Below, piece by piece: positions 1-64,000 of a stretch of DNA of 64,000 nucleotides. Under the pieces are notes generated by a model, which searched no databases, was not told the origin of the DNA, and was given only the letters and a program-made list of their open reading frames with translations. A program made the translations under genes and the position numbers. The stretch covers positions 62,001 through 126,000 of the forward strand of contig JAUICM010000001.1 of assembly GCA_030427885.1 (NCBI GenBank), given 5' to 3'. This stretch comes from Rhodothermia bacterium (GTDB taxonomy: Bacteria; Bacteroidota; Rhodothermia; Balneolales; Balneolaceae). Position 1 is the first letter of the stretch. Every line of letters begins with the position of its first letter.

Positions 1-2862
1 GATAGCTCTACTGAAGAACCATTGATCGGAGTGAATGTAGGTATAAGCGGGACTAGTATTGGTGCACCCAGTGATGTAGATGGGGAGTTTGTGATTAACC
101 GGGTTCCCGCTGGTAGTTATACTCTTGTAGCCAGTTCTATCGGGTATAAGGATTATACTGCCGAAATAGAAGTGGTTGGTGGTCAAGTACTGGAGTTGAA
201 TATTTTATTAGAACAGGAAACGCTAGAAGGAGAAGAAGTAATAATTTCAGCACAGGCCCAGGGACAGAGGTCTGCAATTAACGAGCAGATATCTTCTAAT
301 ACTATAACAAATGTGGTATCAGCAGAAAGAATTCAGGAAATCCCGGATATGAATGCGGCAGAATCAGTTGGGCGTTTATCGGGGGTTTCTGTAGTAAGAA
401 GTGGTGGAGAAGGACAGAAAGTAGCAATTCGTGGTTTGTCACCACAATACAATGTGGTCATGGTTAATGGTATTCGAATGCAATCCACAGATCGTGATGA
501 TCGTAGTGTGGATCTGAATATGATCGCTCCCAATGTACTATCCGGAATTTCAGTAACGAAAGCATTAACTGCTGATATGGACGCTGATGCAGTAGGTGGA
601 ACAGTTAACCTTAGAATTGGTAAAGCCAGAGAAGGTTTTCATAGTAATTTTTCGCTACAGTCAGGATATGCATCTATGGCTTATACGGCTAAGCAAACAT
701 ACGGTAATTATCGACTTTCAGGATTAGTTACTAACCGGTATTTAAATAATAAGTTGGGAGTGCAGGTTTCAGGTTTTCTGGAAAATCAAAATAGAAACTC
801 AGACGCCTTAGGAGCTGGCTATACTACCAATAGGGAAGATATCAGAGATGACAGCGATCTTATCAAGCTTAATCTGTCAAGTGTCACCATTACTGATAGA
901 GTTACCGACAGACAAAGAGCGGGAGGAAGTCTTGTTTTAGATTATGAACTTCCAAACGGCTCATTAATATTGAATAATTTTATAAGCAGTCTGAATGAGG
1001 AAGGGGTTACACAGAGTAATACTTTTGATACAGGATATGGTTGGAGGGGGTATGCATCAACAGGTGAATTCACAAACACTGTAATTAATAATGCACTTCA
1101 GGGTGAATTTGATTTTGGGTTATTTCAAATGGATTTCTCCCTTTCTAATTCAGTGTCTAAGCAAGACAATCCCAATACCTTAAGAATGGATGTGCGGACA
1201 CTATTAGGAGGAGAAACGGGATTTACAGCTGATCCAAGTCTTACCTTAAATCAACTTAGTCCGATAGAATTACTAAATGCTGCTGAGATCATACCTAGAG
1301 ATAAGCTGGCATCAGGAACCAGTTCACAGATAAGGGATGTAACCGATCAGGCACAGGCTGTAGCACTCAATTTTAAGTTACCTTTTAACTTTACCGATAA
1401 TATTACCGGAAACATGAAGTTTGGAGGAAAGGCTGAACGTAATGAGAGAGATAATGATGAAGAAGTATTATCGATTAATACGGACAGAGGCGGGCTTACC
1501 GGCAGTTTTATTGACCTTTTAAGAACCGAATGGCCGGAACTTGGTATTGCTGATGATCAGTCACATATAGCACATACCCTGGTATACGATCCGAATTATG
1601 AAATAACTGATTTTCTTGCTGGTAATGAGGGTGTTAATGCGAGCAGGTTTTACAACTTAATTTCACTGGACAAAATGCGCCGTATGGAGCAAATCGCCAG
1701 AGAATTTGACTTCTATCTTCCTGATCCATTAGGATCAACCCAGTATGATTATAATTATACAAGGAATTTCCAGGCATTTTATGCCATGGCTGAAATTAAT
1801 CTTGGTAAATATATTACTCTTCAACCAGGAATTCGGTATGAACAATTTAATTTCGATTATACTGCGGATTCAACAGTTGTATTTGGTAGGCTTACAACCC
1901 CTGGTGAACACTATTATAATTCGGCAACATTACAAAGTGATGTCACCGAAGGGAAAAATTGGTTTCCGCAAATGCAGCTCCGTATTAAGCCTACCGAATG
2001 GTTAGATGTAAGATTGGCACGTACCGAGAGTATAATTTATCCTGATTACCGGGCAATTTCTCCATATATATTCTTTGATACATATGCTTCGCCAACTTTG
2101 CGTTTAGGTAACCCCAGCTTAAAGCCTTCTACAACGGACAATTATGATGCATATGTTTCGGTCTATGAAAATCATATTGGGTTATTTACAGTGGGTGTCT
2201 TCTATAAAGAAATAGAAGATTTCATCACATCAATCACCTATGTAACCAAAGATGATTCCCTTATTAATGGCAGGGTTAGTTTACCACAAAATGGAGATGC
2301 TACCAGAATTAATACCTGGACCAACTTAGACAAAACTTCAACAGTAAAAGGAATTGAATTTGAATGGCAAACCAACTTCTGGTATCTGCCATCTGTATTC
2401 CAAGGAATAGTGTTAAGTCTTAATTATACCCACATACAATCCGAAACTTTTTATCCCAACTTCTACACTAAAAGAGTAGGGAATCCACCTTTCTTTCAAT
2501 TTGTGGATGTTGATACGGTAAGATCAGGTAAGTTGATTGATCAACCGGATGATATTATAAATGTAACCCTTGGCTATGATATAAAAGGGTTCTCAGCAAG
2601 ATTATCCTATCAATACACTGACAATATCATAAGGGGTATAAATACAACTTTTAAAGAACTTGATACCTATACAGCACCTTATGAAAGACTTGATTTTTCA
2701 GCCCGACAAAAGCTTCCATGGCTTGAAGGACTTCAGTTATTTTTGAATGTAAATAACATAACCAACACACCTGATCGATCCTATAGTAGCACGAATAGGA
2801 AGCTATCCAATGTTTCATATTATGGGCGTACAGCAACATTAGGAGTCCGTTATTCATTCTAA
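1..2862 (+). CDS. TonB-dependent receptor, 5'-truncated by window edge
   Basis: The reading frame is open from base 1 (codons DSSTEEPLIGVN precede the first possible start), so the N-terminus, including the signal peptide, lies outside. Visible first is a carboxypeptidase-regulatory-like beta-sandwich domain (about the first 75 residues, with VDGEFVINRVPAGSYTL). Next is a plug domain (IPDMNAAESVGRLSGVSV, VAIRGLSPQYNVVMVNGIR, AVGGTVNLRI), then a long 22-strand-type barrel ending in aromatic GVRYSF, the usual outer-membrane C-terminus. The plug pattern is that of the large TonB receptor family seen in Caulobacter and Bacteroidota (TIGR01782-like), not a classical SusC, and no SusD follows. By position it should import RG-I or pectin oligosaccharides across the outer membrane using TonB energy. 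The substrate is an inference from the neighbours; the family call is secure. Confidence 0.93.
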   Translation, partial: DSSTEEPLIGVNVGISGTSIGAPSDVDGEFVINRVPAGSYTLVASSIGYKDYTAEIEVVGGQVLELNILLEQETLEGEEVIISAQAQGQRSAINEQISSNTITNVVSAERIQEIPDMNAAESVGRLSGVSVVRSGGEGQKVAIRGLSPQYNVVMVNGIRMQSTDRDDRSVDLNMIAPNVLSGISVTKALTADMDADAVGGTVNLRIGKAREGFHSNFSLQSGYASMAYTAKQTYGNYRLSGLVTNRYLNNKLGVQVSGFLENQNRNSDALGAGYTTNREDIRDDSDLIKLNLSSVTITDRVTDRQRAGGSLVLDYELPNGSLILNNFISSLNEEGVTQSNTFDTGYGWRGYASTGEFTNTVINNALQGEFDFGLFQMDFSLSNSVSKQDNPNTLRMDVRTLLGGETGFTADPSLTLNQLSPIELLNAAEIIPRDKLASGTSSQIRDVTDQAQAVALNFKLPFNFTDNITGNMKFGGKAERNERDNDEEVLSINTDRGGLTGSFIDLLRTEWPELGIADDQSHIAHTLVYDPNYEITDFLAGNEGVNASRFYNLISLDKMRRMEQIAREFDFYLPDPLGSTQYDYNYTRNFQAFYAMAEINLGKYITLQPGIRYEQFNFDYTADSTVVFGRLTTPGEHYYNSATLQSDVTEGKNWFPQMQLRIKPTEWLDVRLARTESIIYPDYRAISPYIFFDTYASPTLRLGNPSLKPSTTDNYDAYVSVYENHIGLFTVGVFYKEIEDFITSITYVTKDDSLINGRVSLPQNGDATRINTWTNLDKTSTVKGIEFEWQTNFWYLPSVFQGIVLSLNYTHIQSETFYPNFYTKRVGNPPFFQFVDVDTVRSGKLIDQPDDIINVTLGYDIKGFSARLSYQYTDNIIRGINTTFKELDTYTAPYERLDFSARQKLPWLEGLQLFLNVNNITNTPDRSYSSTNRKLSNVSYYGRTATLGVRYSF

Positions 2863-2980
2863 AGATTATTCAATCAGCTTATGCCGATAGGCGAAAATGA
2901 AATATGAAAAGAAATTGTAACCGTAAAAATTTTTAACCCACAACTAACAACTAACAGAAGTAACATATACGAGGTATATA

Positions 2981-4699
2981 ATGAGAAAATTTATACTATT
3001 TTTACCCGCGTTGATACTGTTGATTGTACCTAATGTACAAGCACAAGTAACACTTGATCCAGCACTGGCTGTAAATGCACAAATCGCTGCAGATAGTCTT
3101 TCTGATGGATCGCATGACCCCGACAAAACAACATATTTAGCCGAAGCAGGCGAGTATTACTATTTTGACGGAACACTAGAATGTAACTTTGATTTGAAAA
3201 TAATCGGCCCGGATGGGGATACCTGGATTAAAGACCAGACAGATCCTCCGGTATTCTTCCAGTTACCAGCTTCAGATGGTACAGCAAGAGATATGATTAA
3301 TTCAAATGAGGGTTGTAGCGTTGAACTGAGAAATGGTGTTTTCACCGGACTCCTCCCAAATGATGTAAACATATCTTCTATTGTCCGTACTTTTGCTGGT
3401 ACAAGTGTTGTTTTTGATAATAATATCTTTTCGGACATCAGAGATCACACTACCAGAATTACTGGCGCACTGGAAGAATTTACTGTCACAAATAACCTTT
3501 TCTTAAATATGGATAGAAGAGGTGGTTCACCTTTCGGTGGAATGCCATTCCGTATTGATGCTGCAATTACACAAATAACCTTCGAGAATAACACCCTCTT
3601 TAACGGTTCCCGAGAATTCGGAAATGGTGGTGACTTTGTCTATTCAAACATGACTGAGATTCATAATACTTTTGCGAATCAGCAAGTTAATGCTCATGAA
3701 TTACATTGGTTTACTGCTATTCAGGCAAATAGTTTATTTTATAACTGGAGCTGGAGAGGTCGTGACTTAAGAACCAATGGTTATGAGGCTCCTTTTACTA
3801 CGTTTGAATTTCATGCAGGTGTAAAAAACAGACTTGATTCTGTTTCTGTATACAATGGATTCAACGGCTTCTATCTGGACCCAGCTATCTCTGAATATTG
3901 GGAAGATACCATTAATCCTTTAAGAGCGGATGATTCTGCACATGTAAGACAAAACTTCTTGTGGAATGGGGACGTTGATTCAACCATTACTGCAGATGAT
4001 GATTTCACCATTGGCAAAAGCTACTGGCAGTTTGACCCTGGGTTTACTACAAATCCAACAAAGATTGATAGTATGAATGGCTGGAACCTGGCCAACTGGA
4101 CAGATGCAACAAACTACTCTGACTGGAGAATTACTTCTCCAATCCAATGGAATGAAGATGGTACTCCAATAAATAACTTGCCTATGGATTATCTGGATCT
4201 GAGTTATTCAAATGACACCCTACTGACTGGTGGTACTGATGGATTACCTCTTGGTGACTTAAACTGGCACCCAACTGCTAAAGCTGATTGGGACGCAAAC
4301 AGAGATACATATGTCTCAGCATTGATGGATTCAATGGAAAATGCAACTTTTGTTTATGAGCCTGGCGTTATGGAGTCAGCTTATATAACAGCTGCAAATA
4401 TCCCAACTAGTATTGAATCTACTTCAAACGTTCCAGGAGATTTCAATCTGGGTAACAACTATCCGAATCCATTTAACCCTTCAACTAAGATCAGTTTTAC
4501 GCTTCCAGCTACTTCTGAAGTTAAGTTGACTGTTTATAATGTTCTCGGACAGCAGGTTGCTCAACTGGTAAATCAGCGAATGAATGCCGGTACTTACACC
4601 GTAAACTTTGATGCATCTAAACTTTCATCTGGTATGTATCTGTATCGCATTGAAGCTGGTACATTTACTCAGAGTAAACGTATGATGCTGATTAAATAA
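2981..4699 (+). CDS. Secreted beta-helix-like protein with T9SS sorting domain
   Basis: The protein has 572 residues: a signal peptide ([22 protein letters not shown]), a long central region with the short Asn/Phe/Ile-rich rungs of a right-handed parallel beta-helix ([27 protein letters not shown]), and a C-terminal Por/T9SS sorting domain of about 80 residues ([14 protein letters not shown] to SKRMMLIK). The start ATG is preceded by GAGG at a good distance. I recognise no lyase catalytic signature, so it may be a surface glycan-binding protein or an unrecognised lyase. It sits 118 bp after the TonB receptor with no terminator between them, and a strong terminator follows it, so the two probably form one transcription unit. 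It occupies the place where a SusD-like partner would be in a classical Bacteroidota locus. Confidence 0.8.
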
Positions 4700-4729
4700 G
4701 CAATATTTAATCTTATTTAAGAGATGATT

Positions 4730-4767
4730 AAAGAGTTTCTTCAAGCTTCGGTTTGGAGAAACTCTTT
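4730..4767 (+). terminator. Rho-independent terminator after the receptor/beta-helix unit
   Basis: A stem of about 17 bp (AAAGAGTTTCTTCAAGC pairing with GTTTGGAGAAACTCTTT, two imperfect pairs) closes on a TTCG loop and runs into T residues. It separates the receptor pair from the acetylesterase downstream. Confidence 0.8.
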
Positions 4768-4955
4768 TTAATTTAAAGCCATCCTATTTTCAGATATAGC
4801 AACTGACAACCTTCATACATAACAATTGATAAGAGTTTAAAATTGATCAACTTTCTAAATACAGATATATGATCACTTTTTAAAAAACCTGAATTAGTTA
4901 TCTAATCTAAACCCCTGGTTTGGTTTATAAAATCTCAGTAGAAATAGTGGGTGGA

Positions 4956-5015
4956 TGTCTCTTTAAAATTAAAGAGGATATTAGCCAGAATTTAGGTCTC
5001 TTAACACACAAAGAG
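4956..5015 (+). promoter_or_regulatory. Two tandem TCTCTT-N8-AAGAG inverted repeats
   Basis: Two copies of the same element lie in the 357-bp gap before the acetylesterase gene. The first is at 4958-4976 (TCTCTT, eight bases, AAGAG) and the second at 4997-5015 with the same eight-base spacing. Centre-to-centre distance is 39 bp. The first is preceded by TG, giving the octamer TGTCTCTT also found at 15194 (minus strand), 20112 and 26211. Arm spacing and symmetry fit a dimeric repressor or activator site. The rest of the gap is AT-rich with nothing else I can identify. Function is inferred. Confidence 0.45.
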
Positions 5016-5056
5016 CTAATCGGTCAAGTAAACACTTAATTAAAAATTCATTGTTA

Positions 5057-6745
5057 ATGAGCATTACAGAAACAATAATTGGTCATTACTTAAAACCTAG
5101 AAGTACTTTTTTACCTTCTTTTCTGATGACCTTTATCCTCTTCTTATCAGTACTTGTGATACCTATTCAATATGTATATGCTCAAAATGCTAACGAACGT
5201 GACATAATACTTCCGAAACCTTCTGACGAAGACTTACCCTCTATTTACCTTATAGGTGATTCTACAGTTCGTAACGGAGCTGGTGATGGGGCAAATGGGC
5301 AATGGGGCTGGGGCAGTTATTTGTATGAATGGTTTGATGCCGATAAAGTAAATGTGGTAAACCGTGCAATCGGTGGACGAAGCAGCCGTACCTATATGAC
5401 TCAAGGATACTGGGCTCAGGAAAAAGAATTACTAAAACCGGGCGATGTAGTGATCATACAATTTGGTCATAATGATGCAAGTCCCGTAGATGACTCCAGC
5501 CGGGCACGTGGCGTAATAGATGGAATTGGTGATGAAAGTGTGCATCTATTTAATCAGCTTACCAAAAAAGAAGAAACGGTTTATACCTATGGTGAATATC
5601 TCAGGAGGTACATCTCTGACATACGGAAAGCCGGAGCTACACCGGTTATTTGTTCTCCAGTTCCGACAAATGGAACAGTTCTTAGCAAGTTGGTAAAATA
5701 CAACTTGTGGGCAGAACAAGTTGCTACCGCTGAGGGGGTGGCATTTCTTGATTTGAATGCAATCATTGGTAGTGAATATGAGAAAATGAGTGATGATGAA
5801 GTAGATGCATTGTTTGTTAAAGATCGTGTACATAGTACCCTTGAAGGCGCAAAGTTTAGTGCCAAAATGGTGGTTTCTGCACTAAAAGGTTTAAAGCGGA
5901 ATCCTGTGGAACCCTGGTTAGCGGAGAACTCAAAAGGTATAAAAGCTCGTACAGGGAATGTAGAAAGAACAGTATTTCCGGTTATTGAAGGCTATGGAGA
6001 AGGTTTATTTCAAGTCGGTGATTTGATCTACGAAGATAATTTTAAGAATGATGCTGACTGGATCATACAAGTGGAAGAAACAGAGGCTTCATCAGAGCCG
6101 AGAATCGATTTTTTTAATGGTTTTCTGGAAGTATTGTTACCCGGTCGTGGTGCCACAATCTGGAACAGAAATGAATTCTCAGGGAATATTGCTATTACTT
6201 ATAAAGTGAAGGTTCCATCAACTTATGTAAATGAATTAGGCGTTGTCGTTCGGGATGTAAATACTTTCTGGCACGCCTCGCATCCGGAAAATCCAAAAGA
6301 CTTATTTGATAAGGAAAAATATACCGGGGCATTTCCATCATACCACACCCTCCATGGTTATTATGCCAGTATGGGAGGAAGAGATAATACCACCACCCGC
6401 TTTCGTCGCTACCCCCGAATTACTCATGATAGAGGGATAGATCATATAGCTCTGTCAGAAAAAGACAGACTGCAAGATTATCTTATTCAACCTGATAAGA
6501 CCCATACAATTCAGCTGGTTGTATATGATGATGTAGTACAGTATCTGGTAGATGGTAAAGTATTCTATGAGATACGTGAAGGAGATACAGTCCAAATTTC
6601 AAAAGCTGACGGCACCATGGAAGACGTAACTTACAATACAAACCAATTTCCAGCTTATTCTGAGGGTTGGTTTGGGTTCCGTTTGGTTAATACACACCAT
6701 ATTTATTCAGATTTCCGGGTTTATAGATTGCTACCTGCTGAATGA
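5057..6745 (+). CDS. Rhamnogalacturonan acetylesterase (CE12) with C-terminal DUF6250-like domain
   Basis: This is an SGNH-fold esterase that removes acetyl groups from galacturonate residues of rhamnogalacturonan. All four blocks are visible: GDST with the nucleophile serine near residue 69, IGGRSSRTY with the oxyanion glycine, FGHND with the oxyanion Asn, and DRVHST with the Asp/His pair near residue 255. After about residue 300 a second domain of about 250 residues follows (AFPSYHTLHGYYASMGGRDN, EGWFGFRLV), resembling DUF6250, a beta-sandwich often fused to such esterases. I chose ATG 5057 over the upstream TTG 5051. An inner Met at 5126 gives a shorter, more standard signal peptide ending VYAQ and is an alternative. 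It is the first gene of the block after the terminator and the tandem repeat sites. Confidence 0.9.
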   Translation: MSITETIIGHYLKPRSTFLPSFLMTFILFLSVLVIPIQYVYAQNANERDIILPKPSDEDLPSIYLIGDSTVRNGAGDGANGQWGWGSYLYEWFDADKVNVVNRAIGGRSSRTYMTQGYWAQEKELLKPGDVVIIQFGHNDASPVDDSSRARGVIDGIGDESVHLFNQLTKKEETVYTYGEYLRRYISDIRKAGATPVICSPVPTNGTVLSKLVKYNLWAEQVATAEGVAFLDLNAIIGSEYEKMSDDEVDALFVKDRVHSTLEGAKFSAKMVVSALKGLKRNPVEPWLAENSKGIKARTGNVERTVFPVIEGYGEGLFQVGDLIYEDNFKNDADWIIQVEETEASSEPRIDFFNGFLEVLLPGRGATIWNRNEFSGNIAITYKVKVPSTYVNELGVVVRDVNTFWHASHPENPKDLFDKEKYTGAFPSYHTLHGYYASMGGRDNTTTRFRRYPRITHDRGIDHIALSEKDRLQDYLIQPDKTHTIQLVVYDDVVQYLVDGKVFYEIREGDTVQISKADGTMEDVTYNTNQFPAYSEGWFGFRLVNTHHIYSDFRVYRLLPAE

Positions 6746-6865
6746 GATTTGATAATTACTGCTGAACCAGGTTTTTAGATTCAATTCGTGATTTGTTATT
6801 ACAGTCTGATCTGGTTGTAGAAGAGTATAGTTAATAATTACACATTGATAATCACACTACCCGCC

Positions 6866-9568
6866 ATGAAAAAACAAGTACAATTTTCTTTTCTGATATC
6901 CTTTTTTCTGGTAATTCCTGGAATCATAGCTCCTGTTTTAGCACAGATTCAGCCAGAACCTATGGAATTAAAATGGCTTTCAGGTGATGCCCCTGAAGTA
7001 GCAGGCGGAGTGAGCTGGGGAGTCCCCTGGGGACGCGGTGAGGTTCAAGCCGATGAAACGTTCAGCTTGCGGAGCAAAAAAGGTACTAACATCCCAGTAC
7101 AAAGCTGGTCTATGGCTTTTTGGCCGGATGGTTCTGTAAAGTGGACTGGATTAGCTATGTCCACAGGGCCTTCAGTTGGAAAAGAGTTTGAGTTAAAAGC
7201 TGGTCAGGATCCTGCCAGTGGTGGAAAGCAGATCAAGATTCGCGAAAGTGATACCACCTGGGAAATTGATACAGGTCCATTGCAGGTACTTATTGCCAAG
7301 TGGGGCGGTGATGTGATAAGGTATATGAAAGTGGATGGCAAAATCGTTGCAAAGAATGGAAACTTACTGGCCATTGTTCAAGAAGGACCAGAGTTAAGTC
7401 CCTGGGATAATCCTGAAAGACAAAAGTTCACAAGTAATGTGAAAAAGGTAACTATTGAGCAGGAAGGTCCGGTAAGGGCTGTGGTGAAAATTGAAGGAAC
7501 TCATCAGGCGCAAAGAACAGGTGAAGAATTACTTCCCTTTGTTATACGATTGTATTTCTATGCAGATCGTACCCCGGTTAAGATGGTGCATTCACTGGTA
7601 TATGATGGTGATCAGAAAAAGGACTTTATCCGGGGAGTAGGGGTTCATTTTAAAGTGCCGATGCGTGAAGAGATGCATAATCGTCATGTTCGGTTTTCCG
7701 GTCAGGGTGATGGTCTGTGGGCTGAACCCATTCGGCCAATGATAGGTAGGGGAGGACGATTTGTGAGGGATGCAGAAACAGACAAAGATGTCTATCCCCA
7801 GCAGCTTAGTGGTATAAGAATTCCGAATAAGAATGAACTCACAGACAGAGATCGTTATTATTTATCAGATTGGGCGGTTTGGGGCGACTTCAAGCTTAAT
7901 CAGCCCAATGCTGATGGTTTTACCATTGAGAAACGTACCGATGATCACAGCGCCTGGATTCCTGCCGGGGCCGGAGATAGAGCATCCGGGTTATTTTTTG
8001 CAGGAGATGTAAGCGGGGGACTTGCCGTGAGCCTCAAAGATTTTTGGCAGTCTTATCCTTCTTCACTGGAAATACAAAATGCCAATGAAGAAGCAGCAGA
8101 TATGTATGTTTGGATGTGGTCTCCTGATGCACCGGCTATGGATATGCGCCATTACGATACTAAACCACACGGACTTGAATCGGTGTATGAAGATGTACAG
8201 CTTGGATTCAGTATTGCAAACGGAATTGCCCGAACAAGTGAGTTGATGTTATTTCCAGCATCAAATGTGCCCGAAAAAAAGGAGATGGTGAAGATGGCGA
8301 AGGAAGGTAGCAACCCGAGCCTAATAGTAGCTACGCCGGAATACTACCATGCAAAAAAAGTATTTGGAATCTGGAGTTTACCGGACCGCAGCACTCCTTT
8401 CAAGAAGCAAATAGAGGAACAATTGGATGCCTATCTGGAGTATTACCAAACTTCCATTGAGCAGCATAACTGGTATGGTTTTTGGGATTATGGGGATGTA
8501 ATTCATTCCTATGACAGAGATCGTCATGTATGGCGGTATGATCTGGGAGGTATGGCATGGCAAAACACTGAACTTATGACTGATATGTGGTTGTGGTACA
8601 GTTTTCTTAGAACAGGCCGTGCGGATATATTTAATATGGCCGAAGCAATGACCCGGCACACACAGGAAGTGGATGTATATCATCAGGGTAAATTTGCTGG
8701 TTTCGGAAGCCGACATAGCGTACGTCATTGGGGTGGGGGAGCCAAAGAAGTACGGATATCACAAGCCCATTTAAAACGCTTCTATTACTACCTTACTACC
8801 GATGAACGTACCCGCGACCTGATCCGAGAAACTGCTCAAAACGCCCCTGAGGCTATCAGGGAGTTCGATCCAATGCGTATTGCAATGCCATTGGAGAACC
8901 CTGATGAATTTCCATATCCGGCACGTCTGCGTCTGGGGCCCGATTGGCTGGCACTTGCAAGCAGTTATATGACAATGTGGGAGATGACCAGTGATGAAAA
9001 ATGGAAAGACTTGCTGTATAAGGGAATGGATTCCATTGCGAAATTCCCGATGGGCTTTATGACAGGCCGAAATCTTGTGGTCGGCTTCGATCCCCAAACC
9101 GGCGAATTGTTTCAACTTTCAGATGAGAAAGGAAGATATAACCTGGCCACTATTCAGGGTGGAGGAGAGGTAGGTACTGAACTTGCCGAACTTTTGGATC
9201 ATGAAGGATGGAAGAGAACCTGGCTGCAATATGCCCGTCTTGCTGGAGCTCCGAAAGAGGTCGTTGTTAAAGATATGGAAACCGGATCGGAAGGTAGCGA
9301 CGGACAGTTTGCCCGTCCGGATCGGATGGCCGCGTATGCATATTACAAAACTGGTAATCCTGCTTTTGCTGATCAGGCCATCAAGCAGCTCACGGGCTGG
9401 GGAGCAACTTCAGCCATGCAAACTGAGAAAATCGAAGGCCCTGAGGTACTTAATCCCATTATCGAAGCCTGGAGGGTTAGCACGAATACGGCCGGTCAGT
9501 GGTCTTTGAATGCAATCGAAATCCTGGAAATGGTTTCTGATAAATTGCCCCGAAAGGCACCAAAATAA
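6866..9568 (+). CDS. Exo-rhamnogalacturonan lyase, PL26/YetA-like (copy 1)
   Basis: The protein has 900 residues from ATG 6866 (the TTG at 6845 is less likely), with a signal peptide ending VLAQ. The layout matches the PcRGLX/YetA-like family: an N-terminal RIFT-barrel domain (WLSGDAPEVAGGVSWGVPWG, MAFWPDGSVKWTGLA), a central beta-sandwich, and an alpha/alpha-toroid half from about residue 500 (WYGFWDYGDV, EAMTRHTQEVDVYHQG). PL26 enzymes cleave unsaturated disaccharides from the end of the RG-I backbone. No sorting domain is present, so the enzyme is expected in the periplasm. The gene follows the esterase after 120 bp and precedes PL9 by 41 bp, consistent with one operon. It is clearly paralogous to the gene at 17260. 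Family call strong, exact activity inferred. Confidence 0.87.
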   Translation: MKKQVQFSFLISFFLVIPGIIAPVLAQIQPEPMELKWLSGDAPEVAGGVSWGVPWGRGEVQADETFSLRSKKGTNIPVQSWSMAFWPDGSVKWTGLAMSTGPSVGKEFELKAGQDPASGGKQIKIRESDTTWEIDTGPLQVLIAKWGGDVIRYMKVDGKIVAKNGNLLAIVQEGPELSPWDNPERQKFTSNVKKVTIEQEGPVRAVVKIEGTHQAQRTGEELLPFVIRLYFYADRTPVKMVHSLVYDGDQKKDFIRGVGVHFKVPMREEMHNRHVRFSGQGDGLWAEPIRPMIGRGGRFVRDAETDKDVYPQQLSGIRIPNKNELTDRDRYYLSDWAVWGDFKLNQPNADGFTIEKRTDDHSAWIPAGAGDRASGLFFAGDVSGGLAVSLKDFWQSYPSSLEIQNANEEAADMYVWMWSPDAPAMDMRHYDTKPHGLESVYEDVQLGFSIANGIARTSELMLFPASNVPEKKEMVKMAKEGSNPSLIVATPEYYHAKKVFGIWSLPDRSTPFKKQIEEQLDAYLEYYQTSIEQHNWYGFWDYGDVIHSYDRDRHVWRYDLGGMAWQNTELMTDMWLWYSFLRTGRADIFNMAEAMTRHTQEVDVYHQGKFAGFGSRHSVRHWGGGAKEVRISQAHLKRFYYYLTTDERTRDLIRETAQNAPEAIREFDPMRIAMPLENPDEFPYPARLRLGPDWLALASSYMTMWEMTSDEKWKDLLYKGMDSIAKFPMGFMTGRNLVVGFDPQTGELFQLSDEKGRYNLATIQGGGEVGTELAELLDHEGWKRTWLQYARLAGAPKEVVVKDMETGSEGSDGQFARPDRMAAYAYYKTGNPAFADQAIKQLTGWGATSAMQTEKIEGPEVLNPIIEAWRVSTNTAGQWSLNAIEILEMVSDKLPRKAPK

Positions 9569-9609
9569 CGACAATTAATAAAATTTCTATATCCCAAAAT
9601 ATTTGAACA

Positions 9610-11772
9610 ATGAGAAAATCGGCACTTTTCGCAATTATTTTTTTAGCAATACTAAGCACTTCTGCCTTATCTCAGGAACAAGCAGATTTCATTCAGTCAG
9701 AAACAAGTGGATTAGTGCAAATTCCAGCTGAACAGTTTTCAAATAATCGACCTGGTTCGGAAGAAAAAGAAGGTGATACATTTACTCAGGACTCTGTAGT
9801 TGCTGATTATTTGGATGAAGGCTACATGAAAGCAAATATGGCTGCCGGAGACGGAAGTGAAGTAAACGCAGAGAATCTAAATATCAAACTATCCTACAAT
9901 GTTGAGTTTATTGAAACGGGTACACATTATATCTGGGCTCGTGTTTACTTTCAGGATGGAAGTAGTGATTCTTTTTTCTTTGGGCTGGATGGTAAAGTTA
10001 GCGGCCAGATAGCAGGAAGCCCTTATGGTGGGTGGCGTTGGGAACGGGCCGATTCCACCTTGCAGATAGATACAACCGGTATACATCAGGTTGATTTTTT
10101 CGGAAGGGAACCAAATTCCTTGCTCGACCATATTGTCGTGACCTCCGATCCATCCTATGATCCAACAACTGTAAGTGAACCTAGTGAGCTTACTAAAATC
10201 TTTGTAGCACCTGACGGTAGTGATGAAAATGATGGATCAATTGAAAACCCCCTTGCTAGTATCCAAAAAGCTCAGGAACTGGCTTCACCTGGTGATACCG
10301 TATACATACGAGGTGGACTTTACGAACCTGATGAAAATGATATTTCAAATGTGAGTGGAATATTTGCCTCGGTTACTTATTTAAGCAAAAGTGGGGTTGA
10401 AGGGAATAGGATAAACTATTGGGCTTATCCGGGTGAAACTCCTGTTTTTGATTTCACTGCTATCAAACCGGCAGACAAAAGAGTTGTGGGTATCTATGCC
10501 AGAGGCGATTATCTTCATATCAAAGGCCTTGAATTGACGGGAATTCAAACTACGATAACTGAACACACAGAATCATATGCTGTTCGGAGTGAAGGTAATT
10601 ACAACATATTCGAGAATCTTAGCTTACACGATAATGTTGGTACCGGGTTAAGACACTTTAATGGAGGACACAATTTATTTTTGAACATTGATGCCTATAA
10701 GAACTGGGACAATGTTTCAGAGGACGGAAAAGGTTCTAATAATGATGGTATTGGTGTACATCCTAACTCAGAAGGTATTGGTAATGTAATCAGAGGATGC
10801 CGTGTTTGGTTTAATAGTGATGATGGTTTTGACATAATCAGAGCAGATGCGGCTATTACAATTGATAGCAGTTGGGCTTTCTATAACGGTTATTCGTCTG
10901 ACTTTACAAGTCTGGGAGATGGAAATGGATTTAAGGCGGGTGGGCACGCACACGATGAAGCTGACAGACTTCCTGAAGTTATTCCGAACCATACTATTAC
11001 ATTTTCTATTGCCGCCAGAAATAAAGCGAGCGGGTTTTATGCAAATCACCATTTGGCAGGTAATTACTGGTATAACAACTCCGCATATCAAAATTCAGTG
11101 AACTTTAATATGCTGAACCGCCCGAGCCGTGATGACGCTGATAATATTGATGGTAACGGATATGATCACGTTTTGATCAATAATTTAAGTCATATCAAAG
11201 GCTTCGCATCCAGACATTTTGCCTATATCGATACAAGTAAAAACACTCTTGAAACGAATTCCTGGGAGTTAAACACATCTCTCTCAGATTCTGACTTTGA
11301 AAGTCTCGATATAGATCTGCTTACAGCTCCCCGAAAAGAGGATGGCAGTTTGCCCGATGTCGATTTTATGCGCCCCACTGAAGGAAGTAAAATTGTTAAT
11401 GCCGGAACAGATATCGGTTTCGTATTTCTTAGCACAGCCCCCGACCTGGGAGCCATCGAAACCAGCTATACTACTAGTGTTAGTAATGAAGAAGAGGGTA
11501 GTTCACCAGAACAAATATTATTAAAACAAAACTACCCTAACCCTTTTAATCCCACGACCAATATCACCTATGAAGTTCCGAAATCAGGGAATGTTAAGAT
11601 AATGGTATATGACCTATCTGGCAGAGAGATAAGAACTCTACTAAATGAAACTAAAAGCAGTGGAACTTATGAATTAGAGTTTGATGCGGGGAATCTTGCC
11701 AGTGGGATATATTATTATCGTTTACAGATGAATGGAATTTCAATTGTAAAAAAAATGACCCTGTTAAAATGA
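9610..11772 (+). CDS. PL9-like pectate lyase, T9SS-secreted
   Basis: The protein has 720 residues with a signal peptide (MRKSALFAIIFLAILSTSALSQ). Residues about 35-190 form a beta-sandwich, CBM-like domain. From about 200 comes the standard entry into a right-handed beta-helix (IFVAPDGSDENDGSIENPLASIQKA), then helix rungs and the PL9-type segment GDGNGFKAGG near residue 440, which carries the candidate catalytic lysine. The C-terminus is a T9SS sorting domain ([16 protein letters not shown] to VKKMTLLK), so the enzyme should be exported to the cell surface or medium. PL9 enzymes use calcium and cut homogalacturonan, some also RG-I. It is downstream of the first PL26 gene on the same strand. 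Confidence 0.85.
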   Translation: MRKSALFAIIFLAILSTSALSQEQADFIQSETSGLVQIPAEQFSNNRPGSEEKEGDTFTQDSVVADYLDEGYMKANMAAGDGSEVNAENLNIKLSYNVEFIETGTHYIWARVYFQDGSSDSFFFGLDGKVSGQIAGSPYGGWRWERADSTLQIDTTGIHQVDFFGREPNSLLDHIVVTSDPSYDPTTVSEPSELTKIFVAPDGSDENDGSIENPLASIQKAQELASPGDTVYIRGGLYEPDENDISNVSGIFASVTYLSKSGVEGNRINYWAYPGETPVFDFTAIKPADKRVVGIYARGDYLHIKGLELTGIQTTITEHTESYAVRSEGNYNIFENLSLHDNVGTGLRHFNGGHNLFLNIDAYKNWDNVSEDGKGSNNDGIGVHPNSEGIGNVIRGCRVWFNSDDGFDIIRADAAITIDSSWAFYNGYSSDFTSLGDGNGFKAGGHAHDEADRLPEVIPNHTITFSIAARNKASGFYANHHLAGNYWYNNSAYQNSVNFNMLNRPSRDDADNIDGNGYDHVLINNLSHIKGFASRHFAYIDTSKNTLETNSWELNTSLSDSDFESLDIDLLTAPRKEDGSLPDVDFMRPTEGSKIVNAGTDIGFVFLSTAPDLGAIETSYTTSVSNEEEGSSPEQILLKQNYPNPFNPTTNITYEVPKSGNVKIMVYDLSGREIRTLLNETKSSGTYELEFDAGNLASGIYYYRLQMNGISIVKKMTLLK

Positions 11773-11816
11773 TTTCCGGTATTTGGTGTCAGGTTCGCTG
11801 ACGGTAAAATAATAAA

Positions 11817-11824
11817 AAGGAGGT
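11817..11824 (+). promoter_or_regulatory. Strong Shine-Dalgarno for the CE15-like gene
   Basis: AAGGAGGT, a near-perfect match to the 16S anti-SD, sits 13 bases before ATG 11838. Most other genes here have weak or no SD, as is usual in this lineage, so this supports the start and suggests high translation. Confidence 0.6.
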
Positions 11825-11837
11825 AACCAATATCAGT

Positions 11838-13172
11838 ATGGTATCTGCAATTAACAATTCGCTTAAATCTGGATGTGTTCTATTGATCCTTCTTTTTATG
11901 GGGGGATATTCATTGGCATATGCACAGGAAAATAAGCCTGAAAATGTAGCTGGTATCCCTGTTAACTATGATGAATCAAAAGCAGGTGGTTATGTATTGG
12001 AAGATCCACTGACCTTAGTTAGTGGTGAAAAAGTAGAGGATGTTAATACCTGGATGAATGTACGTCGTCCCCAACTTCTGGATTTGTTTTATCAGTTTGA
12101 GTACGGATTTACTCCGGAACCCAGATCAAATATTTCATTTGATGTGTTTGAGATAGGAACACCTGTATTTGAAAAGAAGGCAATTCGCAAACAGGTGACA
12201 GTGTCTTTCTCAGGTGATTCAGACGGCCCGGAAATGGATATACTGATCTATTTGCCAGCAGATGTTCAGGAGCCTGTTCCGGTAATTATTTCCTTAGGAT
12301 TTACTCCAAATTCAAGCAGGGTAAATGATCCGGCTGTTAAGCCTGGAACGTATTGGGATAGAGAAACAAAGGAAAAAGTTCCTGTAACTGAAGGCATGCG
12401 CAGATGGAGTTTTGATGATCAGCTGCAGTTGTTCTTATCCCGGGGAATTGGGGTGGTTATGGTTTACTATGCCGATATAGAACCAGATTTTTCCGAAGGT
12501 ATTACAAAGGAAAAGGGAGTTAGAAACCTGTATTTAAAAGAAGGCCAAATGTCACCAAAACCTAATGAATGGGGGGCAATATCTGCATGGGCCTGGGGAC
12601 TAAGCCGTGTTGTGGATTACTTAGAAACGGATGAGGATATCGATCCAGACAGGATAGCTGTAACAGGGGCGTCCCGACTTGGTAAAACTGTACTTTGGGC
12701 TGCTGCACGTGATCAACGTTTTGACATGGTTATAGCATGCTGCTCGGGAGCGGGTGGGGCGTCACTTAACAGGCGGGATTATGGAGAATCAATTGCACAC
12801 TTAACTGCCCCTTCACGTTATCCATATCAATTTGCTGAAAACTTTGGAATGTTCGCCGACTATCCGAAACAGATCCCCGTTGATGGTCACTTACTTCTTT
12901 CCCTGATTGCTCCACGACCTGTATTATTACAAACCGGTGATCAGGATTATTGGTTAGATCCCAAAGGCGAATTTTTAGCAGCGGTTGCAGCAACCCCTGT
13001 GTTTGAATTGTTTGGTAAAAAAGGCATTGAAATGAATGAAATGCCTCCGGCTGAAACTCCAATTATGAATACACTTGGTTATTATATGCATAAGGGAGGG
13101 CATGGACCAATTCCTTCAGACTGGGAGATCTATGTTCAATTCATGGAGAAACATTTTCACCTAAATCAATGA
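11838..13172 (+). CDS. CE15-like glucuronoyl/uronate esterase
   Basis: The protein has 444 residues: a signal peptide ending AYAQ, then an alpha/beta-hydrolase domain. The CE15 nucleophile elbow is present as VTGASRLGKT (serine near residue 279). The usual first cysteine of the GCSR motif is Ala. A CCSGAGG segment follows, then the acid-region loop IAPRPVLLQTGDQDYWLDP and a final GGHG with the likely catalytic histidine. CE15 enzymes hydrolyse esters of (4-O-methyl)glucuronic acid. In a pectin locus the target may instead be a methyl ester or a side-chain uronate ester; that is inference. It ends 17 bp from the convergent PL4 gene. Family call good, substrate open. Confidence 0.8.
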   Translation: MVSAINNSLKSGCVLLILLFMGGYSLAYAQENKPENVAGIPVNYDESKAGGYVLEDPLTLVSGEKVEDVNTWMNVRRPQLLDLFYQFEYGFTPEPRSNISFDVFEIGTPVFEKKAIRKQVTVSFSGDSDGPEMDILIYLPADVQEPVPVIISLGFTPNSSRVNDPAVKPGTYWDRETKEKVPVTEGMRRWSFDDQLQLFLSRGIGVVMVYYADIEPDFSEGITKEKGVRNLYLKEGQMSPKPNEWGAISAWAWGLSRVVDYLETDEDIDPDRIAVTGASRLGKTVLWAAARDQRFDMVIACCSGAGGASLNRRDYGESIAHLTAPSRYPYQFAENFGMFADYPKQIPVDGHLLLSLIAPRPVLLQTGDQDYWLDPKGEFLAAVAATPVFELFGKKGIEMNEMPPAETPIMNTLGYYMHKGGHGPIPSDWEIYVQFMEKHFHLNQ

Positions 13173-13189
13173 TTCATAGCTAATCTAAT

Positions 13190-15130
13190 CTAATCATCAA
13201 GTTCCAGCCGGACATAATCATACATAACGCCATTATTCAATGGGCCAGCCGGAACGGTCAGAGTAAGTGTATTTTGCCCTTCCTTAATCATATCTGCATT
13301 GAAGCTTAGTTTTCTCTGGTGCCATATTCCCTGCTTTCCATGTCTTGGGATAACCCCATCTCTGATAAGGTCTTGAATTGATCCTGCTGGTTTTCCATTT
13401 ACAGTCACATCAATTTGTTCAGCTCCATTGCCGGAAATAGCCACACGAAGTGTTGCAGTTCCTGTTGGCGCAGAATTCATGTCGAATGTAATCGTGTATG
13501 GAGTTGCACGACCCTCAGCTGGTACACCACGGTAGGGCAATGCTTTGGCGTCAGGATCAATACTATGTGGCACATGCTGGAAGAACCAATCTTCGCTGAA
13601 ATCACTTTCACCGATAGTATAATTCACATCATTTGGAAAAAGCTCAGCATATTTGATGGGTGTTTCCGGATCGTTATAATGATCACCCATGAAAAATTCG
13701 GAAGAATTTCTGTTGGGGATACCGATCTCCCAAACGTGTTCACCATTCCGTACCGGAGTCCAGGTTAAATTTCCCAGATCAAGAGTTTTTCCTTTATTAA
13801 TAACAATATCAGTTTTCAAGAATTCTCCAAGTACACCATCGGTAAATGCATAAAGAGAATATTCTCCAGGTCGCACATTTTCTATCTCAAAAGTTCCATC
13901 GGAATTGCCCTTCGTCCAGAACTGGTAATATTTTGCATCACGTTGCCAGTTAATAGAAGGACTATCTCTGTCGGGGTAAACCGCTTTGTACTCCGCTGCA
14001 GTGAGTCCGACTGAAAGATTTGTGAAATCACCAGCTGATATAGGATCATTTAAAACGAGAGTACCTTTTACAGTAGCTCTTTCTTCTGAAGTTGGGTAAT
14101 CTACTCCATCAACCCAGGAGTAAGGCCATTTCTTGGCTTCTGTTACAGCTTGCTCTTTGGCATCTGAATACATCTCTTCAGGAGAATTTTCTGAATTGAC
14201 ATAGATCAAAAATGGTCCAACAACTTTGTTCCATTCTTCCCCTTCATCAACCGTTAAGGTTGCTCCGCCATAATGACTGCTTTTCCAGTAGTTCAAAACC
14301 GTAGGGGCGGCAACTGGATTGGTATCCCTGTGCCCAAGGAACTCGACCTTGGTAGGCCCGCCACTCATATACTCCATAGAGGGGTTTATCAGGAAAAAAC
14401 CCACTTTTTCAGTAGTACTGGACCACCCAAAAGCCCTGTTTTCGGATTGTAAATCGGTGAGTACATATTTATCTATAAATCTCTTTTCTACCGGGTAATA
14501 GAAGTTGTGTTTTTCAGATGCACTCATCCAGTCAAAGAAGTCGTTAAGCTTAGCAGCAAATCGTGCTTCTCCTAAAACTGTTAAACCATATTCAGGTTTA
14601 TGTGTGAATACAGAATAGGTATACACACCTGATTCTCCTTTTCCTAATGAATATCGAATTTCAATGTCAGACATAAATTGACCATTTCCATCTGAACCAG
14701 GGCCTGTCCCCATTTTACGTCCATTTGAAATGCCTTTAATTGAAACTTCAACCCGTTCCCCATTATTCGATTTGGGATCAATAGTTATGGATGGGACTGC
14801 CGCTTGAGTATCTTTGGGTCCCATTGCATCGTGAGACCAAAAACCATACTGATGGTCGGTCATTCCCCTGTTTAAACCCCAAAGATTTTCACCAGGTGGG
14901 TCACGCCGCAAGTCAGGTTCATTTTTAGAAGTTAGCCAGGTTCCCAGCATCTCCTTTTCTTTATATCTGAGAGAAACCAGATCCCCGGAAGTTTTAGAGA
15001 CCATGACTTTTACGATGCCATTATCAAGGGTATAGGTTTCGGCATTTTCAGTGAGAGTTACAGGCTGTTCATTAGAAGAGCATGAGACAAAAAAGAAGAC
15101 TATTAAAAGAAAGTAGCATAATTTTTTCAT
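13190..15130 (-). CDS. Rhamnogalacturonan endolyase (PL4), lipoprotein
   Basis: I start it at ATG 15130, residue 19 of the longest frame, because this gives a clean lipoprotein signal (MKKLCYFLLIVFFFVSCSS, lipidated Cys) with AAAGG eight bases upstream. The mature protein has the three PL4 domains: a beta-sandwich lyase domain (about 25-330, LDNGIVKVMVSKTSGDLVSL, LWGLNRGMTDHQYGFWS), an FnIII-like linker domain (about 350-450, GDFTNLSVGL, YAFTDGVLGEF), and a C-terminal CBM-like sandwich (about 460-646, WEIGIPNRNSSEFFMGD, YDYVRLEL). It cleaves the Rha-GalA backbone of RG-I by beta-elimination, here anchored to a membrane. It is the only gene of the pectin block on the minus strand and is divergent from the gene at 15401. 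Its promoter region carries one TGTCTCTT motif. Confidence 0.88.
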   Translation of the reverse strand: MKKLCYFLLIVFFFVSCSSNEQPVTLTENAETYTLDNGIVKVMVSKTSGDLVSLRYKEKEMLGTWLTSKNEPDLRRDPPGENLWGLNRGMTDHQYGFWSHDAMGPKDTQAAVPSITIDPKSNNGERVEVSIKGISNGRKMGTGPGSDGNGQFMSDIEIRYSLGKGESGVYTYSVFTHKPEYGLTVLGEARFAAKLNDFFDWMSASEKHNFYYPVEKRFIDKYVLTDLQSENRAFGWSSTTEKVGFFLINPSMEYMSGGPTKVEFLGHRDTNPVAAPTVLNYWKSSHYGGATLTVDEGEEWNKVVGPFLIYVNSENSPEEMYSDAKEQAVTEAKKWPYSWVDGVDYPTSEERATVKGTLVLNDPISAGDFTNLSVGLTAAEYKAVYPDRDSPSINWQRDAKYYQFWTKGNSDGTFEIENVRPGEYSLYAFTDGVLGEFLKTDIVINKGKTLDLGNLTWTPVRNGEHVWEIGIPNRNSSEFFMGDHYNDPETPIKYAELFPNDVNYTIGESDFSEDWFFQHVPHSIDPDAKALPYRGVPAEGRATPYTITFDMNSAPTGTATLRVAISGNGAEQIDVTVNGKPAGSIQDLIRDGVIPRHGKQGIWHQRKLSFNADMIKEGQNTLTLTVPAGPLNNGVMYDYVRLELDD

Positions 15131-15400
15131 GACAAAACCTTTGGGTAAGTCTATTAATTTTATAGGCATGAATAGAATATTCACCCATTTATAAAGAGAC
15201 AGTCAACCGAAATTACTACTCAATATTGAGAAGTGTTTGTGACCGAATTATCAAGAACTGTGTGTCAGGTATAGCTGGGAATTGATTAGTAGAATTGATG
15301 CCTGCATGTCTCTATTGAAGAAATGGAGATCATTCAACTCCGCTCCGGTTTCAGGCAGATACGAGATCAAATAATTCCAATTTTAAACCTAGTATTTATC
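15131..15400. promoter_or_regulatory. Divergent intergenic region with two TGTCTCTT-type motifs
   Basis: The 270-bp region between the divergent PL4 and unknown-family genes has TGTCTCTT on the minus strand at 15194-15201, 63 bp before the PL4 start, and the one-mismatch version TGTCTCTA on the plus strand at 15307-15314, 86 bp before ATG 15401. Each faces its own gene. In neither copy is the second arm (AAGAG after eight bases) well kept. No terminator or other element is visible. Regulatory role is inferred from recurrence at other promoters in this block. Confidence 0.35.
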
Positions 15401-17260
15401 ATGCAGCAACTAACCAAATTATTTGCGGTGTCCTTTTTTTTATTTGTCAGTGTAGCTATTTTTGCAAGTACAAAAGCGCAAAGTCTGAGCCTCGAAGAAT
15501 TTGAAAAGTATGTCGTTCAGGCTAAAGAAGCAGGTTTTACTCACGTCAAGATCACCTATGATATTCCCCTTTCCATGTGGCAGCATGATGTGCCTGGTGA
15601 TCCATACCCGGCATGGTATGTTTTCCGTCCATCTCTTTTGAAGATCTTCCCTCCGAAAATGCTTCAGCCTTATACAGATATGGAATATGCTAAGGAAATC
15701 ATTGAACTCTTTAAAGCACGAATGAAAATAATAACCCGTCATGGTTTAAAAGGGTATTACAGAACTAATGAACCACATGTTTTACCGGAAGCTTTTTTTA
15801 CAGAGTATCCTAAACTGAGGGGGCCAAGGGTAGATCAGGTTAACCGGTCCCGCACAGCTCGTTTCTCACCTGATGTGGACCGGCCGGAAGTCCTTGAAAT
15901 GTACAGGGAAGCTATGCAGAGCTTGCTTGAAACCCTTCCCGATGTTGAGGTTTTTTCTTTTGTGACAACTGATGCAGGCTCAGGCCTGTGTTGGTCGGAG
16001 GGACTCTATCCTGGAGCAAATGGACCTTCATATTGTAAGCATCGACCGATGAAAGATCGTGTACAGAGTTTTATGAATGCTCTTAATGAAGGAGCGGAAG
16101 CTGCCGGCCAGGATATACTCCTGAATATGTACGGGATTCCTCCCAGACAATGGATGGAAGCTACCTTTGAAGATCCGGAAGAAATTGCAAAAGGATTGCC
16201 CGATGGGTTTTCTGTTGAGTGGTATCGAAATAATGGAGAACGAGCTAAATGGAGAAGACCGAGTGATGGTTTTGCATTTGATCCACCGCTTTTAGGAGTT
16301 CCTAATCCAATGGGAATAGCGGATGGGATAATGCAGGATCTTAAAAACACTGAAATGGGATCTCCACTAGGAGCTAAAATTCCGGCTGTGCCAGGTCTTG
16401 ATTTCAAATTCAAGCTTCAGAAAAAACTAAAAGAGTCATCTCCAAAAAATAGCGCTGAGATGATGGTGACCCTAAGAGAGTTTGCCAGTGAAATGGCAGG
16501 CGAAGATCATGCGGATGATCTCATGACCGTATGGGAGGGTATACATAATGCAGAGGAGCATTTGTCCAGTCTTAACTTCGGGCCGGTTTTCCGGATGGGT
16601 AATGTCTTGGCAAGATGGGTAAATAGACCTATGGTACCATTTCCCGAAGAACTTACAGAAGAAGAGAAAAGCTATTATCGCCCTTTTTTGTTTCAGGCTA
16701 AAGGGGAAGAACAGGCCAATAATCTGATAGATATTCAGGCGATGCTTATGTATGAGGGGTATGGTGCCCGTTTATTGGTACAGCGTGTTACCGAATTGAT
16801 GATGTCGGATCTGGGTAAAGCCAGGCAGGCTGCTTCACGTTTAATTGAAGGGGCAGGTTCTAAGTCGAAACGCAAGGAATGGATTCTTTTAGATAAAAGA
16901 CTGGCTGTAGTAGAAAGCTTCACTCGCTCTGTGGACAACATGGTCGGATACCAGGCGCTGCTGGAATTAGCAAAGAATGACAGTACCAAACCCGAACCCA
17001 ATCCAGTGCTTGGAGCCAAGAACTCATGGAAACGGCAGGAGCTGATGCGGATAGCCCGTGACGAGATCGATAATGCTGTAGAGTTAAGGGAATTGCTGAT
17101 GAGCACAGATACTCCATTGATCGAAATGGCTTCAAGTCCTGAAGAAGAATCGATCATGGTTCTTTCGCCTGATCTGGCAGCCCAACTAAAGAGAAAGATC
17201 GATATCATGAATAGTAAATGGATGGACTATGACCGCGTGTTTACCCGTCCGAATCCCTGA
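15401..17260 (+). CDS. Secreted protein of unrecognised family, possible TIM-barrel glycosidase
   Basis: I prefer ATG 15401 (residue 27 of the longest frame) because it gives a signal peptide (MQQLTKLFAVSFFLFVSVAIF, ending STKAQ). The mature part of about 590 residues starts with an (alpha/beta)8-like pattern (AGFTHVKITYDIPLSMW, RMKIITRHGLKGYYRTNEPH, VEVFSFVTTDAGSGLCWSEGLYPG, ILLNMYGIPP) followed from about 330 by a mostly helical half. Acidic, Trp and His residues conserved-looking in TNEPH, TTDAGSG and FSVEWYRNNG could be catalytic or sugar-binding. I cannot assign it to a named CAZy family. Its stop overlaps the start of the second PL26 gene by one base (TGATG), so the two are translationally coupled and it very likely acts on RG-I products in the periplasm. 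Confidence 0.8.
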   Translation: MQQLTKLFAVSFFLFVSVAIFASTKAQSLSLEEFEKYVVQAKEAGFTHVKITYDIPLSMWQHDVPGDPYPAWYVFRPSLLKIFPPKMLQPYTDMEYAKEIIELFKARMKIITRHGLKGYYRTNEPHVLPEAFFTEYPKLRGPRVDQVNRSRTARFSPDVDRPEVLEMYREAMQSLLETLPDVEVFSFVTTDAGSGLCWSEGLYPGANGPSYCKHRPMKDRVQSFMNALNEGAEAAGQDILLNMYGIPPRQWMEATFEDPEEIAKGLPDGFSVEWYRNNGERAKWRRPSDGFAFDPPLLGVPNPMGIADGIMQDLKNTEMGSPLGAKIPAVPGLDFKFKLQKKLKESSPKNSAEMMVTLREFASEMAGEDHADDLMTVWEGIHNAEEHLSSLNFGPVFRMGNVLARWVNRPMVPFPEELTEEEKSYYRPFLFQAKGEEQANNLIDIQAMLMYEGYGARLLVQRVTELMMSDLGKARQAASRLIEGAGSKSKRKEWILLDKRLAVVESFTRSVDNMVGYQALLELAKNDSTKPEPNPVLGAKNSWKRQELMRIARDEIDNAVELRELLMSTDTPLIEMASSPEEESIMVLSPDLAAQLKRKIDIMNSKWMDYDRVFTRPNP

Positions 17261-19920
17261 TGAGAATTCCAGATAAAAAACCGAAACCTGCAAGAAGCAA
17301 TAGGGTGGCCTCTATTACGCTAATATCATTCCTGATCTTTTCAGGAGTGTGGGGTCAGTCTGCGGCTCAAAACATTAGTGTTCCAGTTAAATGGCTGGGC
17401 GACAACAATTTTGATAATGATATCAGTGTGAGTTGGGGGGTTCCTTTTTCTAAAGGAGAAGTACTACCAGATGATTCATTTTCATTAACAAACAGTTCGG
17501 GTACATCGCTCCCTTTACAAAGCTGGCCTATGGCCTATTGGCCGGACGGTTCAATTAAATGGACTGGGTTGGCCACTGTTGTTCCTTCGGCATCAGGTGA
17601 TCAATTTCAATTATCTGTTGGAGCTTCTATCAATCGGGAAACTCACATTCAGGTAGATGACCGAAATAATGCGATTGAGATCGATACAGGAGTCCTCAAG
17701 GGGGTGATCCCAAAAACCGGCTCCAAATTTCTATCATCTCTGACAATTAACGGTCAGCTGGTCGGGAATGGGGGAGAACTTATTGCAATTCATGAAGATC
17801 GCTCCCGGTATGCGAATGAAAGTATACTGGAACAAAAAAGATTCGTAAGTCAGATCCTTAATGTCACCCTTGAGCAATCTGGTCCGGTACGGGCGGTGGT
17901 TAAAATTGAAGGAAATCATGTAGCGCCTGATGAGAGCAGAGAATGGTTACCATTCGTGATAAGATTATATTTTTATGCGGGCCAAAGTTCTGTAAAAATG
18001 GTTCATTCCTTCGTTTTTGATGGAGATCAGAAACAAGACTTTATAAAAGCCTTGGGAGTACAGTTCACTATTCCAATGAAGGAACAGGCACACAATCGCT
18101 GGATCAAATTTTCTGGCGATACAGGGCTTTTCTCAGAACCGGCACAGCTGATCTCAGGCAGACCGCCAAAGGATAAAGAGATCTATTCCAATCACGTTTC
18201 CGGGAATCCGGTTAAGAATAGAAATGAGCTACCCAATGGAAAACTCATTGATGATATTGCCATTTGGAACGACTTTAAACTTACACAACTAAATGATGGT
18301 TCGTACTCAATTTCCAAAAGAACCGGGAAAGGAGGGGCATGGGTGAAATCCGCAAGAGGAAATCGTTCATCCGGAATGGCTTTTACAGGTGACACCAAGG
18401 GAGGACTGGCGGTAAGTATGAGAAATTTCTGGGAACTCTCTCCAACTCAGTTAGAAGTCACCGACATTGCCAGGGATGAATCTAAGCTCACAATTTGGTT
18501 GTGGTCGCCTGATGCCCCGGCCATGGATCTCAGGCATTATGATACAAAAGGGCATGGCTTATCAGCATCCTATGAAGATTATGAAGAAGGATTCAGTAAA
18601 GCACATGGGGTTGCCCGTACTACTGAAATTATGATCAAGGCATTTGATCATCTTCCGGATAATGAACACTTGCTTGGATTATCAGATATGTATTCGGATC
18701 CACCAAGATTGGTAAGTACCCCGGAGTATTATTATTCAACCAACACATTCGGATATTGGAGTCTTCCGGATCGTTCTTCTCCGATAAAGAGAAAATTGGA
18801 AGATCAACTTGATATGATGTTTTCATTTTACAAAAATCAGCAGCAAGAACATCGCTGGTATGGGTTCTGGGATTATGGAGATATTATGCATACCTATGAT
18901 CCATACCGAAATTCATGGATGTACGACGTTGGCGGTTTTGCCTGGATGAATAGTGAAGAATGTCCTGATGTATGGCTGTGGTATAGTTTCCTGAGAACAG
19001 GTAGGGCAGATATCTTCAAAATGGCTGAAGCAATGACCCGACATACTCAGGAAGTAGATGTCTATCATTTGGGTAGGTTTGCCGGACTTGGTTCCAGGCA
19101 TAATGTTCGGCATTGGGGCGATAGTGCTAAAGAGCTTAGAATTAGCCAGTCTCTGCTAAAGCGTTTTTATTATTACCTGACTACAGACGAACGTACCGGA
19201 GATCTCATGACACAGGTTAAAGATGCAGATCATGCTCTTCTCGAAGTAGACCCTCTTCGCAAGATTCTACCCAAAAGTCCTTATCCTTCTCATATCAGAA
19301 GCGGACCAGACTGGCTGGCTGCAGCTGGAAACTGGATGACGGAGTGGGAACGTACCGGGAATACAAAATATCGGGATAAAATTGAGACGGGAATGAAGGC
19401 GTTGGCCAATATGCCAAATGGCTTACTCACATCTATAAGTTTTGGTTATGATCCGGAAACAGGAATGTTGTATGATATTCCGGATCAAAGATTGCCGGTT
19501 GGTCAGTTCGTTATGATTATGGGAGGAGCAGAAGTTGCATTTGAATTAGAGACATTATTGGATGTGCCGGAATGGTGGGAAGCCTGGTTAGAGCTATGTG
19601 AAGAATGGGCAAGATCCGGGGAAGGCGACATGGCAGCTCCAAGGGCCATCGCTTATGCTGCATATAAGAATAATGATGCAGAGTTGGGCCGTTTGGCCTG
19701 GGAACAAATGTTTAAGAAAGGTGGAGACGGTACCGGACTGATCCGGTTCCCGGATAAGTTTGATAGAGTCAGGAACTCTGGTATTCCATACCCAACAGAT
19801 GAGATACCCAAATATATGGCTACTGGTCACTTAAGCCAGTGGGCGTTGAATGTTATAGGAACGTTGGAATTAGCCGGGAAATGGATTCCGGAATTGAAGG
19901 AGTTTGAGGGCGCAGAATAA
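17260..19920 (+). CDS. Exo-rhamnogalacturonan lyase, PL26/YetA-like (copy 2)
   Basis: The protein has 886 residues with an N-terminal secretion signal (ITLISFLIFSGVWGQSAAQ) after a long basic n-region. The domains match copy 1: RIFT barrel (PVKWLGDNNFDNDISVSWG, MAYWPDGSIKWTGLA), beta-sandwich, and alpha/alpha toroid (HRWYGFWDYGDIMHTYD, EAMTRHTQEVDVYHLG). By eye it is about half identical to copy 1, with runs of near identity at the putative active-site toroid (LWYSFLRTGRADIF) and divergence in the N-terminal domain and the C-terminal lid (GMLYDIPDQRLPVGQ). That pattern fits an old duplication with specialisation, perhaps for acetylated versus bare or branched ends. Start ATG 17260 overlaps the previous stop. 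A 264-bp gap follows. Confidence 0.87.
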   Translation: MRIPDKKPKPARSNRVASITLISFLIFSGVWGQSAAQNISVPVKWLGDNNFDNDISVSWGVPFSKGEVLPDDSFSLTNSSGTSLPLQSWPMAYWPDGSIKWTGLATVVPSASGDQFQLSVGASINRETHIQVDDRNNAIEIDTGVLKGVIPKTGSKFLSSLTINGQLVGNGGELIAIHEDRSRYANESILEQKRFVSQILNVTLEQSGPVRAVVKIEGNHVAPDESREWLPFVIRLYFYAGQSSVKMVHSFVFDGDQKQDFIKALGVQFTIPMKEQAHNRWIKFSGDTGLFSEPAQLISGRPPKDKEIYSNHVSGNPVKNRNELPNGKLIDDIAIWNDFKLTQLNDGSYSISKRTGKGGAWVKSARGNRSSGMAFTGDTKGGLAVSMRNFWELSPTQLEVTDIARDESKLTIWLWSPDAPAMDLRHYDTKGHGLSASYEDYEEGFSKAHGVARTTEIMIKAFDHLPDNEHLLGLSDMYSDPPRLVSTPEYYYSTNTFGYWSLPDRSSPIKRKLEDQLDMMFSFYKNQQQEHRWYGFWDYGDIMHTYDPYRNSWMYDVGGFAWMNSEECPDVWLWYSFLRTGRADIFKMAEAMTRHTQEVDVYHLGRFAGLGSRHNVRHWGDSAKELRISQSLLKRFYYYLTTDERTGDLMTQVKDADHALLEVDPLRKILPKSPYPSHIRSGPDWLAAAGNWMTEWERTGNTKYRDKIETGMKALANMPNGLLTSISFGYDPETGMLYDIPDQRLPVGQFVMIMGGAEVAFELETLLDVPEWWEAWLELCEEWARSGEGDMAAPRAIAYAAYKNNDAELGRLAWEQMFKKGGDGTGLIRFPDKFDRVRNSGIPYPTDEIPKYMATGHLSQWALNVIGTLELAGKWIPELKEFEGAE

Positions 19921-20111
19921 GTATAAAAGGTAGTAAGGGGATATCTCTATTATTTGCTCATATTTATCATGTGAATTTTCAAAAAAACAAATTTTATTGA
20001 GACTAAGAAAGAAATGCGAATGCATCTCATATAGTTGGTTTTTTGGGTCACAGCATCATGAGTTAATTAAAACTATGTATCAATTTTTTACAAGTAGAAA
20101 GCTCTTTTGCT

Positions 20112-20119
20112 TGTCTCTT
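20112..20119 (+). promoter_or_regulatory. TGTCTCTT motif upstream of the PL22-like gene
   Basis: The octamer lies 66 bp before ATG 20185 in the 264-bp gap (19921-20184) after the second PL26 gene. It is the same octamer as at 4956, 15194 (minus) and 26211. The opposite arm is poor here (GAAAC instead of AAGAG). The rest of the gap is AT-rich with no clear terminator. Confidence 0.35.
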
Positions 20120-20184
20120 AATGAGATGAAACGACTATGTATTTTTGAAGTCATCAAGGCCTAACCACCAAATAATTGACAACT

Positions 20185-21510
20185 ATGAAAAATCAAGCTC
20201 TGAGCGTTAATAACTCCCGAAATTCTTATCCCGGCAGCCTTAAACCAGGCTGGTTGCTTTTACTAGCCTTATTGTTTGGTATTGCTGGCTCCAAAACGGT
20301 AAACGCTCAGGTAGTTGCTGGTATCGATTATTCAGATCGGGCTCATGTGGATAATACTTTTGATATGGCGGGCCAGGATGTTTTCGGACAACGTTTTGCT
20401 TCTGAAAACCTTACGATCAAAGATACAGTAACCGGGGTGGATATACTTGCTCTTACTACTTCACGACACAATAATTCTAAGATCTATCAGGATCATCCGC
20501 AATGGACAGCGGATGGCAAATATCTTGTTTTCCGCTCAAGCAGAGCTGAATGGCAGTACTATGCTATGTCGATGGATACCTATGAAATCGTTCAAATTAC
20601 AACAGGTGAAAATAATCAGTTTCTGCATTTGGGATGGAAAACTAATAATGCATACCAGATCAGAGACAGTGTACTTTTGAAACTGGATCTGGGTAGCTTA
20701 CTTAAAGACAGTGAAAATGGAAATGTAAATTCTGATCCAGCTCACTATGAAACCGTAATTGCTGAGTTACCGGAAGGCGTGCGAGAATCAGGTGGAACAG
20801 GTTTGGATGCTGATGAGGACCGCTTGTTTTTTGCCTCCCGAATTGCAAAACAACAATCAGCCATTTATAGTATTGATTTTAAAACCGGAGAAACAATCAA
20901 ACATTTGGAAGTACCACTTTGGGCAAATCACCTGCAAGCCAATAAGTGGGTTTCTGGTGAGATTATGTATTCATGGGAAACGGGTGGTGATGCTCCTCAA
21001 CGCATATGGTCGATGAGTGTAGATGAAAATGGAAAAGTAACCAATCGTCCTCTGTACAAAGAAAATGCAGAAGAGTGGGTTACACATGAAGTATTTGCAG
21101 ATAAAGACCACATTATTTTCAATGTTATGGGGCATCTGGATCGCCTGCAGAAAAAGCCATCAGGTGTTTTTTTGATGAATATTCGTACCAATGAAGTAAC
21201 CCGTTTTGACCAAGCAGGTAAAGGCGGATACTGGCACTCTGATGCTACCGAAGATCTTAAATGGGTTGTAGCAGATACTTTTGATGGTAACCTGTATCGT
21301 ATTAACGTGGAAACAAAAGAAGTGGAAATGCTTACAGCCGGACATCGTCCAAATGGGCCAAGTCCTTTTACACGCGAAGCACACTCTCATCATTCTATAA
21401 GCCCTGATGGTAAGTGGTTATTGTTTAATTCCAGTATGTTAACCAGCAGCGATATTATGATGGTACCCCTGCATCCCAAAGGAGTAGATCTACCAAAAAT
21501 TTCCTGGTGA
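20185..21510 (+). CDS. Oligogalacturonate lyase-like (PL22) beta-propeller, exported
   Basis: ATG 20185 (MKNQALS) is preferred to the TTG at 20176. An N-terminal signal peptide (PGWLLLLALLFGIAGSKTVNAQ) is followed by a seven-bladed-propeller pattern of TolB/PL22 type (HPQWTADGKYLVFRSSR, GTGLDADEDRLFFASR). Motifs expected for PL22 are present: EEWVTHEVF near residue 300 and AHSHHSISPDGKW near 400, where histidines would bind the metal. PL22 enzymes degrade unsaturated di- and trigalacturonates to DKI. Most known ones are cytoplasmic; this one has an export signal, so it should act in the periplasm. GH105 follows 49 bp downstream. Family call good, activity inferred. Confidence 0.82.
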   Translation: MKNQALSVNNSRNSYPGSLKPGWLLLLALLFGIAGSKTVNAQVVAGIDYSDRAHVDNTFDMAGQDVFGQRFASENLTIKDTVTGVDILALTTSRHNNSKIYQDHPQWTADGKYLVFRSSRAEWQYYAMSMDTYEIVQITTGENNQFLHLGWKTNNAYQIRDSVLLKLDLGSLLKDSENGNVNSDPAHYETVIAELPEGVRESGGTGLDADEDRLFFASRIAKQQSAIYSIDFKTGETIKHLEVPLWANHLQANKWVSGEIMYSWETGGDAPQRIWSMSVDENGKVTNRPLYKENAEEWVTHEVFADKDHIIFNVMGHLDRLQKKPSGVFLMNIRTNEVTRFDQAGKGGYWHSDATEDLKWVVADTFDGNLYRINVETKEVEMLTAGHRPNGPSPFTREAHSHHSISPDGKWLLFNSSMLTSSDIMMVPLHPKGVDLPKISW

Positions 21511-21559
21511 TACACAGGTATCTAACCTTTTAATCAATTCAATTCAAAAAAAGCTAGAC

Positions 21560-22951
21560 ATGCATTATTTATTATCTCATTCCCCCTGGAGGGCCATACT
21601 CATATTATTTATCGTAACAGGAATCACGGTTGGATGTACCGGACAGAAATCCGGTGAAGAAGAACCGTTAACCGATAGTAATTCACCTTTGCATGCGCTG
21701 TGGCCAGATTATCCGGTACAATATCGACCTGCAACTGAAGAACAAATTACCGAAACCTTAACGCGCGTGTATGATTACCTTAATGCTAACACACCTATGG
21801 TATTATTGGAAGCAGGTACCGAAAATGAAGTTACAGACATCCCGGGTTATTCAGGTGACACAGAGTTTGAAGCCGGTGATTTTCGCTTAGTGAGTTATGA
21901 GTGGGGTGTAACCTACGCCGGAATGCAGTTGGCGGGTGAAGTGACTGGCGATGAAAAATTCACAAAATATTCCACCGAACGACTAAAATTTCTGGGAGAT
22001 GTGGTTAATTCACACCACGTGAAACTAGAAAATAATTCAGAGCTGAAAACCCCGGTAGAATCACTCATACATCCCAGAGCATTAGATGATGCCGGAGCCA
22101 TGAGTGCAGCAATGATCAAATCTGTAACAGCAGGCTACAATCAGGAAGAAGATCTGGATTGGTTGATCAATAACCTGGTAGGATATATCCATAACGATCA
22201 GTTCAGATTCCCGGATGGTACACTGGCTCGTAATCGTCCACAGGACAATACCCTTTGGCTGGATGATATGTTCATGAGTGTTCCGGCTTTAGCTCAAATG
22301 GGAGCACATACTGGCGACAAAAAGTATTTCGATGATGCCGTTAAGCAGGTTCTGCAATTCTCTAAACGCATGTTTGATGAAGAAAAAGGGATCTATTTCC
22401 ATGGATGGGTAGACGGAATGGAAGACAAACCCCGGTTCCATTGGGGACGTGCTAATGGATGGGCACTAATGGCTAAAGTAGAATTGTTGTCGGTATTACC
22501 GGAAGATCACCCTGGATTTGAAGCTGTTCGTGAGCAGCTTCATAAACATATCTTAGGACTGGCGAAATACCAATCAGGTGAAGGCCGCTGGCATCAGCTT
22601 CTGGATAAAAACGATTCATATCTGGAAACCTCAGCTACTGCAATTTACACCTATTCAATTGCTCGTGCAATCAATCGTGGTTGGGTTGATGAGAAATCCT
22701 TTGGACCAATGGTGTTATTAGCATGGAATTCCGTTAGTAACCAGGTGAATGAAAAAGGTCAGGTTGAAGGAACATGTGTTGGAACAGGTATGGCCTTTGA
22801 CCCTGCGTTCTATTACCACCGTCCGATCAGTGTGTATGCTGCTCATGGATATGGTCCGGTAATTCTTGCAGGAGCTGAAGTTCTGGATATGACAAAGCAT
22901 TTCAATGTTGGTATCAACGATAGTGGATTACAGGTTTACGGCAGGAAATAA
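21560..22951 (+). CDS. Unsaturated rhamnogalacturonyl hydrolase (GH105), lipoprotein
   Basis: The protein has 463 residues. The N-terminus is a lipoprotein signal (LILFIVTGITVGCTG, lipidated Cys near residue 26). The rest is an (alpha/alpha)6 barrel of the YteR/YesR family: WLDDMFMSVPALAQMG near residue 233 with the Asp expected to protonate the 4,5-unsaturated uronyl ring, FHWGRANGWALMAKVELL near 295, and the closing helix region YHRPISVYAAHGYGPVILAGAE. It removes the unsaturated galacturonyl group from the products of the PL4 and PL26 lyases, freeing rhamnose for the operon downstream. It is in a pair with the PL22-like gene and is followed by a terminator. Confidence 0.92.
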   Translation: MHYLLSHSPWRAILILFIVTGITVGCTGQKSGEEEPLTDSNSPLHALWPDYPVQYRPATEEQITETLTRVYDYLNANTPMVLLEAGTENEVTDIPGYSGDTEFEAGDFRLVSYEWGVTYAGMQLAGEVTGDEKFTKYSTERLKFLGDVVNSHHVKLENNSELKTPVESLIHPRALDDAGAMSAAMIKSVTAGYNQEEDLDWLINNLVGYIHNDQFRFPDGTLARNRPQDNTLWLDDMFMSVPALAQMGAHTGDKKYFDDAVKQVLQFSKRMFDEEKGIYFHGWVDGMEDKPRFHWGRANGWALMAKVELLSVLPEDHPGFEAVREQLHKHILGLAKYQSGEGRWHQLLDKNDSYLETSATAIYTYSIARAINRGWVDEKSFGPMVLLAWNSVSNQVNEKGQVEGTCVGTGMAFDPAFYYHRPISVYAAHGYGPVILAGAEVLDMTKHFNVGINDSGLQVYGRK

Positions 22952-22991
22952 GCCCTGATACCTTTACTCCAGTTTGCCCTGAAGGGAAATT

Positions 22992-23016
22992 GGGAGGCTC
23001 AGCTTCCCGATTTTTT
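22992..23016 (+). terminator. Terminator after the PL22/GH105 pair
   Basis: Stem GGGAGGC / GCTTCCC (one G-T pair) with a TCA loop, then GA and six T. Confidence 0.65.
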
Positions 23017-23120
23017 ATATTTCTGTCGTAGCTGATAACACAGATCCTTCACCAGTGAGACTTAACAGTGTCAGAGATTTTCTATTGATCCCAAACCAAG
23101 AATAAATCACCCTAAGCATC

Positions 23121-24554
23121 ATGTCAAAGCGAAAACTAAATCGAAGGGAAGTGTTAAATATGGGAGCTAAATTTACTGTTGGTTCAGTATTAGGTGCTTC
23201 CTTTTTGCCAAACATTGCAAGCGGAAAATATCTTCGGCATAGTATTCGTGAATTTAATGTGATGGATTATGGAGCAGCAGGAGATGGTAAAACACTGGAT
23301 ACTATAGCTGTACAGCGTGCTATTGATGAAGCAGCAGCATCTGGGGGCGGAGCCAGGGTTTTGATACCTGGAGGTAAACAATTTCTAATTGGTACAATTG
23401 AGTTGAAAAGTAATATCGATTTTCATTTAGCTGATAATTCAGAATTGCTTATCAGTACAAAAAGGGAGGATTATGGCAAGGACCCTGCCGTAATAACTGC
23501 CCGTGATACTAATGGCCTTTTGATATCAGGAACCGGAAATATTGACGGCCAGTCGTTGAAGTTCATGACCCATTACGATGATGTGGATGAATGGTGGAGA
23601 CCCGGAAATTGGCGTCCTCGAATGTTCCAGTTATATACATGCAGAGATCTGGAAGTGAAAGACATTTCATTCGGAAATGCACCCTTGTGGGGGTTGCATA
23701 TGATAGGATGTGAACAGGTGCTGGTAGACAATCTTACTATTAGGAATGTTCTGGACTTGCCAAACTGTGATGGGATCAACCCGGATCATTGTCGCAATGT
23801 GGAAATAAAAAACTGTGATATTCGCTGTGGTGATGATGCTATTGTAGTGAAAGCCACAAGACAGGAGGAAGATTTTGGGCCTTCTGCTAATATTCATGTC
23901 CATGATTGTGTTTTGGAAACCCAGGACTCTGCAGTAAAGATCGGGACAGAAACAACCCAGGATATCCATGATATTTTGTTTGAACGGTGTGAAGTGAAAA
24001 TGTGCTGTCGTGGATGTACCATTCAGCTGAGAGATGAAGGAAGTGTCTATAATGTGGAATTCAGAGATATCAATTTTAAATCCCGGTTTTTCTCTCCACC
24101 GTGGTGGGGAAGAGGAGAAGCTATTTCATTTACGGCTATTCCCCGTACTCATAATACAGTAGTGGGTGAGATTCATAATATTAAAGTGGCAAATATCAAT
24201 GCTGAAACAGAGAATAGTATTCGAATAAATGGTACGCCGGAGGGACGTATTCGTGATATTGATTTTGATAATGTTCACATCAACATGAATCGACATACCA
24301 AATACCCTGGCGGAATGTTTGATAACCGCCCAACCCAAACCTATCCCGATATTGAGACCCATGACAATCCAGGATTTAGTGTTCGTTTTGCAGACGAAGT
24401 ACGGCTAAATAACTGCAGTGTGAAATGGGGAGATAACCGTCCCGATTATTATACTCATGCACTTGAAGCAGAAAGTGTTACCGGGTTAAAACTGAATAAA
24501 TTTGAAGGGGAAGCCGCACATCCGGATAAATACGATGCAATAGCGATTCATTGA
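23121..24554 (+). CDS. GH28-like polygalacturonase family protein with Tat-like signal
   Basis: The protein has 477 residues. The N-terminus (KLNRREVLNMGAKF then a weakly hydrophobic stretch to ASGK) resembles a twin-arginine signal. A GH28 beta-helix follows, entered by FNVMDYGAAGDGKTLDT. Catalytic landmarks: NCDGIN near residue 217 in place of NTD, and GDDAIVVK near 239 with the Asp pair. The usual GHG is replaced by IGTET, as in bacterial exo-acting or GSE-type members, and the RIK site is replaced by IQLRDEG. It may therefore be an exo-polygalacturonase or rhamnogalacturonan hydrolase rather than an endo-enzyme. The next gene begins 42 bp downstream. Family sure, specificity not. Confidence 0.85.
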   Translation: MSKRKLNRREVLNMGAKFTVGSVLGASFLPNIASGKYLRHSIREFNVMDYGAAGDGKTLDTIAVQRAIDEAAASGGGARVLIPGGKQFLIGTIELKSNIDFHLADNSELLISTKREDYGKDPAVITARDTNGLLISGTGNIDGQSLKFMTHYDDVDEWWRPGNWRPRMFQLYTCRDLEVKDISFGNAPLWGLHMIGCEQVLVDNLTIRNVLDLPNCDGINPDHCRNVEIKNCDIRCGDDAIVVKATRQEEDFGPSANIHVHDCVLETQDSAVKIGTETTQDIHDILFERCEVKMCCRGCTIQLRDEGSVYNVEFRDINFKSRFFSPPWWGRGEAISFTAIPRTHNTVVGEIHNIKVANINAETENSIRINGTPEGRIRDIDFDNVHINMNRHTKYPGGMFDNRPTQTYPDIETHDNPGFSVRFADEVRLNNCSVKWGDNRPDYYTHALEAESVTGLKLNKFEGEAAHPDKYDAIAIH

Positions 24555-24596
24555 TATTTCTGGTGAAGCTATTACCCAGTTCTAAGCTCAAATAAT

Positions 24597-25679
24597 ATGA
24601 CACACAGAAAATTCATTATTTCTTTTCTGCTACTTCTTGCCATTTCTCAAACATCACTTTTTGGGCAAAGCAGACCAGATACTACTTTTAAAATATTCCA
24701 GTTTCCAGCGGATCAGATTCCACGCATTGATGGAAATACTTCTGATTGGGATATGGTGCCCTCCAGCTATAATATCGGTACTGACCAGTTGGTGGACGAT
24801 AAGGGGCGTTATAGTGAACCTGACCCCAGCACTCTTACTGTAAATGTTAAAGTAGGATGGGTGGAAGGACTTAGCCGGCTTTATTTCTTATATGAAGCCG
24901 AAGATGATTACTGGCATTTCGAAGAAACAGGGCTTAAAAATGACACTTATGAAATAGTTGTGGATGCCGATCTCTCTGGAGGGCCGCTTATCGATCGTTT
25001 TCACCCAAATACCCGAATTGATAAGTGGGATGCTTACTTTTCATTTCATGGGGTTCACGCTCAGAATTATCACATTTTTACCCCTGCTGTCGGAAAAGAC
25101 TGGACATTAGCCTGGGGACCTCAATCCTGGATAAAAGATCTTCCATATGCGAATGCTGCATATGATTTCAACTTTGAACATGGCGAGTCAGGTAAACTTA
25201 CCCTGGAATTTTGGATAACACCCTTTGATTATGCAGGAGCTGAAGGCCCCGAACGTGCTGTTAAATCAATGCTGTACGAAAATAAATTGATTGGTTTGAG
25301 CTGGGCAGTATTGGATTATGATGAAGGAGGGGGGCAGGATGGTTTCTGGAATCTGTCGGCCGAGCACACGATGTATGGACAGGCCTCAGAATTGGTCATG
25401 TTCCAGTTGATGCCCCTCGAATCAGAATTCAGGGATCCGGTTGATGCAGATTGGGATTTCAATGTAATAGATATGGATCGAAGACTGGTAGCTTTTAAGG
25501 ATGAATCGGAAGGTAATATTACTTCCTGGAAATGGGATTTTGGAGATGGTAATACTTCCACTGAGCAACACCCAATTCATAAATATAAAGAACCCGGACT
25601 ATATGTAGTGGTACTTGAGGTTGAAGGGCCAGATGGCAAAGACCGGCTTTCTAAAGTGTGGGATGTGGCATTGAGATAG
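24597..25679 (+). CDS. Secreted CBM9-like plus PKD domain protein
   Basis: The protein has 360 residues with a signal peptide (FIISFLLLLAISQTSLFGQ). The main part has the start and layout of a CBM9/DOMON-like sandwich (IPRIDGNTSDWDMVP near residue 42, LYFLYEAEDDYWHFEE, YEIVVDADLSGG). The C-terminal 80 residues are a single PKD domain (VAFKDESEGNITSWKWDFGDGNTSTEQHPIHKYKEPGLY). No catalytic motif is visible. It probably binds glycan fragments or assists a neighbouring enzyme. It follows the GH28-like gene closely and precedes the rhamnose operon by 93 bp. Confidence 0.75.
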   Translation: MTHRKFIISFLLLLAISQTSLFGQSRPDTTFKIFQFPADQIPRIDGNTSDWDMVPSSYNIGTDQLVDDKGRYSEPDPSTLTVNVKVGWVEGLSRLYFLYEAEDDYWHFEETGLKNDTYEIVVDADLSGGPLIDRFHPNTRIDKWDAYFSFHGVHAQNYHIFTPAVGKDWTLAWGPQSWIKDLPYANAAYDFNFEHGESGKLTLEFWITPFDYAGAEGPERAVKSMLYENKLIGLSWAVLDYDEGGGQDGFWNLSAEHTMYGQASELVMFQLMPLESEFRDPVDADWDFNVIDMDRRLVAFKDESEGNITSWKWDFGDGNTSTEQHPIHKYKEPGLYVVVLEVEGPDGKDRLSKVWDVALR

Positions 25680-25772
25680 AGTTTTGAACGCTGAGGTGAG
25701 GGCTCTGGAATATTGGAAAGTTCTGGACAGATAGTACAATCAAATTAAAAACATCATATAAAATCCAAACAT

Positions 25773-26087
25773 ATGTACCGCAATGCATTTAAAATGAAGC
25801 TGAAACCGGGCTTCAAAGATGAATACAAAAAACGTCACGATGAAATCTGGCCTGAGCTGGAAGAAGCTTTAACCGAAGCCGGTATTCATGATTATTCTAT
25901 TTTTCTGGATGAAGAGACCAATATTCTGTTCGGTGTGCAAATGCTGGAAGACAATTTCGACGGTCAGGCCCTCAGGCAACTGCCTGTTATGAAAAAATGG
26001 TGGGATTATATGAAAGATCTTATGGAAGTAAACCCTGACAACTCTCCGGTGGAAAGTCCTCTCGAGCAAGTATTTCATATGGATTAA
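25773..26087 (+). CDS. rhaM: L-rhamnose mutarotase
   Basis: The protein has 104 residues, the standard RhaM length. Family landmarks: AFKMKLKPGFKDEYKKRHDEIWPEL with the catalytic His, GIHDYSIFLDEETNILFG with the Tyr, and LPVMKKWWDYMKDLM near the end. RhaM interconverts alpha- and beta-L-rhamnopyranose, supplying the anomer the isomerase uses. It is cytoplasmic and is the first gene of the rhamnose block. A 270-bp gap with a regulatory motif separates it from the permease. Confidence 0.95.
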   Translation: MYRNAFKMKLKPGFKDEYKKRHDEIWPELEEALTEAGIHDYSIFLDEETNILFGVQMLEDNFDGQALRQLPVMKKWWDYMKDLMEVNPDNSPVESPLEQVFHMD

Positions 26088-26210
26088 GAGAAAATAAGTG
26101 GTGATATCCATACTGAAATCACCATTATGCACAACGAAAATTGAAATAAAAAAAGAGGCTAAAATTCTTTTCAAAAAAAGTAAGTCTGAACAGTAGATTT
26201 AAATTCTGGC

Positions 26211-26231
26211 TGTCTCTTAAGAAGTAAAGAA
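26211..26231 (+). promoter_or_regulatory. TGTCTCTT-N8-AAGAA inverted repeat upstream of the permease gene
   Basis: The element has the same arm spacing as the pair at 4956-5015 (TCTCTT, eight bases, AAGAA; one mismatch in the second arm). It is 126 bp before ATG 26358. A weaker GGTCTCTC copy is at 26336-26343, close to the start codon. The remainder of the 26088-26357 gap shows no gene or clear terminator. Confidence 0.4.
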
Positions 26232-26357
26232 TCCTAATTGGTAGCTAATAATTGCTGTAAGGGCAGTTCTGGTGCTCAAAGTTTATGTAAAAATGGAGTC
26301 GAACCTGTTTCTGGCTAACAGCTGATTAACCAAAAGGTCTCTCATAAATTATGTTAT

Positions 26358-27764
26358 ATGAATAATATTATTCAGCGGTTAGATGCCCGCCTAAAAAACA
26401 TTGATGAATATGAACGGCGCCCGGTTCCGGATGATAAACGTAAGGGATGGAAAGGGTTTCTGGGTATGTATGCCGGGGAACATACTGCGGGTACTGAGTT
26501 TGTAATAGGGCCATTATTTGTGGCTCATGGTGTTGCCACCGGAGAATTAATTTGGGGACTCATACTGGGAAATGTCCTGGCAGTGTTGAGCTGGGCTTTT
26601 TTATGTGCGCCTGTAGCGGTTAAAACCAAGTTGACCCTTTACTGGCAGATGAAGAAAATTTGCGGTTCCAAACTGGCCTCGGTTTATAATGTGGTTAATG
26701 CATTAATGTTTTGCTTTCTTGCAGGAGCAATGATCGCTGTGGCAGCTACAGCTATTGGTTTGCCTTTTGGAATCCCGATGCCAGAATTGGGGGATTGGAT
26801 GCCTACCAGTATCGGATGGGTAATAACGGTGTTTTTTGTAGGACTGGTTATTACGCTTGTTGCCATTATGGGATATGATTATGTGGCGTGGTTTGCTAAT
26901 GTGGCTTTCCCATGGATGATTTTAGTATTCATCGCTGCAGCTTTTGCTGCACTCCCAAAACTTGGTGTTACTTCTATTTCTGATTTTTGGACGGTTGCAC
27001 AGGATAAAATATGGACTGGTATTCCGGCGGAAGGGCAAAGTAAATTTACCTTTTGGCATGTGATGTTTTTTGCATGGTTTGCAAACATGGCAATGCATAT
27101 TGGGATGGCCGATATGTCTATCCTACGTTTTGCCAAGAAATGGCAGCATGGATTTGCGTCCGGTTCCGGAATGTTTTTTGGTCACTTCATTGCGTGGATG
27201 GCATCGGGAATTCTTACAGCAGCAGCAGCAGGAGCTATTGCACCAGGTATTATCGCCTACAATAGTGCTGGTATAGCGGGTGCAATTTGTGTGGTTATTG
27301 CTGGTTGGACCACTGCTAATCCAACTATCTACCGCGCTGGTCTGGCGTTTCAGTCGGTTACACCAAACTGGAAGCGCTGGAAGGTCACTTTGTTTACAGG
27401 CCTCGTTACATCTATTGCAGCCTGTTTCCCGGCTCTGGTAATGCAATTGCTTGATTTCGTAGCTCTTTATGGATTGGTCCTGATGCCTATGGGTGCCGTT
27501 ATCTTTTTGGATGTCATGGTTTTCAAGAAATTGAACCTTATCAGTAATCTTGCAGAAAATACCGGCATAGACTTTAACTGGATGGCTGGATTGACCTGGG
27601 TAATTACTTTACTTCTTTGTCTCTCAATCAATCTGTATATGGGTGTTGAAATATTTTTCCTTGGACTTCCGGGCTGGTTTATAGCCTCACTCTTATACAT
27701 CGGGTTCAGCATATTATATCAGAGAAAAATTATGGATCCGAAATCGGTTAAAGTCCCAGCATGA
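26358..27764 (+). CDS. NCS1-family permease, candidate L-rhamnose transporter
   Basis: The protein has 468 residues with about twelve hydrophobic segments and the N-terminal pattern of the cytosine/purine/allantoin permease family (NCS1): a soluble start (ERRPVPDDKRKGW) and TM1 with EHTAGTEFVIGPLFVAHG. Later comes the helix-break region FAWFANMAMHIGMADMSILRF. NCS1 carriers are cation symporters with the LeuT fold, best known for nucleobases and vitamins. Here the gene lies between rhaM and rhaEW in a cluster that has no other sugar transporter, so L-rhamnose (or a rhamnose-containing product) is the obvious candidate substrate. Family call is firm, substrate is inference from context only. 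Confidence 0.85.
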   Translation: MNNIIQRLDARLKNIDEYERRPVPDDKRKGWKGFLGMYAGEHTAGTEFVIGPLFVAHGVATGELIWGLILGNVLAVLSWAFLCAPVAVKTKLTLYWQMKKICGSKLASVYNVVNALMFCFLAGAMIAVAATAIGLPFGIPMPELGDWMPTSIGWVITVFFVGLVITLVAIMGYDYVAWFANVAFPWMILVFIAAAFAALPKLGVTSISDFWTVAQDKIWTGIPAEGQSKFTFWHVMFFAWFANMAMHIGMADMSILRFAKKWQHGFASGSGMFFGHFIAWMASGILTAAAAGAIAPGIIAYNSAGIAGAICVVIAGWTTANPTIYRAGLAFQSVTPNWKRWKVTLFTGLVTSIAACFPALVMQLLDFVALYGLVLMPMGAVIFLDVMVFKKLNLISNLAENTGIDFNWMAGLTWVITLLLCLSINLYMGVEIFFLGLPGWFIASLLYIGFSILYQRKIMDPKSVKVPA

Positions 27765-27851
27765 AATACTATTAAGGATCATAGATAGAACCAAACAACA
27801 AGCTGAGTATTAGCAACACAAAAATTTTTAAGTAACGACAAAGACAAGAAG

Positions 27852-30050
27852 ATGGAAACAAGTATAATTGATAGTTATTTCAGACAAGTTGAAAGTAAAT
27901 GGGATGAGAGTAAAGTTAAGGGGCAAGATGCGTTGGCACGTCTGGTGTATCGTTCGAACCTCTTAGGAAGTGATGCTTATGTTAATAATACAGGTGGGGG
28001 AAATACATCTAGCAAGGTAATGGAGAAGGATCCCATTAACGGAGAAGAAGCTGAAGTGCTATGGGTGAAAGGTTCTGGAGGAGATCTGCGTACAGCAAAA
28101 AAGCCAAATTTTGCATCATTGTACCAACAAAAATTGTTGAAACTCCAAGATATATATAAAAACATGGACAATACCGGGCTGAAGACACCAGCTGAAGACT
28201 CCATGGTGCATATGTATCCCCATTGTACATACAATTTAAATCCTCGGTCTCCATCTATTGATACCCCATTGCATAGCTTTATTCCTTACAAGTTTGTAGA
28301 CCACACACATCCCGTGCCAGTGATTGCTATTGCAACAGCAGACAACGGTCCCGAACTGATGGAAAAGATATACGGTGATGAAGTTGCGTGGGTAGAGTGG
28401 ATGCGCCCCGGTTTTGAACTTGGATTGAAGCTGCAGGAAACGATCAAAGAAAATCCGAACATCCGGGGTATTATTTTAGGTGGACATGGACTTATAAACT
28501 GGGCCAATGACGATAAAGAATGTTATGAATTAAGCCTGGAGCTAATTAATAAAGCAGCAGCTTATCTGGAAGAGCACGAACTAGGAGAAAAAACTTTTGG
28601 TGGGGCTAAATTTGAATCACTGGAGGAAGACAAGCGACGCGAAGTTTTTGCGAAGATACTACCATTTCTACGCGGACAGGTAAGTCAGCAAAACCAGTTT
28701 ATAGGAACCATTCAGGATGACGAGACTACTTTAGAGTTCGTTAATTCCAAAGATGCTCCACGTCTGGCTGAATTGGGCACTTCTTGTCCTGATCACTTCC
28801 TTCGTACCAAAATTAAGCCCTTGTATGTAAACTGGGATCCACAATCTGGGTCCGTAGATGAGTTAAAAGAGAAAATTACACAAGGCCTCATTGAATATCG
28901 TGATGACTATGCTGATTATTACAACAATCACAAAGACCAAGCCTCACCAGCAATGCGAGATCCTAACCCTACGGTGATCTTAATTCCTGGTTTAGGAATG
29001 GTAGCCTGGGGAAAGAACAAAAGTGAGTCACGTGTGACAGCTGAATTTTATACTGCAGCAATCGGAGTAATGCGTGGTGCGGAATCGGTTGCTAATTATA
29101 CTGCATTGCCAAAACAGGAAGCCTATGATATAGAGTATTGGGCACTTGAAGAGGCAAAACTCCAACGAATGCCAAAAGAAAGTGAACTTTCACGGCAGAT
29201 CATTGCTGTGGTTGGTGCCGGAAGCGGTATTGGTAAAGCCCTGGTTACCCGCCTGATCGAAGAAGGTGGAACGGTAGCGGCATTGGATCTTAATGAAGAA
29301 GCTGCTGAATCTACAGCCAAAGAAGTGTTAAGTGAAATTGGAATGGGTATCGGAGTGGCTGGTTCTGATATCAGTGGCTCAGGTGATATTATTGGTGTAG
29401 GCTGTGATATTACTGATCGCTCTTCTGTTAAAAAAGCCCTTCATAAAGTTATACTAGCGTATGGAGGTGTGGATCATGTGGCTGTTACTGCGGGTCTGTA
29501 TCCCACCCCTGATCAACACGGAAATGTGGGTGATTCGGCCTGGGATAAAAGTTTTGCTGTCAATGTGAAGGGAAATTACATTGTAGCGGATGAAGCAGCA
29601 GAAATCTGGAATGCACAAAAACTGAAAGGCAGTATGGTGATAACCACGAGTGCTAACGCAGTGGTACCGAAGTCCGGCAGTTTGGCTTATGATACCAGTA
29701 AGTCTGCGGCAAATCACCTGATACGGGAGTTGGCAATTTCATTATCGCCAAGAGTACGGGTGAACGGTGTTGCACCTGCTACAGTGGTAGAGGGAAGTAG
29801 CATGTTCCCACGGGACCGTGTGATTGCTTCTCTAACCAAATATGGTATCGAGTTTAGCAAAGATGAAAGTACAGAATCACTTCGCGACAAGTTAGCTGGC
29901 TTCTATGCAGGCCGAACACTAACAAAGCGTAATATAACTCTTGAACAACAATGCGAGGCCATTTACAGCCTGATAAGCTCCAAGTTCAGCAATACCACCG
30001 GGCATGTTATTCCGGTTGATGGCGGACTCAAGGATGCATTCCTGCGATAA
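27852..30050 (+). CDS. rhaEW: Bifunctional rhamnulose-1-phosphate aldolase / L-lactaldehyde dehydrogenase
   Basis: The protein has 732 residues in two domains. Residues about 1-430 are a class II (zinc) aldolase/adducin domain: NNTGGGNTSSKV, FVDHTHPVPVIAIA and GGHGLINW supply phosphate- and metal-binding residues. Residues about 445-732 are a short-chain dehydrogenase: VVGAGSGIGKALV (NAD-binding), YDTSKSAANHL (YxxxK catalytic pair) and HVIPVDGGLKDAFLR at the end. The fusion cleaves L-rhamnulose-1-phosphate to DHAP and L-lactaldehyde, then oxidises the aldehyde to L-lactate with NAD. This explains why lactate-oxidation genes are in the same cluster. Length and order match known fusion enzymes. 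Confidence 0.93.
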   Translation: METSIIDSYFRQVESKWDESKVKGQDALARLVYRSNLLGSDAYVNNTGGGNTSSKVMEKDPINGEEAEVLWVKGSGGDLRTAKKPNFASLYQQKLLKLQDIYKNMDNTGLKTPAEDSMVHMYPHCTYNLNPRSPSIDTPLHSFIPYKFVDHTHPVPVIAIATADNGPELMEKIYGDEVAWVEWMRPGFELGLKLQETIKENPNIRGIILGGHGLINWANDDKECYELSLELINKAAAYLEEHELGEKTFGGAKFESLEEDKRREVFAKILPFLRGQVSQQNQFIGTIQDDETTLEFVNSKDAPRLAELGTSCPDHFLRTKIKPLYVNWDPQSGSVDELKEKITQGLIEYRDDYADYYNNHKDQASPAMRDPNPTVILIPGLGMVAWGKNKSESRVTAEFYTAAIGVMRGAESVANYTALPKQEAYDIEYWALEEAKLQRMPKESELSRQIIAVVGAGSGIGKALVTRLIEEGGTVAALDLNEEAAESTAKEVLSEIGMGIGVAGSDISGSGDIIGVGCDITDRSSVKKALHKVILAYGGVDHVAVTAGLYPTPDQHGNVGDSAWDKSFAVNVKGNYIVADEAAEIWNAQKLKGSMVITTSANAVVPKSGSLAYDTSKSAANHLIRELAISLSPRVRVNGVAPATVVEGSSMFPRDRVIASLTKYGIEFSKDESTESLRDKLAGFYAGRTLTKRNITLEQQCEAIYSLISSKFSNTTGHVIPVDGGLKDAFLR

Positions 30051-30073
30051 AATTAAACAACAATCACCCGGTT

Positions 30074-30247
30074 ATGCGAATACTGCTTATTGCCATATCA
30101 ATTATTGGATTGATACTTACTGTCGTTCCATCCATACTGGTATTCACCCAAAATATTACATTGGAAACCCATAAACAGTTAATGCTAGCCGGGATGGTCC
30201 TTTGGTTTGGAACGGCCGTGTTCTGGATAAAAGAGAAGAATGAGTAA
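30074..30247 (+). CDS. Small two-helix membrane protein (57 aa)
   Basis: The frame starts at ATG 30074, 23 bp after the aldolase gene, and encodes MRILLIAISIIGLILTVVP, a short loop SILVFTQNITLETHKQ, then a second helix LMLAGMVLWFGTAVFW and a charged tail KEKNE. Two transmembrane segments with a LETHK loop fit small Bacteroidota-lineage membrane proteins I have seen near sugar genes; no function is known to me. Position and codon pattern support a real gene. It may assist the permease. The 222-bp gap after it holds nothing recognisable. Confidence 0.65.
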   Translation: MRILLIAISIIGLILTVVPSILVFTQNITLETHKQLMLAGMVLWFGTAVFWIKEKNE

Positions 30248-30469
30248 GTAGAATGCGTACTGTCCTGTTAGCCTCAGGGCTGTCAGGCCGAAATTGTGTT
30301 ATATAAAAGACTAATGCTTTGATAACCGTATTCAATTGATTGGATTGAGGCAAAGCTTCTTTTACTTTATCGCATATACAGCATCGGTATTAAGGCTTAA
30401 GCTTACTGGGTTGCTTCGATTTTAATTGAATTATAATACTGCAGAACATAAAAAGATTTAGTACACCTT

Positions 30470-31753
30470 ATGAATATTACTTCTTCTCATATTGAAGAGC
30501 ACAACAAGAAAGCAGTTGAGGATCACAATGATGCATTTGACGCTTTAACTCATCAGCTTCATAAACAGAATATCGACATTGACAGTTTGATCGGGCAGGC
30601 GGGGGCTTTCCAGGTAGCTATTCCCAGCTGGGCATTAGGGGCTGGTGGAACCAGGTTCGGAAGATTTGCTATGGGAGGTGAGCCCAGAAGTCTGGAGGAG
30701 AAAATTAAGGATGTGGGTTTACTTCATGCTCTTAACCATTCCAGCGGTGCTATTTCATTACATATTCCATGGGACATCCCAAAAGATTCCGGGGCAGTGA
30801 AAGAACTCGCAGATAAATATAATCTTGTATTTGATGCGGTAAACTCCAACACTTTTCAGGACCAGAAGGGGCAGAAACATTCGTATAAATTTGGCTCTTT
30901 ATCTCATACCAAGCAAGAGGTTCGCGAGCAGGCCATAGAGCATAATATTGAAGTGATCAGATATGGAAAGGAACTTGGTTCCAAGGCTCTCACGGTTTGG
31001 CTGGCCGATGGATCCAGCTTTCCTGGACAACAGAATTTTAGTAAGGCTCTACAAAATACAAGAGAATCACTTGGAAGTATTTACAAAGCCCTGCCACAAG
31101 ACTGGCAGATGCTCATAGAATACAAGCCCTACGAACCTAACTTTTATTCGATGGTGATCCCAGACTGGGGGACCTCATTCTTACTGGCAAATAAATTAGG
31201 TGAACGGGCTAAAACGCTGGTGGATCTCGGACATCATCTGCCTAACACTAATATTGAGCAGATTGTCGCAATTCTGCTGATGGAAGGTAAGTTGGGGGGA
31301 TTTCACTTTAACGATTCTAAATATGGGGATGATGACCTGACGACAGGTTCCCTGAAACCCTATCAGTTATTTTTGATATTCAATGAGCTGATTGGAGGGA
31401 CTAGCAATCCTGAACAGCTTCGCAACCATATAGCCTGGATGATCGATGCAAGCCACAACGTAAAAGACCCACTGGAGGATTTGCTACAATCGGTAGAGGC
31501 TATTTTACAGGCTTACGTGAAGGCACTTCTTATTGACCGGGATAAATTGCAGGCTGTCAGGGAAGATAATGATCCCGCAGGAGCACAGGAGATTTTACAG
31601 TCTGCGTTTCAAACGGACGTTCGTCCATTACTTACGGAAGCCCGAATACGCCATCAAGCGGCAGCTAACCCTGTTCAGTTATACCGGGAGTTGAATGTTC
31701 GTAAACAGTTGATCAACGAACGGGGAACTGAAAGCATGGCTACAGGTCTTTAA
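30470..31753 (+). CDS. rhaI: L-rhamnose isomerase (RhaI type)
   Basis: The protein has 427 residues, the length of the RhaI (Pseudomonas/Bacillus-type) branch rather than of E. coli RhaA. TIM-barrel metal-site residues are visible: MLIEYKPYEP (Glu) near residue 220, TLVDLGHHLP (Asp/His) near 260, and FHFNDSKYGDDDL (His, Asn-Asp, Lys) near 285. It converts L-rhamnose to L-rhamnulose in the cytoplasm using Mn or Co. The kinase gene follows after 31 bp. Confidence 0.95.
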   Translation: MNITSSHIEEHNKKAVEDHNDAFDALTHQLHKQNIDIDSLIGQAGAFQVAIPSWALGAGGTRFGRFAMGGEPRSLEEKIKDVGLLHALNHSSGAISLHIPWDIPKDSGAVKELADKYNLVFDAVNSNTFQDQKGQKHSYKFGSLSHTKQEVREQAIEHNIEVIRYGKELGSKALTVWLADGSSFPGQQNFSKALQNTRESLGSIYKALPQDWQMLIEYKPYEPNFYSMVIPDWGTSFLLANKLGERAKTLVDLGHHLPNTNIEQIVAILLMEGKLGGFHFNDSKYGDDDLTTGSLKPYQLFLIFNELIGGTSNPEQLRNHIAWMIDASHNVKDPLEDLLQSVEAILQAYVKALLIDRDKLQAVREDNDPAGAQEILQSAFQTDVRPLLTEARIRHQAAANPVQLYRELNVRKQLINERGTESMATGL

Positions 31754-31784
31754 TAGTTACACCAGAAGAGGAAAATCATTAACT

Positions 31785-33233
31785 ATGAACAAAGCCCTAC
31801 CTGTAACAGCAGTTTTCGATATTGGAAAAACCAATAAGAAGATTTATCTGTTTGACAAGCAATACGGGGTTGTTCAAAAAAATCAGGTAAGTTTAAATCA
31901 GTCTGCTGATGATGATGGAGATCTTTGTGAAGATCTGTCGGCTCTGGAGCAATGGATCAGTGATAATATCCGTAAAATACGCGAAGATAAATCGGTTAAA
32001 GTAGAGGCATTAAATTTTTCTACTTATGGTGCCAGTCTTGTTCATTTGGATGAAACGGGAAAGCCGGTAACGCCGATGTACAATTATTTAAAGCCCTATC
32101 CTGAAGAGCTTTCCAATCAATTTTATAGAAGTTATAAGGGCAGAGAGGGCCTTTCACTGGAAACAGCCTCACCACCTATGGGCATGCTTAATTCGGGCCT
32201 GCAATTATACTGGCTTAAATATGGGAAACCTGAGTCATTCAGGAAAATTCGTAAAAGCCTTCATTTTCCACAGTATCTGAGTTATCTCATGACAGGCCAA
32301 TATCTATCAGAGTTAACAAGTATTGGTTGCCATACGGCTATGTGGAATTTTAAGCAGGATGATTATCACGTATGGATGAAACAGGAAGATTTACTCGAAC
32401 TCCTACCTGCTATAAAGCCACTTACGACTACTATACCAGTTAAATGGGATGAGCAAACTGTAAAAACAGGAGTAGGTGTTCATGACAGTTCAGCTGCACT
32501 GGCACCTTATTTATATGCTCTGGATGAACCTTTTATGTTGGTTTCAACCGGCACTTGGAGTATTACTTTTAATCCCTTTAATAAACAACCGCTTACTTTT
32601 GATGAGTTACAGCGTGATTGCCTGTGCTACATGGATGTAAATGGTAACCAGGTAAAAGCATCCCGTTTTTTTCTGGGGAATGAATATAGAGTTCAGAAAG
32701 AGAAGTTAATGCAGCATTTTGGAGTTCAGGAGGGCGCAGACCATGTTGAGCTGGATTCAGATCTGTTAAAGGAAATTATCCGTAAAAATGATTCCGTGAA
32801 GAAACTCAAACTGGAGACGGCCTATAATTCAGGACCCTTTCCACAGAATAAACCCGGTGTTTGGGATATCACACAATTTAACTCGTATCATGAAGCCTGT
32901 CACCAACTAATGCTCGATCTGGTGGCAATACAGGCCTGTTCCATCAAGTTAGCTGGTGGTGATGTCCCTGTACAAAAACTGGTGATTACAGGTGGATTCA
33001 GTCAGAATGAGTTTTTTATTCAATTGTTGTCCTGCTTTTTCCCTGAGAAAGAGATATATACCTCAAGCTTACCGAACGCCTCAGCTTTAGGTGCTGCTTT
33101 AATAGCAAATAATGACAGCCGGCTTCATAAAGACAAAGAGGCCGCAAATCATTTGCTGTCCCTTAAGAAGCACAAGTCCTATGATGTGAAGGAAGTAGCC
33201 AACTATCGTTGGAAAGAAACGGTGCTGGGGTAA
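31785..33233 (+). CDS. rhaB: Rhamnulokinase-like FGGY kinase
   Basis: The protein has 482 residues in the two-lobed FGGY fold: an N-terminal nucleotide motif (AVFDIGKTNKKIYLFD), a central VSTGTWSITFNPF segment, and a C-terminal VITGGFSQNEFFIQLL adenosine-binding motif. Between rhaI and lutA the expected activity is phosphorylation of L-rhamnulose at O-1 with ATP. Sequence alone would also allow another ketose kinase (for example L-fuculose); the operon decides for rhamnulose. Confidence 0.9.
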   Translation: MNKALPVTAVFDIGKTNKKIYLFDKQYGVVQKNQVSLNQSADDDGDLCEDLSALEQWISDNIRKIREDKSVKVEALNFSTYGASLVHLDETGKPVTPMYNYLKPYPEELSNQFYRSYKGREGLSLETASPPMGMLNSGLQLYWLKYGKPESFRKIRKSLHFPQYLSYLMTGQYLSELTSIGCHTAMWNFKQDDYHVWMKQEDLLELLPAIKPLTTTIPVKWDEQTVKTGVGVHDSSAALAPYLYALDEPFMLVSTGTWSITFNPFNKQPLTFDELQRDCLCYMDVNGNQVKASRFFLGNEYRVQKEKLMQHFGVQEGADHVELDSDLLKEIIRKNDSVKKLKLETAYNSGPFPQNKPGVWDITQFNSYHEACHQLMLDLVAIQACSIKLAGGDVPVQKLVITGGFSQNEFFIQLLSCFFPEKEIYTSSLPNASALGAALIANNDSRLHKDKEAANHLLSLKKHKSYDVKEVANYRWKETVLG

Positions 33234-33293
33234 CAGATCGGTTTAATGATACATTTTTTTAGCTGGGAAGTATAATTAATAAACATTGCTGGC

Positions 33294-34031
33294 ATGCGGA
33301 TTTCACTTTTTATCACTTGTTTTAATGACACACTGTTCCCGGAAACAGGGAAGGCAATGGTTCGTTTGCTGGAGCGATTAGGGCATACAGTTGATTTCCC
33401 TTTTGAGCAAACATGTTGCGGACAGATGCATTATAACACAGGTTATCAGGAAGAAGCCATTCCATTGCTTCGTAAGTTTATTGATGTCTTCGGAGAAGCT
33501 GATTGTGTGGTGGCACCTTCCGCTTCATGCGTTGCAATGATCCATGAATTCTACCCTAAGGTAGCTGAACGCGCGGGTGATGAAAAGCTGGCTAAAGAGG
33601 TAGAAAAAATCATTCCAAAAGTATTTGAACTGTCTCAGTTTCTGGTAGATGAGCTGGGAATCGAGGATGTGGGCGCATATTATCCGCATAGGGTAACATA
33701 TCATCCAACCTGTCATTCATTGAGGATGCTCCATGTGGGTGAAGCACCTCTCAAATTATTGAGAAAGGTTAAAGGACTGGAGCTGCTGGAACTGCCAGGT
33801 GCATTGGAATGCTGTGGATTTGGCGGAACCTTTGCTGTTAAAAATGCAGATACCTCAATGGCCATGCTTACCGACAAAATAAATCACATCGAAGGGACGG
33901 GGGCTAAAGTGTGCACATCAATTGATAACTCCTGTTTGATGCACATCGGGGGTGGTTTGTCACGCAAGGGCAGTAGAACCGGTGTAGTTCATCTCGCTGA
34001 AATTTTAGCTTCAACAGAGGGTGAGGTATGA
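33294..34031 (+). CDS. lutA: L-lactate oxidation complex subunit LutA (LldE)
   Basis: The protein has 245 residues with two CCG (cysteine-rich) motifs, TCCGQMHYNTG near residue 41 and ECCGFGGTFAV near 177, plus HPTCHS. These bind iron-sulfur or a related redox centre. LutABC oxidises L-lactate to pyruvate. The stop overlaps the lutB start by four bases (ATGA), so the two are co-translated. Its place after the rhamnose genes matches the L-lactate produced by RhaEW. Confidence 0.95.
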   Translation: MRISLFITCFNDTLFPETGKAMVRLLERLGHTVDFPFEQTCCGQMHYNTGYQEEAIPLLRKFIDVFGEADCVVAPSASCVAMIHEFYPKVAERAGDEKLAKEVEKIIPKVFELSQFLVDELGIEDVGAYYPHRVTYHPTCHSLRMLHVGEAPLKLLRKVKGLELLELPGALECCGFGGTFAVKNADTSMAMLTDKINHIEGTGAKVCTSIDNSCLMHIGGGLSRKGSRTGVVHLAEILASTEGEV

Positions 34032-35455
34032 GTATTCAAACGCCCACTTTTCAGGAAACGGCGGAGACTTATCTATCCAATAAGCAGCTTAGAAAAAATC
34101 TGGGCCATGCCACACAAACTATTCGGGGAAAGCGTAGTACTATTGTAGCTGAGATGCCCGATTGGGAGCAACTTAGGGAAGCAGGAAACAAGCTTAAAAA
34201 ACGAGTCTTACGTCATCTGGATTCTTATCTGTTAGAACTGGAAGTATCCGTGAAGAAGGCAGGTGGTCAAGTTCATTGGGCCCGGGATGCAGAGGAAGCC
34301 AATGACATTATTACCCGCCTGGTGAAAGAGAAACAAGTGAAGGAGGTAGTGAAGGTGAAATCCATCACTACAGATGAGATCAAACTAAATGAAGCTCTGA
34401 AAAAGGAAGGGATTCAGGCACTTGAAACTGATCTGGCAGAACTTATTGTACAACTGGCTGAAGATGAACCATCGCATATTTTGGTGCCAGCCATTCACAA
34501 AAACAGAAGGGAGATTCGGGATCTGTTTCGTGAGAAATTGGATAACAATGAATTAAGTGATCGTCCCGAAGACCTTGCGGAAGCGGCCCGATTGTATCTT
34601 CGGAAGAAATTTCTGAGTGCAAAAGTAGGTATTAGTGGTGCAAACTTTGGAGTCGCTGAAACCGGCACCATCGCCGTGGTGGAATCGGAAGGTAATGGCA
34701 GGATGTGTACTACATTACCTGAAACGCTTATAACCGTGATGGGTATTGAAAAGATAATCCCAACCTGGCAGGATTTTGAAGTGTTTATGCAGTTGCTGCC
34801 ACGTTCTTCGACAGCCGAGCGCATGAATCCATATAACTCATTTTGGACAGGGGTGACAGCGGGAGACGGGCCTCAGGAATTTCATCTGGTGTTGCTGGAT
34901 AATGGCCGAACTAAGGTTTTAGCAGATGAAACTGGTCGGCAGACTCTGAATTGCATCCGTTGCAGTGCATGCCTGAACGTGTGTCCGGTGTACGAACGTA
35001 CAGGAGGTCATGCCTATCACTCTGTATATCCAGGACCTATTGGAGCTATTTTAACTCCTCAGCTTAAAGGAATTCAGGATGAAGGAGCAGCTTCATTGCC
35101 CTATGCATCAAGTCTTTGTGGAGCCTGTTATGAGGTGTGTCCAGTGAAAATCGATATTCCCAAAGTACTGGTGCACCTGAGGGGTAAAGTGGTAGATGAA
35201 AAGAAGCGGAAAGGGACATTAAAATCTAAACTGGATCCTGAGCATGTTGGTATGAAACTAATGGCAAAGGCATTTAAGAATTCCAGACGATATGAGCTTG
35301 CTCAAAAACTGGCACAAAAAGGGCAGGGAATATTTGTTAAGGATGGGAAAATATCGAGTTTACCAGGTTATTTATCTGGCTGGAGCGCAATGCGGGATTT
35401 GAATCCAGTGCCTAAGCAGAGTTTCCGGGATTGGTGGAGAAACCGTGATGATTAA
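34028..35455 (+). CDS. lutB: L-lactate oxidation complex subunit LutB (LldF), iron-sulfur protein
   Basis: The protein has 475 residues. The N-terminal part is an LUD domain (EVVKVKSITTDEIKLNEAL, GISGANFGVAETGTIAVVE). The C-terminal part has two 4Fe-4S motifs, CIRCSACLNVCPVY near residue 312 and CGACYEVCPVKIDIP near 363. It is the electron-transfer subunit of LutABC. It overlaps lutA by 4 bp and lutC by 8-11 bp. Confidence 0.96.
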   Translation: MSIQTPTFQETAETYLSNKQLRKNLGHATQTIRGKRSTIVAEMPDWEQLREAGNKLKKRVLRHLDSYLLELEVSVKKAGGQVHWARDAEEANDIITRLVKEKQVKEVVKVKSITTDEIKLNEALKKEGIQALETDLAELIVQLAEDEPSHILVPAIHKNRREIRDLFREKLDNNELSDRPEDLAEAARLYLRKKFLSAKVGISGANFGVAETGTIAVVESEGNGRMCTTLPETLITVMGIEKIIPTWQDFEVFMQLLPRSSTAERMNPYNSFWTGVTAGDGPQEFHLVLLDNGRTKVLADETGRQTLNCIRCSACLNVCPVYERTGGHAYHSVYPGPIGAILTPQLKGIQDEGAASLPYASSLCGACYEVCPVKIDIPKVLVHLRGKVVDEKKRKGTLKSKLDPEHVGMKLMAKAFKNSRRYELAQKLAQKGQGIFVKDGKISSLPGYLSGWSAMRDLNPVPKQSFRDWWRNRDD

Positions 35456-36107
35456 AGCTAAGAATGAAATACTAAGTCGTATTCAAAAAGCCCTGGGAGA
35501 AGTCCATAAGGAAGAGAAACCGCAAGATATTGTTGTAAATCGGGACTACATCAAAAAAGGGAATCTTAGTGAAGAAAATAGAGTAGCACTCTTTGTAGAG
35601 AGAACGAGTGAGTATCAGGCTACTGTCAAAAGGATCAACAGAGAAGACCTGAAGCAAGAAATTGGTAAGGTCTGCCAAAGGCAAAAGGCGACAAAAATGG
35701 CTATCCCGAACGGGTTCAATACCGAATGGTTGCCTGATTCATTGGATCTTCATTTAGATAAATCAGACAAACTTCTGTCACACCACGAGCTGGATCAGCT
35801 GGACGGTGTGATAACTACATGCGCATTAGCAATAGCTCAAACCGGAACCATTATCCTGGATGCCGGGGAAGGACAGGGCCGCAGAGTACTTACCTTACTA
35901 CCAGATCTGCATATTTGTATCGTCCGGGAAGATCAGATCGTGGAATTGGTACCAGAAGCATTTGCTCACTTTGATGAAGTGGTAAAACAAGAAGGGAGAC
36001 CTATCACATTCATTTCAGGACCTTCCGCAACGTCTGATATTGAGTTGAGCAGAGTGGAAGGGGTGCATGGCCCCCGTAGGCTGGAAGTGTTGGTGTTAAA
36101 ACAATAG
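35445..36107 (+). CDS. lutC: L-lactate oxidation complex subunit LutC (LldG)
   Basis: The protein has 220 residues and is a stand-alone LUD domain: GVITTCALAIAQTGTIILDAG near residue 125 and FISGPSATSDIELSRVEGVHGPR near the end. Start may be GTG 35445 or ATG 35448; both overlap the lutB stop. It is the last gene of the rhamnose/lactate block. Confidence 0.94.
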   Translation: MMIKAKNEILSRIQKALGEVHKEEKPQDIVVNRDYIKKGNLSEENRVALFVERTSEYQATVKRINREDLKQEIGKVCQRQKATKMAIPNGFNTEWLPDSLDLHLDKSDKLLSHHELDQLDGVITTCALAIAQTGTIILDAGEGQGRRVLTLLPDLHICIVREDQIVELVPEAFAHFDEVVKQEGRPITFISGPSATSDIELSRVEGVHGPRRLEVLVLKQ

Positions 36108-36162
36108 TGGGTCGGCACTATACTTATCTTAAAAAAAGACCAAATAATGTTTAAAATCACAG

Positions 36163-36188
36163 TTGTATAGGTATAAGTACCCATACAA
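36163..36188. promoter_or_regulatory. 26-bp inverted repeat, copy 1
   Basis: Arms TTGTATAGGTA and TACCCATACAA around a four-base centre; the arms are complementary except for one position. A near-identical element with the same arm and spacer length is at 38880-38905, and similarity continues for about 19 bases to the right of both (TGAGTA then CCTAT). It lies in the 381-bp gap between lutC and the barrel protein gene, 300 bp before that gene. Confidence 0.5.
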
Positions 36189-36298
36189 TTGAGTACCAGT
36201 ACCTATTGCTGGTCACCTTACTAAATCTGAACTTCAGTCCGGCTTGGGGTACAAGTTTTTAGAATAGTAATACAGATAACGAAGCAAAGATAGAATTA

Positions 36299-36461
36299 AT
36301 GTTGAGTTATGATATTTCTGCAATCAGTAAGAAAGCTGAAGAACTGAAAGCGGCAGGTTTTACGCTTAAAGAGAGTCAGAGTGATATAAAAGCGTGATAA
36401 GGTGATTGCTGAAGAGCAAATACAGAATACATCAAAAAAACAAAAATCAGGTACAGTTTAA
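36299..36461 (+). pseudogene. Possible frameshifted small coiled-coil gene (remnant)
   Basis: ATG 36299 opens a 32-codon frame (SAISKKAEELKAAGFTLK near its start) ending at TGA 36395. Skipping one base there continues a charged peptide (DKVIAEEQIQNTSKKQKSG) to TAA 36461. KAAGFT followed by charged helix is reminiscent of DUF1640/CCDC90-like coiled coils. It could be a decayed gene, a sequencing indel, or chance. Confidence 0.25.
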
Positions 36462-36488
36462 CAACAACTCAATTCGAAGGGTAAAACA

Positions 36489-37151
36489 ATGAATACAAAC
36501 AAGTTGGCAATAATAGGAGTATTCCTTGCTATGCTATTTGTTCCTGCAGATCTTTTGCAGGCTCAGATGTCCATAGGCGTAAAGGCAGGCTCAACAGGAG
36601 CAGGAGGTGAATTTACCTACTCCCTCAATGATAAATTCAATGTAAGACTTGCGGGTTCTGCATTTTCATATACCTATTCAGGAACAGAAGACATGGATCC
36701 TACCATCGGTTACGATGTGGATGGAACCGTTACCTCTCTTGGATTAACCGCTGATTACTTTCCATTCAAAAAGTTTCTGAAGTTATCTCTCGGGGTACAC
36801 TATCATGATTTTGAAGTAAATGGATTAGTAACACCTGTGGAGGCTTATGAGGTAGAAGGGAAAGTATTTTCACCTGAAAAACTCGGACAACTTACTGCAG
36901 TCGTTAATTACGAAAATAAGGTAGTTCCTTATGCCGGTATTGGATTTGGAAATCCGGTGGGTAAAGGATTTCCGATTCGTTTCACATTAGATATAGGGGC
37001 ATTCTACACTCAGGCTCCTAAGATCAATATGGTTGGGGAAGGTATGATCGCTCCAACAGCAAATCAGGGTCAGGATTTTGAAGACGGATTAAGCGATTTC
37101 AAATTTTACCCTGTGATCAACCTCGGAATATCATTCCGTTTCCTTAATTAA
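36489..37151 (+). CDS. Outer-membrane beta-barrel-like protein
   Basis: The protein has 220 residues with a signal peptide (LAIIGVFLAMLFVPADLLQAQ). Alternating strands with glycine-rich turns (SIGVKAGSTGAGGEFTYSL, LKLSLGVHYHDFEV, VVPYAGIGFG) and a C-terminal aromatic strand ending FRFLN suggest a small outer-membrane barrel of about eight to ten strands. It is 32 bp before the next lipoprotein gene, and probably co-transcribed. Function unknown. Confidence 0.7.
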   Translation: MNTNKLAIIGVFLAMLFVPADLLQAQMSIGVKAGSTGAGGEFTYSLNDKFNVRLAGSAFSYTYSGTEDMDPTIGYDVDGTVTSLGLTADYFPFKKFLKLSLGVHYHDFEVNGLVTPVEAYEVEGKVFSPEKLGQLTAVVNYENKVVPYAGIGFGNPVGKGFPIRFTLDIGAFYTQAPKINMVGEGMIAPTANQGQDFEDGLSDFKFYPVINLGISFRFLN

Positions 37152-37183
37152 TTGAAAACAAAAGAATCTTAATAAGCAGTAAG

Positions 37184-38788
37184 ATGAAAAATATTAAAAG
37201 ATCTAGAATAAGTGCGCTCATTATAGGAGCGGTAGTACTGGTGGGAACACTGGGTTGTGATATCAGTGGTCTTCAGGACTCGATCGACAACTTCGGTCTC
37301 GTTATTGGCCTTGAAGAAATTAATACCGGAGCAACTGTATTGGTAACAGATGCGAAGACCGGGGAGCTGATCAATCCTGATATAACAGTGACATTCGGAG
37401 GTCAGAACGGTGATGATGTCATTGATATGTACAGCGATCCGATCACAGAAGATGAGATCGATGGTGGAATTCTGAACTTTGCAATTGCAAACAGTGTGGT
37501 TCCTACATCAACTGCACCAGCAAAGGTAACATTAAATTTATCGGCTAAAGGATATATCAGCGCCAGTAAGACAATTACTATAGCTGATACGGGTTTTGTT
37601 GATTTCAGTGTTAGCCTGGTGAAAAAATCCAATGCTCCAGCAAGTATTAAAACAACCAGTACTTCTACCACCACCAATACAGATGGTTCCTTAGCTGCTG
37701 ACCTTAGTATTTCATCCGATACAACAGGAGGAAGCGCGGGTACAAGCTTGTCAATACCAACAGGTACAGCGTTGGTTAGCTCAAACGGAACGGTATTAAC
37801 CGGTCAGTTATCTGCAGAGTTAACTAATTATGATCCAGGTGATCCTGATGCACTTTCAAATTTTCCGATTGAAATTGGAGAAGGAGAGGAGGATCCGGTC
37901 GTTGTTGCGGGAATGAGTTCAATGCAGATCACTGATGCAAATGGAAATGTGGCAGCAGGTACTTCTGCAGCAAAACTTAAAGGTTCAGCTAGTAATTTAT
38001 TTACTGTTACTATAGTAGTATCACCAGAGATTGGTGTTAGTGTAGGTGATGAGATTTATGTTGAAGCTGGAAATGTGGAAAATGGAAGTTTTGATATTAA
38101 GTTTAGTGCATATCAGAATGTGATTGATTTAGGTAGTGGAAAAATGGGTGTAATTCTGGAATTGAATTTTCTACCTGAGTACTCCTATGCCTGGTTTTAT
38201 GCCAACAGCAGTTATGCATACTACTCTACATTTGATGTAACCAGAAATGGGTACAGTGGTGATATTAAAGCTGTTGCAAACTCTTATGGTCTTTCATGGA
38301 AATTCCAGGTAAAGGAAGGAAACTCAAATGAATTAGTATTCAATACTAACAGTAGTTTTTTTAATGTTCACGTTACTGACCCGGTTGATGTTGTTTTATC
38401 TTATGATACAGCTCCGGCTTCAGGATCTACATTCCCAATTGTTTTACCTCAGGCGCCATCTAATATCATTGATGCAAACGTAAATGTAGTACTACGATGT
38501 CCAAATCCTGACGAAAAGGTTTCAGTTACAGATATTCCACAGTCTTCTGTTTTATTCCGTAAAACAGGTGCCACTGGTAAATGGAGAATTGTCACCGCTA
38601 TTAAGTGGGCCTTTGATGATGCTACTCAATCTCTGACGGGTGGGTCTTTTAAACTTTCGGGAGTTGAAGGTGGTGCATCATATGATTTCAAGTTTGCCTA
38701 TGATGGCAATACCGAATCTAAAACAGCTGTTGTTAATACAACTACAAATATCACCGTAAGTGAGAAAATAAAGAGCATCTGCGATTAA
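37184..38788 (+). CDS. Large lipoprotein of unknown function
   Basis: The protein has 534 residues with a lipoprotein signal (ALIIGAVVLVGTLGCDIS, Cys near residue 25). The N-terminal domain of about 100 residues looks like a carboxypeptidase-regulatory-type sandwich (GATVLVTDAKTGELINPDITVTF). A Ser/Thr-rich linker (about 150-200) with many TTS repeats and further beta-rich regions follow. No enzymatic motif is visible. It is probably surface- or periplasm-exposed, paired with the preceding barrel and followed by a terminator. Confidence 0.7.
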   Translation: MKNIKRSRISALIIGAVVLVGTLGCDISGLQDSIDNFGLVIGLEEINTGATVLVTDAKTGELINPDITVTFGGQNGDDVIDMYSDPITEDEIDGGILNFAIANSVVPTSTAPAKVTLNLSAKGYISASKTITIADTGFVDFSVSLVKKSNAPASIKTTSTSTTTNTDGSLAADLSISSDTTGGSAGTSLSIPTGTALVSSNGTVLTGQLSAELTNYDPGDPDALSNFPIEIGEGEEDPVVVAGMSSMQITDANGNVAAGTSAAKLKGSASNLFTVTIVVSPEIGVSVGDEIYVEAGNVENGSFDIKFSAYQNVIDLGSGKMGVILELNFLPEYSYAWFYANSSYAYYSTFDVTRNGYSGDIKAVANSYGLSWKFQVKEGNSNELVFNTNSSFFNVHVTDPVDVVLSYDTAPASGSTFPIVLPQAPSNIIDANVNVVLRCPNPDEKVSVTDIPQSSVLFRKTGATGKWRIVTAIKWAFDDATQSLTGGSFKLSGVEGGASYDFKFAYDGNTESKTAVVNTTTNITVSEKIKSICD

Positions 38789-38814
38789 GTCCTTAGTCGC
38801 ATAAAATACAGGGG

Positions 38815-38842
38815 AGCCCGCAAGTAATTGCGGGCTTTTTTT
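38815..38842 (+). terminator. Rho-independent terminator
   Basis: Perfect 9-bp stem AGCCCGCAA / TTGCGGGCT around GTAA, followed by seven T. It ends the barrel/lipoprotein unit. Confidence 0.9.
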
Positions 38843-38879
38843 GTTAAAACAAAGGTATATCACTTATCTAACCTGAGGT

Positions 38880-38905
38880 TTGTATGGGTACATGTACCTA
38901 TACAA
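38880..38905. promoter_or_regulatory. 26-bp inverted repeat, copy 2
   Basis: Arms TTGTATGGGTA and TACCTATACAA around CATG; the same design as 36163-36188 with the arm variants exchanged. It is 160 bp before ATG 39066, in the gap after the terminator. Confidence 0.5.
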
Positions 38906-39065
38906 ATGAGTATCTCTTCCTATGGAAATAATTGGTTTATAAAGACATATTGTTTTCGAATAAGACTCTTTAAGAACCATAAACTCAGTCAATAGGGGTA
39001 TTGATTGTCTGGAGTCACATAACGTTGGCTTGCAAAAGCAGGTCATTAACATAATTGGGTATAGA

Positions 39066-41345
39066 ATGAATAAGTTAAATCCAACCAAATGGAAAACACT
39101 CTGGGTAATGGTGTTTTCAGCAGGGCTGATTTTTTCAGCATGTAAAGATTCTTCAACATCAGCTTTAGGCGATTTTGAAGACGCAAATATTCCTGATGTG
39201 AGTATATCAGCAGATGTACAGACTACAAGTAATTTATATATTAGTGATGGATCTGTAACGGCATATGACGCAATTTTTCCATCTCAGGCATATAGTAATT
39301 GGGGAGCGAACGCATGTAAAGAAGACCCCGATGTCGGCTTAGATGCAAATTGGCAAAATCCTCATCCGGCATACGTTATAGATGCAGTAGCAACTTTTGA
39401 AACGTTTGAAGGCTATGGGTTCACCGCAGAGTGGATTAATGCCTGGAATAGTGTTAGTGAACATCCTGACGGACCAGCGGGTCCTAATGGAAACCAATCG
39501 TGGTCATTGTACACTAAAACAATCAGTGGCGATGCAGGTGATTATGTTGTTCAGTTTCTGGCAGATAATTGCTCATGGATCTATTTAGACGGTGTTCAGA
39601 TTGGGTATCAGGATGCAAACTTCACCAGTAGTGGTAATAACGGAAAGTTTCCGCTGTCTCTTGATGGTTCAGATCAGGAACTATCATTTATCATCTTTGA
39701 TGGTGGTGGGCAAGCGGGTGGTAAATTCCGCTTGGAAACGCTTAGTTCATATCAGGAAACCGGAGGATCTGAAGATGATTTTGGAACTCCTACTGAACCC
39801 GAATTACCTGAAGAAATTACACTTACAGGACTTGTCAGAGACTTCAAAGGTAGCCACTATACCGGTGGTCATCCCGACTTCCAGAGACAAGTGTCTACTT
39901 GTGGGGGGGTACAGACTGGAATGGTTGAAAGCACACTGGGAGCAGATGATAACCCCGTTTATTCCGGTAATGTTACCTGTAATTTAACCAGCGAGGAACG
40001 CTTCGATCAGTGGTATAACAATGTGTCTGGTGTAAATCAGGGTACTACCTATGATTTCGTACTTGAGCTTCAGGAAGACGGTACTTACAAGTATACTAAC
40101 AACGCCTATTTTCCGATCGACGGCCAGTTATTTGGTAATCAGGGCTTCAGCCACAATTATCATTTCACTACAGAGATCCATACTACGTTTACCTATAACG
40201 GCGGTGAGACATTTACTTTCATCGGTGATGACGACGTTTGGGTATTCATTGGTGGTCAGCTCGTGATCGATCTTGGTGGAATTCACGGAGCGGCAAATGG
40301 AAGTGTAAATCTTGATGGCCTTGGTTTGACAGCAGGAGAAGACTATTCGCTGGATATCTTTCAGGCTGAGCGGCAAACAACCGGTTCTAACTTCTCCTTT
40401 ACGACGTCACTTCAACTCGTTCCCGAAGATCCGGGACCAGTGGAAACCAATACTGCTCCTGTAGCGGATGCCGGTGATGATCAATCTGTAACTGCAACGG
40501 GGTCAACTACTTCAGTAACACTGGATGGTACAGGTTCTTCTGATGCAGATGGTGATGAACTGACTTACACTTGGTCAAATGGTGCTACCGGTGCAACTCC
40601 AACAGTACAGCTTGCAGATGGTACACATACTCTTACTTTAACGGTTTCAGATGGCGAAGAATCTGATACTGATGAAGTGACTATTACAGTAGTTAATACT
40701 GTTCCTGTAGCTAACGCCGGGGCTGATCAGAGCATGGAAGCTACTGGTCCTGCAACTTCTGTAACCCTGAGTGGTTCAGCAACTGATGCGGATGGTGATG
40801 ACCTGACTTATTCATGGAGTAATGGCAGTACCGATGCCTCAACTTCAGTTGACCTAGGTGTAGGTACTCATACTTTTACATTAACGGTTACTGATGAGCA
40901 GGGTGCAACAGATTCAGATGAAGTGACTATTACTATTCTGGATACAACAAAACCATCGCTGAGCTTTGTACAGTCTACCAGTGAATTATGGCCACCAAAT
41001 CATAAAATGGTATTGGTTGCAACAGGTATCTCTGCATCTGATATCGTTGATGGTGCAACAGATGTCGAAGTGACCGTTACAAGCAGCGAATCTCCAAATG
41101 GCCGTGGTGATGGTAATACAGATGAAGATTATGAGATCAAGACCAATTTTGATGGTACGATCGATGTGTATGTAAGGGCAGAAAGAAGTGGTAATAATGA
41201 TGGCCGTACCTACACGATTTCCATCAGTTCAACTGATGAAGCAGGAAATACAGCATCAGCTTCTATGACTGCCTCAGTAGTACATGACCAGGGTTCAAAT
41301 AGCCCTAAACAGAACACCAAGCCTGCTAAGAAAGGCAAAGGATAA
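39066..41345 (+). CDS. Surface lipoprotein with fibro-slime domain and PKD-like repeats
   Basis: ATG 39066 is preferred (lipoprotein signal WVMVFSAGLIFSACKD). After about residue 60 comes a beta-sandwich resembling PA14 (YVVQFLADNCSWIYLDG). Then comes a fibro-slime domain (about 255-455): LTGLVRDFKGSHYTGGHPDF, TFTFIGDDDVWVFIGGQLV, DLGGIHGAANG, YSLDIFQAERQTTGSNFSF. Two PKD-like repeats follow (VADAGDDQSVTATG, VANAGADQSMEATG), then a module with LWPPNHKMV and a basic tail (PKQNTKPAKKGKG). Fibro-slime domains are known from Dictyostelium proteins and bacterial surface proteins. A role in adhesion or matrix is likely but inferred. Confidence 0.82.
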   Translation: MNKLNPTKWKTLWVMVFSAGLIFSACKDSSTSALGDFEDANIPDVSISADVQTTSNLYISDGSVTAYDAIFPSQAYSNWGANACKEDPDVGLDANWQNPHPAYVIDAVATFETFEGYGFTAEWINAWNSVSEHPDGPAGPNGNQSWSLYTKTISGDAGDYVVQFLADNCSWIYLDGVQIGYQDANFTSSGNNGKFPLSLDGSDQELSFIIFDGGGQAGGKFRLETLSSYQETGGSEDDFGTPTEPELPEEITLTGLVRDFKGSHYTGGHPDFQRQVSTCGGVQTGMVESTLGADDNPVYSGNVTCNLTSEERFDQWYNNVSGVNQGTTYDFVLELQEDGTYKYTNNAYFPIDGQLFGNQGFSHNYHFTTEIHTTFTYNGGETFTFIGDDDVWVFIGGQLVIDLGGIHGAANGSVNLDGLGLTAGEDYSLDIFQAERQTTGSNFSFTTSLQLVPEDPGPVETNTAPVADAGDDQSVTATGSTTSVTLDGTGSSDADGDELTYTWSNGATGATPTVQLADGTHTLTLTVSDGEESDTDEVTITVVNTVPVANAGADQSMEATGPATSVTLSGSATDADGDDLTYSWSNGSTDASTSVDLGVGTHTFTLTVTDEQGATDSDEVTITILDTTKPSLSFVQSTSELWPPNHKMVLVATGISASDIVDGATDVEVTVTSSESPNGRGDGNTDEDYEIKTNFDGTIDVYVRAERSGNNDGRTYTISISSTDEAGNTASASMTASVVHDQGSNSPKQNTKPAKKGKG

Positions 41346-41373
41346 TAGATTAGATAAGTTAACTAGTAGTGAT

Positions 41374-41403
41374 AAGGCGCTCGTGAGAACGGGCGCCTTT
41401 TTT
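41374..41403 (+). terminator. Rho-independent terminator
   Basis: An 11-bp stem (AAGGCGCTCGT / ACGGGCGCCTT, one T-G pair) on a GAGA tetraloop, followed by a T run. Confidence 0.9.
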
Positions 41404-41477
41404 ATTGTATAATTCTCTTCATTTGGTAAGAGAAGTTATATCTTGGCATATATCAACAACACAATCAGGATTCTCAG

Positions 41478-42101
41478 ATGACAGGACCAGATAAAGATTC
41501 ATTATTTCCACTGGAACACCACAATAAACTCTGTTTTCTTAAAAATCTTATTAAGTCAGATAATATCGAAGTTGGCGATTATACCTATTACGATGATCTG
41601 GTTGACGTGAAAAACTTCATGAAAAATGTGAAGTACCACTTCGAATTCACCGGCGATAAACTAATCATTGGTAAGTTTTGTATGATCGCTTCGGGGGTCT
41701 CTTTCATTATGAATGGCGCAAATCACTTGACAGATGCGATCTCTGCGTATCCTTTTGCGATCTTTGGTAACGGATGGGAGAAAGCAATGGAAGGAAGGGA
41801 GTATCCGGTTAAAGGAGATACAGTAATCGGCCATGATGTTTGGATCGGCCACAATGCCACCATCATGGCTGGAATAGAGATCGGAAACGGGGCGATCATT
41901 GCAGCTAACGCAACGGTTGTTAAAGATGTAGAACCCTATTCGATCGTAGGGGGAAATCCTGCAAGAGAAATTCGTAAACGCTTTCCGGACAAAGAGATAG
42001 AACAGCTTCAAGAACTGAAATGGTGGAATTGGGAAATCGAAAAGATAACAAAGAATCTAAAGGCTCTTACTGGTAAAAATATCACAGCATTGGATAGTTG
42101 A
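41478..42101 (+). CDS. CatB/Vat-like acetyltransferase (left-handed beta-helix)
   Basis: The protein has 207 residues with hexapeptide repeats (VIGHDVWIGHNATIMAGIEIGNGAIIAANATVV) and the family start (DYTYYDDLVDVKNFMKNV), a looped insertion (NHLTDAISAYPF) with the likely catalytic His, and a C-terminal WWNWEIEKI helix. This is the xenobiotic acetyltransferase family that includes chloramphenicol (CatB) and streptogramin A (Vat) acetyltransferases. The natural substrate is unknown. It is convergent with the GH43 gene, 68 bp apart. Confidence 0.9.
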   Translation: MTGPDKDSLFPLEHHNKLCFLKNLIKSDNIEVGDYTYYDDLVDVKNFMKNVKYHFEFTGDKLIIGKFCMIASGVSFIMNGANHLTDAISAYPFAIFGNGWEKAMEGREYPVKGDTVIGHDVWIGHNATIMAGIEIGNGAIIAANATVVKDVEPYSIVGGNPAREIRKRFPDKEIEQLQELKWWNWEIEKITKNLKALTGKNITALDS

Positions 42102-42169
42102 CAGTTAGAATGAATAATGTACGGTTTGGATAATAAAGGAGACCATAGTCTCAATGAGATCGGATATAA

Positions 42170-44455
42170 TTACTCGATTAATATCATTTTGCGGCTTCTG
42201 GTATTAGTTCCGTCCTGTAGGATGTAGAAATAAATACCACTTGAAAGACCGGATGCATCAAAAGTAACCCGGTGTAAACCAGCTGATTTTTTTCCGTTAA
42301 CGAGTGTAGCCACTTCTCTGCCCAGGATATCAAATACCTTTAATGAGATCTTGCTGTCTGCAGCCAACTGAAAATTGATCATTGTACTTGGATTGAAAGG
42401 GTTGGGATAATTTTGTTTTAATTCAATTGTATTTGGCCCTTCAAAAGATATGTCTTCTACTGAAGTAGTTATCATATCCGAGAACGAAAATTTTTGCAAT
42501 CTGAATAATGTTCCACCCTCTTCACTTCCCTTGAATCGAAGATACACATCCTCAGATCCGATTATTTCATCGGAGAGGACCGCTGAGAATTCTTCGTAGG
42601 TATTCAGTCCTCCGGTATCTGTAATTTCTACTTCGGCTATTTTTGATCCGGTATCTATTGCTTCCAACCAAACTTCAATGGTACCACCAACACCGTCACT
42701 GGATGCTGTAACATTTATTTGTTTGGCACTTCGTTGGTAATCGATACCTGTTCCACTTGTTGGTGGACGAGTTCCAAACTGGACTCCGGCATATAAAGCC
42801 CAATCATCATTATTGATATAGTTCAAATATGAAGCAGAAGGTGTCACACCATTAAAATTTGCTGGATTTTTCGCACTTATATCAGAATACGCATCTCTGT
42901 AAATGTATAAGTCAAAGAAAGCTTCTTTCCCTTCAACAAACAATCCCTGCTGATTTCCGGTGAAATCATTAAAGTCATTCTGATGTTGATCTAAAGCCTG
43001 AATATCAATTTCGTTTCCAATTTGGGTCCAGCTTACACCATCCTCACTATAATATCCTTTTGCAGTATGGTCTTCTCGGATGAGTTTAAGCCATACTATA
43101 TTACCAATTGTATTTTCTACTTCATACTTGGTATCGGTGAAACTAAATCCAAGAACATTATCTCCGGAACCGTTTAAAGAGCTATATACTTTTACGTAAT
43201 GTGTTTCCGGACCGTTAACAATCCACAAACCGGCCCTGTGAGTATTTGAACTTGGTTCAAAATCAACTCTGGTTATAATAGAATATTGATGCTCCCCATC
43301 ATTCTGGATCACAGAGGTATTGCCTTGTGATGGTTCGAGGCGTAACCATCCTGCACGTTCTGAAAGAGAGATGTTATCCTCAGGAGTATAACCGAGTACA
43401 GACCATTCAGGTATCATTCTGGCTGTTTTAAACATATCAGATTTAGGCACCATCCATGGAATGTCTCTGTTGTTTGGAAGGTCTGGTGCTGTGGTAGCCC
43501 CTGATGAAGGGTATTGCATTATCGGCCATCCATTTTCATAGCTTACTTTCATCAAAAGCCCCTGACGTCCCTGGGCCTGCCAATTTGAACTTTGATGGTA
43601 ACTATGGCCTATTACCCAGCTTGTTTCGTCAGAAATAGTGACTGCAGGTGAGATATGATTCGGTCGGTTGAATGTACTACCGCTTCCTCTGAACATTGAA
43701 CCACTCATGATTTCCCAATCGGATTTGTTATCAGTGAGAGTGTCACTTCTCATAACATATTGTTGCCCTACCAGGTGTTCGGCAAAACTATAGTAATACA
43801 TGCCTTCATACTTCCACATTACAGGTCCTTCAGCCCATCCATATGGGTTGTCTTCAGCATTAGGGTTCAGCCAGGTAAGATCCAGAAATTCGCCGGTGGG
43901 TTGGCCATTTTCTCCTAGTTCGATCATGTGGTTATTCTCATGTCCGGCTTTGGTAAGCAGGTACCATTTATCATTATCCTCATCAATAAAGATAGAATTA
44001 TCAACTCCAAAAGGGGGCAGTTGATTGGAGGTGTTCATAGCAACGGGATCACTCCAGGCTCCTGTAGGTGAATTGGCAGTTACAAAATACATTCCCGCTC
44101 CGGAGTTACCATTACGACCGAAGTAATGCCAGTATTTCCCATGCATGTAAACAGTGTGTCCGCCCCAAACCCCCGCACCGGGGTTATTTCCATATCCAAC
44201 CCATGAGGCTTTCACCGGTTGTGCAATTACTTCCCAATGAACAAGATCAGTGGAACGGTATATCTTTGGTGTGGGATTAAAAGATGAACCTGAAGTATAG
44301 AAATAGTCTTCAACTTTGGTGAGTGTTGGATCGGGGTGATCACCCGGAATAACCGGATTTACAAAGCTCTGATAAGAAGGGGATTGAGCATTTGCAAAGA
44401 TTAAAAATGCAGTGAAGAGGGAGAAGATGGGGGTCAGGTATACTTTATACTTCAT
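42170..44455 (-). CDS. GH43 arabinofuranosidase/xylosidase-like enzyme with CBM6 and T9SS domain
   Basis: The protein has 761 residues: a signal peptide ending ANAQ, then a GH43 five-bladed propeller (about 30-330) with its acidic triad in GDHPDPTL (base), VDNSIFIDED (pKa modulator) and WAEGPVMW (acid). Residues about 345-510 form the GH43 C-terminal concanavalin-like domain (GWLRLEPSQGN, YYSEDGVSWTQIG). About 530-665 is a CBM6-like module (GIDYQRSAKQINVTASSDG, EVEITDTGGLNTYEEFS). The end is a T9SS sorting domain ([16 protein letters not shown]). It probably removes arabinose or xylose from side chains at the cell surface. It is divergent from the GH2 gene. Exact specificity not determined. 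Confidence 0.88.
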   Translation of the reverse strand: MKYKVYLTPIFSLFTAFLIFANAQSPSYQSFVNPVIPGDHPDPTLTKVEDYFYTSGSSFNPTPKIYRSTDLVHWEVIAQPVKASWVGYGNNPGAGVWGGHTVYMHGKYWHYFGRNGNSGAGMYFVTANSPTGAWSDPVAMNTSNQLPPFGVDNSIFIDEDNDKWYLLTKAGHENNHMIELGENGQPTGEFLDLTWLNPNAEDNPYGWAEGPVMWKYEGMYYYSFAEHLVGQQYVMRSDTLTDNKSDWEIMSGSMFRGSGSTFNRPNHISPAVTISDETSWVIGHSYHQSSNWQAQGRQGLLMKVSYENGWPIMQYPSSGATTAPDLPNNRDIPWMVPKSDMFKTARMIPEWSVLGYTPEDNISLSERAGWLRLEPSQGNTSVIQNDGEHQYSIITRVDFEPSSNTHRAGLWIVNGPETHYVKVYSSLNGSGDNVLGFSFTDTKYEVENTIGNIVWLKLIREDHTAKGYYSEDGVSWTQIGNEIDIQALDQHQNDFNDFTGNQQGLFVEGKEAFFDLYIYRDAYSDISAKNPANFNGVTPSASYLNYINNDDWALYAGVQFGTRPPTSGTGIDYQRSAKQINVTASSDGVGGTIEVWLEAIDTGSKIAEVEITDTGGLNTYEEFSAVLSDEIIGSEDVYLRFKGSEEGGTLFRLQKFSFSDMITTSVEDISFEGPNTIELKQNYPNPFNPSTMINFQLAADSKISLKVFDILGREVATLVNGKKSAGLHRVTFDASGLSSGIYFYILQDGTNTRSRKMILIE

Positions 44456-44616
44456 TTTATTTCCGCTATGACTTTTTTATAAATTCTTTCATTCGCCTTG
44501 TGATTAACAAATGCTAAGAATTATCTTTTAAATGTAATTAATACACTTAATTTTTAAAAAGAAAACTAAGTAATTAATCTTTCAAAGTGTAAAAGAATAA
44601 AGGTAGCCTTACTTTT

Positions 44617-44624
44617 TATCTTTG
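44617..44624 (+). promoter_or_regulatory. Bacteroidota-type -7 element before the GH2 gene
   Basis: TATCTTTG matches the consensus TAnnTTTG, about 44 bp before ATG 44668. The -33 TTG is not obvious in its expected place, so this is a moderate call. The rest of the divergent gap 44456-44667 is AT-rich. Confidence 0.4.
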
Positions 44625-44667
44625 TAGAAAGAATAAAACTTTGTTTAAAGCGATAAATAGCCAGAGT

Positions 44668-47394
44668 ATGAATATCAGAAGAATCCCCATTTATCTGATC
44701 CTGATCTTATTAGGATGTAGTGCGTATTTAGAAAAATCAGAAAGGAAAAGGGAATCCATCAATATGGGTTGGAAGTTCATGAAATATAAATCTCATGAAC
44801 AGGCTGATAAATTGATTTATGATATCAGGCCAGACCTGATAGATTATAATGATGCCCAGCAGGCCGATACAAAGCCGGAAGAGGCATTGAAAGTTAGGAC
44901 TCCGGAGGATGCTCTAAAGCCATGGATCATGCCTTCAGGTAACGATTTTATCAGTGATCCGGATAAGAGATTTAAGCGCCCAAGTGGAAACCCTGGAATT
45001 GATTTTCCTTTTGTACAGAATGATTTTGATGATTCGGAATGGGAGTCAGTGGATCTTCCACACGACTGGGCAATAAAAGGACCTTTCTTTAAAGGGCCCG
45101 ACGCTGAAGTAACTGGTGGAATGGGCAGGCTGCCAAGCCCGGGTGTGGCATGGTACAGAAAGAATATTGATATCCCGGCTTCAGATATTAATAAATCAAT
45201 CTTTCTCGATATTGATGGTGCAATGTCATACGCTATGGTTTGGATGAATGGGAGATTGGTAGGGGGCTGGCCATTTGGTTACAGTTCTTTCCGTCTTGAT
45301 CTGACCCAGTATGTTGTGCCGGGTGGTGAGAATCAGCTGGCTATTCGACTCGATAATCCTCGTGAGTCCTCCCGGTGGTACCCGGGAGGAGGGCTTTACA
45401 GAAATGTATGGTTGGTTAAAACAAACCCTGTTCATGTGGCTCAATGGGGGACTTTCATTACAACGCCGGGAGCCTCTTCAAAATCAGCACAGGTTAACAT
45501 CGATGTAAAAGTGGATAATGACTCTGATCAGGATGCCGTGGTGAAAGTGGTATCTGATATTTATAATTTAAATGAGGAAGGTAATATTTCAGGGGGAGTT
45601 ATAGCCGCTTTTGAACCTTTAGAAGTTACAGTTCAGGCAAACTCCGGTACAACAGTTCAGGGTTCTGCATCAATCGAGAATCCTCGCTTATGGGGACCCT
45701 TACCAGCACAAACACCACATCGTTATGTTGCAGTTACTTCCATCTACCATCATGGAAAAGTGGTTGACGAGTACAAAACTAAATTCGGAATCAGAACAAT
45801 TGAGTTTGATGCTGAAAGAGGAGTGATAGTGAATGGGGAGCATATCACTATTAAAGGAGTGAATCAGCATCATGATCTTGGTGCTTTAGGTGCTGCTTTT
45901 AATTTGAGAGCCGCTGAACGGCAACTGGAAATATTAAAAGAAGCAGGGGTGAATGCGATTAGAATGGCTCATAATCCACCTGCACCCGAGTTACTTGATT
46001 TGACAGATAGAATGGGATTTTTGGTTATCAATGAATCTTTTGACGTTTGGGAAAGAAGAAAAGCCCCACACGATTTTCATTTGATATTCCCGGATTGGTA
46101 TGAGCAGGATCTGAGGGCTCTTGTTCGGCGAGATCGTAATCACCCATCCGTTATCTTGTGGAGTACCGGAAATGAAGTTGGGGAACAGTATACAGGACAA
46201 GCAGGTGCTGATCTGGCAATGCGGTTACGTGAAATCGTGCATGAGGAAGACCCTACAAGATTGACCACTGCTTCGATGAATTATGCAAAACCCCCTATGG
46301 TTTTCCCCGACCCGGTTGAAGTGATCAGTTTGAATTATCAGGGAGAAGGAATACGTGACGAGGGGGAATATGCACACTTAAGAAACAGGGGCATTACTAC
46401 ACCACCATTGTATCCATCCTTTAAGGAAACCTATCCTGAAAGGGTCATTATAAGTAGTGAAAATGCTGCTGCGGTAAGTAGTCGTGGTACTTATCTTTTT
46501 CCTGTAGTTGATGGTATCAGCGCACCAATCAGCCCGGGCAAAGGAGGGAATCCTGAAAGTGGATTCGTAAGCTCTTATGAGTTGTATACTGCTGATTTTG
46601 GCTCATCGGCAGATAAAGTATTCAGGTCGCTTGATCAGCATCCTTATGTAGCCGGTGGTTTTGTATGGAGTGGATTTGATTACCTGGGAGAACCAACGCC
46701 ATATTATTCTTCCAGAAGTTCATATTTCGGCATAATTGATTTGGCTGGATTCAAAAAGGATAGGTTCTATATTTACCAGGCATATTGGAGACCCGATCAT
46801 CCAATGGCTCATATTTTCCCGCATTGGAACTGGACGGATAGAGTTGGTGAAATTACCCCGGTACATGTAGCCACTTCCGGTGATGAAGCAGAACTTTTTT
46901 TGAATGGGAAATCGCTTGGACGTAAGAAAAAAGGAGAGTTTGAATATCGTATAAGGTGGGATGATGTAGTTTATGAACCCGGCGAATTAAAAGTGGTTAC
47001 CTATAAAGGTGGTGAAGAATGGGCAGAAGATGTTGTAAAGACTACAGGCCCGGCTGTGGTACTTAAAGCGTCAGCGGACCGGCAAGCCATTGACGCTGAC
47101 GGTAAAGATCTTGCATTTATTACAGTGAAGGTCATAGATGAGGATGGACTGACAGTTCCAGATGCAAATAATGAGATCAGTTTCTCGGTGGAAGGTCCTG
47201 GTGAGATCGTTGCAACAGATAATGGTTCACAAATGGACTTTACTCCATTCCCTTCTCATGATCGAAAGGCATTTAACGGACTTGCATTAGTAATTGTGAA
47301 AGGAATAAATGGTAATTCGGGTTCAATTATATTAACCGCAAGATCAGAAGGTTTAGAACCTGTTTCGATAAGTATACTTGCAAGAAATAAGTAA
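44668..47394 (+). CDS. GH2 beta-galactosidase-like lipoprotein
   Basis: ATG 44668 gives a lipoprotein signal (RRIPIYLILILLGCSAY) better than the TTG at 44641. The mature protein has the GH2 order: jelly-roll sugar-binding domain (SVDLPHDWAIKGPF, WYPGGGLYRNVWLV), immunoglobulin-like domain, TIM barrel with MAHNPPAPELLDL, ILWSTGNEVGEQ (acid/base Glu near residue 502) and VIISSENAA (nucleophile Glu near 596), then a DUF4982-like and a Big/GH2 domain-5-like C-terminus. Beta-galactosidases trim galactan side chains of RG-I; beta-glucuronidase or another GH2 activity cannot be excluded. It is divergent from GH43 and upstream of the AraR-like regulator. Confidence 0.88.
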   Translation: MNIRRIPIYLILILLGCSAYLEKSERKRESINMGWKFMKYKSHEQADKLIYDIRPDLIDYNDAQQADTKPEEALKVRTPEDALKPWIMPSGNDFISDPDKRFKRPSGNPGIDFPFVQNDFDDSEWESVDLPHDWAIKGPFFKGPDAEVTGGMGRLPSPGVAWYRKNIDIPASDINKSIFLDIDGAMSYAMVWMNGRLVGGWPFGYSSFRLDLTQYVVPGGENQLAIRLDNPRESSRWYPGGGLYRNVWLVKTNPVHVAQWGTFITTPGASSKSAQVNIDVKVDNDSDQDAVVKVVSDIYNLNEEGNISGGVIAAFEPLEVTVQANSGTTVQGSASIENPRLWGPLPAQTPHRYVAVTSIYHHGKVVDEYKTKFGIRTIEFDAERGVIVNGEHITIKGVNQHHDLGALGAAFNLRAAERQLEILKEAGVNAIRMAHNPPAPELLDLTDRMGFLVINESFDVWERRKAPHDFHLIFPDWYEQDLRALVRRDRNHPSVILWSTGNEVGEQYTGQAGADLAMRLREIVHEEDPTRLTTASMNYAKPPMVFPDPVEVISLNYQGEGIRDEGEYAHLRNRGITTPPLYPSFKETYPERVIISSENAAAVSSRGTYLFPVVDGISAPISPGKGGNPESGFVSSYELYTADFGSSADKVFRSLDQHPYVAGGFVWSGFDYLGEPTPYYSSRSSYFGIIDLAGFKKDRFYIYQAYWRPDHPMAHIFPHWNWTDRVGEITPVHVATSGDEAELFLNGKSLGRKKKGEFEYRIRWDDVVYEPGELKVVTYKGGEEWAEDVVKTTGPAVVLKASADRQAIDADGKDLAFITVKVIDEDGLTVPDANNEISFSVEGPGEIVATDNGSQMDFTPFPSHDRKAFNGLALVIVKGINGNSGSIILTARSEGLEPVSISILARNK

Positions 47395-47615
47395 TATCGT
47401 ACACAGAAAGCATTTCTATTACCTAAGCATTCTTTCTGTTGGAGTGCTTATTATTTTGACAGAAATATGGTTGAATATCTACGGATTGCATCCGGAGTTG
47501 AATTATTAATATATCGGCTGTGGGAGGCAAAAATGATTCGACTAATATGTATCCGGATAACACTGTTGATATGCTTTGCCCTAAGAAACTACCTGCGTTG
47601 AGACATTATTAAGTA

Positions 47616-47635
47616 ATCAATAAATATTTATTGAT
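47616..47635. promoter_or_regulatory. Perfect 20-bp palindrome upstream of the NUDIX regulator
   Basis: ATCAATAAAT followed directly by its exact reverse complement, 110 bp before the GTG start (140 bp before ATG 47775). It lies in a 350-bp gap (47395-47744) that otherwise holds only a weak hairpin at about 47423-47450 and no convincing gene. Autoregulation by the downstream NrtR/AraR-like protein is the simplest reading. Confidence 0.45.
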
Positions 47636-47744
47636 ATATGTGTACATTGGCAGGCAAATTTTCCATGATTGGAGTTAGCATTGTATTTTAATGAAATACA
47701 GGCTTAAAGGGTGTTGCAGATATATAGTTCTTACCTTTTGAGTT

Positions 47745-48479
47745 GTGGAAAAATCAATTACATCTGATTTAGATATGTCTACAGAATATTATAGGAATCA
47801 TGCACATTTACTTGTGGCACTTGATTGTATTATTTTCGGTTTTGATAATGAAGGGTTGAAATTATTGCTGATAAAACGGGACTTTGAACCTGAGAAGGGA
47901 AAGTGGTCGTTGATGGGTGGTTTTCTTGGGAAAGGTGAAAGCTTAGACGAAGCTGCAGGGCGAATATTAAATAATCTTACCGGCCTGCAGAATATTTACC
48001 TCGAACAGCTTCATGCATTCGGCGAAGTCGAAAGAGATCCGGTTGAACGGACTATATCTGTAGCTTACTATGCTCTGATTGATGTGCAGGCCCACGATAA
48101 AGAACTGGTTAAGCAGCATGGAGCTTCCTGGTTTTCCATTCACGATGTGCCAGAATTAATTTTCGATCACCAGGCAATGGTGAATGCAGCTCTGAAGAGA
48201 TTGAGGAGAAAAGCATCTCATCAACCCGTAGGATTTGAATTGCTTCCCGAAAAATTCACTCTTCCGGAACTTCAGAAGCTTTATGAAGGCATTTATGATA
48301 CAAGCCTTGACAAAAGAAATTTTCGCCGAAGAATTCTATCCATGGATGTACTGGTCAAAACTGAAGAGAAACTTAAAAAATACTCTAAGAAGGGTGCTTA
48401 CCTTTATAAATTTGACCAGAAAAAATATAAAGAGCGAGTTTCTAACGGCGATAGCCTGGTATTTAAACCAATCAAATAA
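47745..48479 (+). CDS. NUDIX/winged-helix transcriptional regulator, AraR-like (NrtR family)
   Basis: The protein has 244 residues. An N-terminal NUDIX domain (LLVALDCIIFGFDNEGLKLLLIKRDFEPEKGKWSLMGGFL) has a NUDIX box lacking the full GX5EX7REUXEEXGU signature (LDEAAGRILNNLTGL), so it should bind rather than cleave its ligand. The C-terminal winged helix is FTLPELQKLYEGIYDTSLDKRNFRRRIL. It closely resembles the NUDIX-type arabinose regulator of Bacteroides as I remember it. Next to GH43 and GH2 genes, it probably senses arabinose or a related sugar. Start GTG 47745 or ATG 47775; neither has a clear SD. Confidence 0.85.
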   Translation: MEKSITSDLDMSTEYYRNHAHLLVALDCIIFGFDNEGLKLLLIKRDFEPEKGKWSLMGGFLGKGESLDEAAGRILNNLTGLQNIYLEQLHAFGEVERDPVERTISVAYYALIDVQAHDKELVKQHGASWFSIHDVPELIFDHQAMVNAALKRLRRKASHQPVGFELLPEKFTLPELQKLYEGIYDTSLDKRNFRRRILSMDVLVKTEEKLKKYSKKGAYLYKFDQKKYKERVSNGDSLVFKPIK

Positions 48480-48611
48480 TTTCGTGTATCTGACTTCTTG
48501 AATCGAGATCAGAAGATTGGGAAAGCATTATAGTAAATAGTAAAAATCACAATCTTGCAGAATTTTTACGATTGAATTATTTGCACCCGCTTAACAGGAT
48601 TAAAGTCAATA

Positions 48612-48646
48612 AAAAAACCCGACACTCATTAAGTGTCGGGTTTTTT
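48612..48646. terminator. Bidirectional terminator between convergent genes
   Basis: A long perfect stem (AAAAAACCCGACACT / AGTGTCGGGTTTTTT) with loop CATTA; A-run and T-run flanks serve both the regulator gene (+) and the CBM protein gene (-). Confidence 0.93.
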
Positions 48647-48663
48647 GTTATCAGGTAAGTTGC

Positions 48664-51084
48664 TTACTTGATGAGTGTCATTCGACGAATTTGCTGGAAG
48701 TTACCTGCTTTAATTCTGTATAGGTAAACTCCTGAAGACAAATTCTTAGCATCGAACTGTACAGAATGTTGTCCTGCATTTTGTCTCATATCTACTAAAG
48801 TAGAAACTTTCTGACCCAGCATGTTAAACACATCAATACTTACATGTGCTGAATTCGGTATAGAATACTGAATTTTAGTTGTTGGGTTGAATGGATTCGG
48901 ATAGTTTTGTTCTAATGAGAACTCAACTGGATTATCGTCTACTTCGTTAGAAACACTGGAAGGTTTCTTTGTCATAGTAACATTATCTACATAGATAGTG
49001 CCGCCATCATTATTCTCAGCGTTTATTTCGATACCAATTCCCATTCCGGTGGATACCTGAACGGCGGTTGCTGTGAACTCAAAAGTAACTTCCTGCCAAT
49101 CTGTGGTTAATGAAGTTACAGGAGTATCCCAACCACGAGCACGGGCATAATCTCCACCACGAATTCCGGTATACACACGAGCAGTACGTGCATCTGAATC
49201 GGCTTTCAACCAAGCTGAAACGATATACGTTTCACCTTCAACAACAGTGATGTTTTCGTTGTTTACTTCTTGTCTCCACCAGTCTGCAGTGCTATCCCAT
49301 GCAACTGAGTACATAAGTGCTTTTCCATCTTCATCCTGGCTGTCATCAATAATTTCAACAGCAGAAGCACTGTTGTTCATGTTGATTCCCCAGCTAACAG
49401 CTGTATGTGAGCCAACAGTATCTTCAGTGAAGCTACCATTGTAGTTGATAACCTGACCATCACTGTAAGGAGGTTTAGGAGCAGGAAGTATTTTGGTAAC
49501 GGTTAAGTTATTGATGTAAATAGAACCTCCGTCATTGGTATCGAGGTTAAACTCAACACCAGCTCGCATACCATTTGTTTCCTGAGCTGCAGTTGCAGTG
49601 AACTGGAAAGAATACTGAACCCATTCTGTTGTCAAGCTTAGCTGTGGACTATCCCAGCCTCTTGCTCTTTCATATCCACCTGATTCTGGCATACCAGCGT
49701 AGAATCGAACAATTCGTCCGGCTTCATCGGCTTTTAACCAAATAGATACTTCATACAGATCACCTTCAGCAACATAAAAAGGATCGTTTACAGCTTCGTT
49801 ATTCCACCAGTCGGCACTTCCGCTATAGGCCATATCAAACTTAAGGCTCTTACCATCAGCATCACCGGTTTCTTCAATTACTTCCACTGAAGATCCGTCA
49901 GCAATATTAAATGACCATGTTGAAGGAGCAGTTTCACCTACTGTATCTGCAGCAAAACCGCCATTGGTATTAATAACGGTACCAAATGCATATGGAGGCA
50001 TAGGGAAAACATTACCAGGATCAGTTGGTTCAGTTGGAACTGGTGGATGAATCTCAATCTGATCCACAAATATAGTGGAAGTATCTGTAGCTGTTTTACC
50101 GGTAAGTTGAATACCAATACGTTTGATAACAGTAGCAGTGTCAGGTACAACTATAGAGATCTTGTTCCAGTCGTTGATAGCCAGACTACCAACTGAATTC
50201 CAGGCATCAGCCCAGCCACTCCAGTCATCATTATACTGAACAAAAGGCTGAACGGCATTCAAGCCTGCTGTATCATGTTCGGAAACGTATACATGATACA
50301 CTAGAGTATCTTTAGGCATTGGCTTAAATGTATCATTCACAAGCGCAGCATTAGTAGCATCATTGCCAGCAGTAACACGAACTGAATGTGTTTGATCAAA
50401 GGCCATGCTATCTGTAATACCACCGTTAGTAGTGTAATTATCATCATCTTGAAGATACCAGTCTCCAAGATCATCATTCTCAAATGACCATACAGAGGCT
50501 GATGGAGGTGGGGGAGGAGTTCCGTCAATTTTTTCAATTCGGATGTAATCAATTTGAAAAATGTCCCCATTTCCAATAGCAGGATCCGAAAGATGGAATC
50601 CTACGTTCGCAGTAACTGCAGAATCTGTTTTTACAGTATCTAAAGTAAAGACGGTCCATTCATCATCATTAATAGATGCTCCGTATAGGTGAATACCAAC
50701 ATCACCAGAAGTGAAATTCAGCTTTCCGGCTTCATCATCTGCGCTGATGAATTTAATACGTCCTGAGATTATGTAGGTTGCCCCCGAATCTAATACAGTA
50801 TTGACACTGGCAACCTGAACGGTCCAGGGATTGGCTGCATTTGCGGTATCAGTCAGAGTTGCCTGTAGTAGTTTATTTGAAGCATCATCAGGGTCAGCAA
50901 TAAATTCATAATCGGCATAATCACCGCCTAAAATCCACCAGTCTGTAATCCCGGTCGTTGCACCCAACGTAGCATCAGCAAAATCGCTGTTAGTGTTAAC
51001 TATCGTTTGAGCAGATATGGATGCAGGTAAAAAGACTGCAAGCAATAACAGGATCAAACTTAGTTTTGTAACTTTTGTTTTCAT
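48664..51084 (-). CDS. T9SS-sorted protein of four carbohydrate-binding-like modules
   Basis: ATG 51084 is chosen ([19 protein letters not shown], signal ending SISAQ). The mature protein of about 775 residues is entirely modular: module A (about 25-185) and B (about 195-350) are CBM4/9/22-like sandwiches; C (about 365-535) and D (about 545-715) are a recent tandem duplication sharing a SADWW core, LTTxWxxxxFxFTAT and NNDGGxIYxxNxTxTK. The end is a T9SS sorting domain ([16 protein letters not shown] to RRMTLIK). No catalytic motif is visible, so it looks like a surface glycan-binding protein. It is divergent from the PfkB kinase. Confidence 0.83.
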
Positions 51085-51227
51085 GTTTTTAGTTATTTGA
51101 ATTGACATTTATGTAGGAGAATATTAACCCAGGGCTTTTCGCTCTGGAATTCTAAACTATCAAGATTCAAAATTCCCGAAATAAAGGAGTAAAATTTGCT
51201 CTTTTTCCAACGGATTTTGTATCAATG

Positions 51228-51427
51228 TTGAGCAAAATAATAAAGCGCTGATATCTTAACAAAAAAAATAAAAAGCGCTTCCATTTTTTCTGAGCTAAAA
51301 TATCACTGATTATACCTCAATGGTAAATGAATACAGTTTTTGCGGAAGTGAAATTCTTAAAAATAAGACAATAAATTTGCATGGCACTTCTCTGGTTAAT
51401 TGCTCAAAAATGAGCAAAAATTGCTCA
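51228..51427. promoter_or_regulatory. Repeated TTGCTCA/TGAGCAA and AAGCGCT sites in divergent gap
   Basis: The 413-bp gap 51085-51497 between the CBM protein and the PfkB kinase holds no gene. It contains TTGAGCAA at 51228; AAGCGCT at 51243 and AAGCGCTT at 51273, exactly 30 bp apart; an inverted repeat TTGCTCA-N4-TGAGCAA at 51400-51417; and a third TTGCTCA at 51421. AAGCGCTT resembles the symmetric core of LacI-family operators. Two regulators may act here; none is encoded beside it. Confidence 0.4.
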
Positions 51428-51497
51428 CTGTAAAATTTTGTCTTCGGAATGCTGAAACAAACCTGAAAACATTATTAAAGTTTTAGTAACTACAGTT

Positions 51498-52358
51498 ATG
51501 AAAATAATTGCCATTGGAGAACTATTATGGGACGCCCTTCCTGATGGATATCAGCTGGGCGGAGCACCTTTGAACGTTGCTGCAGATTTAAAGAATTTAG
51601 GAGTTGATGCTTATATCATAAGTGCAGCAGGCCAGGATGATCTTGGCAGACAGGCATTAAACGCATTGAGAGATATTGGTTTAAATACAGACCTGGTTCA
51701 GATCAACGATCAACCCACCGGGCTTGTTCAGGTTGAAATTGATGAAGACGGTTCTCCAGTTTACGAGATAATTAACAGCAGAGCGTGGGATCAGATCAGG
51801 TTCAATATCCAAATAAAAGAAGCAGTGGCTGATGCAGATTTTCTGGTATTTGGCACCTTGATTTTCAGAAGTGAGATCTCTTCTAGTACAATAAGATCTA
51901 TTTTAGGAAGCTTTAAAGGAAAGTGTATAGTAGATGTTAATTTCAGGAAACCATTTTACTCGGAAGCACTTGTTGATGAGGTGTTCGGATTTGCAGATAT
52001 ACTCAAGATAAATGAAGAGGAACTTGATGAGATATCGTCCTGGAAGCAAATCCAGGGAAATTACCGGGAAGTGGTATGTGCTTTATCGGATCTTTACAAC
52101 TTAGAAATAGTGATCCTTACAAGAGGGGGGCAGGGAGCAGTACTTTATCTGGATGGTGTTTTTTTTGAGCAGAGTGCTGTTAAGGTAGATGTTGTAAATA
52201 CGGTGGGAGCCGGAGATGCATTTCTGGCCGGGGTCATCTATAGTTTGATCAATGAATATAGCCCTGAAAAAACCTTAGGGATCGCAAATAAGCTCGGGGC
52301 GGTCGCAGCTTCAAGTAAAGGAGCAATTCCGGATTTTGATCACATAGATTTGATATAG
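51498..52358 (+). CDS. PfkB-family sugar kinase, fructokinase-like
   Basis: The protein has 286 residues. N-terminal substrate motif GELLWDALPDGYQLGGAPLNVAADL and C-terminal PfkB signature VVNTVGAGDAFLAGVIYSL with the catalytic Asp. The GGAPLNVA pattern and the AWDQI segment near residue 93 are typical of bacterial fructokinases. 2-keto-3-deoxygluconate kinase, which would suit pectin breakdown, belongs to the same superfamily but has a different N-terminus, so fructose is favoured. About 20 residues shorter than usual. Confidence 0.82.
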   Translation: MKIIAIGELLWDALPDGYQLGGAPLNVAADLKNLGVDAYIISAAGQDDLGRQALNALRDIGLNTDLVQINDQPTGLVQVEIDEDGSPVYEIINSRAWDQIRFNIQIKEAVADADFLVFGTLIFRSEISSSTIRSILGSFKGKCIVDVNFRKPFYSEALVDEVFGFADILKINEEELDEISSWKQIQGNYREVVCALSDLYNLEIVILTRGGQGAVLYLDGVFFEQSAVKVDVVNTVGAGDAFLAGVIYSLINEYSPEKTLGIANKLGAVAASSKGAIPDFDHIDLI

Positions 52359-52436
52359 GATTATCAATCAATAATTATAATTATAGAACAATTAATCTAT
52401 ATTTTCATTTATAGGCTTTTTAATCTATATTATGCC

Positions 52437-53048
52437 ATGCTTAGTATAATTACAGGTGATATCATTAATTCCAGAAAGGCTGACGTAAACAGTTGGCTGG
52501 AACCGTTGTATGAAATACTGGATAGCTTTGGGGATAGTCCTGAGGTATGGGAAATATACCGTGGAGATAGTTTTCAGCTGGAAATAGCTGTGCCTGGTAA
52601 TGCGCTAAAAACAGCGATACTCATCAAAGCTAAAATGAAGCAAGTTAAAGGGGTCGATGTACGAATGTGTATCGGACTGGGAGATAAAACTCACTCCGCT
52701 GGAAGAATTACAGAATCAAATGGTTCTGCTTTTGTACATTCGGGCAAGGGATTTGAGTTGCTGAAGAAGAACAAGCAAACCCTTAGTATTGTAAGTGGGA
52801 ACAAGCAGTTTGATGAAGAAATGAATCTGCTGCTTAAACTGGCGCTAATTGCAATGGATAACTGGACTCCGGCAGTGGCAGAATTTGTATCGATTAGTTT
52901 TTCAAGTGATCTTCTGCAGGAACAGATAGCAAAGCTTTTGAATATTACACAGGCATCTGTAAGTGAAAGAAGGCGGCGGTCATATATTGATGAGATTGGA
53001 GAATTGGAAGAACGATATCGAACCAGGGTCAGTAATTTAATCAGCTAG
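52437..53048 (+). CDS. SatD-family protein with C-terminal helix-turn-helix
   Basis: The protein has 203 residues. N-terminal ITGDIINSRKA and YRGDSFQLEI match SatD-like proteins; the C-terminal IAKLLNITQASVSERRRRS is a helix-turn-helix of a transcriptional regulator. The function of the family is poorly known. It is followed after three bases by a DUF3307 membrane protein, a combination I recognise as recurrent in Bacteroidota. A 12-bp direct repeat (TTAATCTATATT at 52392 and 52420) sits just before the start and may be a self-regulation site. Confidence 0.8.
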   Translation: MLSIITGDIINSRKADVNSWLEPLYEILDSFGDSPEVWEIYRGDSFQLEIAVPGNALKTAILIKAKMKQVKGVDVRMCIGLGDKTHSAGRITESNGSAFVHSGKGFELLKKNKQTLSIVSGNKQFDEEMNLLLKLALIAMDNWTPAVAEFVSISFSSDLLQEQIAKLLNITQASVSERRRRSYIDEIGELEERYRTRVSNLIS

Positions 53049-53051
53049 AAT

Positions 53052-53771
53052 ATGAACTTAGTACTGAAACTTATATTAGCTCACCTGATCGGTGATTTCC
53101 TGCTACAATCGGATAGCTGGATCAAAGATAAGGAAGACAGAAAATGGAGGTCTCCAGCACTGTTGCTTCATGCTCTCATCCATGGAGCTTTGGTTTTCGT
53201 ATTCCTGCTGCCATACAGTTTAAATGAGTATATCCTGGCTGCTCCCTTTATTTTTGTGCTGCACTGGATTATAGACGCCTCAAAACTACAATATCAGGGT
53301 GGTAACGGAAGTAAGAGGCGTGTCTGGTTTGTGATGGACCAACTAGCCCATTTTCTGGTGATTGGAGCCGTTTGGTATTTCTATGAAGGCAGTAGTCAAT
53401 TTTTCAGGTTTCTAAACAATGAACAGTTTCTTCTTACGATTGTAAGTGTATTCTTTCTTGCTCATCCGTCTTCCATGATCATAAAAATACTCATATCTGG
53501 CTGGTCGCCGGAAGAGAAGGGAGATAAGGAACATTCATTGGACAATGCAGGCAAGTATATCGGTATCCTTGAGCGTCTTTTTGTATTCGGTTTTATTATA
53601 ACCAATAACTGGGAGGGCATAGGATTCTTGCTGGCTGCTAAGTCAGTATTCAGGTTTGGTGACCTGAATAAAGCAAAAGACCGGAACCTGACAGAGTATA
53701 TTCTGATCGGTACTCTGATTAGTTTTGGATTTGCCATGTTAACAGGGATCATTTACCTCTACTTTTCATAA
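53052..53771 (+). CDS. DUF3307 membrane protein
   Basis: The protein has 239 residues with several hydrophobic helices and the DUF3307 opening (LILAHLIGDFLLQSDSW) and HWIIDASKLQYQ segment followed by WFVMDQLAHFLVIGAVWY. Function unknown. Tight coupling to the SatD-like gene (three bases) implies a joint role. A hairpin terminator overlaps its stop codon. Confidence 0.85.
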   Translation: MNLVLKLILAHLIGDFLLQSDSWIKDKEDRKWRSPALLLHALIHGALVFVFLLPYSLNEYILAAPFIFVLHWIIDASKLQYQGGNGSKRRVWFVMDQLAHFLVIGAVWYFYEGSSQFFRFLNNEQFLLTIVSVFFLAHPSSMIIKILISGWSPEEKGDKEHSLDNAGKYIGILERLFVFGFIITNNWEGIGFLLAAKSVFRFGDLNKAKDRNLTEYILIGTLISFGFAMLTGIIYLYFS

Positions 53772-53798
53772 CCTGAATCAGCCCTTCTTTCAGGTTTT
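53770..53798 (+). terminator. Probable terminator after DUF3307 gene
   Basis: Stem AACCTGAA / TTCAGGTT with an 11-base loop and a short T run. Confidence 0.5.
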
Positions 53799-53868
53799 AA
53801 GATTGTCTATAACACAGATAGCAAAACTCTATTTCTTTGGGATTGGAAAATAGTTTAACATTGAATCA

Positions 53869-53890
53869 ATTAGTTTAATATTAAACTAAT
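53869..53890. promoter_or_regulatory. Perfect 22-bp palindrome upstream of the YceI gene
   Basis: ATTAGTTTAAT followed at once by its exact reverse complement, 35 bp before ATG 53926. A second, imperfect TAGTTTAA half site is at 53851. Size and AT-rich symmetry fit a MarR-family operator overlapping the promoter. No MarR gene is in the window. Confidence 0.55.
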
Positions 53891-53925
53891 GCAATCATTC
53901 ACTATTTACTATAAGTACTATTATT

Positions 53926-54531
53926 ATGAAATCTACAAAGCGTTTATTTATTACCATGGCGGTTGTTGCTGTAGGATTACTAACTGTAGCAATGACAGGC
54001 TTCGATCTTAAGAATTGGTCAATCGACCCTTCACACAGCTCAATTGACTTTAAAGTTCGTCACTTCTTTACACCGGTTTCTGGTTCGTTTGAAGAATACA
54101 ATTCAGAGATCTACTTCAACCCGGAAGATCCTAAGAACAGTACCATTGATGTAACTATTATGGTAAAAAGCATCAATACTGAAAACGAGAAAAGAGACGG
54201 GCACTTAATGTCAGGTGATTTCTTTGGAGCGGACGAATTTCCATCCATCAATTTCAAAAGCTCTGATATTGAGAAAACCGGTGAGAATGAATTTATAGCT
54301 CATGGAACACTCACAATTAAAGATGTGAGCAAAGAATTCGACCTGCCTTTTACCTTATTAGGTGTTGCTGAAAACGCATTCAATTCTGAAAAACTGGTAG
54401 CTGGTATTTCAGCTTCTGCCAAACTTAACAGAAATGATTATGGTGTGGGTACCGGTGACTGGGTATCAGACGCTGTGGTAGGAGATGAGGTTTCTATTGA
54501 GATCAATCTGGAGCTGGGAGCGAATAAATAA
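53926..54531 (+). CDS. YceI-family periplasmic lipid-binding-like protein
   Basis: The protein has 201 residues with a signal or anchor helix (LFITMAVVAVGLLTVAMTG) and then the YceI lipocalin-like barrel: WSIDPSHSSIDFKVRHFFTPVSGSF, MVKSINTENEKRDGHLMSGDFF, NRNDYGVG near the end. These proteins bind isoprenoid-type ligands and are often stress-induced. Single-gene unit with palindrome upstream and terminator downstream. Confidence 0.93.
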   Translation: MKSTKRLFITMAVVAVGLLTVAMTGFDLKNWSIDPSHSSIDFKVRHFFTPVSGSFEEYNSEIYFNPEDPKNSTIDVTIMVKSINTENEKRDGHLMSGDFFGADEFPSINFKSSDIEKTGENEFIAHGTLTIKDVSKEFDLPFTLLGVAENAFNSEKLVAGISASAKLNRNDYGVGTGDWVSDAVVGDEVSIEINLELGANK

Positions 54532-54557
54532 ATTTCGCCAATTTTAATTACCTGGTA

Positions 54558-54585
54558 AACGCTGCCCGGAAGGGTGGCGTTTTTT
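54558..54585 (+). terminator. Rho-independent terminator after YceI
   Basis: 10-bp stem AACGCTGCCC / GGGTGGCGTT with two wobble pairs on a GGAA loop, then T residues. Confidence 0.8.
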
Positions 54586-54618
54586 GTTTATAGTTTTAGC
54601 TTAAGATCACTGAAAAAT

Positions 54619-54649
54619 AAATCATTGTGTTTTTATGACGCAATGATTT
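54619..54649. promoter_or_regulatory. Inverted repeat upstream of the CE1-type esterase
   Basis: AAATCATTG and CAATGATTT, extended by three inner pairs (one wobble), with a 7-base centre, 43 bp before ATG 54693. It lacks a clean T run, so an operator or mRNA hairpin is more likely than a terminator. Confidence 0.3.
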
Positions 54650-54692
54650 TATTTCGTTTGAAATAACCAACCTCAGATATAATCATAAATCG

Positions 54693-55835
54693 ATGAAAAT
54701 GAATAAAAGTTTGCCTTATATAACACTTTTAGTGCTGATTCTGATCTCTTCAATAAAAGTATACGGACAGGGGCAACCCGGCCAGCCACCTTTGATCTCG
54801 CCTGAAGTAACAGATGGAAATAAGATCACTTTCAGGATAATGGCTCCGAATGCGGATACGGTAAGACTGAGTGGAAGTGATATTCCCGGATCAATGCGGG
54901 GATTTTTGATGAATAAGAAGGATAGCGGTGTATGGGAGTTTACTACGGATGAATTAGTACCTGGAGCATATCGTTATAATTTTAATGTGGACGGGGTTAC
55001 GGTTGCAGATCCGATCAATCCGCTTACCAGTGAGTCTAATATGAATTCATGGAGTCTGGCAGTATTACCCGGTAATGAATTAATGGATACCAATGATGTA
55101 CCACATGGGGCAGTTTCGGAAGTGACTTATTACTCCGAGACCTTGGGTAAATTCAGAAGAATGCATGTGTACACTCCTCCGGGATATGAAAAAAATGCCA
55201 AAAAATACCCCGTGTTCTATCTGTTGCATGGTGCGTGGGACTCAGATGATTCATGGTCAACCGTAGGGCGCGCCGGATTCATTATTGACAACCTGATCGC
55301 GAAAGGAGAAGCTGTTCCAATGGTGGTTGTGATGCCTGCCGGGCATACGGGTCCAATAAATCGTGGTGGTTTCAACATGGGTTCCTTCGTGGACGACTTC
55401 AATAATGAGATCAAGCCATACATTGAAAGTCATTACAGAGTAAAGACAGATCGTGCAAATCGGGCAATGGCAGGCCTATCAATGGGTGGTGGACATACAG
55501 TTGACATCGCTGTGCCAAACCTGAAAGATTATGCCTATATCGGTGTATTCAGTTCCGGAGTATTTAGTCTTGGCCGGCCGGCAGATCAGCAGCAAGGACC
55601 TTCATATGAAGAAATGCATGCGAAAGTGCTTGATGATGCCAGCCTGAAAAAAGGTCTGAAAGTATTCTGGTTTGGTACCGGGAAAGATGATTTTTTAGTT
55701 CAAACAACAAGAATGACTGTGGAGATGTTTAAAAAGCATGGTTTTGATGTGGTTTATGACGAAACCGAAGGAGCTCATACCTGGCTTGTATGGAGAGATT
55801 ACCTGATCGATTTTGTACCTAAACTGTTCAAATAA
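54693..55835 (+). CDS. CE1-type esterase with N-terminal CBM48-like domain
   Basis: The protein has 380 residues; signal peptide ending VYGQ. Residues about 30-125 form the early-set/CBM48-like domain common in this group (ITFRIMAPNADTVRLSGSDI, GAYRYNFNVDG). The esterase domain has FYLLHGAWDSDDSW near residue 170, nucleophile elbow AGLSMGGGH (Ser near 257) and EGAHTWLVWRDYL with the catalytic His. Homologues include feruloyl and acetyl-xylan esterases and enterochelin-esterase-like enzymes. ATG 54699 (third residue) is an alternative start. Confidence 0.88.
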   Translation: MKMNKSLPYITLLVLILISSIKVYGQGQPGQPPLISPEVTDGNKITFRIMAPNADTVRLSGSDIPGSMRGFLMNKKDSGVWEFTTDELVPGAYRYNFNVDGVTVADPINPLTSESNMNSWSLAVLPGNELMDTNDVPHGAVSEVTYYSETLGKFRRMHVYTPPGYEKNAKKYPVFYLLHGAWDSDDSWSTVGRAGFIIDNLIAKGEAVPMVVVMPAGHTGPINRGGFNMGSFVDDFNNEIKPYIESHYRVKTDRANRAMAGLSMGGGHTVDIAVPNLKDYAYIGVFSSGVFSLGRPADQQQGPSYEEMHAKVLDDASLKKGLKVFWFGTGKDDFLVQTTRMTVEMFKKHGFDVVYDETEGAHTWLVWRDYLIDFVPKLFK

Positions 55836-55860
55836 TTCTAAAGTACGTTGATATAGTAAA

Positions 55861-55893
55861 CCAGTGCCGGAGGAATCTTGCACTGGTTTTTTT
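55861..55893 (+). terminator. Rho-independent terminator
   Basis: 7-bp stem CCAGTGC / GCACTGG and a run of seven T. Confidence 0.8.
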
Positions 55894-56058
55894 GTATCAG
55901 CGTTTCGTCACTCTTCCTGATATTTCCATGTTGTAGTCGGTATATTCTGTAAAAATATATGAACGGATACCGGTGTGTGTAACCCGGGTTAAGAATAAGC
56001 GTAGCTGTTCACCGTTCACACTCACAAGAATTGCAAATACTAACTAACTACAGTACAA

Positions 56059-57951
56059 ATGAAGAAGATTCTTTATGGCATATTATTACTCAATTTTGCA
56101 TATGCCTGTGCTCCTAAAACAGGAGATAACTTATCAAACACTGAACCCTCTGCAACGGAAAAACCAATTTCATCAAGTTTAGATCTCACCAATGTAAATA
56201 ATGATCGGATTTGGGTTGAGATCGATCCGGGGAGTTTCTCTCAGGATACAGTAATTTTCAGATTGCCACGTGTGGTACAGGGAACGTACGATGTGAGTGA
56301 TTTTGGTAGTTTTGTGGATGATTTTGTGGCTTATGATTATTCAGGAGCTCCGATCGCGTATAAGAAGATCGATACCAATAGCTGGGCTATTCCAAATGCA
56401 CGTCAGTTTGATAAACTGGGCTATTATGTGAACGATACATTCGATATTGAAAATACTGATGCTGAAACTCCATTTTCACCTTCAGGAACTAATATCGATT
56501 CGACCAACTATGTATTGAACCTTCACGGTTTCATAGGCTACTTCGATGGGATGTACGAAAGCGATTATTCTATTGATATTACCGCACCAGCTGATTTCAA
56601 AAAGTCCTCTGCTCTTAGTTTAATTGGTACAACTACCAGTGAGGATGGCTCATCGGTGACTGATACCTATTACGCAGATCGATACTTTGAAGTTACCGAC
56701 AATCCCATGATGTACGGAAACCTTGAGATCGTAGAGTTTCCTGTAGGTGATATTAACATAGTATTGAGCATGTATTCTCCCACAGGAGCTCATACTGCAG
56801 AGCAGCAGAAAGAGACCCTGGAAACTATGATGGATGCCCAAAAGAGATATCTGGGTGATCTGAACAGTACTCCACGATACGATGTATTTCTGTATCTGGC
56901 CACCCGGGGCGAGAACGAACCTACAGGAATGGGAGCACTGGAACATCACCGTTCTACCGTAGTGGTTCTGCCAGAGTTTTATCCCGAGGAAGCATTAGAT
57001 GAAGTGATGACCGATGTGGTATCTCATGAGTTCTTTCATATTGTAACTCCGCTTAGCGTTCATTCCGAAGATGTTCACTATTTCGACTATGATCAGCCTA
57101 CTTTCTCAAAACACCTTTGGATGTATGAAGGAGTCACGGAATATTTTGCCAGTCATTTTCAGGTGTATGAAGGGATTCAGTCCCGGCAGGATTTCTATGA
57201 TAAAATTATGGAAAAGATCCAGACTTCTCTGACCCTGGACGATGAAATGAGCTTCACAGAAATGAGTGAGAATATTCTGGAAGAGCCATATGCATCTAAC
57301 TACTACAATGTATATCAAAAAGGAGCATTGATCGGCATGTGCATTGATATCCTTATGCGGGAAGAGAGTGGCGGAGAAAGAAGCATGCTTTCACTGATGA
57401 AGGAACTATCTGCCAAATACGGCATGGATAAACCTTTTGTAGATAATGATATCATTGAAGAGATCACCGAAATGACCTATCCATCGGTAGGTGAATTCCT
57501 GCAAACTCATGTAGTAGGTAACACACCGATAAATTATGAGGATTTCCTTGTCAAAGTTGGGCTTGAGTTCGGCGAAAGAATGGGTGAGTCAACCTTCTTT
57601 CATAGTGGCCAGGCGTTCTATGTAGCGAGTACCCAGGACGGAAACATATACTTCCGTGATGATATGGACCTGAATACCAGCCACATTGAACTTGGAATTC
57701 AGGGCGGTGATGTGATCAAGTCCATAAACGGAACTGATTATACAATCGATAATATCAACGATTTGATTCCACAAACTCTTCAGTGGGCTCCTGAACAGGA
57801 AATTGAAATGGTAGTTATCCGGGATGGAGAAGAAGTAGAAATTTCCGGGGTAGTTGGAACGCCTATGGTTAAAAAACCAGGAATTGTAGAATCAGAAGAT
57901 GCTACCGATGCTCAAAAGCAATTACGTGATCAGTGGTTAGGTACTAACTAA
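56059..57951 (+). CDS. M61-family metallopeptidase with PDZ domain, lipoprotein
   Basis: The protein has 630 residues with a lipoprotein signal (ILLLNFAYACAPK). A beta-rich N-terminal domain is followed by the zinc motif HEFFH near residue 326 with third ligand Glu in MYEGVTEYFASH near 355, as in glycyl aminopeptidases. Near residue 550 is a PDZ domain (HIELGIQGGDVIKSINGTDYT). It is a periplasmic or surface peptidase. Single gene, flanked by terminators. Confidence 0.9.
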   Translation: MKKILYGILLLNFAYACAPKTGDNLSNTEPSATEKPISSSLDLTNVNNDRIWVEIDPGSFSQDTVIFRLPRVVQGTYDVSDFGSFVDDFVAYDYSGAPIAYKKIDTNSWAIPNARQFDKLGYYVNDTFDIENTDAETPFSPSGTNIDSTNYVLNLHGFIGYFDGMYESDYSIDITAPADFKKSSALSLIGTTTSEDGSSVTDTYYADRYFEVTDNPMMYGNLEIVEFPVGDINIVLSMYSPTGAHTAEQQKETLETMMDAQKRYLGDLNSTPRYDVFLYLATRGENEPTGMGALEHHRSTVVVLPEFYPEEALDEVMTDVVSHEFFHIVTPLSVHSEDVHYFDYDQPTFSKHLWMYEGVTEYFASHFQVYEGIQSRQDFYDKIMEKIQTSLTLDDEMSFTEMSENILEEPYASNYYNVYQKGALIGMCIDILMREESGGERSMLSLMKELSAKYGMDKPFVDNDIIEEITEMTYPSVGEFLQTHVVGNTPINYEDFLVKVGLEFGERMGESTFFHSGQAFYVASTQDGNIYFRDDMDLNTSHIELGIQGGDVIKSINGTDYTIDNINDLIPQTLQWAPEQEIEMVVIRDGEEVEISGVVGTPMVKKPGIVESEDATDAQKQLRDQWLGTN

Positions 57952-57963
57952 CCAGAAGTTCAA

Positions 57964-57995
57964 AGAAGGCCTGAAAGAATGGCCTTCTTTTTTTT
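57964..57995 (+). terminator. Rho-independent terminator
   Basis: 8-bp stem AGAAGGCC / GGCCTTCT, nine-base loop, T run. It lies inside the longest frame of the downstream kinase, which shows that the kinase starts later. Confidence 0.88.
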
Positions 57996-58098
57996 GTTAA
58001 TTCAAAAATGTTTGAAAGTTCTGGTTTCTATAAGTATTGACTTTTCTAAGTTCTTTGTTTTCTTTGGTTTTAAACAGGAGTCTTATCCAAAGGTTAGT

Positions 58099-60306
58099 AT
58101 GAGAATTAAGCACAACGTAAATTCCGACTCATTTTCGAATTATAAAGAATGGATGAGGGATGTTGAGAATGTTGCTAAAATAGGAAGGTGGGAGATTGAA
58201 ACAGGAAATGATTCTGTAAAAATAAAATGGACAAAGGGTGTATTCAATATATTTGAGCTTTCCAGAGATAAAATACCCGACATGGAAGAACAGCTTGGGT
58301 TCTTTTTAGATGAGTACAAAGCAAATGTGAAGGAGCAATTCCAAGAGCTTATAGAGAGCGGTAATGAACTGGAATTTGAAGCAAGAATTAAAACTTTAAG
58401 GGGTACTATCAAGTGGATAAAGGTGCTTGGAAAAAGAACGAAAAACGGCGAGAATCATACTTGCATAGGTACAATTCAGGAGATAGGCGATTTAAAGAAA
58501 ATAGAGCTCCAACAAAAGCTTCTTCTTAACAATACAGAAGAGTTTTTTGTGGTTGTTGATAAGAAATACAGCATTGTTACATTTAATGAACAGTTTGCAA
58601 AGGAATACGAGAAACTTTTTGATAGAAAGGTTAAAAAAGGTGGTTCAATTCTGGATTATTCTACGGGTTCACCTGAGCAGCTAAAAAAGGTGTATCAAAA
58701 CGTTTTTTCCGGAGCTAAAGAGAAAAGAGAACTTAGATATCCTGGGAGAGAAGGTACAGAAGATCGGTTCTATTCAATGATATATAAGCCCGCTTACGAT
58801 GAAATTGGAAATTCAATAATTGGTGCTTTTGTAACTGTTAGAGATATAACCGATGAGGTAAAGGCAAAAAAAGAGCTTGAAATCAGAGAGAATCGATTCA
58901 GAGCATTGGTCGAAAACGGAGCTGACGGGATTGCGATTCTGAATACAGATGGGAGTTTAAAATATATTACTCCATCAATCAAAAAGATACTTGGCTACTC
59001 GGTAGAAGAAATAATGAATATTACATTGTTTGATCTGCTTCACCCTGATGATGTTGATGGTATCGAAAATAAAATGATGGAGGTGATAAGTAGGCCAGGA
59101 ATACCAATAAAAGGACACACTTCTAGGTTAAAGCATAAAAATGGTCACTGGGTATGGCTTGAGGCAGTAATTACAAATATGCTGGAAGATCCTACCGTTG
59201 CAGGTATAGTTGACAATTTCCGGGACATAACTGAGCAGGTAGAAGCAGAAATACAACTTGAAATGCTTTACGAAAGGTTAAGCAAACATCTGGAAAACTC
59301 ACCTCTGGGAGTAGTTGAATACGACAAAGATCTGAGAATTACCAAATGGTCCAAAAAATGTGAGGACATTTTTGGATGGACTGAACAAGAGATATTGGAG
59401 TCTGAAACATCAGCCTTTGACCTCATATATGATGATGATGCTCCTAAGGTAACAGTTATCGCATCGGAACTTGCATCAGGGATTGAAGAGGGAAATGTAT
59501 CAATTAACAGAAACTACACAAAAGAGGGTAAAATAATTGATTGTGTATGGTATAATTCTGTAATCAAGAAAAAGGATGGTTCTGTTGATACGATTATGTC
59601 CCTGGTTCAGGATATAACACAGCGGTTAAAGTCAGATAAAGAGCTCCAGGACAGTAATAAAGAAAAATCGATACTACTTGCAGAAATTCATCACAGAGTA
59701 AAGAATAATCTGGCAATAATTTCAGGGCTTATTCAACTACAAATATTTAAGGTGAAGGATGAAAATCTGGTAAATGTTCTACTTTCAAGTATTTCCAGGA
59801 TAAAGTCAATTGCTTTAATACACGAGCAATTGTACACCTCTCAGGATTTTCGAAATATCAGTTTCGATAGAAACATTGAAAAATTGGTTGCAAGCATTTC
59901 AGAGATCATGAACCCGTCAGACGGAATTACTGTAAACTATGATCTGAAAAATATTAATCTGAATATAAATCAGGCAATTCCTTGTGCCTTATTTGTAAAT
60001 GAAGCCGTAACCAATGTATTCAAACATGCTTTTGAAGAGAGGTTATCTGGGATTCTGGAAGTAAAATGCAGTATTGATGACAATAATGTTTCGATTATGA
60101 TAAAAGATGATGGGCATGGTTTTGATACCTCTAAGTACAAGTCAACAAGTGATTCACTTGGTGTAAAATTACTTGAGATGGTCAGCGAACAGTTACATGG
60201 AACTCTTGAGATGAAGTCAGATAAGGAAAAAGGAACTTCTGTGAAACTTTCTTTTGAAAAATCAGAAGAAGTTTCAGGAAGTTCAGCAAGGGTACTTAAT
60301 TACTAA
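58099..60306 (+). CDS. Multi-PAS sensor histidine kinase (HisKA_2/HWE-like)
   Basis: The true start is taken as ATG 58099 (AGG upstream) because a terminator covers the start of the longer frame. The 735-residue soluble protein has about four PAS/PAC units (GRWEIETGNDSVKIKW; VDKKYSIVTFNEQF; GIAILNTDGSLKYITPSI; GVVEYDKDLRITKWSKKC), then a HisKA_2 dimer helix with the phosphorylated His (AEIHHRVKNNLAIISGL near residue 570) and an HATPase domain (NEAVTNVFKHAF, DDGHGFD). No membrane segment and no adjacent response regulator. It senses an intracellular signal. Confidence 0.9.
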   Translation: MRIKHNVNSDSFSNYKEWMRDVENVAKIGRWEIETGNDSVKIKWTKGVFNIFELSRDKIPDMEEQLGFFLDEYKANVKEQFQELIESGNELEFEARIKTLRGTIKWIKVLGKRTKNGENHTCIGTIQEIGDLKKIELQQKLLLNNTEEFFVVVDKKYSIVTFNEQFAKEYEKLFDRKVKKGGSILDYSTGSPEQLKKVYQNVFSGAKEKRELRYPGREGTEDRFYSMIYKPAYDEIGNSIIGAFVTVRDITDEVKAKKELEIRENRFRALVENGADGIAILNTDGSLKYITPSIKKILGYSVEEIMNITLFDLLHPDDVDGIENKMMEVISRPGIPIKGHTSRLKHKNGHWVWLEAVITNMLEDPTVAGIVDNFRDITEQVEAEIQLEMLYERLSKHLENSPLGVVEYDKDLRITKWSKKCEDIFGWTEQEILESETSAFDLIYDDDAPKVTVIASELASGIEEGNVSINRNYTKEGKIIDCVWYNSVIKKKDGSVDTIMSLVQDITQRLKSDKELQDSNKEKSILLAEIHHRVKNNLAIISGLIQLQIFKVKDENLVNVLLSSISRIKSIALIHEQLYTSQDFRNISFDRNIEKLVASISEIMNPSDGITVNYDLKNINLNINQAIPCALFVNEAVTNVFKHAFEERLSGILEVKCSIDDNNVSIMIKDDGHGFDTSKYKSTSDSLGVKLLEMVSEQLHGTLEMKSDKEKGTSVKLSFEKSEEVSGSSARVLNY

Positions 60307-60353
60307 TAGGATCAATTGATCATTTTATCTTAACATCGAAATACTTAAAAATC

Positions 60354-60815
60354 ATGAAAAAAATTCTACTACTTATTTTGTTAACCGCTTGCTCTGTTAC
60401 GGGAGCCGAAGCTCAACAAACAGATGAGCAGCTTATCAAAGAAGCGATCAATACCATGTTTGATGGGATGAGAGCCGGGGATAGCACAATGGTTGCATCT
60501 GTATTCACCCGAGACGCAGTGATGCAAAGCATCGCCATGAACAGGGAAGGGGAAGTGGTTAAAATATCAGGTTCTCTGGATAGATTTCTGACAGCTGTTG
60601 GTACACCACACGATGAAGTTTGGGATGAACAGATCTCCGGCTTTACTATTCAGATAGATGGAGACCTTGCTTCTGTATGGACGCCTTATAAATTCATTCT
60701 GGGGGGTAACTTCTCTCATTGTGGCGTCAATTCATTCCAGATGGCAAGACTTGACGGAGACTGGAAGGTTATTTACATCGTGGATACACGTCGCAGAACA
60801 GAATGTGTGGAATAA
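60354..60815 (+). CDS. NTF2-like (SnoaL/DUF4440) secreted protein
   Basis: The protein has 153 residues with a signal peptide (ILLLILLTACSVTGAEAQQ) and an NTF2-like cone fold (EAINTMFDGMRAGDSTMVASVFTRDAVM, VNSFQMARLDGDWKVIYIVDTRR). Enzymatic role unknown. The Cys in its signal could also make it a lipoprotein. It is convergent with the next gene, three bases apart. Confidence 0.85.
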   Translation: MKKILLLILLTACSVTGAEAQQTDEQLIKEAINTMFDGMRAGDSTMVASVFTRDAVMQSIAMNREGEVVKISGSLDRFLTAVGTPHDEVWDEQISGFTIQIDGDLASVWTPYKFILGGNFSHCGVNSFQMARLDGDWKVIYIVDTRRRTECVE

Positions 60816-60818
60816 GCA

Positions 60819-61112
60819 CTATTTACTGAGAAGCTTGTCGATAAGACGGGCTTTCTCAGGATCTGCATACACCCCATAGGCCACAATTAAAAGTCCTTTG
60901 ATTCCTTTATGGGATTCTATGGCATATACAGTTGATTCACTGCCCGGATCCGTTCCAGAGTCGAAGATATGTGATTCAACTATTTTTACTTCGTCTGCAA
61001 CGTACTTATGCTCTAATTCAGCGCAACTTATAAACTTACCATCGAGCTCGTAAGTATAAGTGAATCCCTTTTCTTTTAAGCTTTCCACAGCATCTGCTAT
61101 ATCTTTATACAT
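60819..61112 (-). CDS. Small conserved cytoplasmic protein (97 aa)
   Basis: MYKDIADAVESLKEKGFTYTY, ESTVYAIESHKGIKGLLIVAYGVYAD and a C-terminal short helix match a Bacteroidota family that databases often label phosphoribosylpyrophosphate synthetase. It is far too short and has none of the PRPP-synthetase motifs, so that label should not be copied. Function unknown. Confidence 0.75.
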   Translation of the reverse strand: MYKDIADAVESLKEKGFTYTYELDGKFISCAELEHKYVADEVKIVESHIFDSGTDPGSESTVYAIESHKGIKGLLIVAYGVYADPEKARLIDKLLSK

Positions 61113-61147
61113 GATTCCTCTTGAATTTATAAACTAAACTAACAGGT

Positions 61148-61176
61148 AAAAAAAAAGCTCCACAAAGTGGAGCTTT
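61148..61176 (-). terminator. Terminator of the histone H1-like gene
   Basis: On the minus strand a perfect 10-bp stem AAAGCTCCAC / GTGGAGCTTT with a three-base loop and a T run. Confidence 0.88.
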
Positions 61177-61196
61177 CAAATTGTAGTAAGGAGCGA

Positions 61197-61373
61197 TTAG
61201 CTGGCGTTCTTTTGAGCCTGAATCTCCAAACGAATTTCTTGAGCTAGTTTTTTAAGATCCTGAAGCCCTTTACGTGCTCTGGTTCCCGCAGCTTTATTAC
61301 CTTTATCATAGAATTTTTCCATTTCAGCTGAAACACTATCAACTAATCCTTGTAGTTCGCTTACTCTACTCAT
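61197..61373 (-). CDS. Histone H1-like small protein (58 aa)
   Basis: The encoded protein is SRVSELQGLVDSVSAEMEKF followed by YDKGNKAAGTRARKGLQDLK and a helix with LAQEIRLEIQ. This is the Bacteroidota histone H1/Hc1-like family of 55-60 residues: an all-helical, Lys/Arg-rich protein thought to bind DNA. Monocistronic with its own terminator. The flanking gap 61374-61581 contains nothing I can identify. Confidence 0.85.
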   Translation of the reverse strand: MSRVSELQGLVDSVSAEMEKFYDKGNKAAGTRARKGLQDLKKLAQEIRLEIQAQKNAS

Positions 61374-61581
61374 TATATAACTCCGTTATGTTTTTGTTAA
61401 TTTGATTTCCTTTTAAGAAACTGCGTTGAAGCTATCGAATCACAGCTTTTGAGTCAAATTAAAAAGTGCATTTTCAGCTATAAAATCGAAGTTTTTTTTG
61501 CTTTATCCCCCTTTTAGAGCTTGTATAAACCAAATTTTATTTTATGGTATTGGAAATATGTCACAAATCGGACTTTTGGGG

Positions 61582-62280
61582 CTATTTGCGCAAAGAGCCC
61601 GAAGTAAAACTAAATGGCAGAAGGTCTACGGTAAAATGCTCAGACATAGAATTATCAGAGTGGTAAAGCCTGATCTTATTAAGCGGAAGGTGTTCAAGAA
61701 TCACTTGCCGGCAAGCGCCACATGGACTGCTTACTTCTCCAAATTTAGTATGAACAGCTAAGTCAGTTAATTCTGTATCTCCGTTAGCAATACTCTTGGC
61801 TAAAGCAACTCTTTCGGCGCAAAGACCAGATGCCCATTCAGTGAATTCAATATTTACCCCTTCATACATTCCGGTTTCGGTATACAAAAGTGCTGATACC
61901 GGGAAATCAGAGTTTGGAGCCACAGCTTTACTCAACAGATCCTGTAGGTCAGAGCCTTCACTAGTTGACTTGATCTTAGAAAGGTCTTCCGGTTCAATAG
62001 TACTTATATCTGAAATTACCCTGATCTCAAGCCCAAATTCATTTTTCCAGTATTCCAGTTGATCAAAGTCAGTATCCGGCAATAAAAGAGCGGAGGGAGT
62101 ATCACCTTCACTTACACAAATAGAGCAGGCTGCCTGTACAGCTGAAATTGTGAGTGGGTATGAAACATTCTCGATACGAACACCAGCGTAAAACTTCCCG
62201 CTTTTTCCCTGTATCAAACAACTTCTTTGTTTTCCGGAATAAGGGGTATAGGATCTGCTATTTAAGATATCCCAATTCAT
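61582..62280 (-). CDS. cdd: Cytidine deaminase, two-domain form with catalytic C-terminal half
   Basis: The protein has 232 residues and two CDA folds. The N-terminal half (YTPYSGKQRSCLIQ, FYAGVRIENVSYPLTISAVQA) lacks the zinc Cys/Glu residues. The C-terminal half (PVSALLYTETGMYEGVNIEF) has the zinc and catalytic set in LCAERVALAKSI near residue 153 and SSPCGACRQV near 187. It deaminates cytidine and deoxycytidine. In E. coli Cdd the N-terminal half is the catalytic one, so the order is reversed here. The start overlaps the upstream gene's stop by one base. Confidence 0.87.
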   Translation of the reverse strand: MNWDILNSRSYTPYSGKQRSCLIQGKSGKFYAGVRIENVSYPLTISAVQAACSICVSEGDTPSALLLPDTDFDQLEYWKNEFGLEIRVISDISTIEPEDLSKIKSTSEGSDLQDLLSKAVAPNSDFPVSALLYTETGMYEGVNIEFTEWASGLCAERVALAKSIANGDTELTDLAVHTKFGEVSSPCGACRQVILEHLPLNKIRLYHSDNSMSEHFTVDLLPFSFTSGSLRK

Positions 62281-64000
62281 CAGGGCTTAATTAACGCAGA
62301 AAAGGCGGCATCAGCAACAGCGGCCCGAACACGACTGATTGTTTTACCATAAGAGCGGAAAGGATAGGTTCTGTTAGTGAGCAGGAACACCGCCATATTC
62401 TTTTCACGGTCGATCCACATACTTGTACCGGTGAAGCCTAGATGTCCGAATGTATCATTACTGGCCAGCTGACCAGCAGTTGTAAATCCACTCGGGCTTT
62501 TACGGTCGAAGCCATAACCGCGTCCGCTTATATCGGATTGTTTGGTAGTAAACTGATCAATGATCTCCGGAGTGAGGTATTGCTTTCCGGCATATGTACC
62601 TCCATTCAATAACATATTGGCATATTTGGCCAGATCATCAACCGTTGCAAAGAGACCGGCGTGTCCGGCAATGCCATCCATATAAAAAGCACGTTCATCG
62701 TTTACATCGGCCTGAATAAGTTGTTTTCGGTAAACAGTATCAATTTCAGTAGGAGGGATACGATCGACATACCATCTGCTCACCTTCTTTGGATTGAAGT
62801 AAGCTCCGTACATTCCCATGGGATAGTAAAATTCACGTCGCATATATCCATCAATTCCACGGCCGGAAATTTGGGAAACGATCTCGGCCAGTAATATCAT
62901 CCCCAGATCGCTGTATACATATTCAGTACCAGGCTCATAAATGAGTGGCTCGTTTTTGATAGCATCAATAATACTGTTCCGGTCATGTAGCTTATCAACA
63001 TATACTCTGAATGCAGGCAACCCTGACTGATGAAGCAGCAGATCCGCAATAGTGATATCACGTTTTGTATCGGTATCGAACTCAGGGATGAATTTCGATA
63101 CTTTGTCGTCCAGTGAAAGCTGATGTTCGTCGATCAGTTTCATTGTGGCTGTAGCAGTAGAAACTACTTTAGTGATGGAAGCAAGGTCAAATACATCAGA
63201 ATCTTTGAGTTCCCGGAGTTTGTCATAGTCATGGTACCCGAATGCTTCCCGGTATACTAAAACACCGTCTTTCAGAACTCCGGCAACCGCACCGGGAAAT
63301 ACAGAATCACTGATCGCTTTTCTGAGGATATCGTCAATTTCATATAATTTGGTTGAACTCAGATCCACTTCTTCAGGAGTTCCATATCGCACAGCTGTAT
63401 GTGGAAAGAACATTCCATCTCCGATCTCATACATTCCCGGTATCTGAATAGGCAGGTGACCATTCACACGGCTTGCACCGAACAGGGCAGGGGCCACGGC
63501 TTTCATCTGAAGTGAAGTGTTCGACCATGCCATAACATGTACATCGGTGTCGCTGAGTTCAGTAACCAGATACGGATTTCCAAACATAACCAGCACTGTT
63601 TTCTTACCGGTGTCCATCAATTTTCTGAGAAAAGCTGACTGTGTTCTGGTGAGTTGTATCGACTCCCTGAAACTCAGGCTTATGAATGAACCAATCACAA
63701 TAAGATCAGAGTCTTTGGCTTTGGCCAGAATCTTTGCCTCATCGTCATCATCAGATCGTTTATCATAAACAGAAAACGAGACATCCGGATGGTAATCCCG
63801 AAGTGCACGAACAAACGGGGAACCGGTAGAACCTGATTCATCATCCGCAATGGAGACCATCAGTACTTTTTTATGAACTGTAGGATCGATGGGCAGGATA
63901 TCGTTATCGTTTTTGAGAATAGTGATCGATTCCCTTGCGATCCGGTCCGCCACTGATTGATGATATTTAGTATTTACCCGTACATCCAGAAGATCAACAT
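62280..64000 (-). CDS. GH3 / beta-lactamase-family fusion protein, 5'-truncated by window edge
   Basis: The frame is open to the window end, with codons VDLLDVRVNTKYHQS ahead of the first possible start at 63953, so the GH3 catalytic domain lies outside. Visible are the GH3 C-terminal domain (SITILKNDNDILPI to HLPIQIPGMYEIG) and a class C beta-lactamase-like serine hydrolase domain (about 355 residues): SITK (SxxK), YSDLG (YxN equivalent), HLGFTGTS. GH3/beta-lactamase fusions in Bacteroidota are thought to act on muropeptides, NagZ-like glycosidase plus D,D-peptidase or amidase, in cell-wall turnover. It is co-translated with cdd. Confidence 0.88.
   Translation of the reverse strand, partial: VDLLDVRVNTKYHQSVADRIARESITILKNDNDILPIDPTVHKKVLMVSIADDESGSTGSPFVRALRDYHPDVSFSVYDKRSDDDDEAKILAKAKDSDLIVIGSFISLSFRESIQLTRTQSAFLRKLMDTGKKTVLVMFGNPYLVTELSDTDVHVMAWSNTSLQMKAVAPALFGASRVNGHLPIQIPGMYEIGDGMFFPHTAVRYGTPEEVDLSSTKLYEIDDILRKAISDSVFPGAVAGVLKDGVLVYREAFGYHDYDKLRELKDSDVFDLASITKVVSTATATMKLIDEHQLSLDDKVSKFIPEFDTDTKRDITIADLLLHQSGLPAFRVYVDKLHDRNSIIDAIKNEPLIYEPGTEYVYSDLGMILLAEIVSQISGRGIDGYMRREFYYPMGMYGAYFNPKKVSRWYVDRIPPTEIDTVYRKQLIQADVNDERAFYMDGIAGHAGLFATVDDLAKYANMLLNGGTYAGKQYLTPEIIDQFTTKQSDISGRGYGFDRKSPSGFTTAGQLASNDTFGHLGFTGTSMWIDREKNMAVFLLTNRTYPFRSYGKTISRVRAAVADAAFSALIKP

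Follow-up and report, generated by a model that had tools for sequence, protein, structure and literature searches.

A putative Na+-coupled L-rhamnose symporter with the NCS1 fold, encoded beside RG-I degradation genes in a Rhodothermia bacterium

A carrier protein of 468 amino acids, encoded by an intact reading frame with an ATG start inside an L-rhamnose gene cassette of a Rhodothermia bacterium (GCA_030427885.1, contig JAUICM010000001.1), was assigned, with a probability of roughly 0.87, to an undescribed sugar and polyol family as a Na+-coupled symporter for L-rhamnose. Rhamnose as the predicted substrate is strongly supported by co-occurrence with rhamnose isomerase, by complementarity to the rhamnose carrier RhaT and by conserved gene neighbourhoods. 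Na+ coupling is suggested by residue mapping onto the cytosine carrier CodB, and import is the proposed direction. Judged by how its matches are related, the genome would belong to the Balneolaceae, near Fodinibius and Rhodohalobacter. The whole stretch of DNA analysed, 64,000 nucleotides, is referred to below as the window, and its features are listed in Table 1.

Table 1. Features of the window, with the evidence for each assignment
Feature	Position	Strand	Evidence
Shared 10-mer, upstream of GDSL/DUF6250 esterase-like gene at 5051	4956..4965	+	pattern search
Adjoining RG-I degradation genes: PL4-type lyase, two PcRGLX-like, GH88/105-type, GH28	13190..25679		scan of window ORFs
Shared 10-mer (TGTCTCTTTA), upstream of rhamnogalacturonate lyase 13190-15184 (minus strand)	15192..15201	-	pattern search
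Shared 10-mer, upstream of oligogalacturonate-lyase-like gene (start 20176)	20112..20121	+	pattern search
rhaM, L-rhamnose mutarotase	25773..26087	+	TIGR02625, 123 bits, above cut-off
Motif TGTCTCTTAA, before carrier gene (start 26358); probable operator of RG-I/rhamnose regulon	26211..26220	+	pattern search
NCS1-fold carrier, proposed L-rhamnose:Na+ symporter	26358..27764	+	ORF; AF2 model; nearest folds CodB, Mhp1
Broken TM1, residues 40-58, family motif GEHxA(G/A)TEFVIG	26475..26531	+	conservation; model helix break after residue 43
Broken TM6, residues 240-258: W240, N243, H247, D252, R257	27075..27131	+	invariant in both branches; model helix break
TM8 motif IAGWTTANPTIYR, residues 314-326	27297..27335	+	hhalign mapping onto CodB
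rhaEW, rhamnulose-1-phosphate aldolase / lactaldehyde dehydrogenase	27852..30050	+	NF006189 and TIGR02632, both above cut-off
rhaI-type L-rhamnose isomerase	30470..31753	+	TIGR02629, 493.8 bits, E 4e-148, below equivalog cut-off
FGGY kinase, probable rhamnulokinase	31785..33233	+	best match TIGR02627 (rhamnulokinase), E 2.5e-15, far below cut-off
lutA, lutB, lutC-like L-lactate oxidation genes	33294..36107	+	lutB TIGR00273 above cut-off; other two weaker matches

Rhamnose cassette and adjoining RG-I genes

The carrier gene lies between rhaM and rhaEW, where a sequence-only reading of the same DNA had placed it. L-Lactate is the end product of RhaEW and the substrate of the lutABC-like genes, and the cassette as annotated is predicted to lead all the way from L-rhamnose to DHAP and pyruvate. 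RhaT (PF06379) was not found in the own genome, and, in line with the earlier remark that no such carrier is nearby, neither RhaT nor an ABC or MFS sugar carrier was present among the window ORFs scanned, which were all but four between 36489 and 42101. The genome has a single strong match to a sugar porter, an MFS protein encoded some 83 kb upstream on the same contig; this porter counts against the assignment to rhamnose. Its gene (L133:4223–5632) adjoins those of an AraC regulator and a DUF5107/TPR protein as well as GH2/GH97 genes. At the end of the window, on the minus strand, a gene for a cytidine-deaminase-like protein (61582–62277) adjoins one for a fusion of a GH3 C-terminal domain with a beta-lactamase-type esterase (62280–63950).

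RG-I degradation genes are located upstream of the rhamnose cassette. A 645-aa predicted secreted protein encoded within this cluster (15323–17260), for which no Pfam match was found, is a possible new RG-I enzyme. The 10-mer TGTCTCTTWA was found by pattern search, an automatic search for 16-mers having missed it; it occurs four times in the window versus 0.3 expected copies, and none of 100 shuffles reached four. A fifth copy precedes the window by about 190 bp and stands ahead of a SusC-type receptor gene. Genome-wide, 17 copies were counted in 4.15 Mb, five of them clustered over 26.4 kb in the region of the RG-I and rhamnose genes, versus about 0.1 expected there under an even spread. The earlier claim of a motif common to the carrier and the RG-I genes was borne out by these counts, and the 10-mer is probably an operator by which both gene groups would be co-regulated.

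Distribution of the carrier family

At least 574 relatives of the carrier were retrieved in one genome scan, from Balneolota, Bacteroidota, Rhodothermota, Calditrichota, KSB1, Aminicenantes and other phyla. Relatives with 35–51% identity are encoded on plasmids (Persicobacter, Alteromonas, Catenovulum, Pseudoalteromonas) and also occur in other Bacteroidota. The gammaproteobacterial members L022–L027 have a C-terminus longer by about 100 residues (561–589 vs. 468 aa) with extra hydrophobic stretches.

Gene neighbourhoods were compared for 85 carrier loci from many phyla, of which 45 contained rhaI. Within five ORFs of the carrier, a RhaEW-type aldolase was encoded in 29 loci, an FGGY kinase in 28, a GH106 rhamnosidase in 22 and a GH78 enzyme in 6; RhaEW-type tblastn matches at 22–25% identity, seen in few loci, were excluded as evidence. 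Because three loci have, in place of RhaI, the unrelated isomerase RhaA of the E. coli type, the carrier is tied to rhamnose rather than to one operon type. On Catenovulum and Pseudoalteromonas plasmids the genes follow the order RhaEW–rhaI and then carrier, and on the ulvan plasmid of Alteromonas 76-1 rhaEW and a kinase gene are near the carrier. A GntR regulator with a periplasmic/sugar-binding-protein-like domain is encoded beside the carrier in 25 loci (e.g. L071:8770–9816) and may regulate rhamnose use in Bacteroidota. In 17 of the 85 loci, several of them short contigs, neither a rhamnose gene nor a rhamnosidase was located within five ORFs; these loci count against the rhamnose assignment.

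Within a sample of 92 Balneolaceae genomes the carrier is a patchy trait, present in 20 genomes from 7 of 21 genera. Strong RhaI matches were obtained in 19 of the 92 genomes, all 19 of which also encode the carrier; the twentieth carrier genome (G046) is a fragmented assembly with a carrier contig of 4.2 kb. RhaT was detected in a single genome of this sample. That genome, G067 (C16:62992–64274 and C21:69089–70105), is the only one of the 92 to hold RhaT together with the carrier, and its rhaI is in three pieces and has a stop.

At phylum level, 394 genomes were compared using strong matches, the mannitol-type carriers of G185 and G205, a fragmentary carrier match in G432 and five weak RhaT-like matches being left out. 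The isomerase was present in 32/32 genomes with a rhamnose-type carrier (Fisher p 8e-27, uncorrected for phylogeny), and by coordinates the two genes were at most about 5 kb apart in 27 of these 32. The sequence-only reading had named co-occurrence with rhaI/rhaEW as a check, and with the isomerase it was seen in both samples. The 74 isomerase genomes comprised 30 with the carrier only, 40 with RhaT only, 2 with both and 2 with neither (p 5e-16, uncorrected for phylogeny), a pattern that is the signature of non-orthologous replacement. The two genomes with neither are G095 and G175, the latter of which has, in addition, an ordinary carrier of the PF02133 family on a different contig; a further type of rhamnose carrier may exist in both.

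A divergent branch of the family (L026, L027, L136–L138; 35–40% identity) is annotated as hypothetical proteins where the annotation is known. In 5/5 of these loci the carrier gene adjoins a polyol dehydrogenase gene of the long-chain, mannitol/arabinitol type, in 3/5 accompanied by a fructokinase-like gene. These neighbours point to mannitol as the substrate, and the divergent members are probably mannitol carriers. One genome (G247) encodes both carrier types, each beside its own pathway.

Family assignment, fold and transport mechanism

The carrier matched no entry of Pfam, NCBIfam or the PDB in sequence searches, and a profile search against the PDB was likewise negative. PF02133, the NCS1 model, matched neither the window protein nor any protein of its own genome nor any of the 57 family members and was positive in controls run on E. 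coli and B. subtilis. On these HMM results, plain membership of NCS1 was ruled out. No member of the 57-sequence family alignment matched any Pfam transporter family, and PF06379 (RhaT) did not match the carrier protein. Profile–profile comparison by hhalign of the family with a 14-sequence NCS1 alignment gave probabilities of 97.8–99.4% and E-values of 1e-12 to 1e-20 (main run: 97.8%, E 9e-13, 393 columns), and comparison with CodB alone gave E-values of 8e-5 to 4e-9. No similarity was obtained with PutP or BetT, both of which are single sequences and hence weaker controls than the NCS1 alignment. In a tree with NCS1 as outgroup, the carrier family and NCS1 were fully separated; its branches reach 10 changes per column with the root unplaced, so that it is used here only for this separation and for where the mannitol branch stands. 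Close grouping with nucleobase carriers, by which the sequence-only reading would have been refuted, was looked for and not seen.

An AlphaFold2 model, computed from an alignment of the window and locus sequences, reached a pLDDT of 89 and a pTM of 0.87 and shows breaks in TM1 and TM6. In a Foldseek search against the PDB, CodB (7qoa) ranked first with E 1.4e-11 and a TM-score of 0.81 by target length; Mhp1 was next among the NCS1 entries (TM about 0.72), followed by other LeuT-fold families. By this model the carrier would have the LeuT/NCS1 5+5 inverted-repeat fold with broken TM1 and TM6. The carrier is therefore a separate family with the NCS1 fold, outside the NCS1 sequence family. Of the earlier label 'NCS1-family', the fold (CodB and Mhp1 nearest) and the profile comparison hold and membership in PF02133 does not; of the further suggestion of a sugar-transporting branch of NCS1, the sugar role is supported by co-occurrence, RhaT complementarity and neighbourhoods, and the branch is replaced by a separate family.

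According to the CodB report (PMC9379551), T278 and T279 are the Na2-site threonines of this Na+-dependent carrier, and W108 and F204 sandwich the base, an aromatic pair described there as conserved throughout the NCS1 family. The carrier residues T318/T319 aligned with T278/T279, and Y325 with CodB Y285, in 16/16 hhalign runs; with a tolerance of one exception, both threonines are invariant across 71 sequences. The profile–profile runs further placed G40 on the Na2-site residue G29, and R257 fell on CodB R216 wherever that region was aligned. At the positions of W108 and F204 the profile alignment puts L121 and either N243 or A245, with the TM3 register possibly one turn off (F118 is near); two single-sequence runs instead gave F241 at F204. 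E41, H42, T46 and E47 of TM1 and the polar TM8 residues T318, T319, Y325 and R326 are invariant throughout the rhamnose and mannitol branches. These two branches differ at positions that cluster on TM1, TM3, TM6 and TM8, among them G45, L121–G123, A245, M246 and T323, and that lie mostly on helices lining the CodB pocket. It is considered likely that the NCS1 fold underlies a whole family of Na+-coupled carriers for sugars and polyols, in which the invariant charged TM1 motif and polar TM6 residues replace the aromatic clamp, with L-rhamnose and mannitol branches whose specificity resides in a few positions of TM1, TM3, TM6 and TM8.

In the proposed mechanism, secreted RG-I enzymes would release rhamnose and a SusC-type receptor would pass material across the outer membrane. 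The carrier would then move free L-rhamnose together with Na+ across the inner membrane by alternating access, Na+ being bound at the TM1/TM8 site and the sugar hydroxyls held at the charged break of TM1 and at that of TM6. RhaM, RhaI, the kinase and RhaEW would convert rhamnose to DHAP and lactate, which LutABC would oxidise. Across many Balneolota, Bacteroidota and marine gammaproteobacteria, RhaT would be replaced by this family, the divergent branch of which would serve for mannitol.

The RG-I genes that adjoin the carrier and have the motif in common with it, together with a GH88/105-type hydrolase in their cluster, would also fit a carrier that takes up, in place of free rhamnose, rhamnose-containing oligosaccharides or an unsaturated galacturonyl-rhamnose disaccharide derived from RG-I. 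We regard this as very unlikely: the family tracks rhamnose isomerase over differing rhamnose sources, including ulvan plasmids and rhamnosidase loci, most loci are without RG-I genes, the distribution of the carrier is complementary to that of RhaT, which carries the monosaccharide, and the sister branch points to a monomeric polyol. Solved carriers of the NCS1/LeuT fold have small pockets, which also speaks against an oligosaccharide. A disaccharide that contains rhamnose, or another derivative of rhamnose, may be the substrate instead. That a nucleobase, nucleoside or vitamin carrier came to stand in rhamnose operons by chance is hardly credible. CodB is the nearest fold, RefSeq names some homologues 'nucleoside transporter' (others 'hypothetical'), and the NCS1 model thia_cytX weakly matched 1 of 13 members of a wider alignment (E 2e-4), but across phyla it is rhamnose genes, and not nucleobase or thiamine genes, that recur in the conserved neighbour clusters. 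Near-exclusion with RhaT and the non-aromatic residues at the CodB base-stacking positions of the profile alignment, where the TM3 register is unsure, argue in the same direction.

A variant that differs from the preferred reading in the ion only, namely a rhamnose carrier driven by H+ with the proton on the TM1 acids E41/E47 or on D252, is unlikely to a lesser degree. It draws on the charged residues E41, H42, E47 and D252, which are invariant in the membrane region of both branches and for which the available part of the CodB report (PMC9379551) mentions no CodB equivalents. Against it stand both Na2-site threonines, kept in the carrier and forming the same site in CodB, which that report describes as Na+-dependent, and the marine or halophilic nature of many hosts. 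Na+-coupled uptake of free L-rhamnose remains the preferred assignment.

Relation to known transport systems

Literature searches for this carrier yielded no report, and the paper on the Alteromonas 76-1 ulvan plasmid mentions transporters only in general. Echvi_1617 of Echinicola vietnamensis is presumably listed as an L-rhamnose transporter in the mutant-fitness annotation resource (GapMind/Fitness Browser) and may belong to the present family, because other Echinicola species carry it (L061, L072, L074); in that case genetic support already exists, which would lower the novelty and raise the confidence of the assignment. What is likely new is a carrier family with a known fold, most likely transporting a substrate class new to the NCS1 fold. 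In a large group of bacteria that degrade pectin and algal polysaccharides and are without RhaT, the assignment would supply the uptake step that rhamnose catabolism had lacked. If correct, it would also lead to the re-annotation of hundreds of genes, for which neither Pfam nor NCBIfam holds a model.

CodB and Mhp1 (NCS1, PF02133; PDB 7qoa and 4d1a), which are nucleobase/hydantoin:Na+ symporters, resemble the carrier in fold and in full-length profile alignment, and the carrier keeps the Na2-site threonines of CodB as well as its R216/Y285 pair; the carrier differs in having about 16% identity to them, the charged TM1 motif and a sugar/polyol gene context. If the assignment is true, the NCS1 fold would be extended from flat heterocycles to sugars and polyols. 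The SSS sugar:Na+ symporters (vSGLT, SGLT, SiaT) likewise combine a LeuT-type fold with Na+-coupled sugar import, but ranked lower in Foldseek with a weaker structural match than CodB, and no profile similarity to PutP, a single-sequence control, was seen.

RhaT, an L-rhamnose:H+ symporter of the DMT superfamily (PF06379), has the same genomic role beside isomerase genes and replaces, or is replaced by, the carrier, although the two sequence families are unrelated. The ABC systems RhaFGHJ and RhaSTPQ and the MFS sugar porter RhaY are similarly tied to catabolic operons or regulons for rhamnose (PMC3870299) and belong to superfamilies different from that of the carrier. In a survey of rhamnose pathways in bacteria, only carriers of the DMT, ABC and MFS types are listed (PMC3870299). 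The present family would, if the assignment is true, be the fourth superfamily for bacterial rhamnose uptake.
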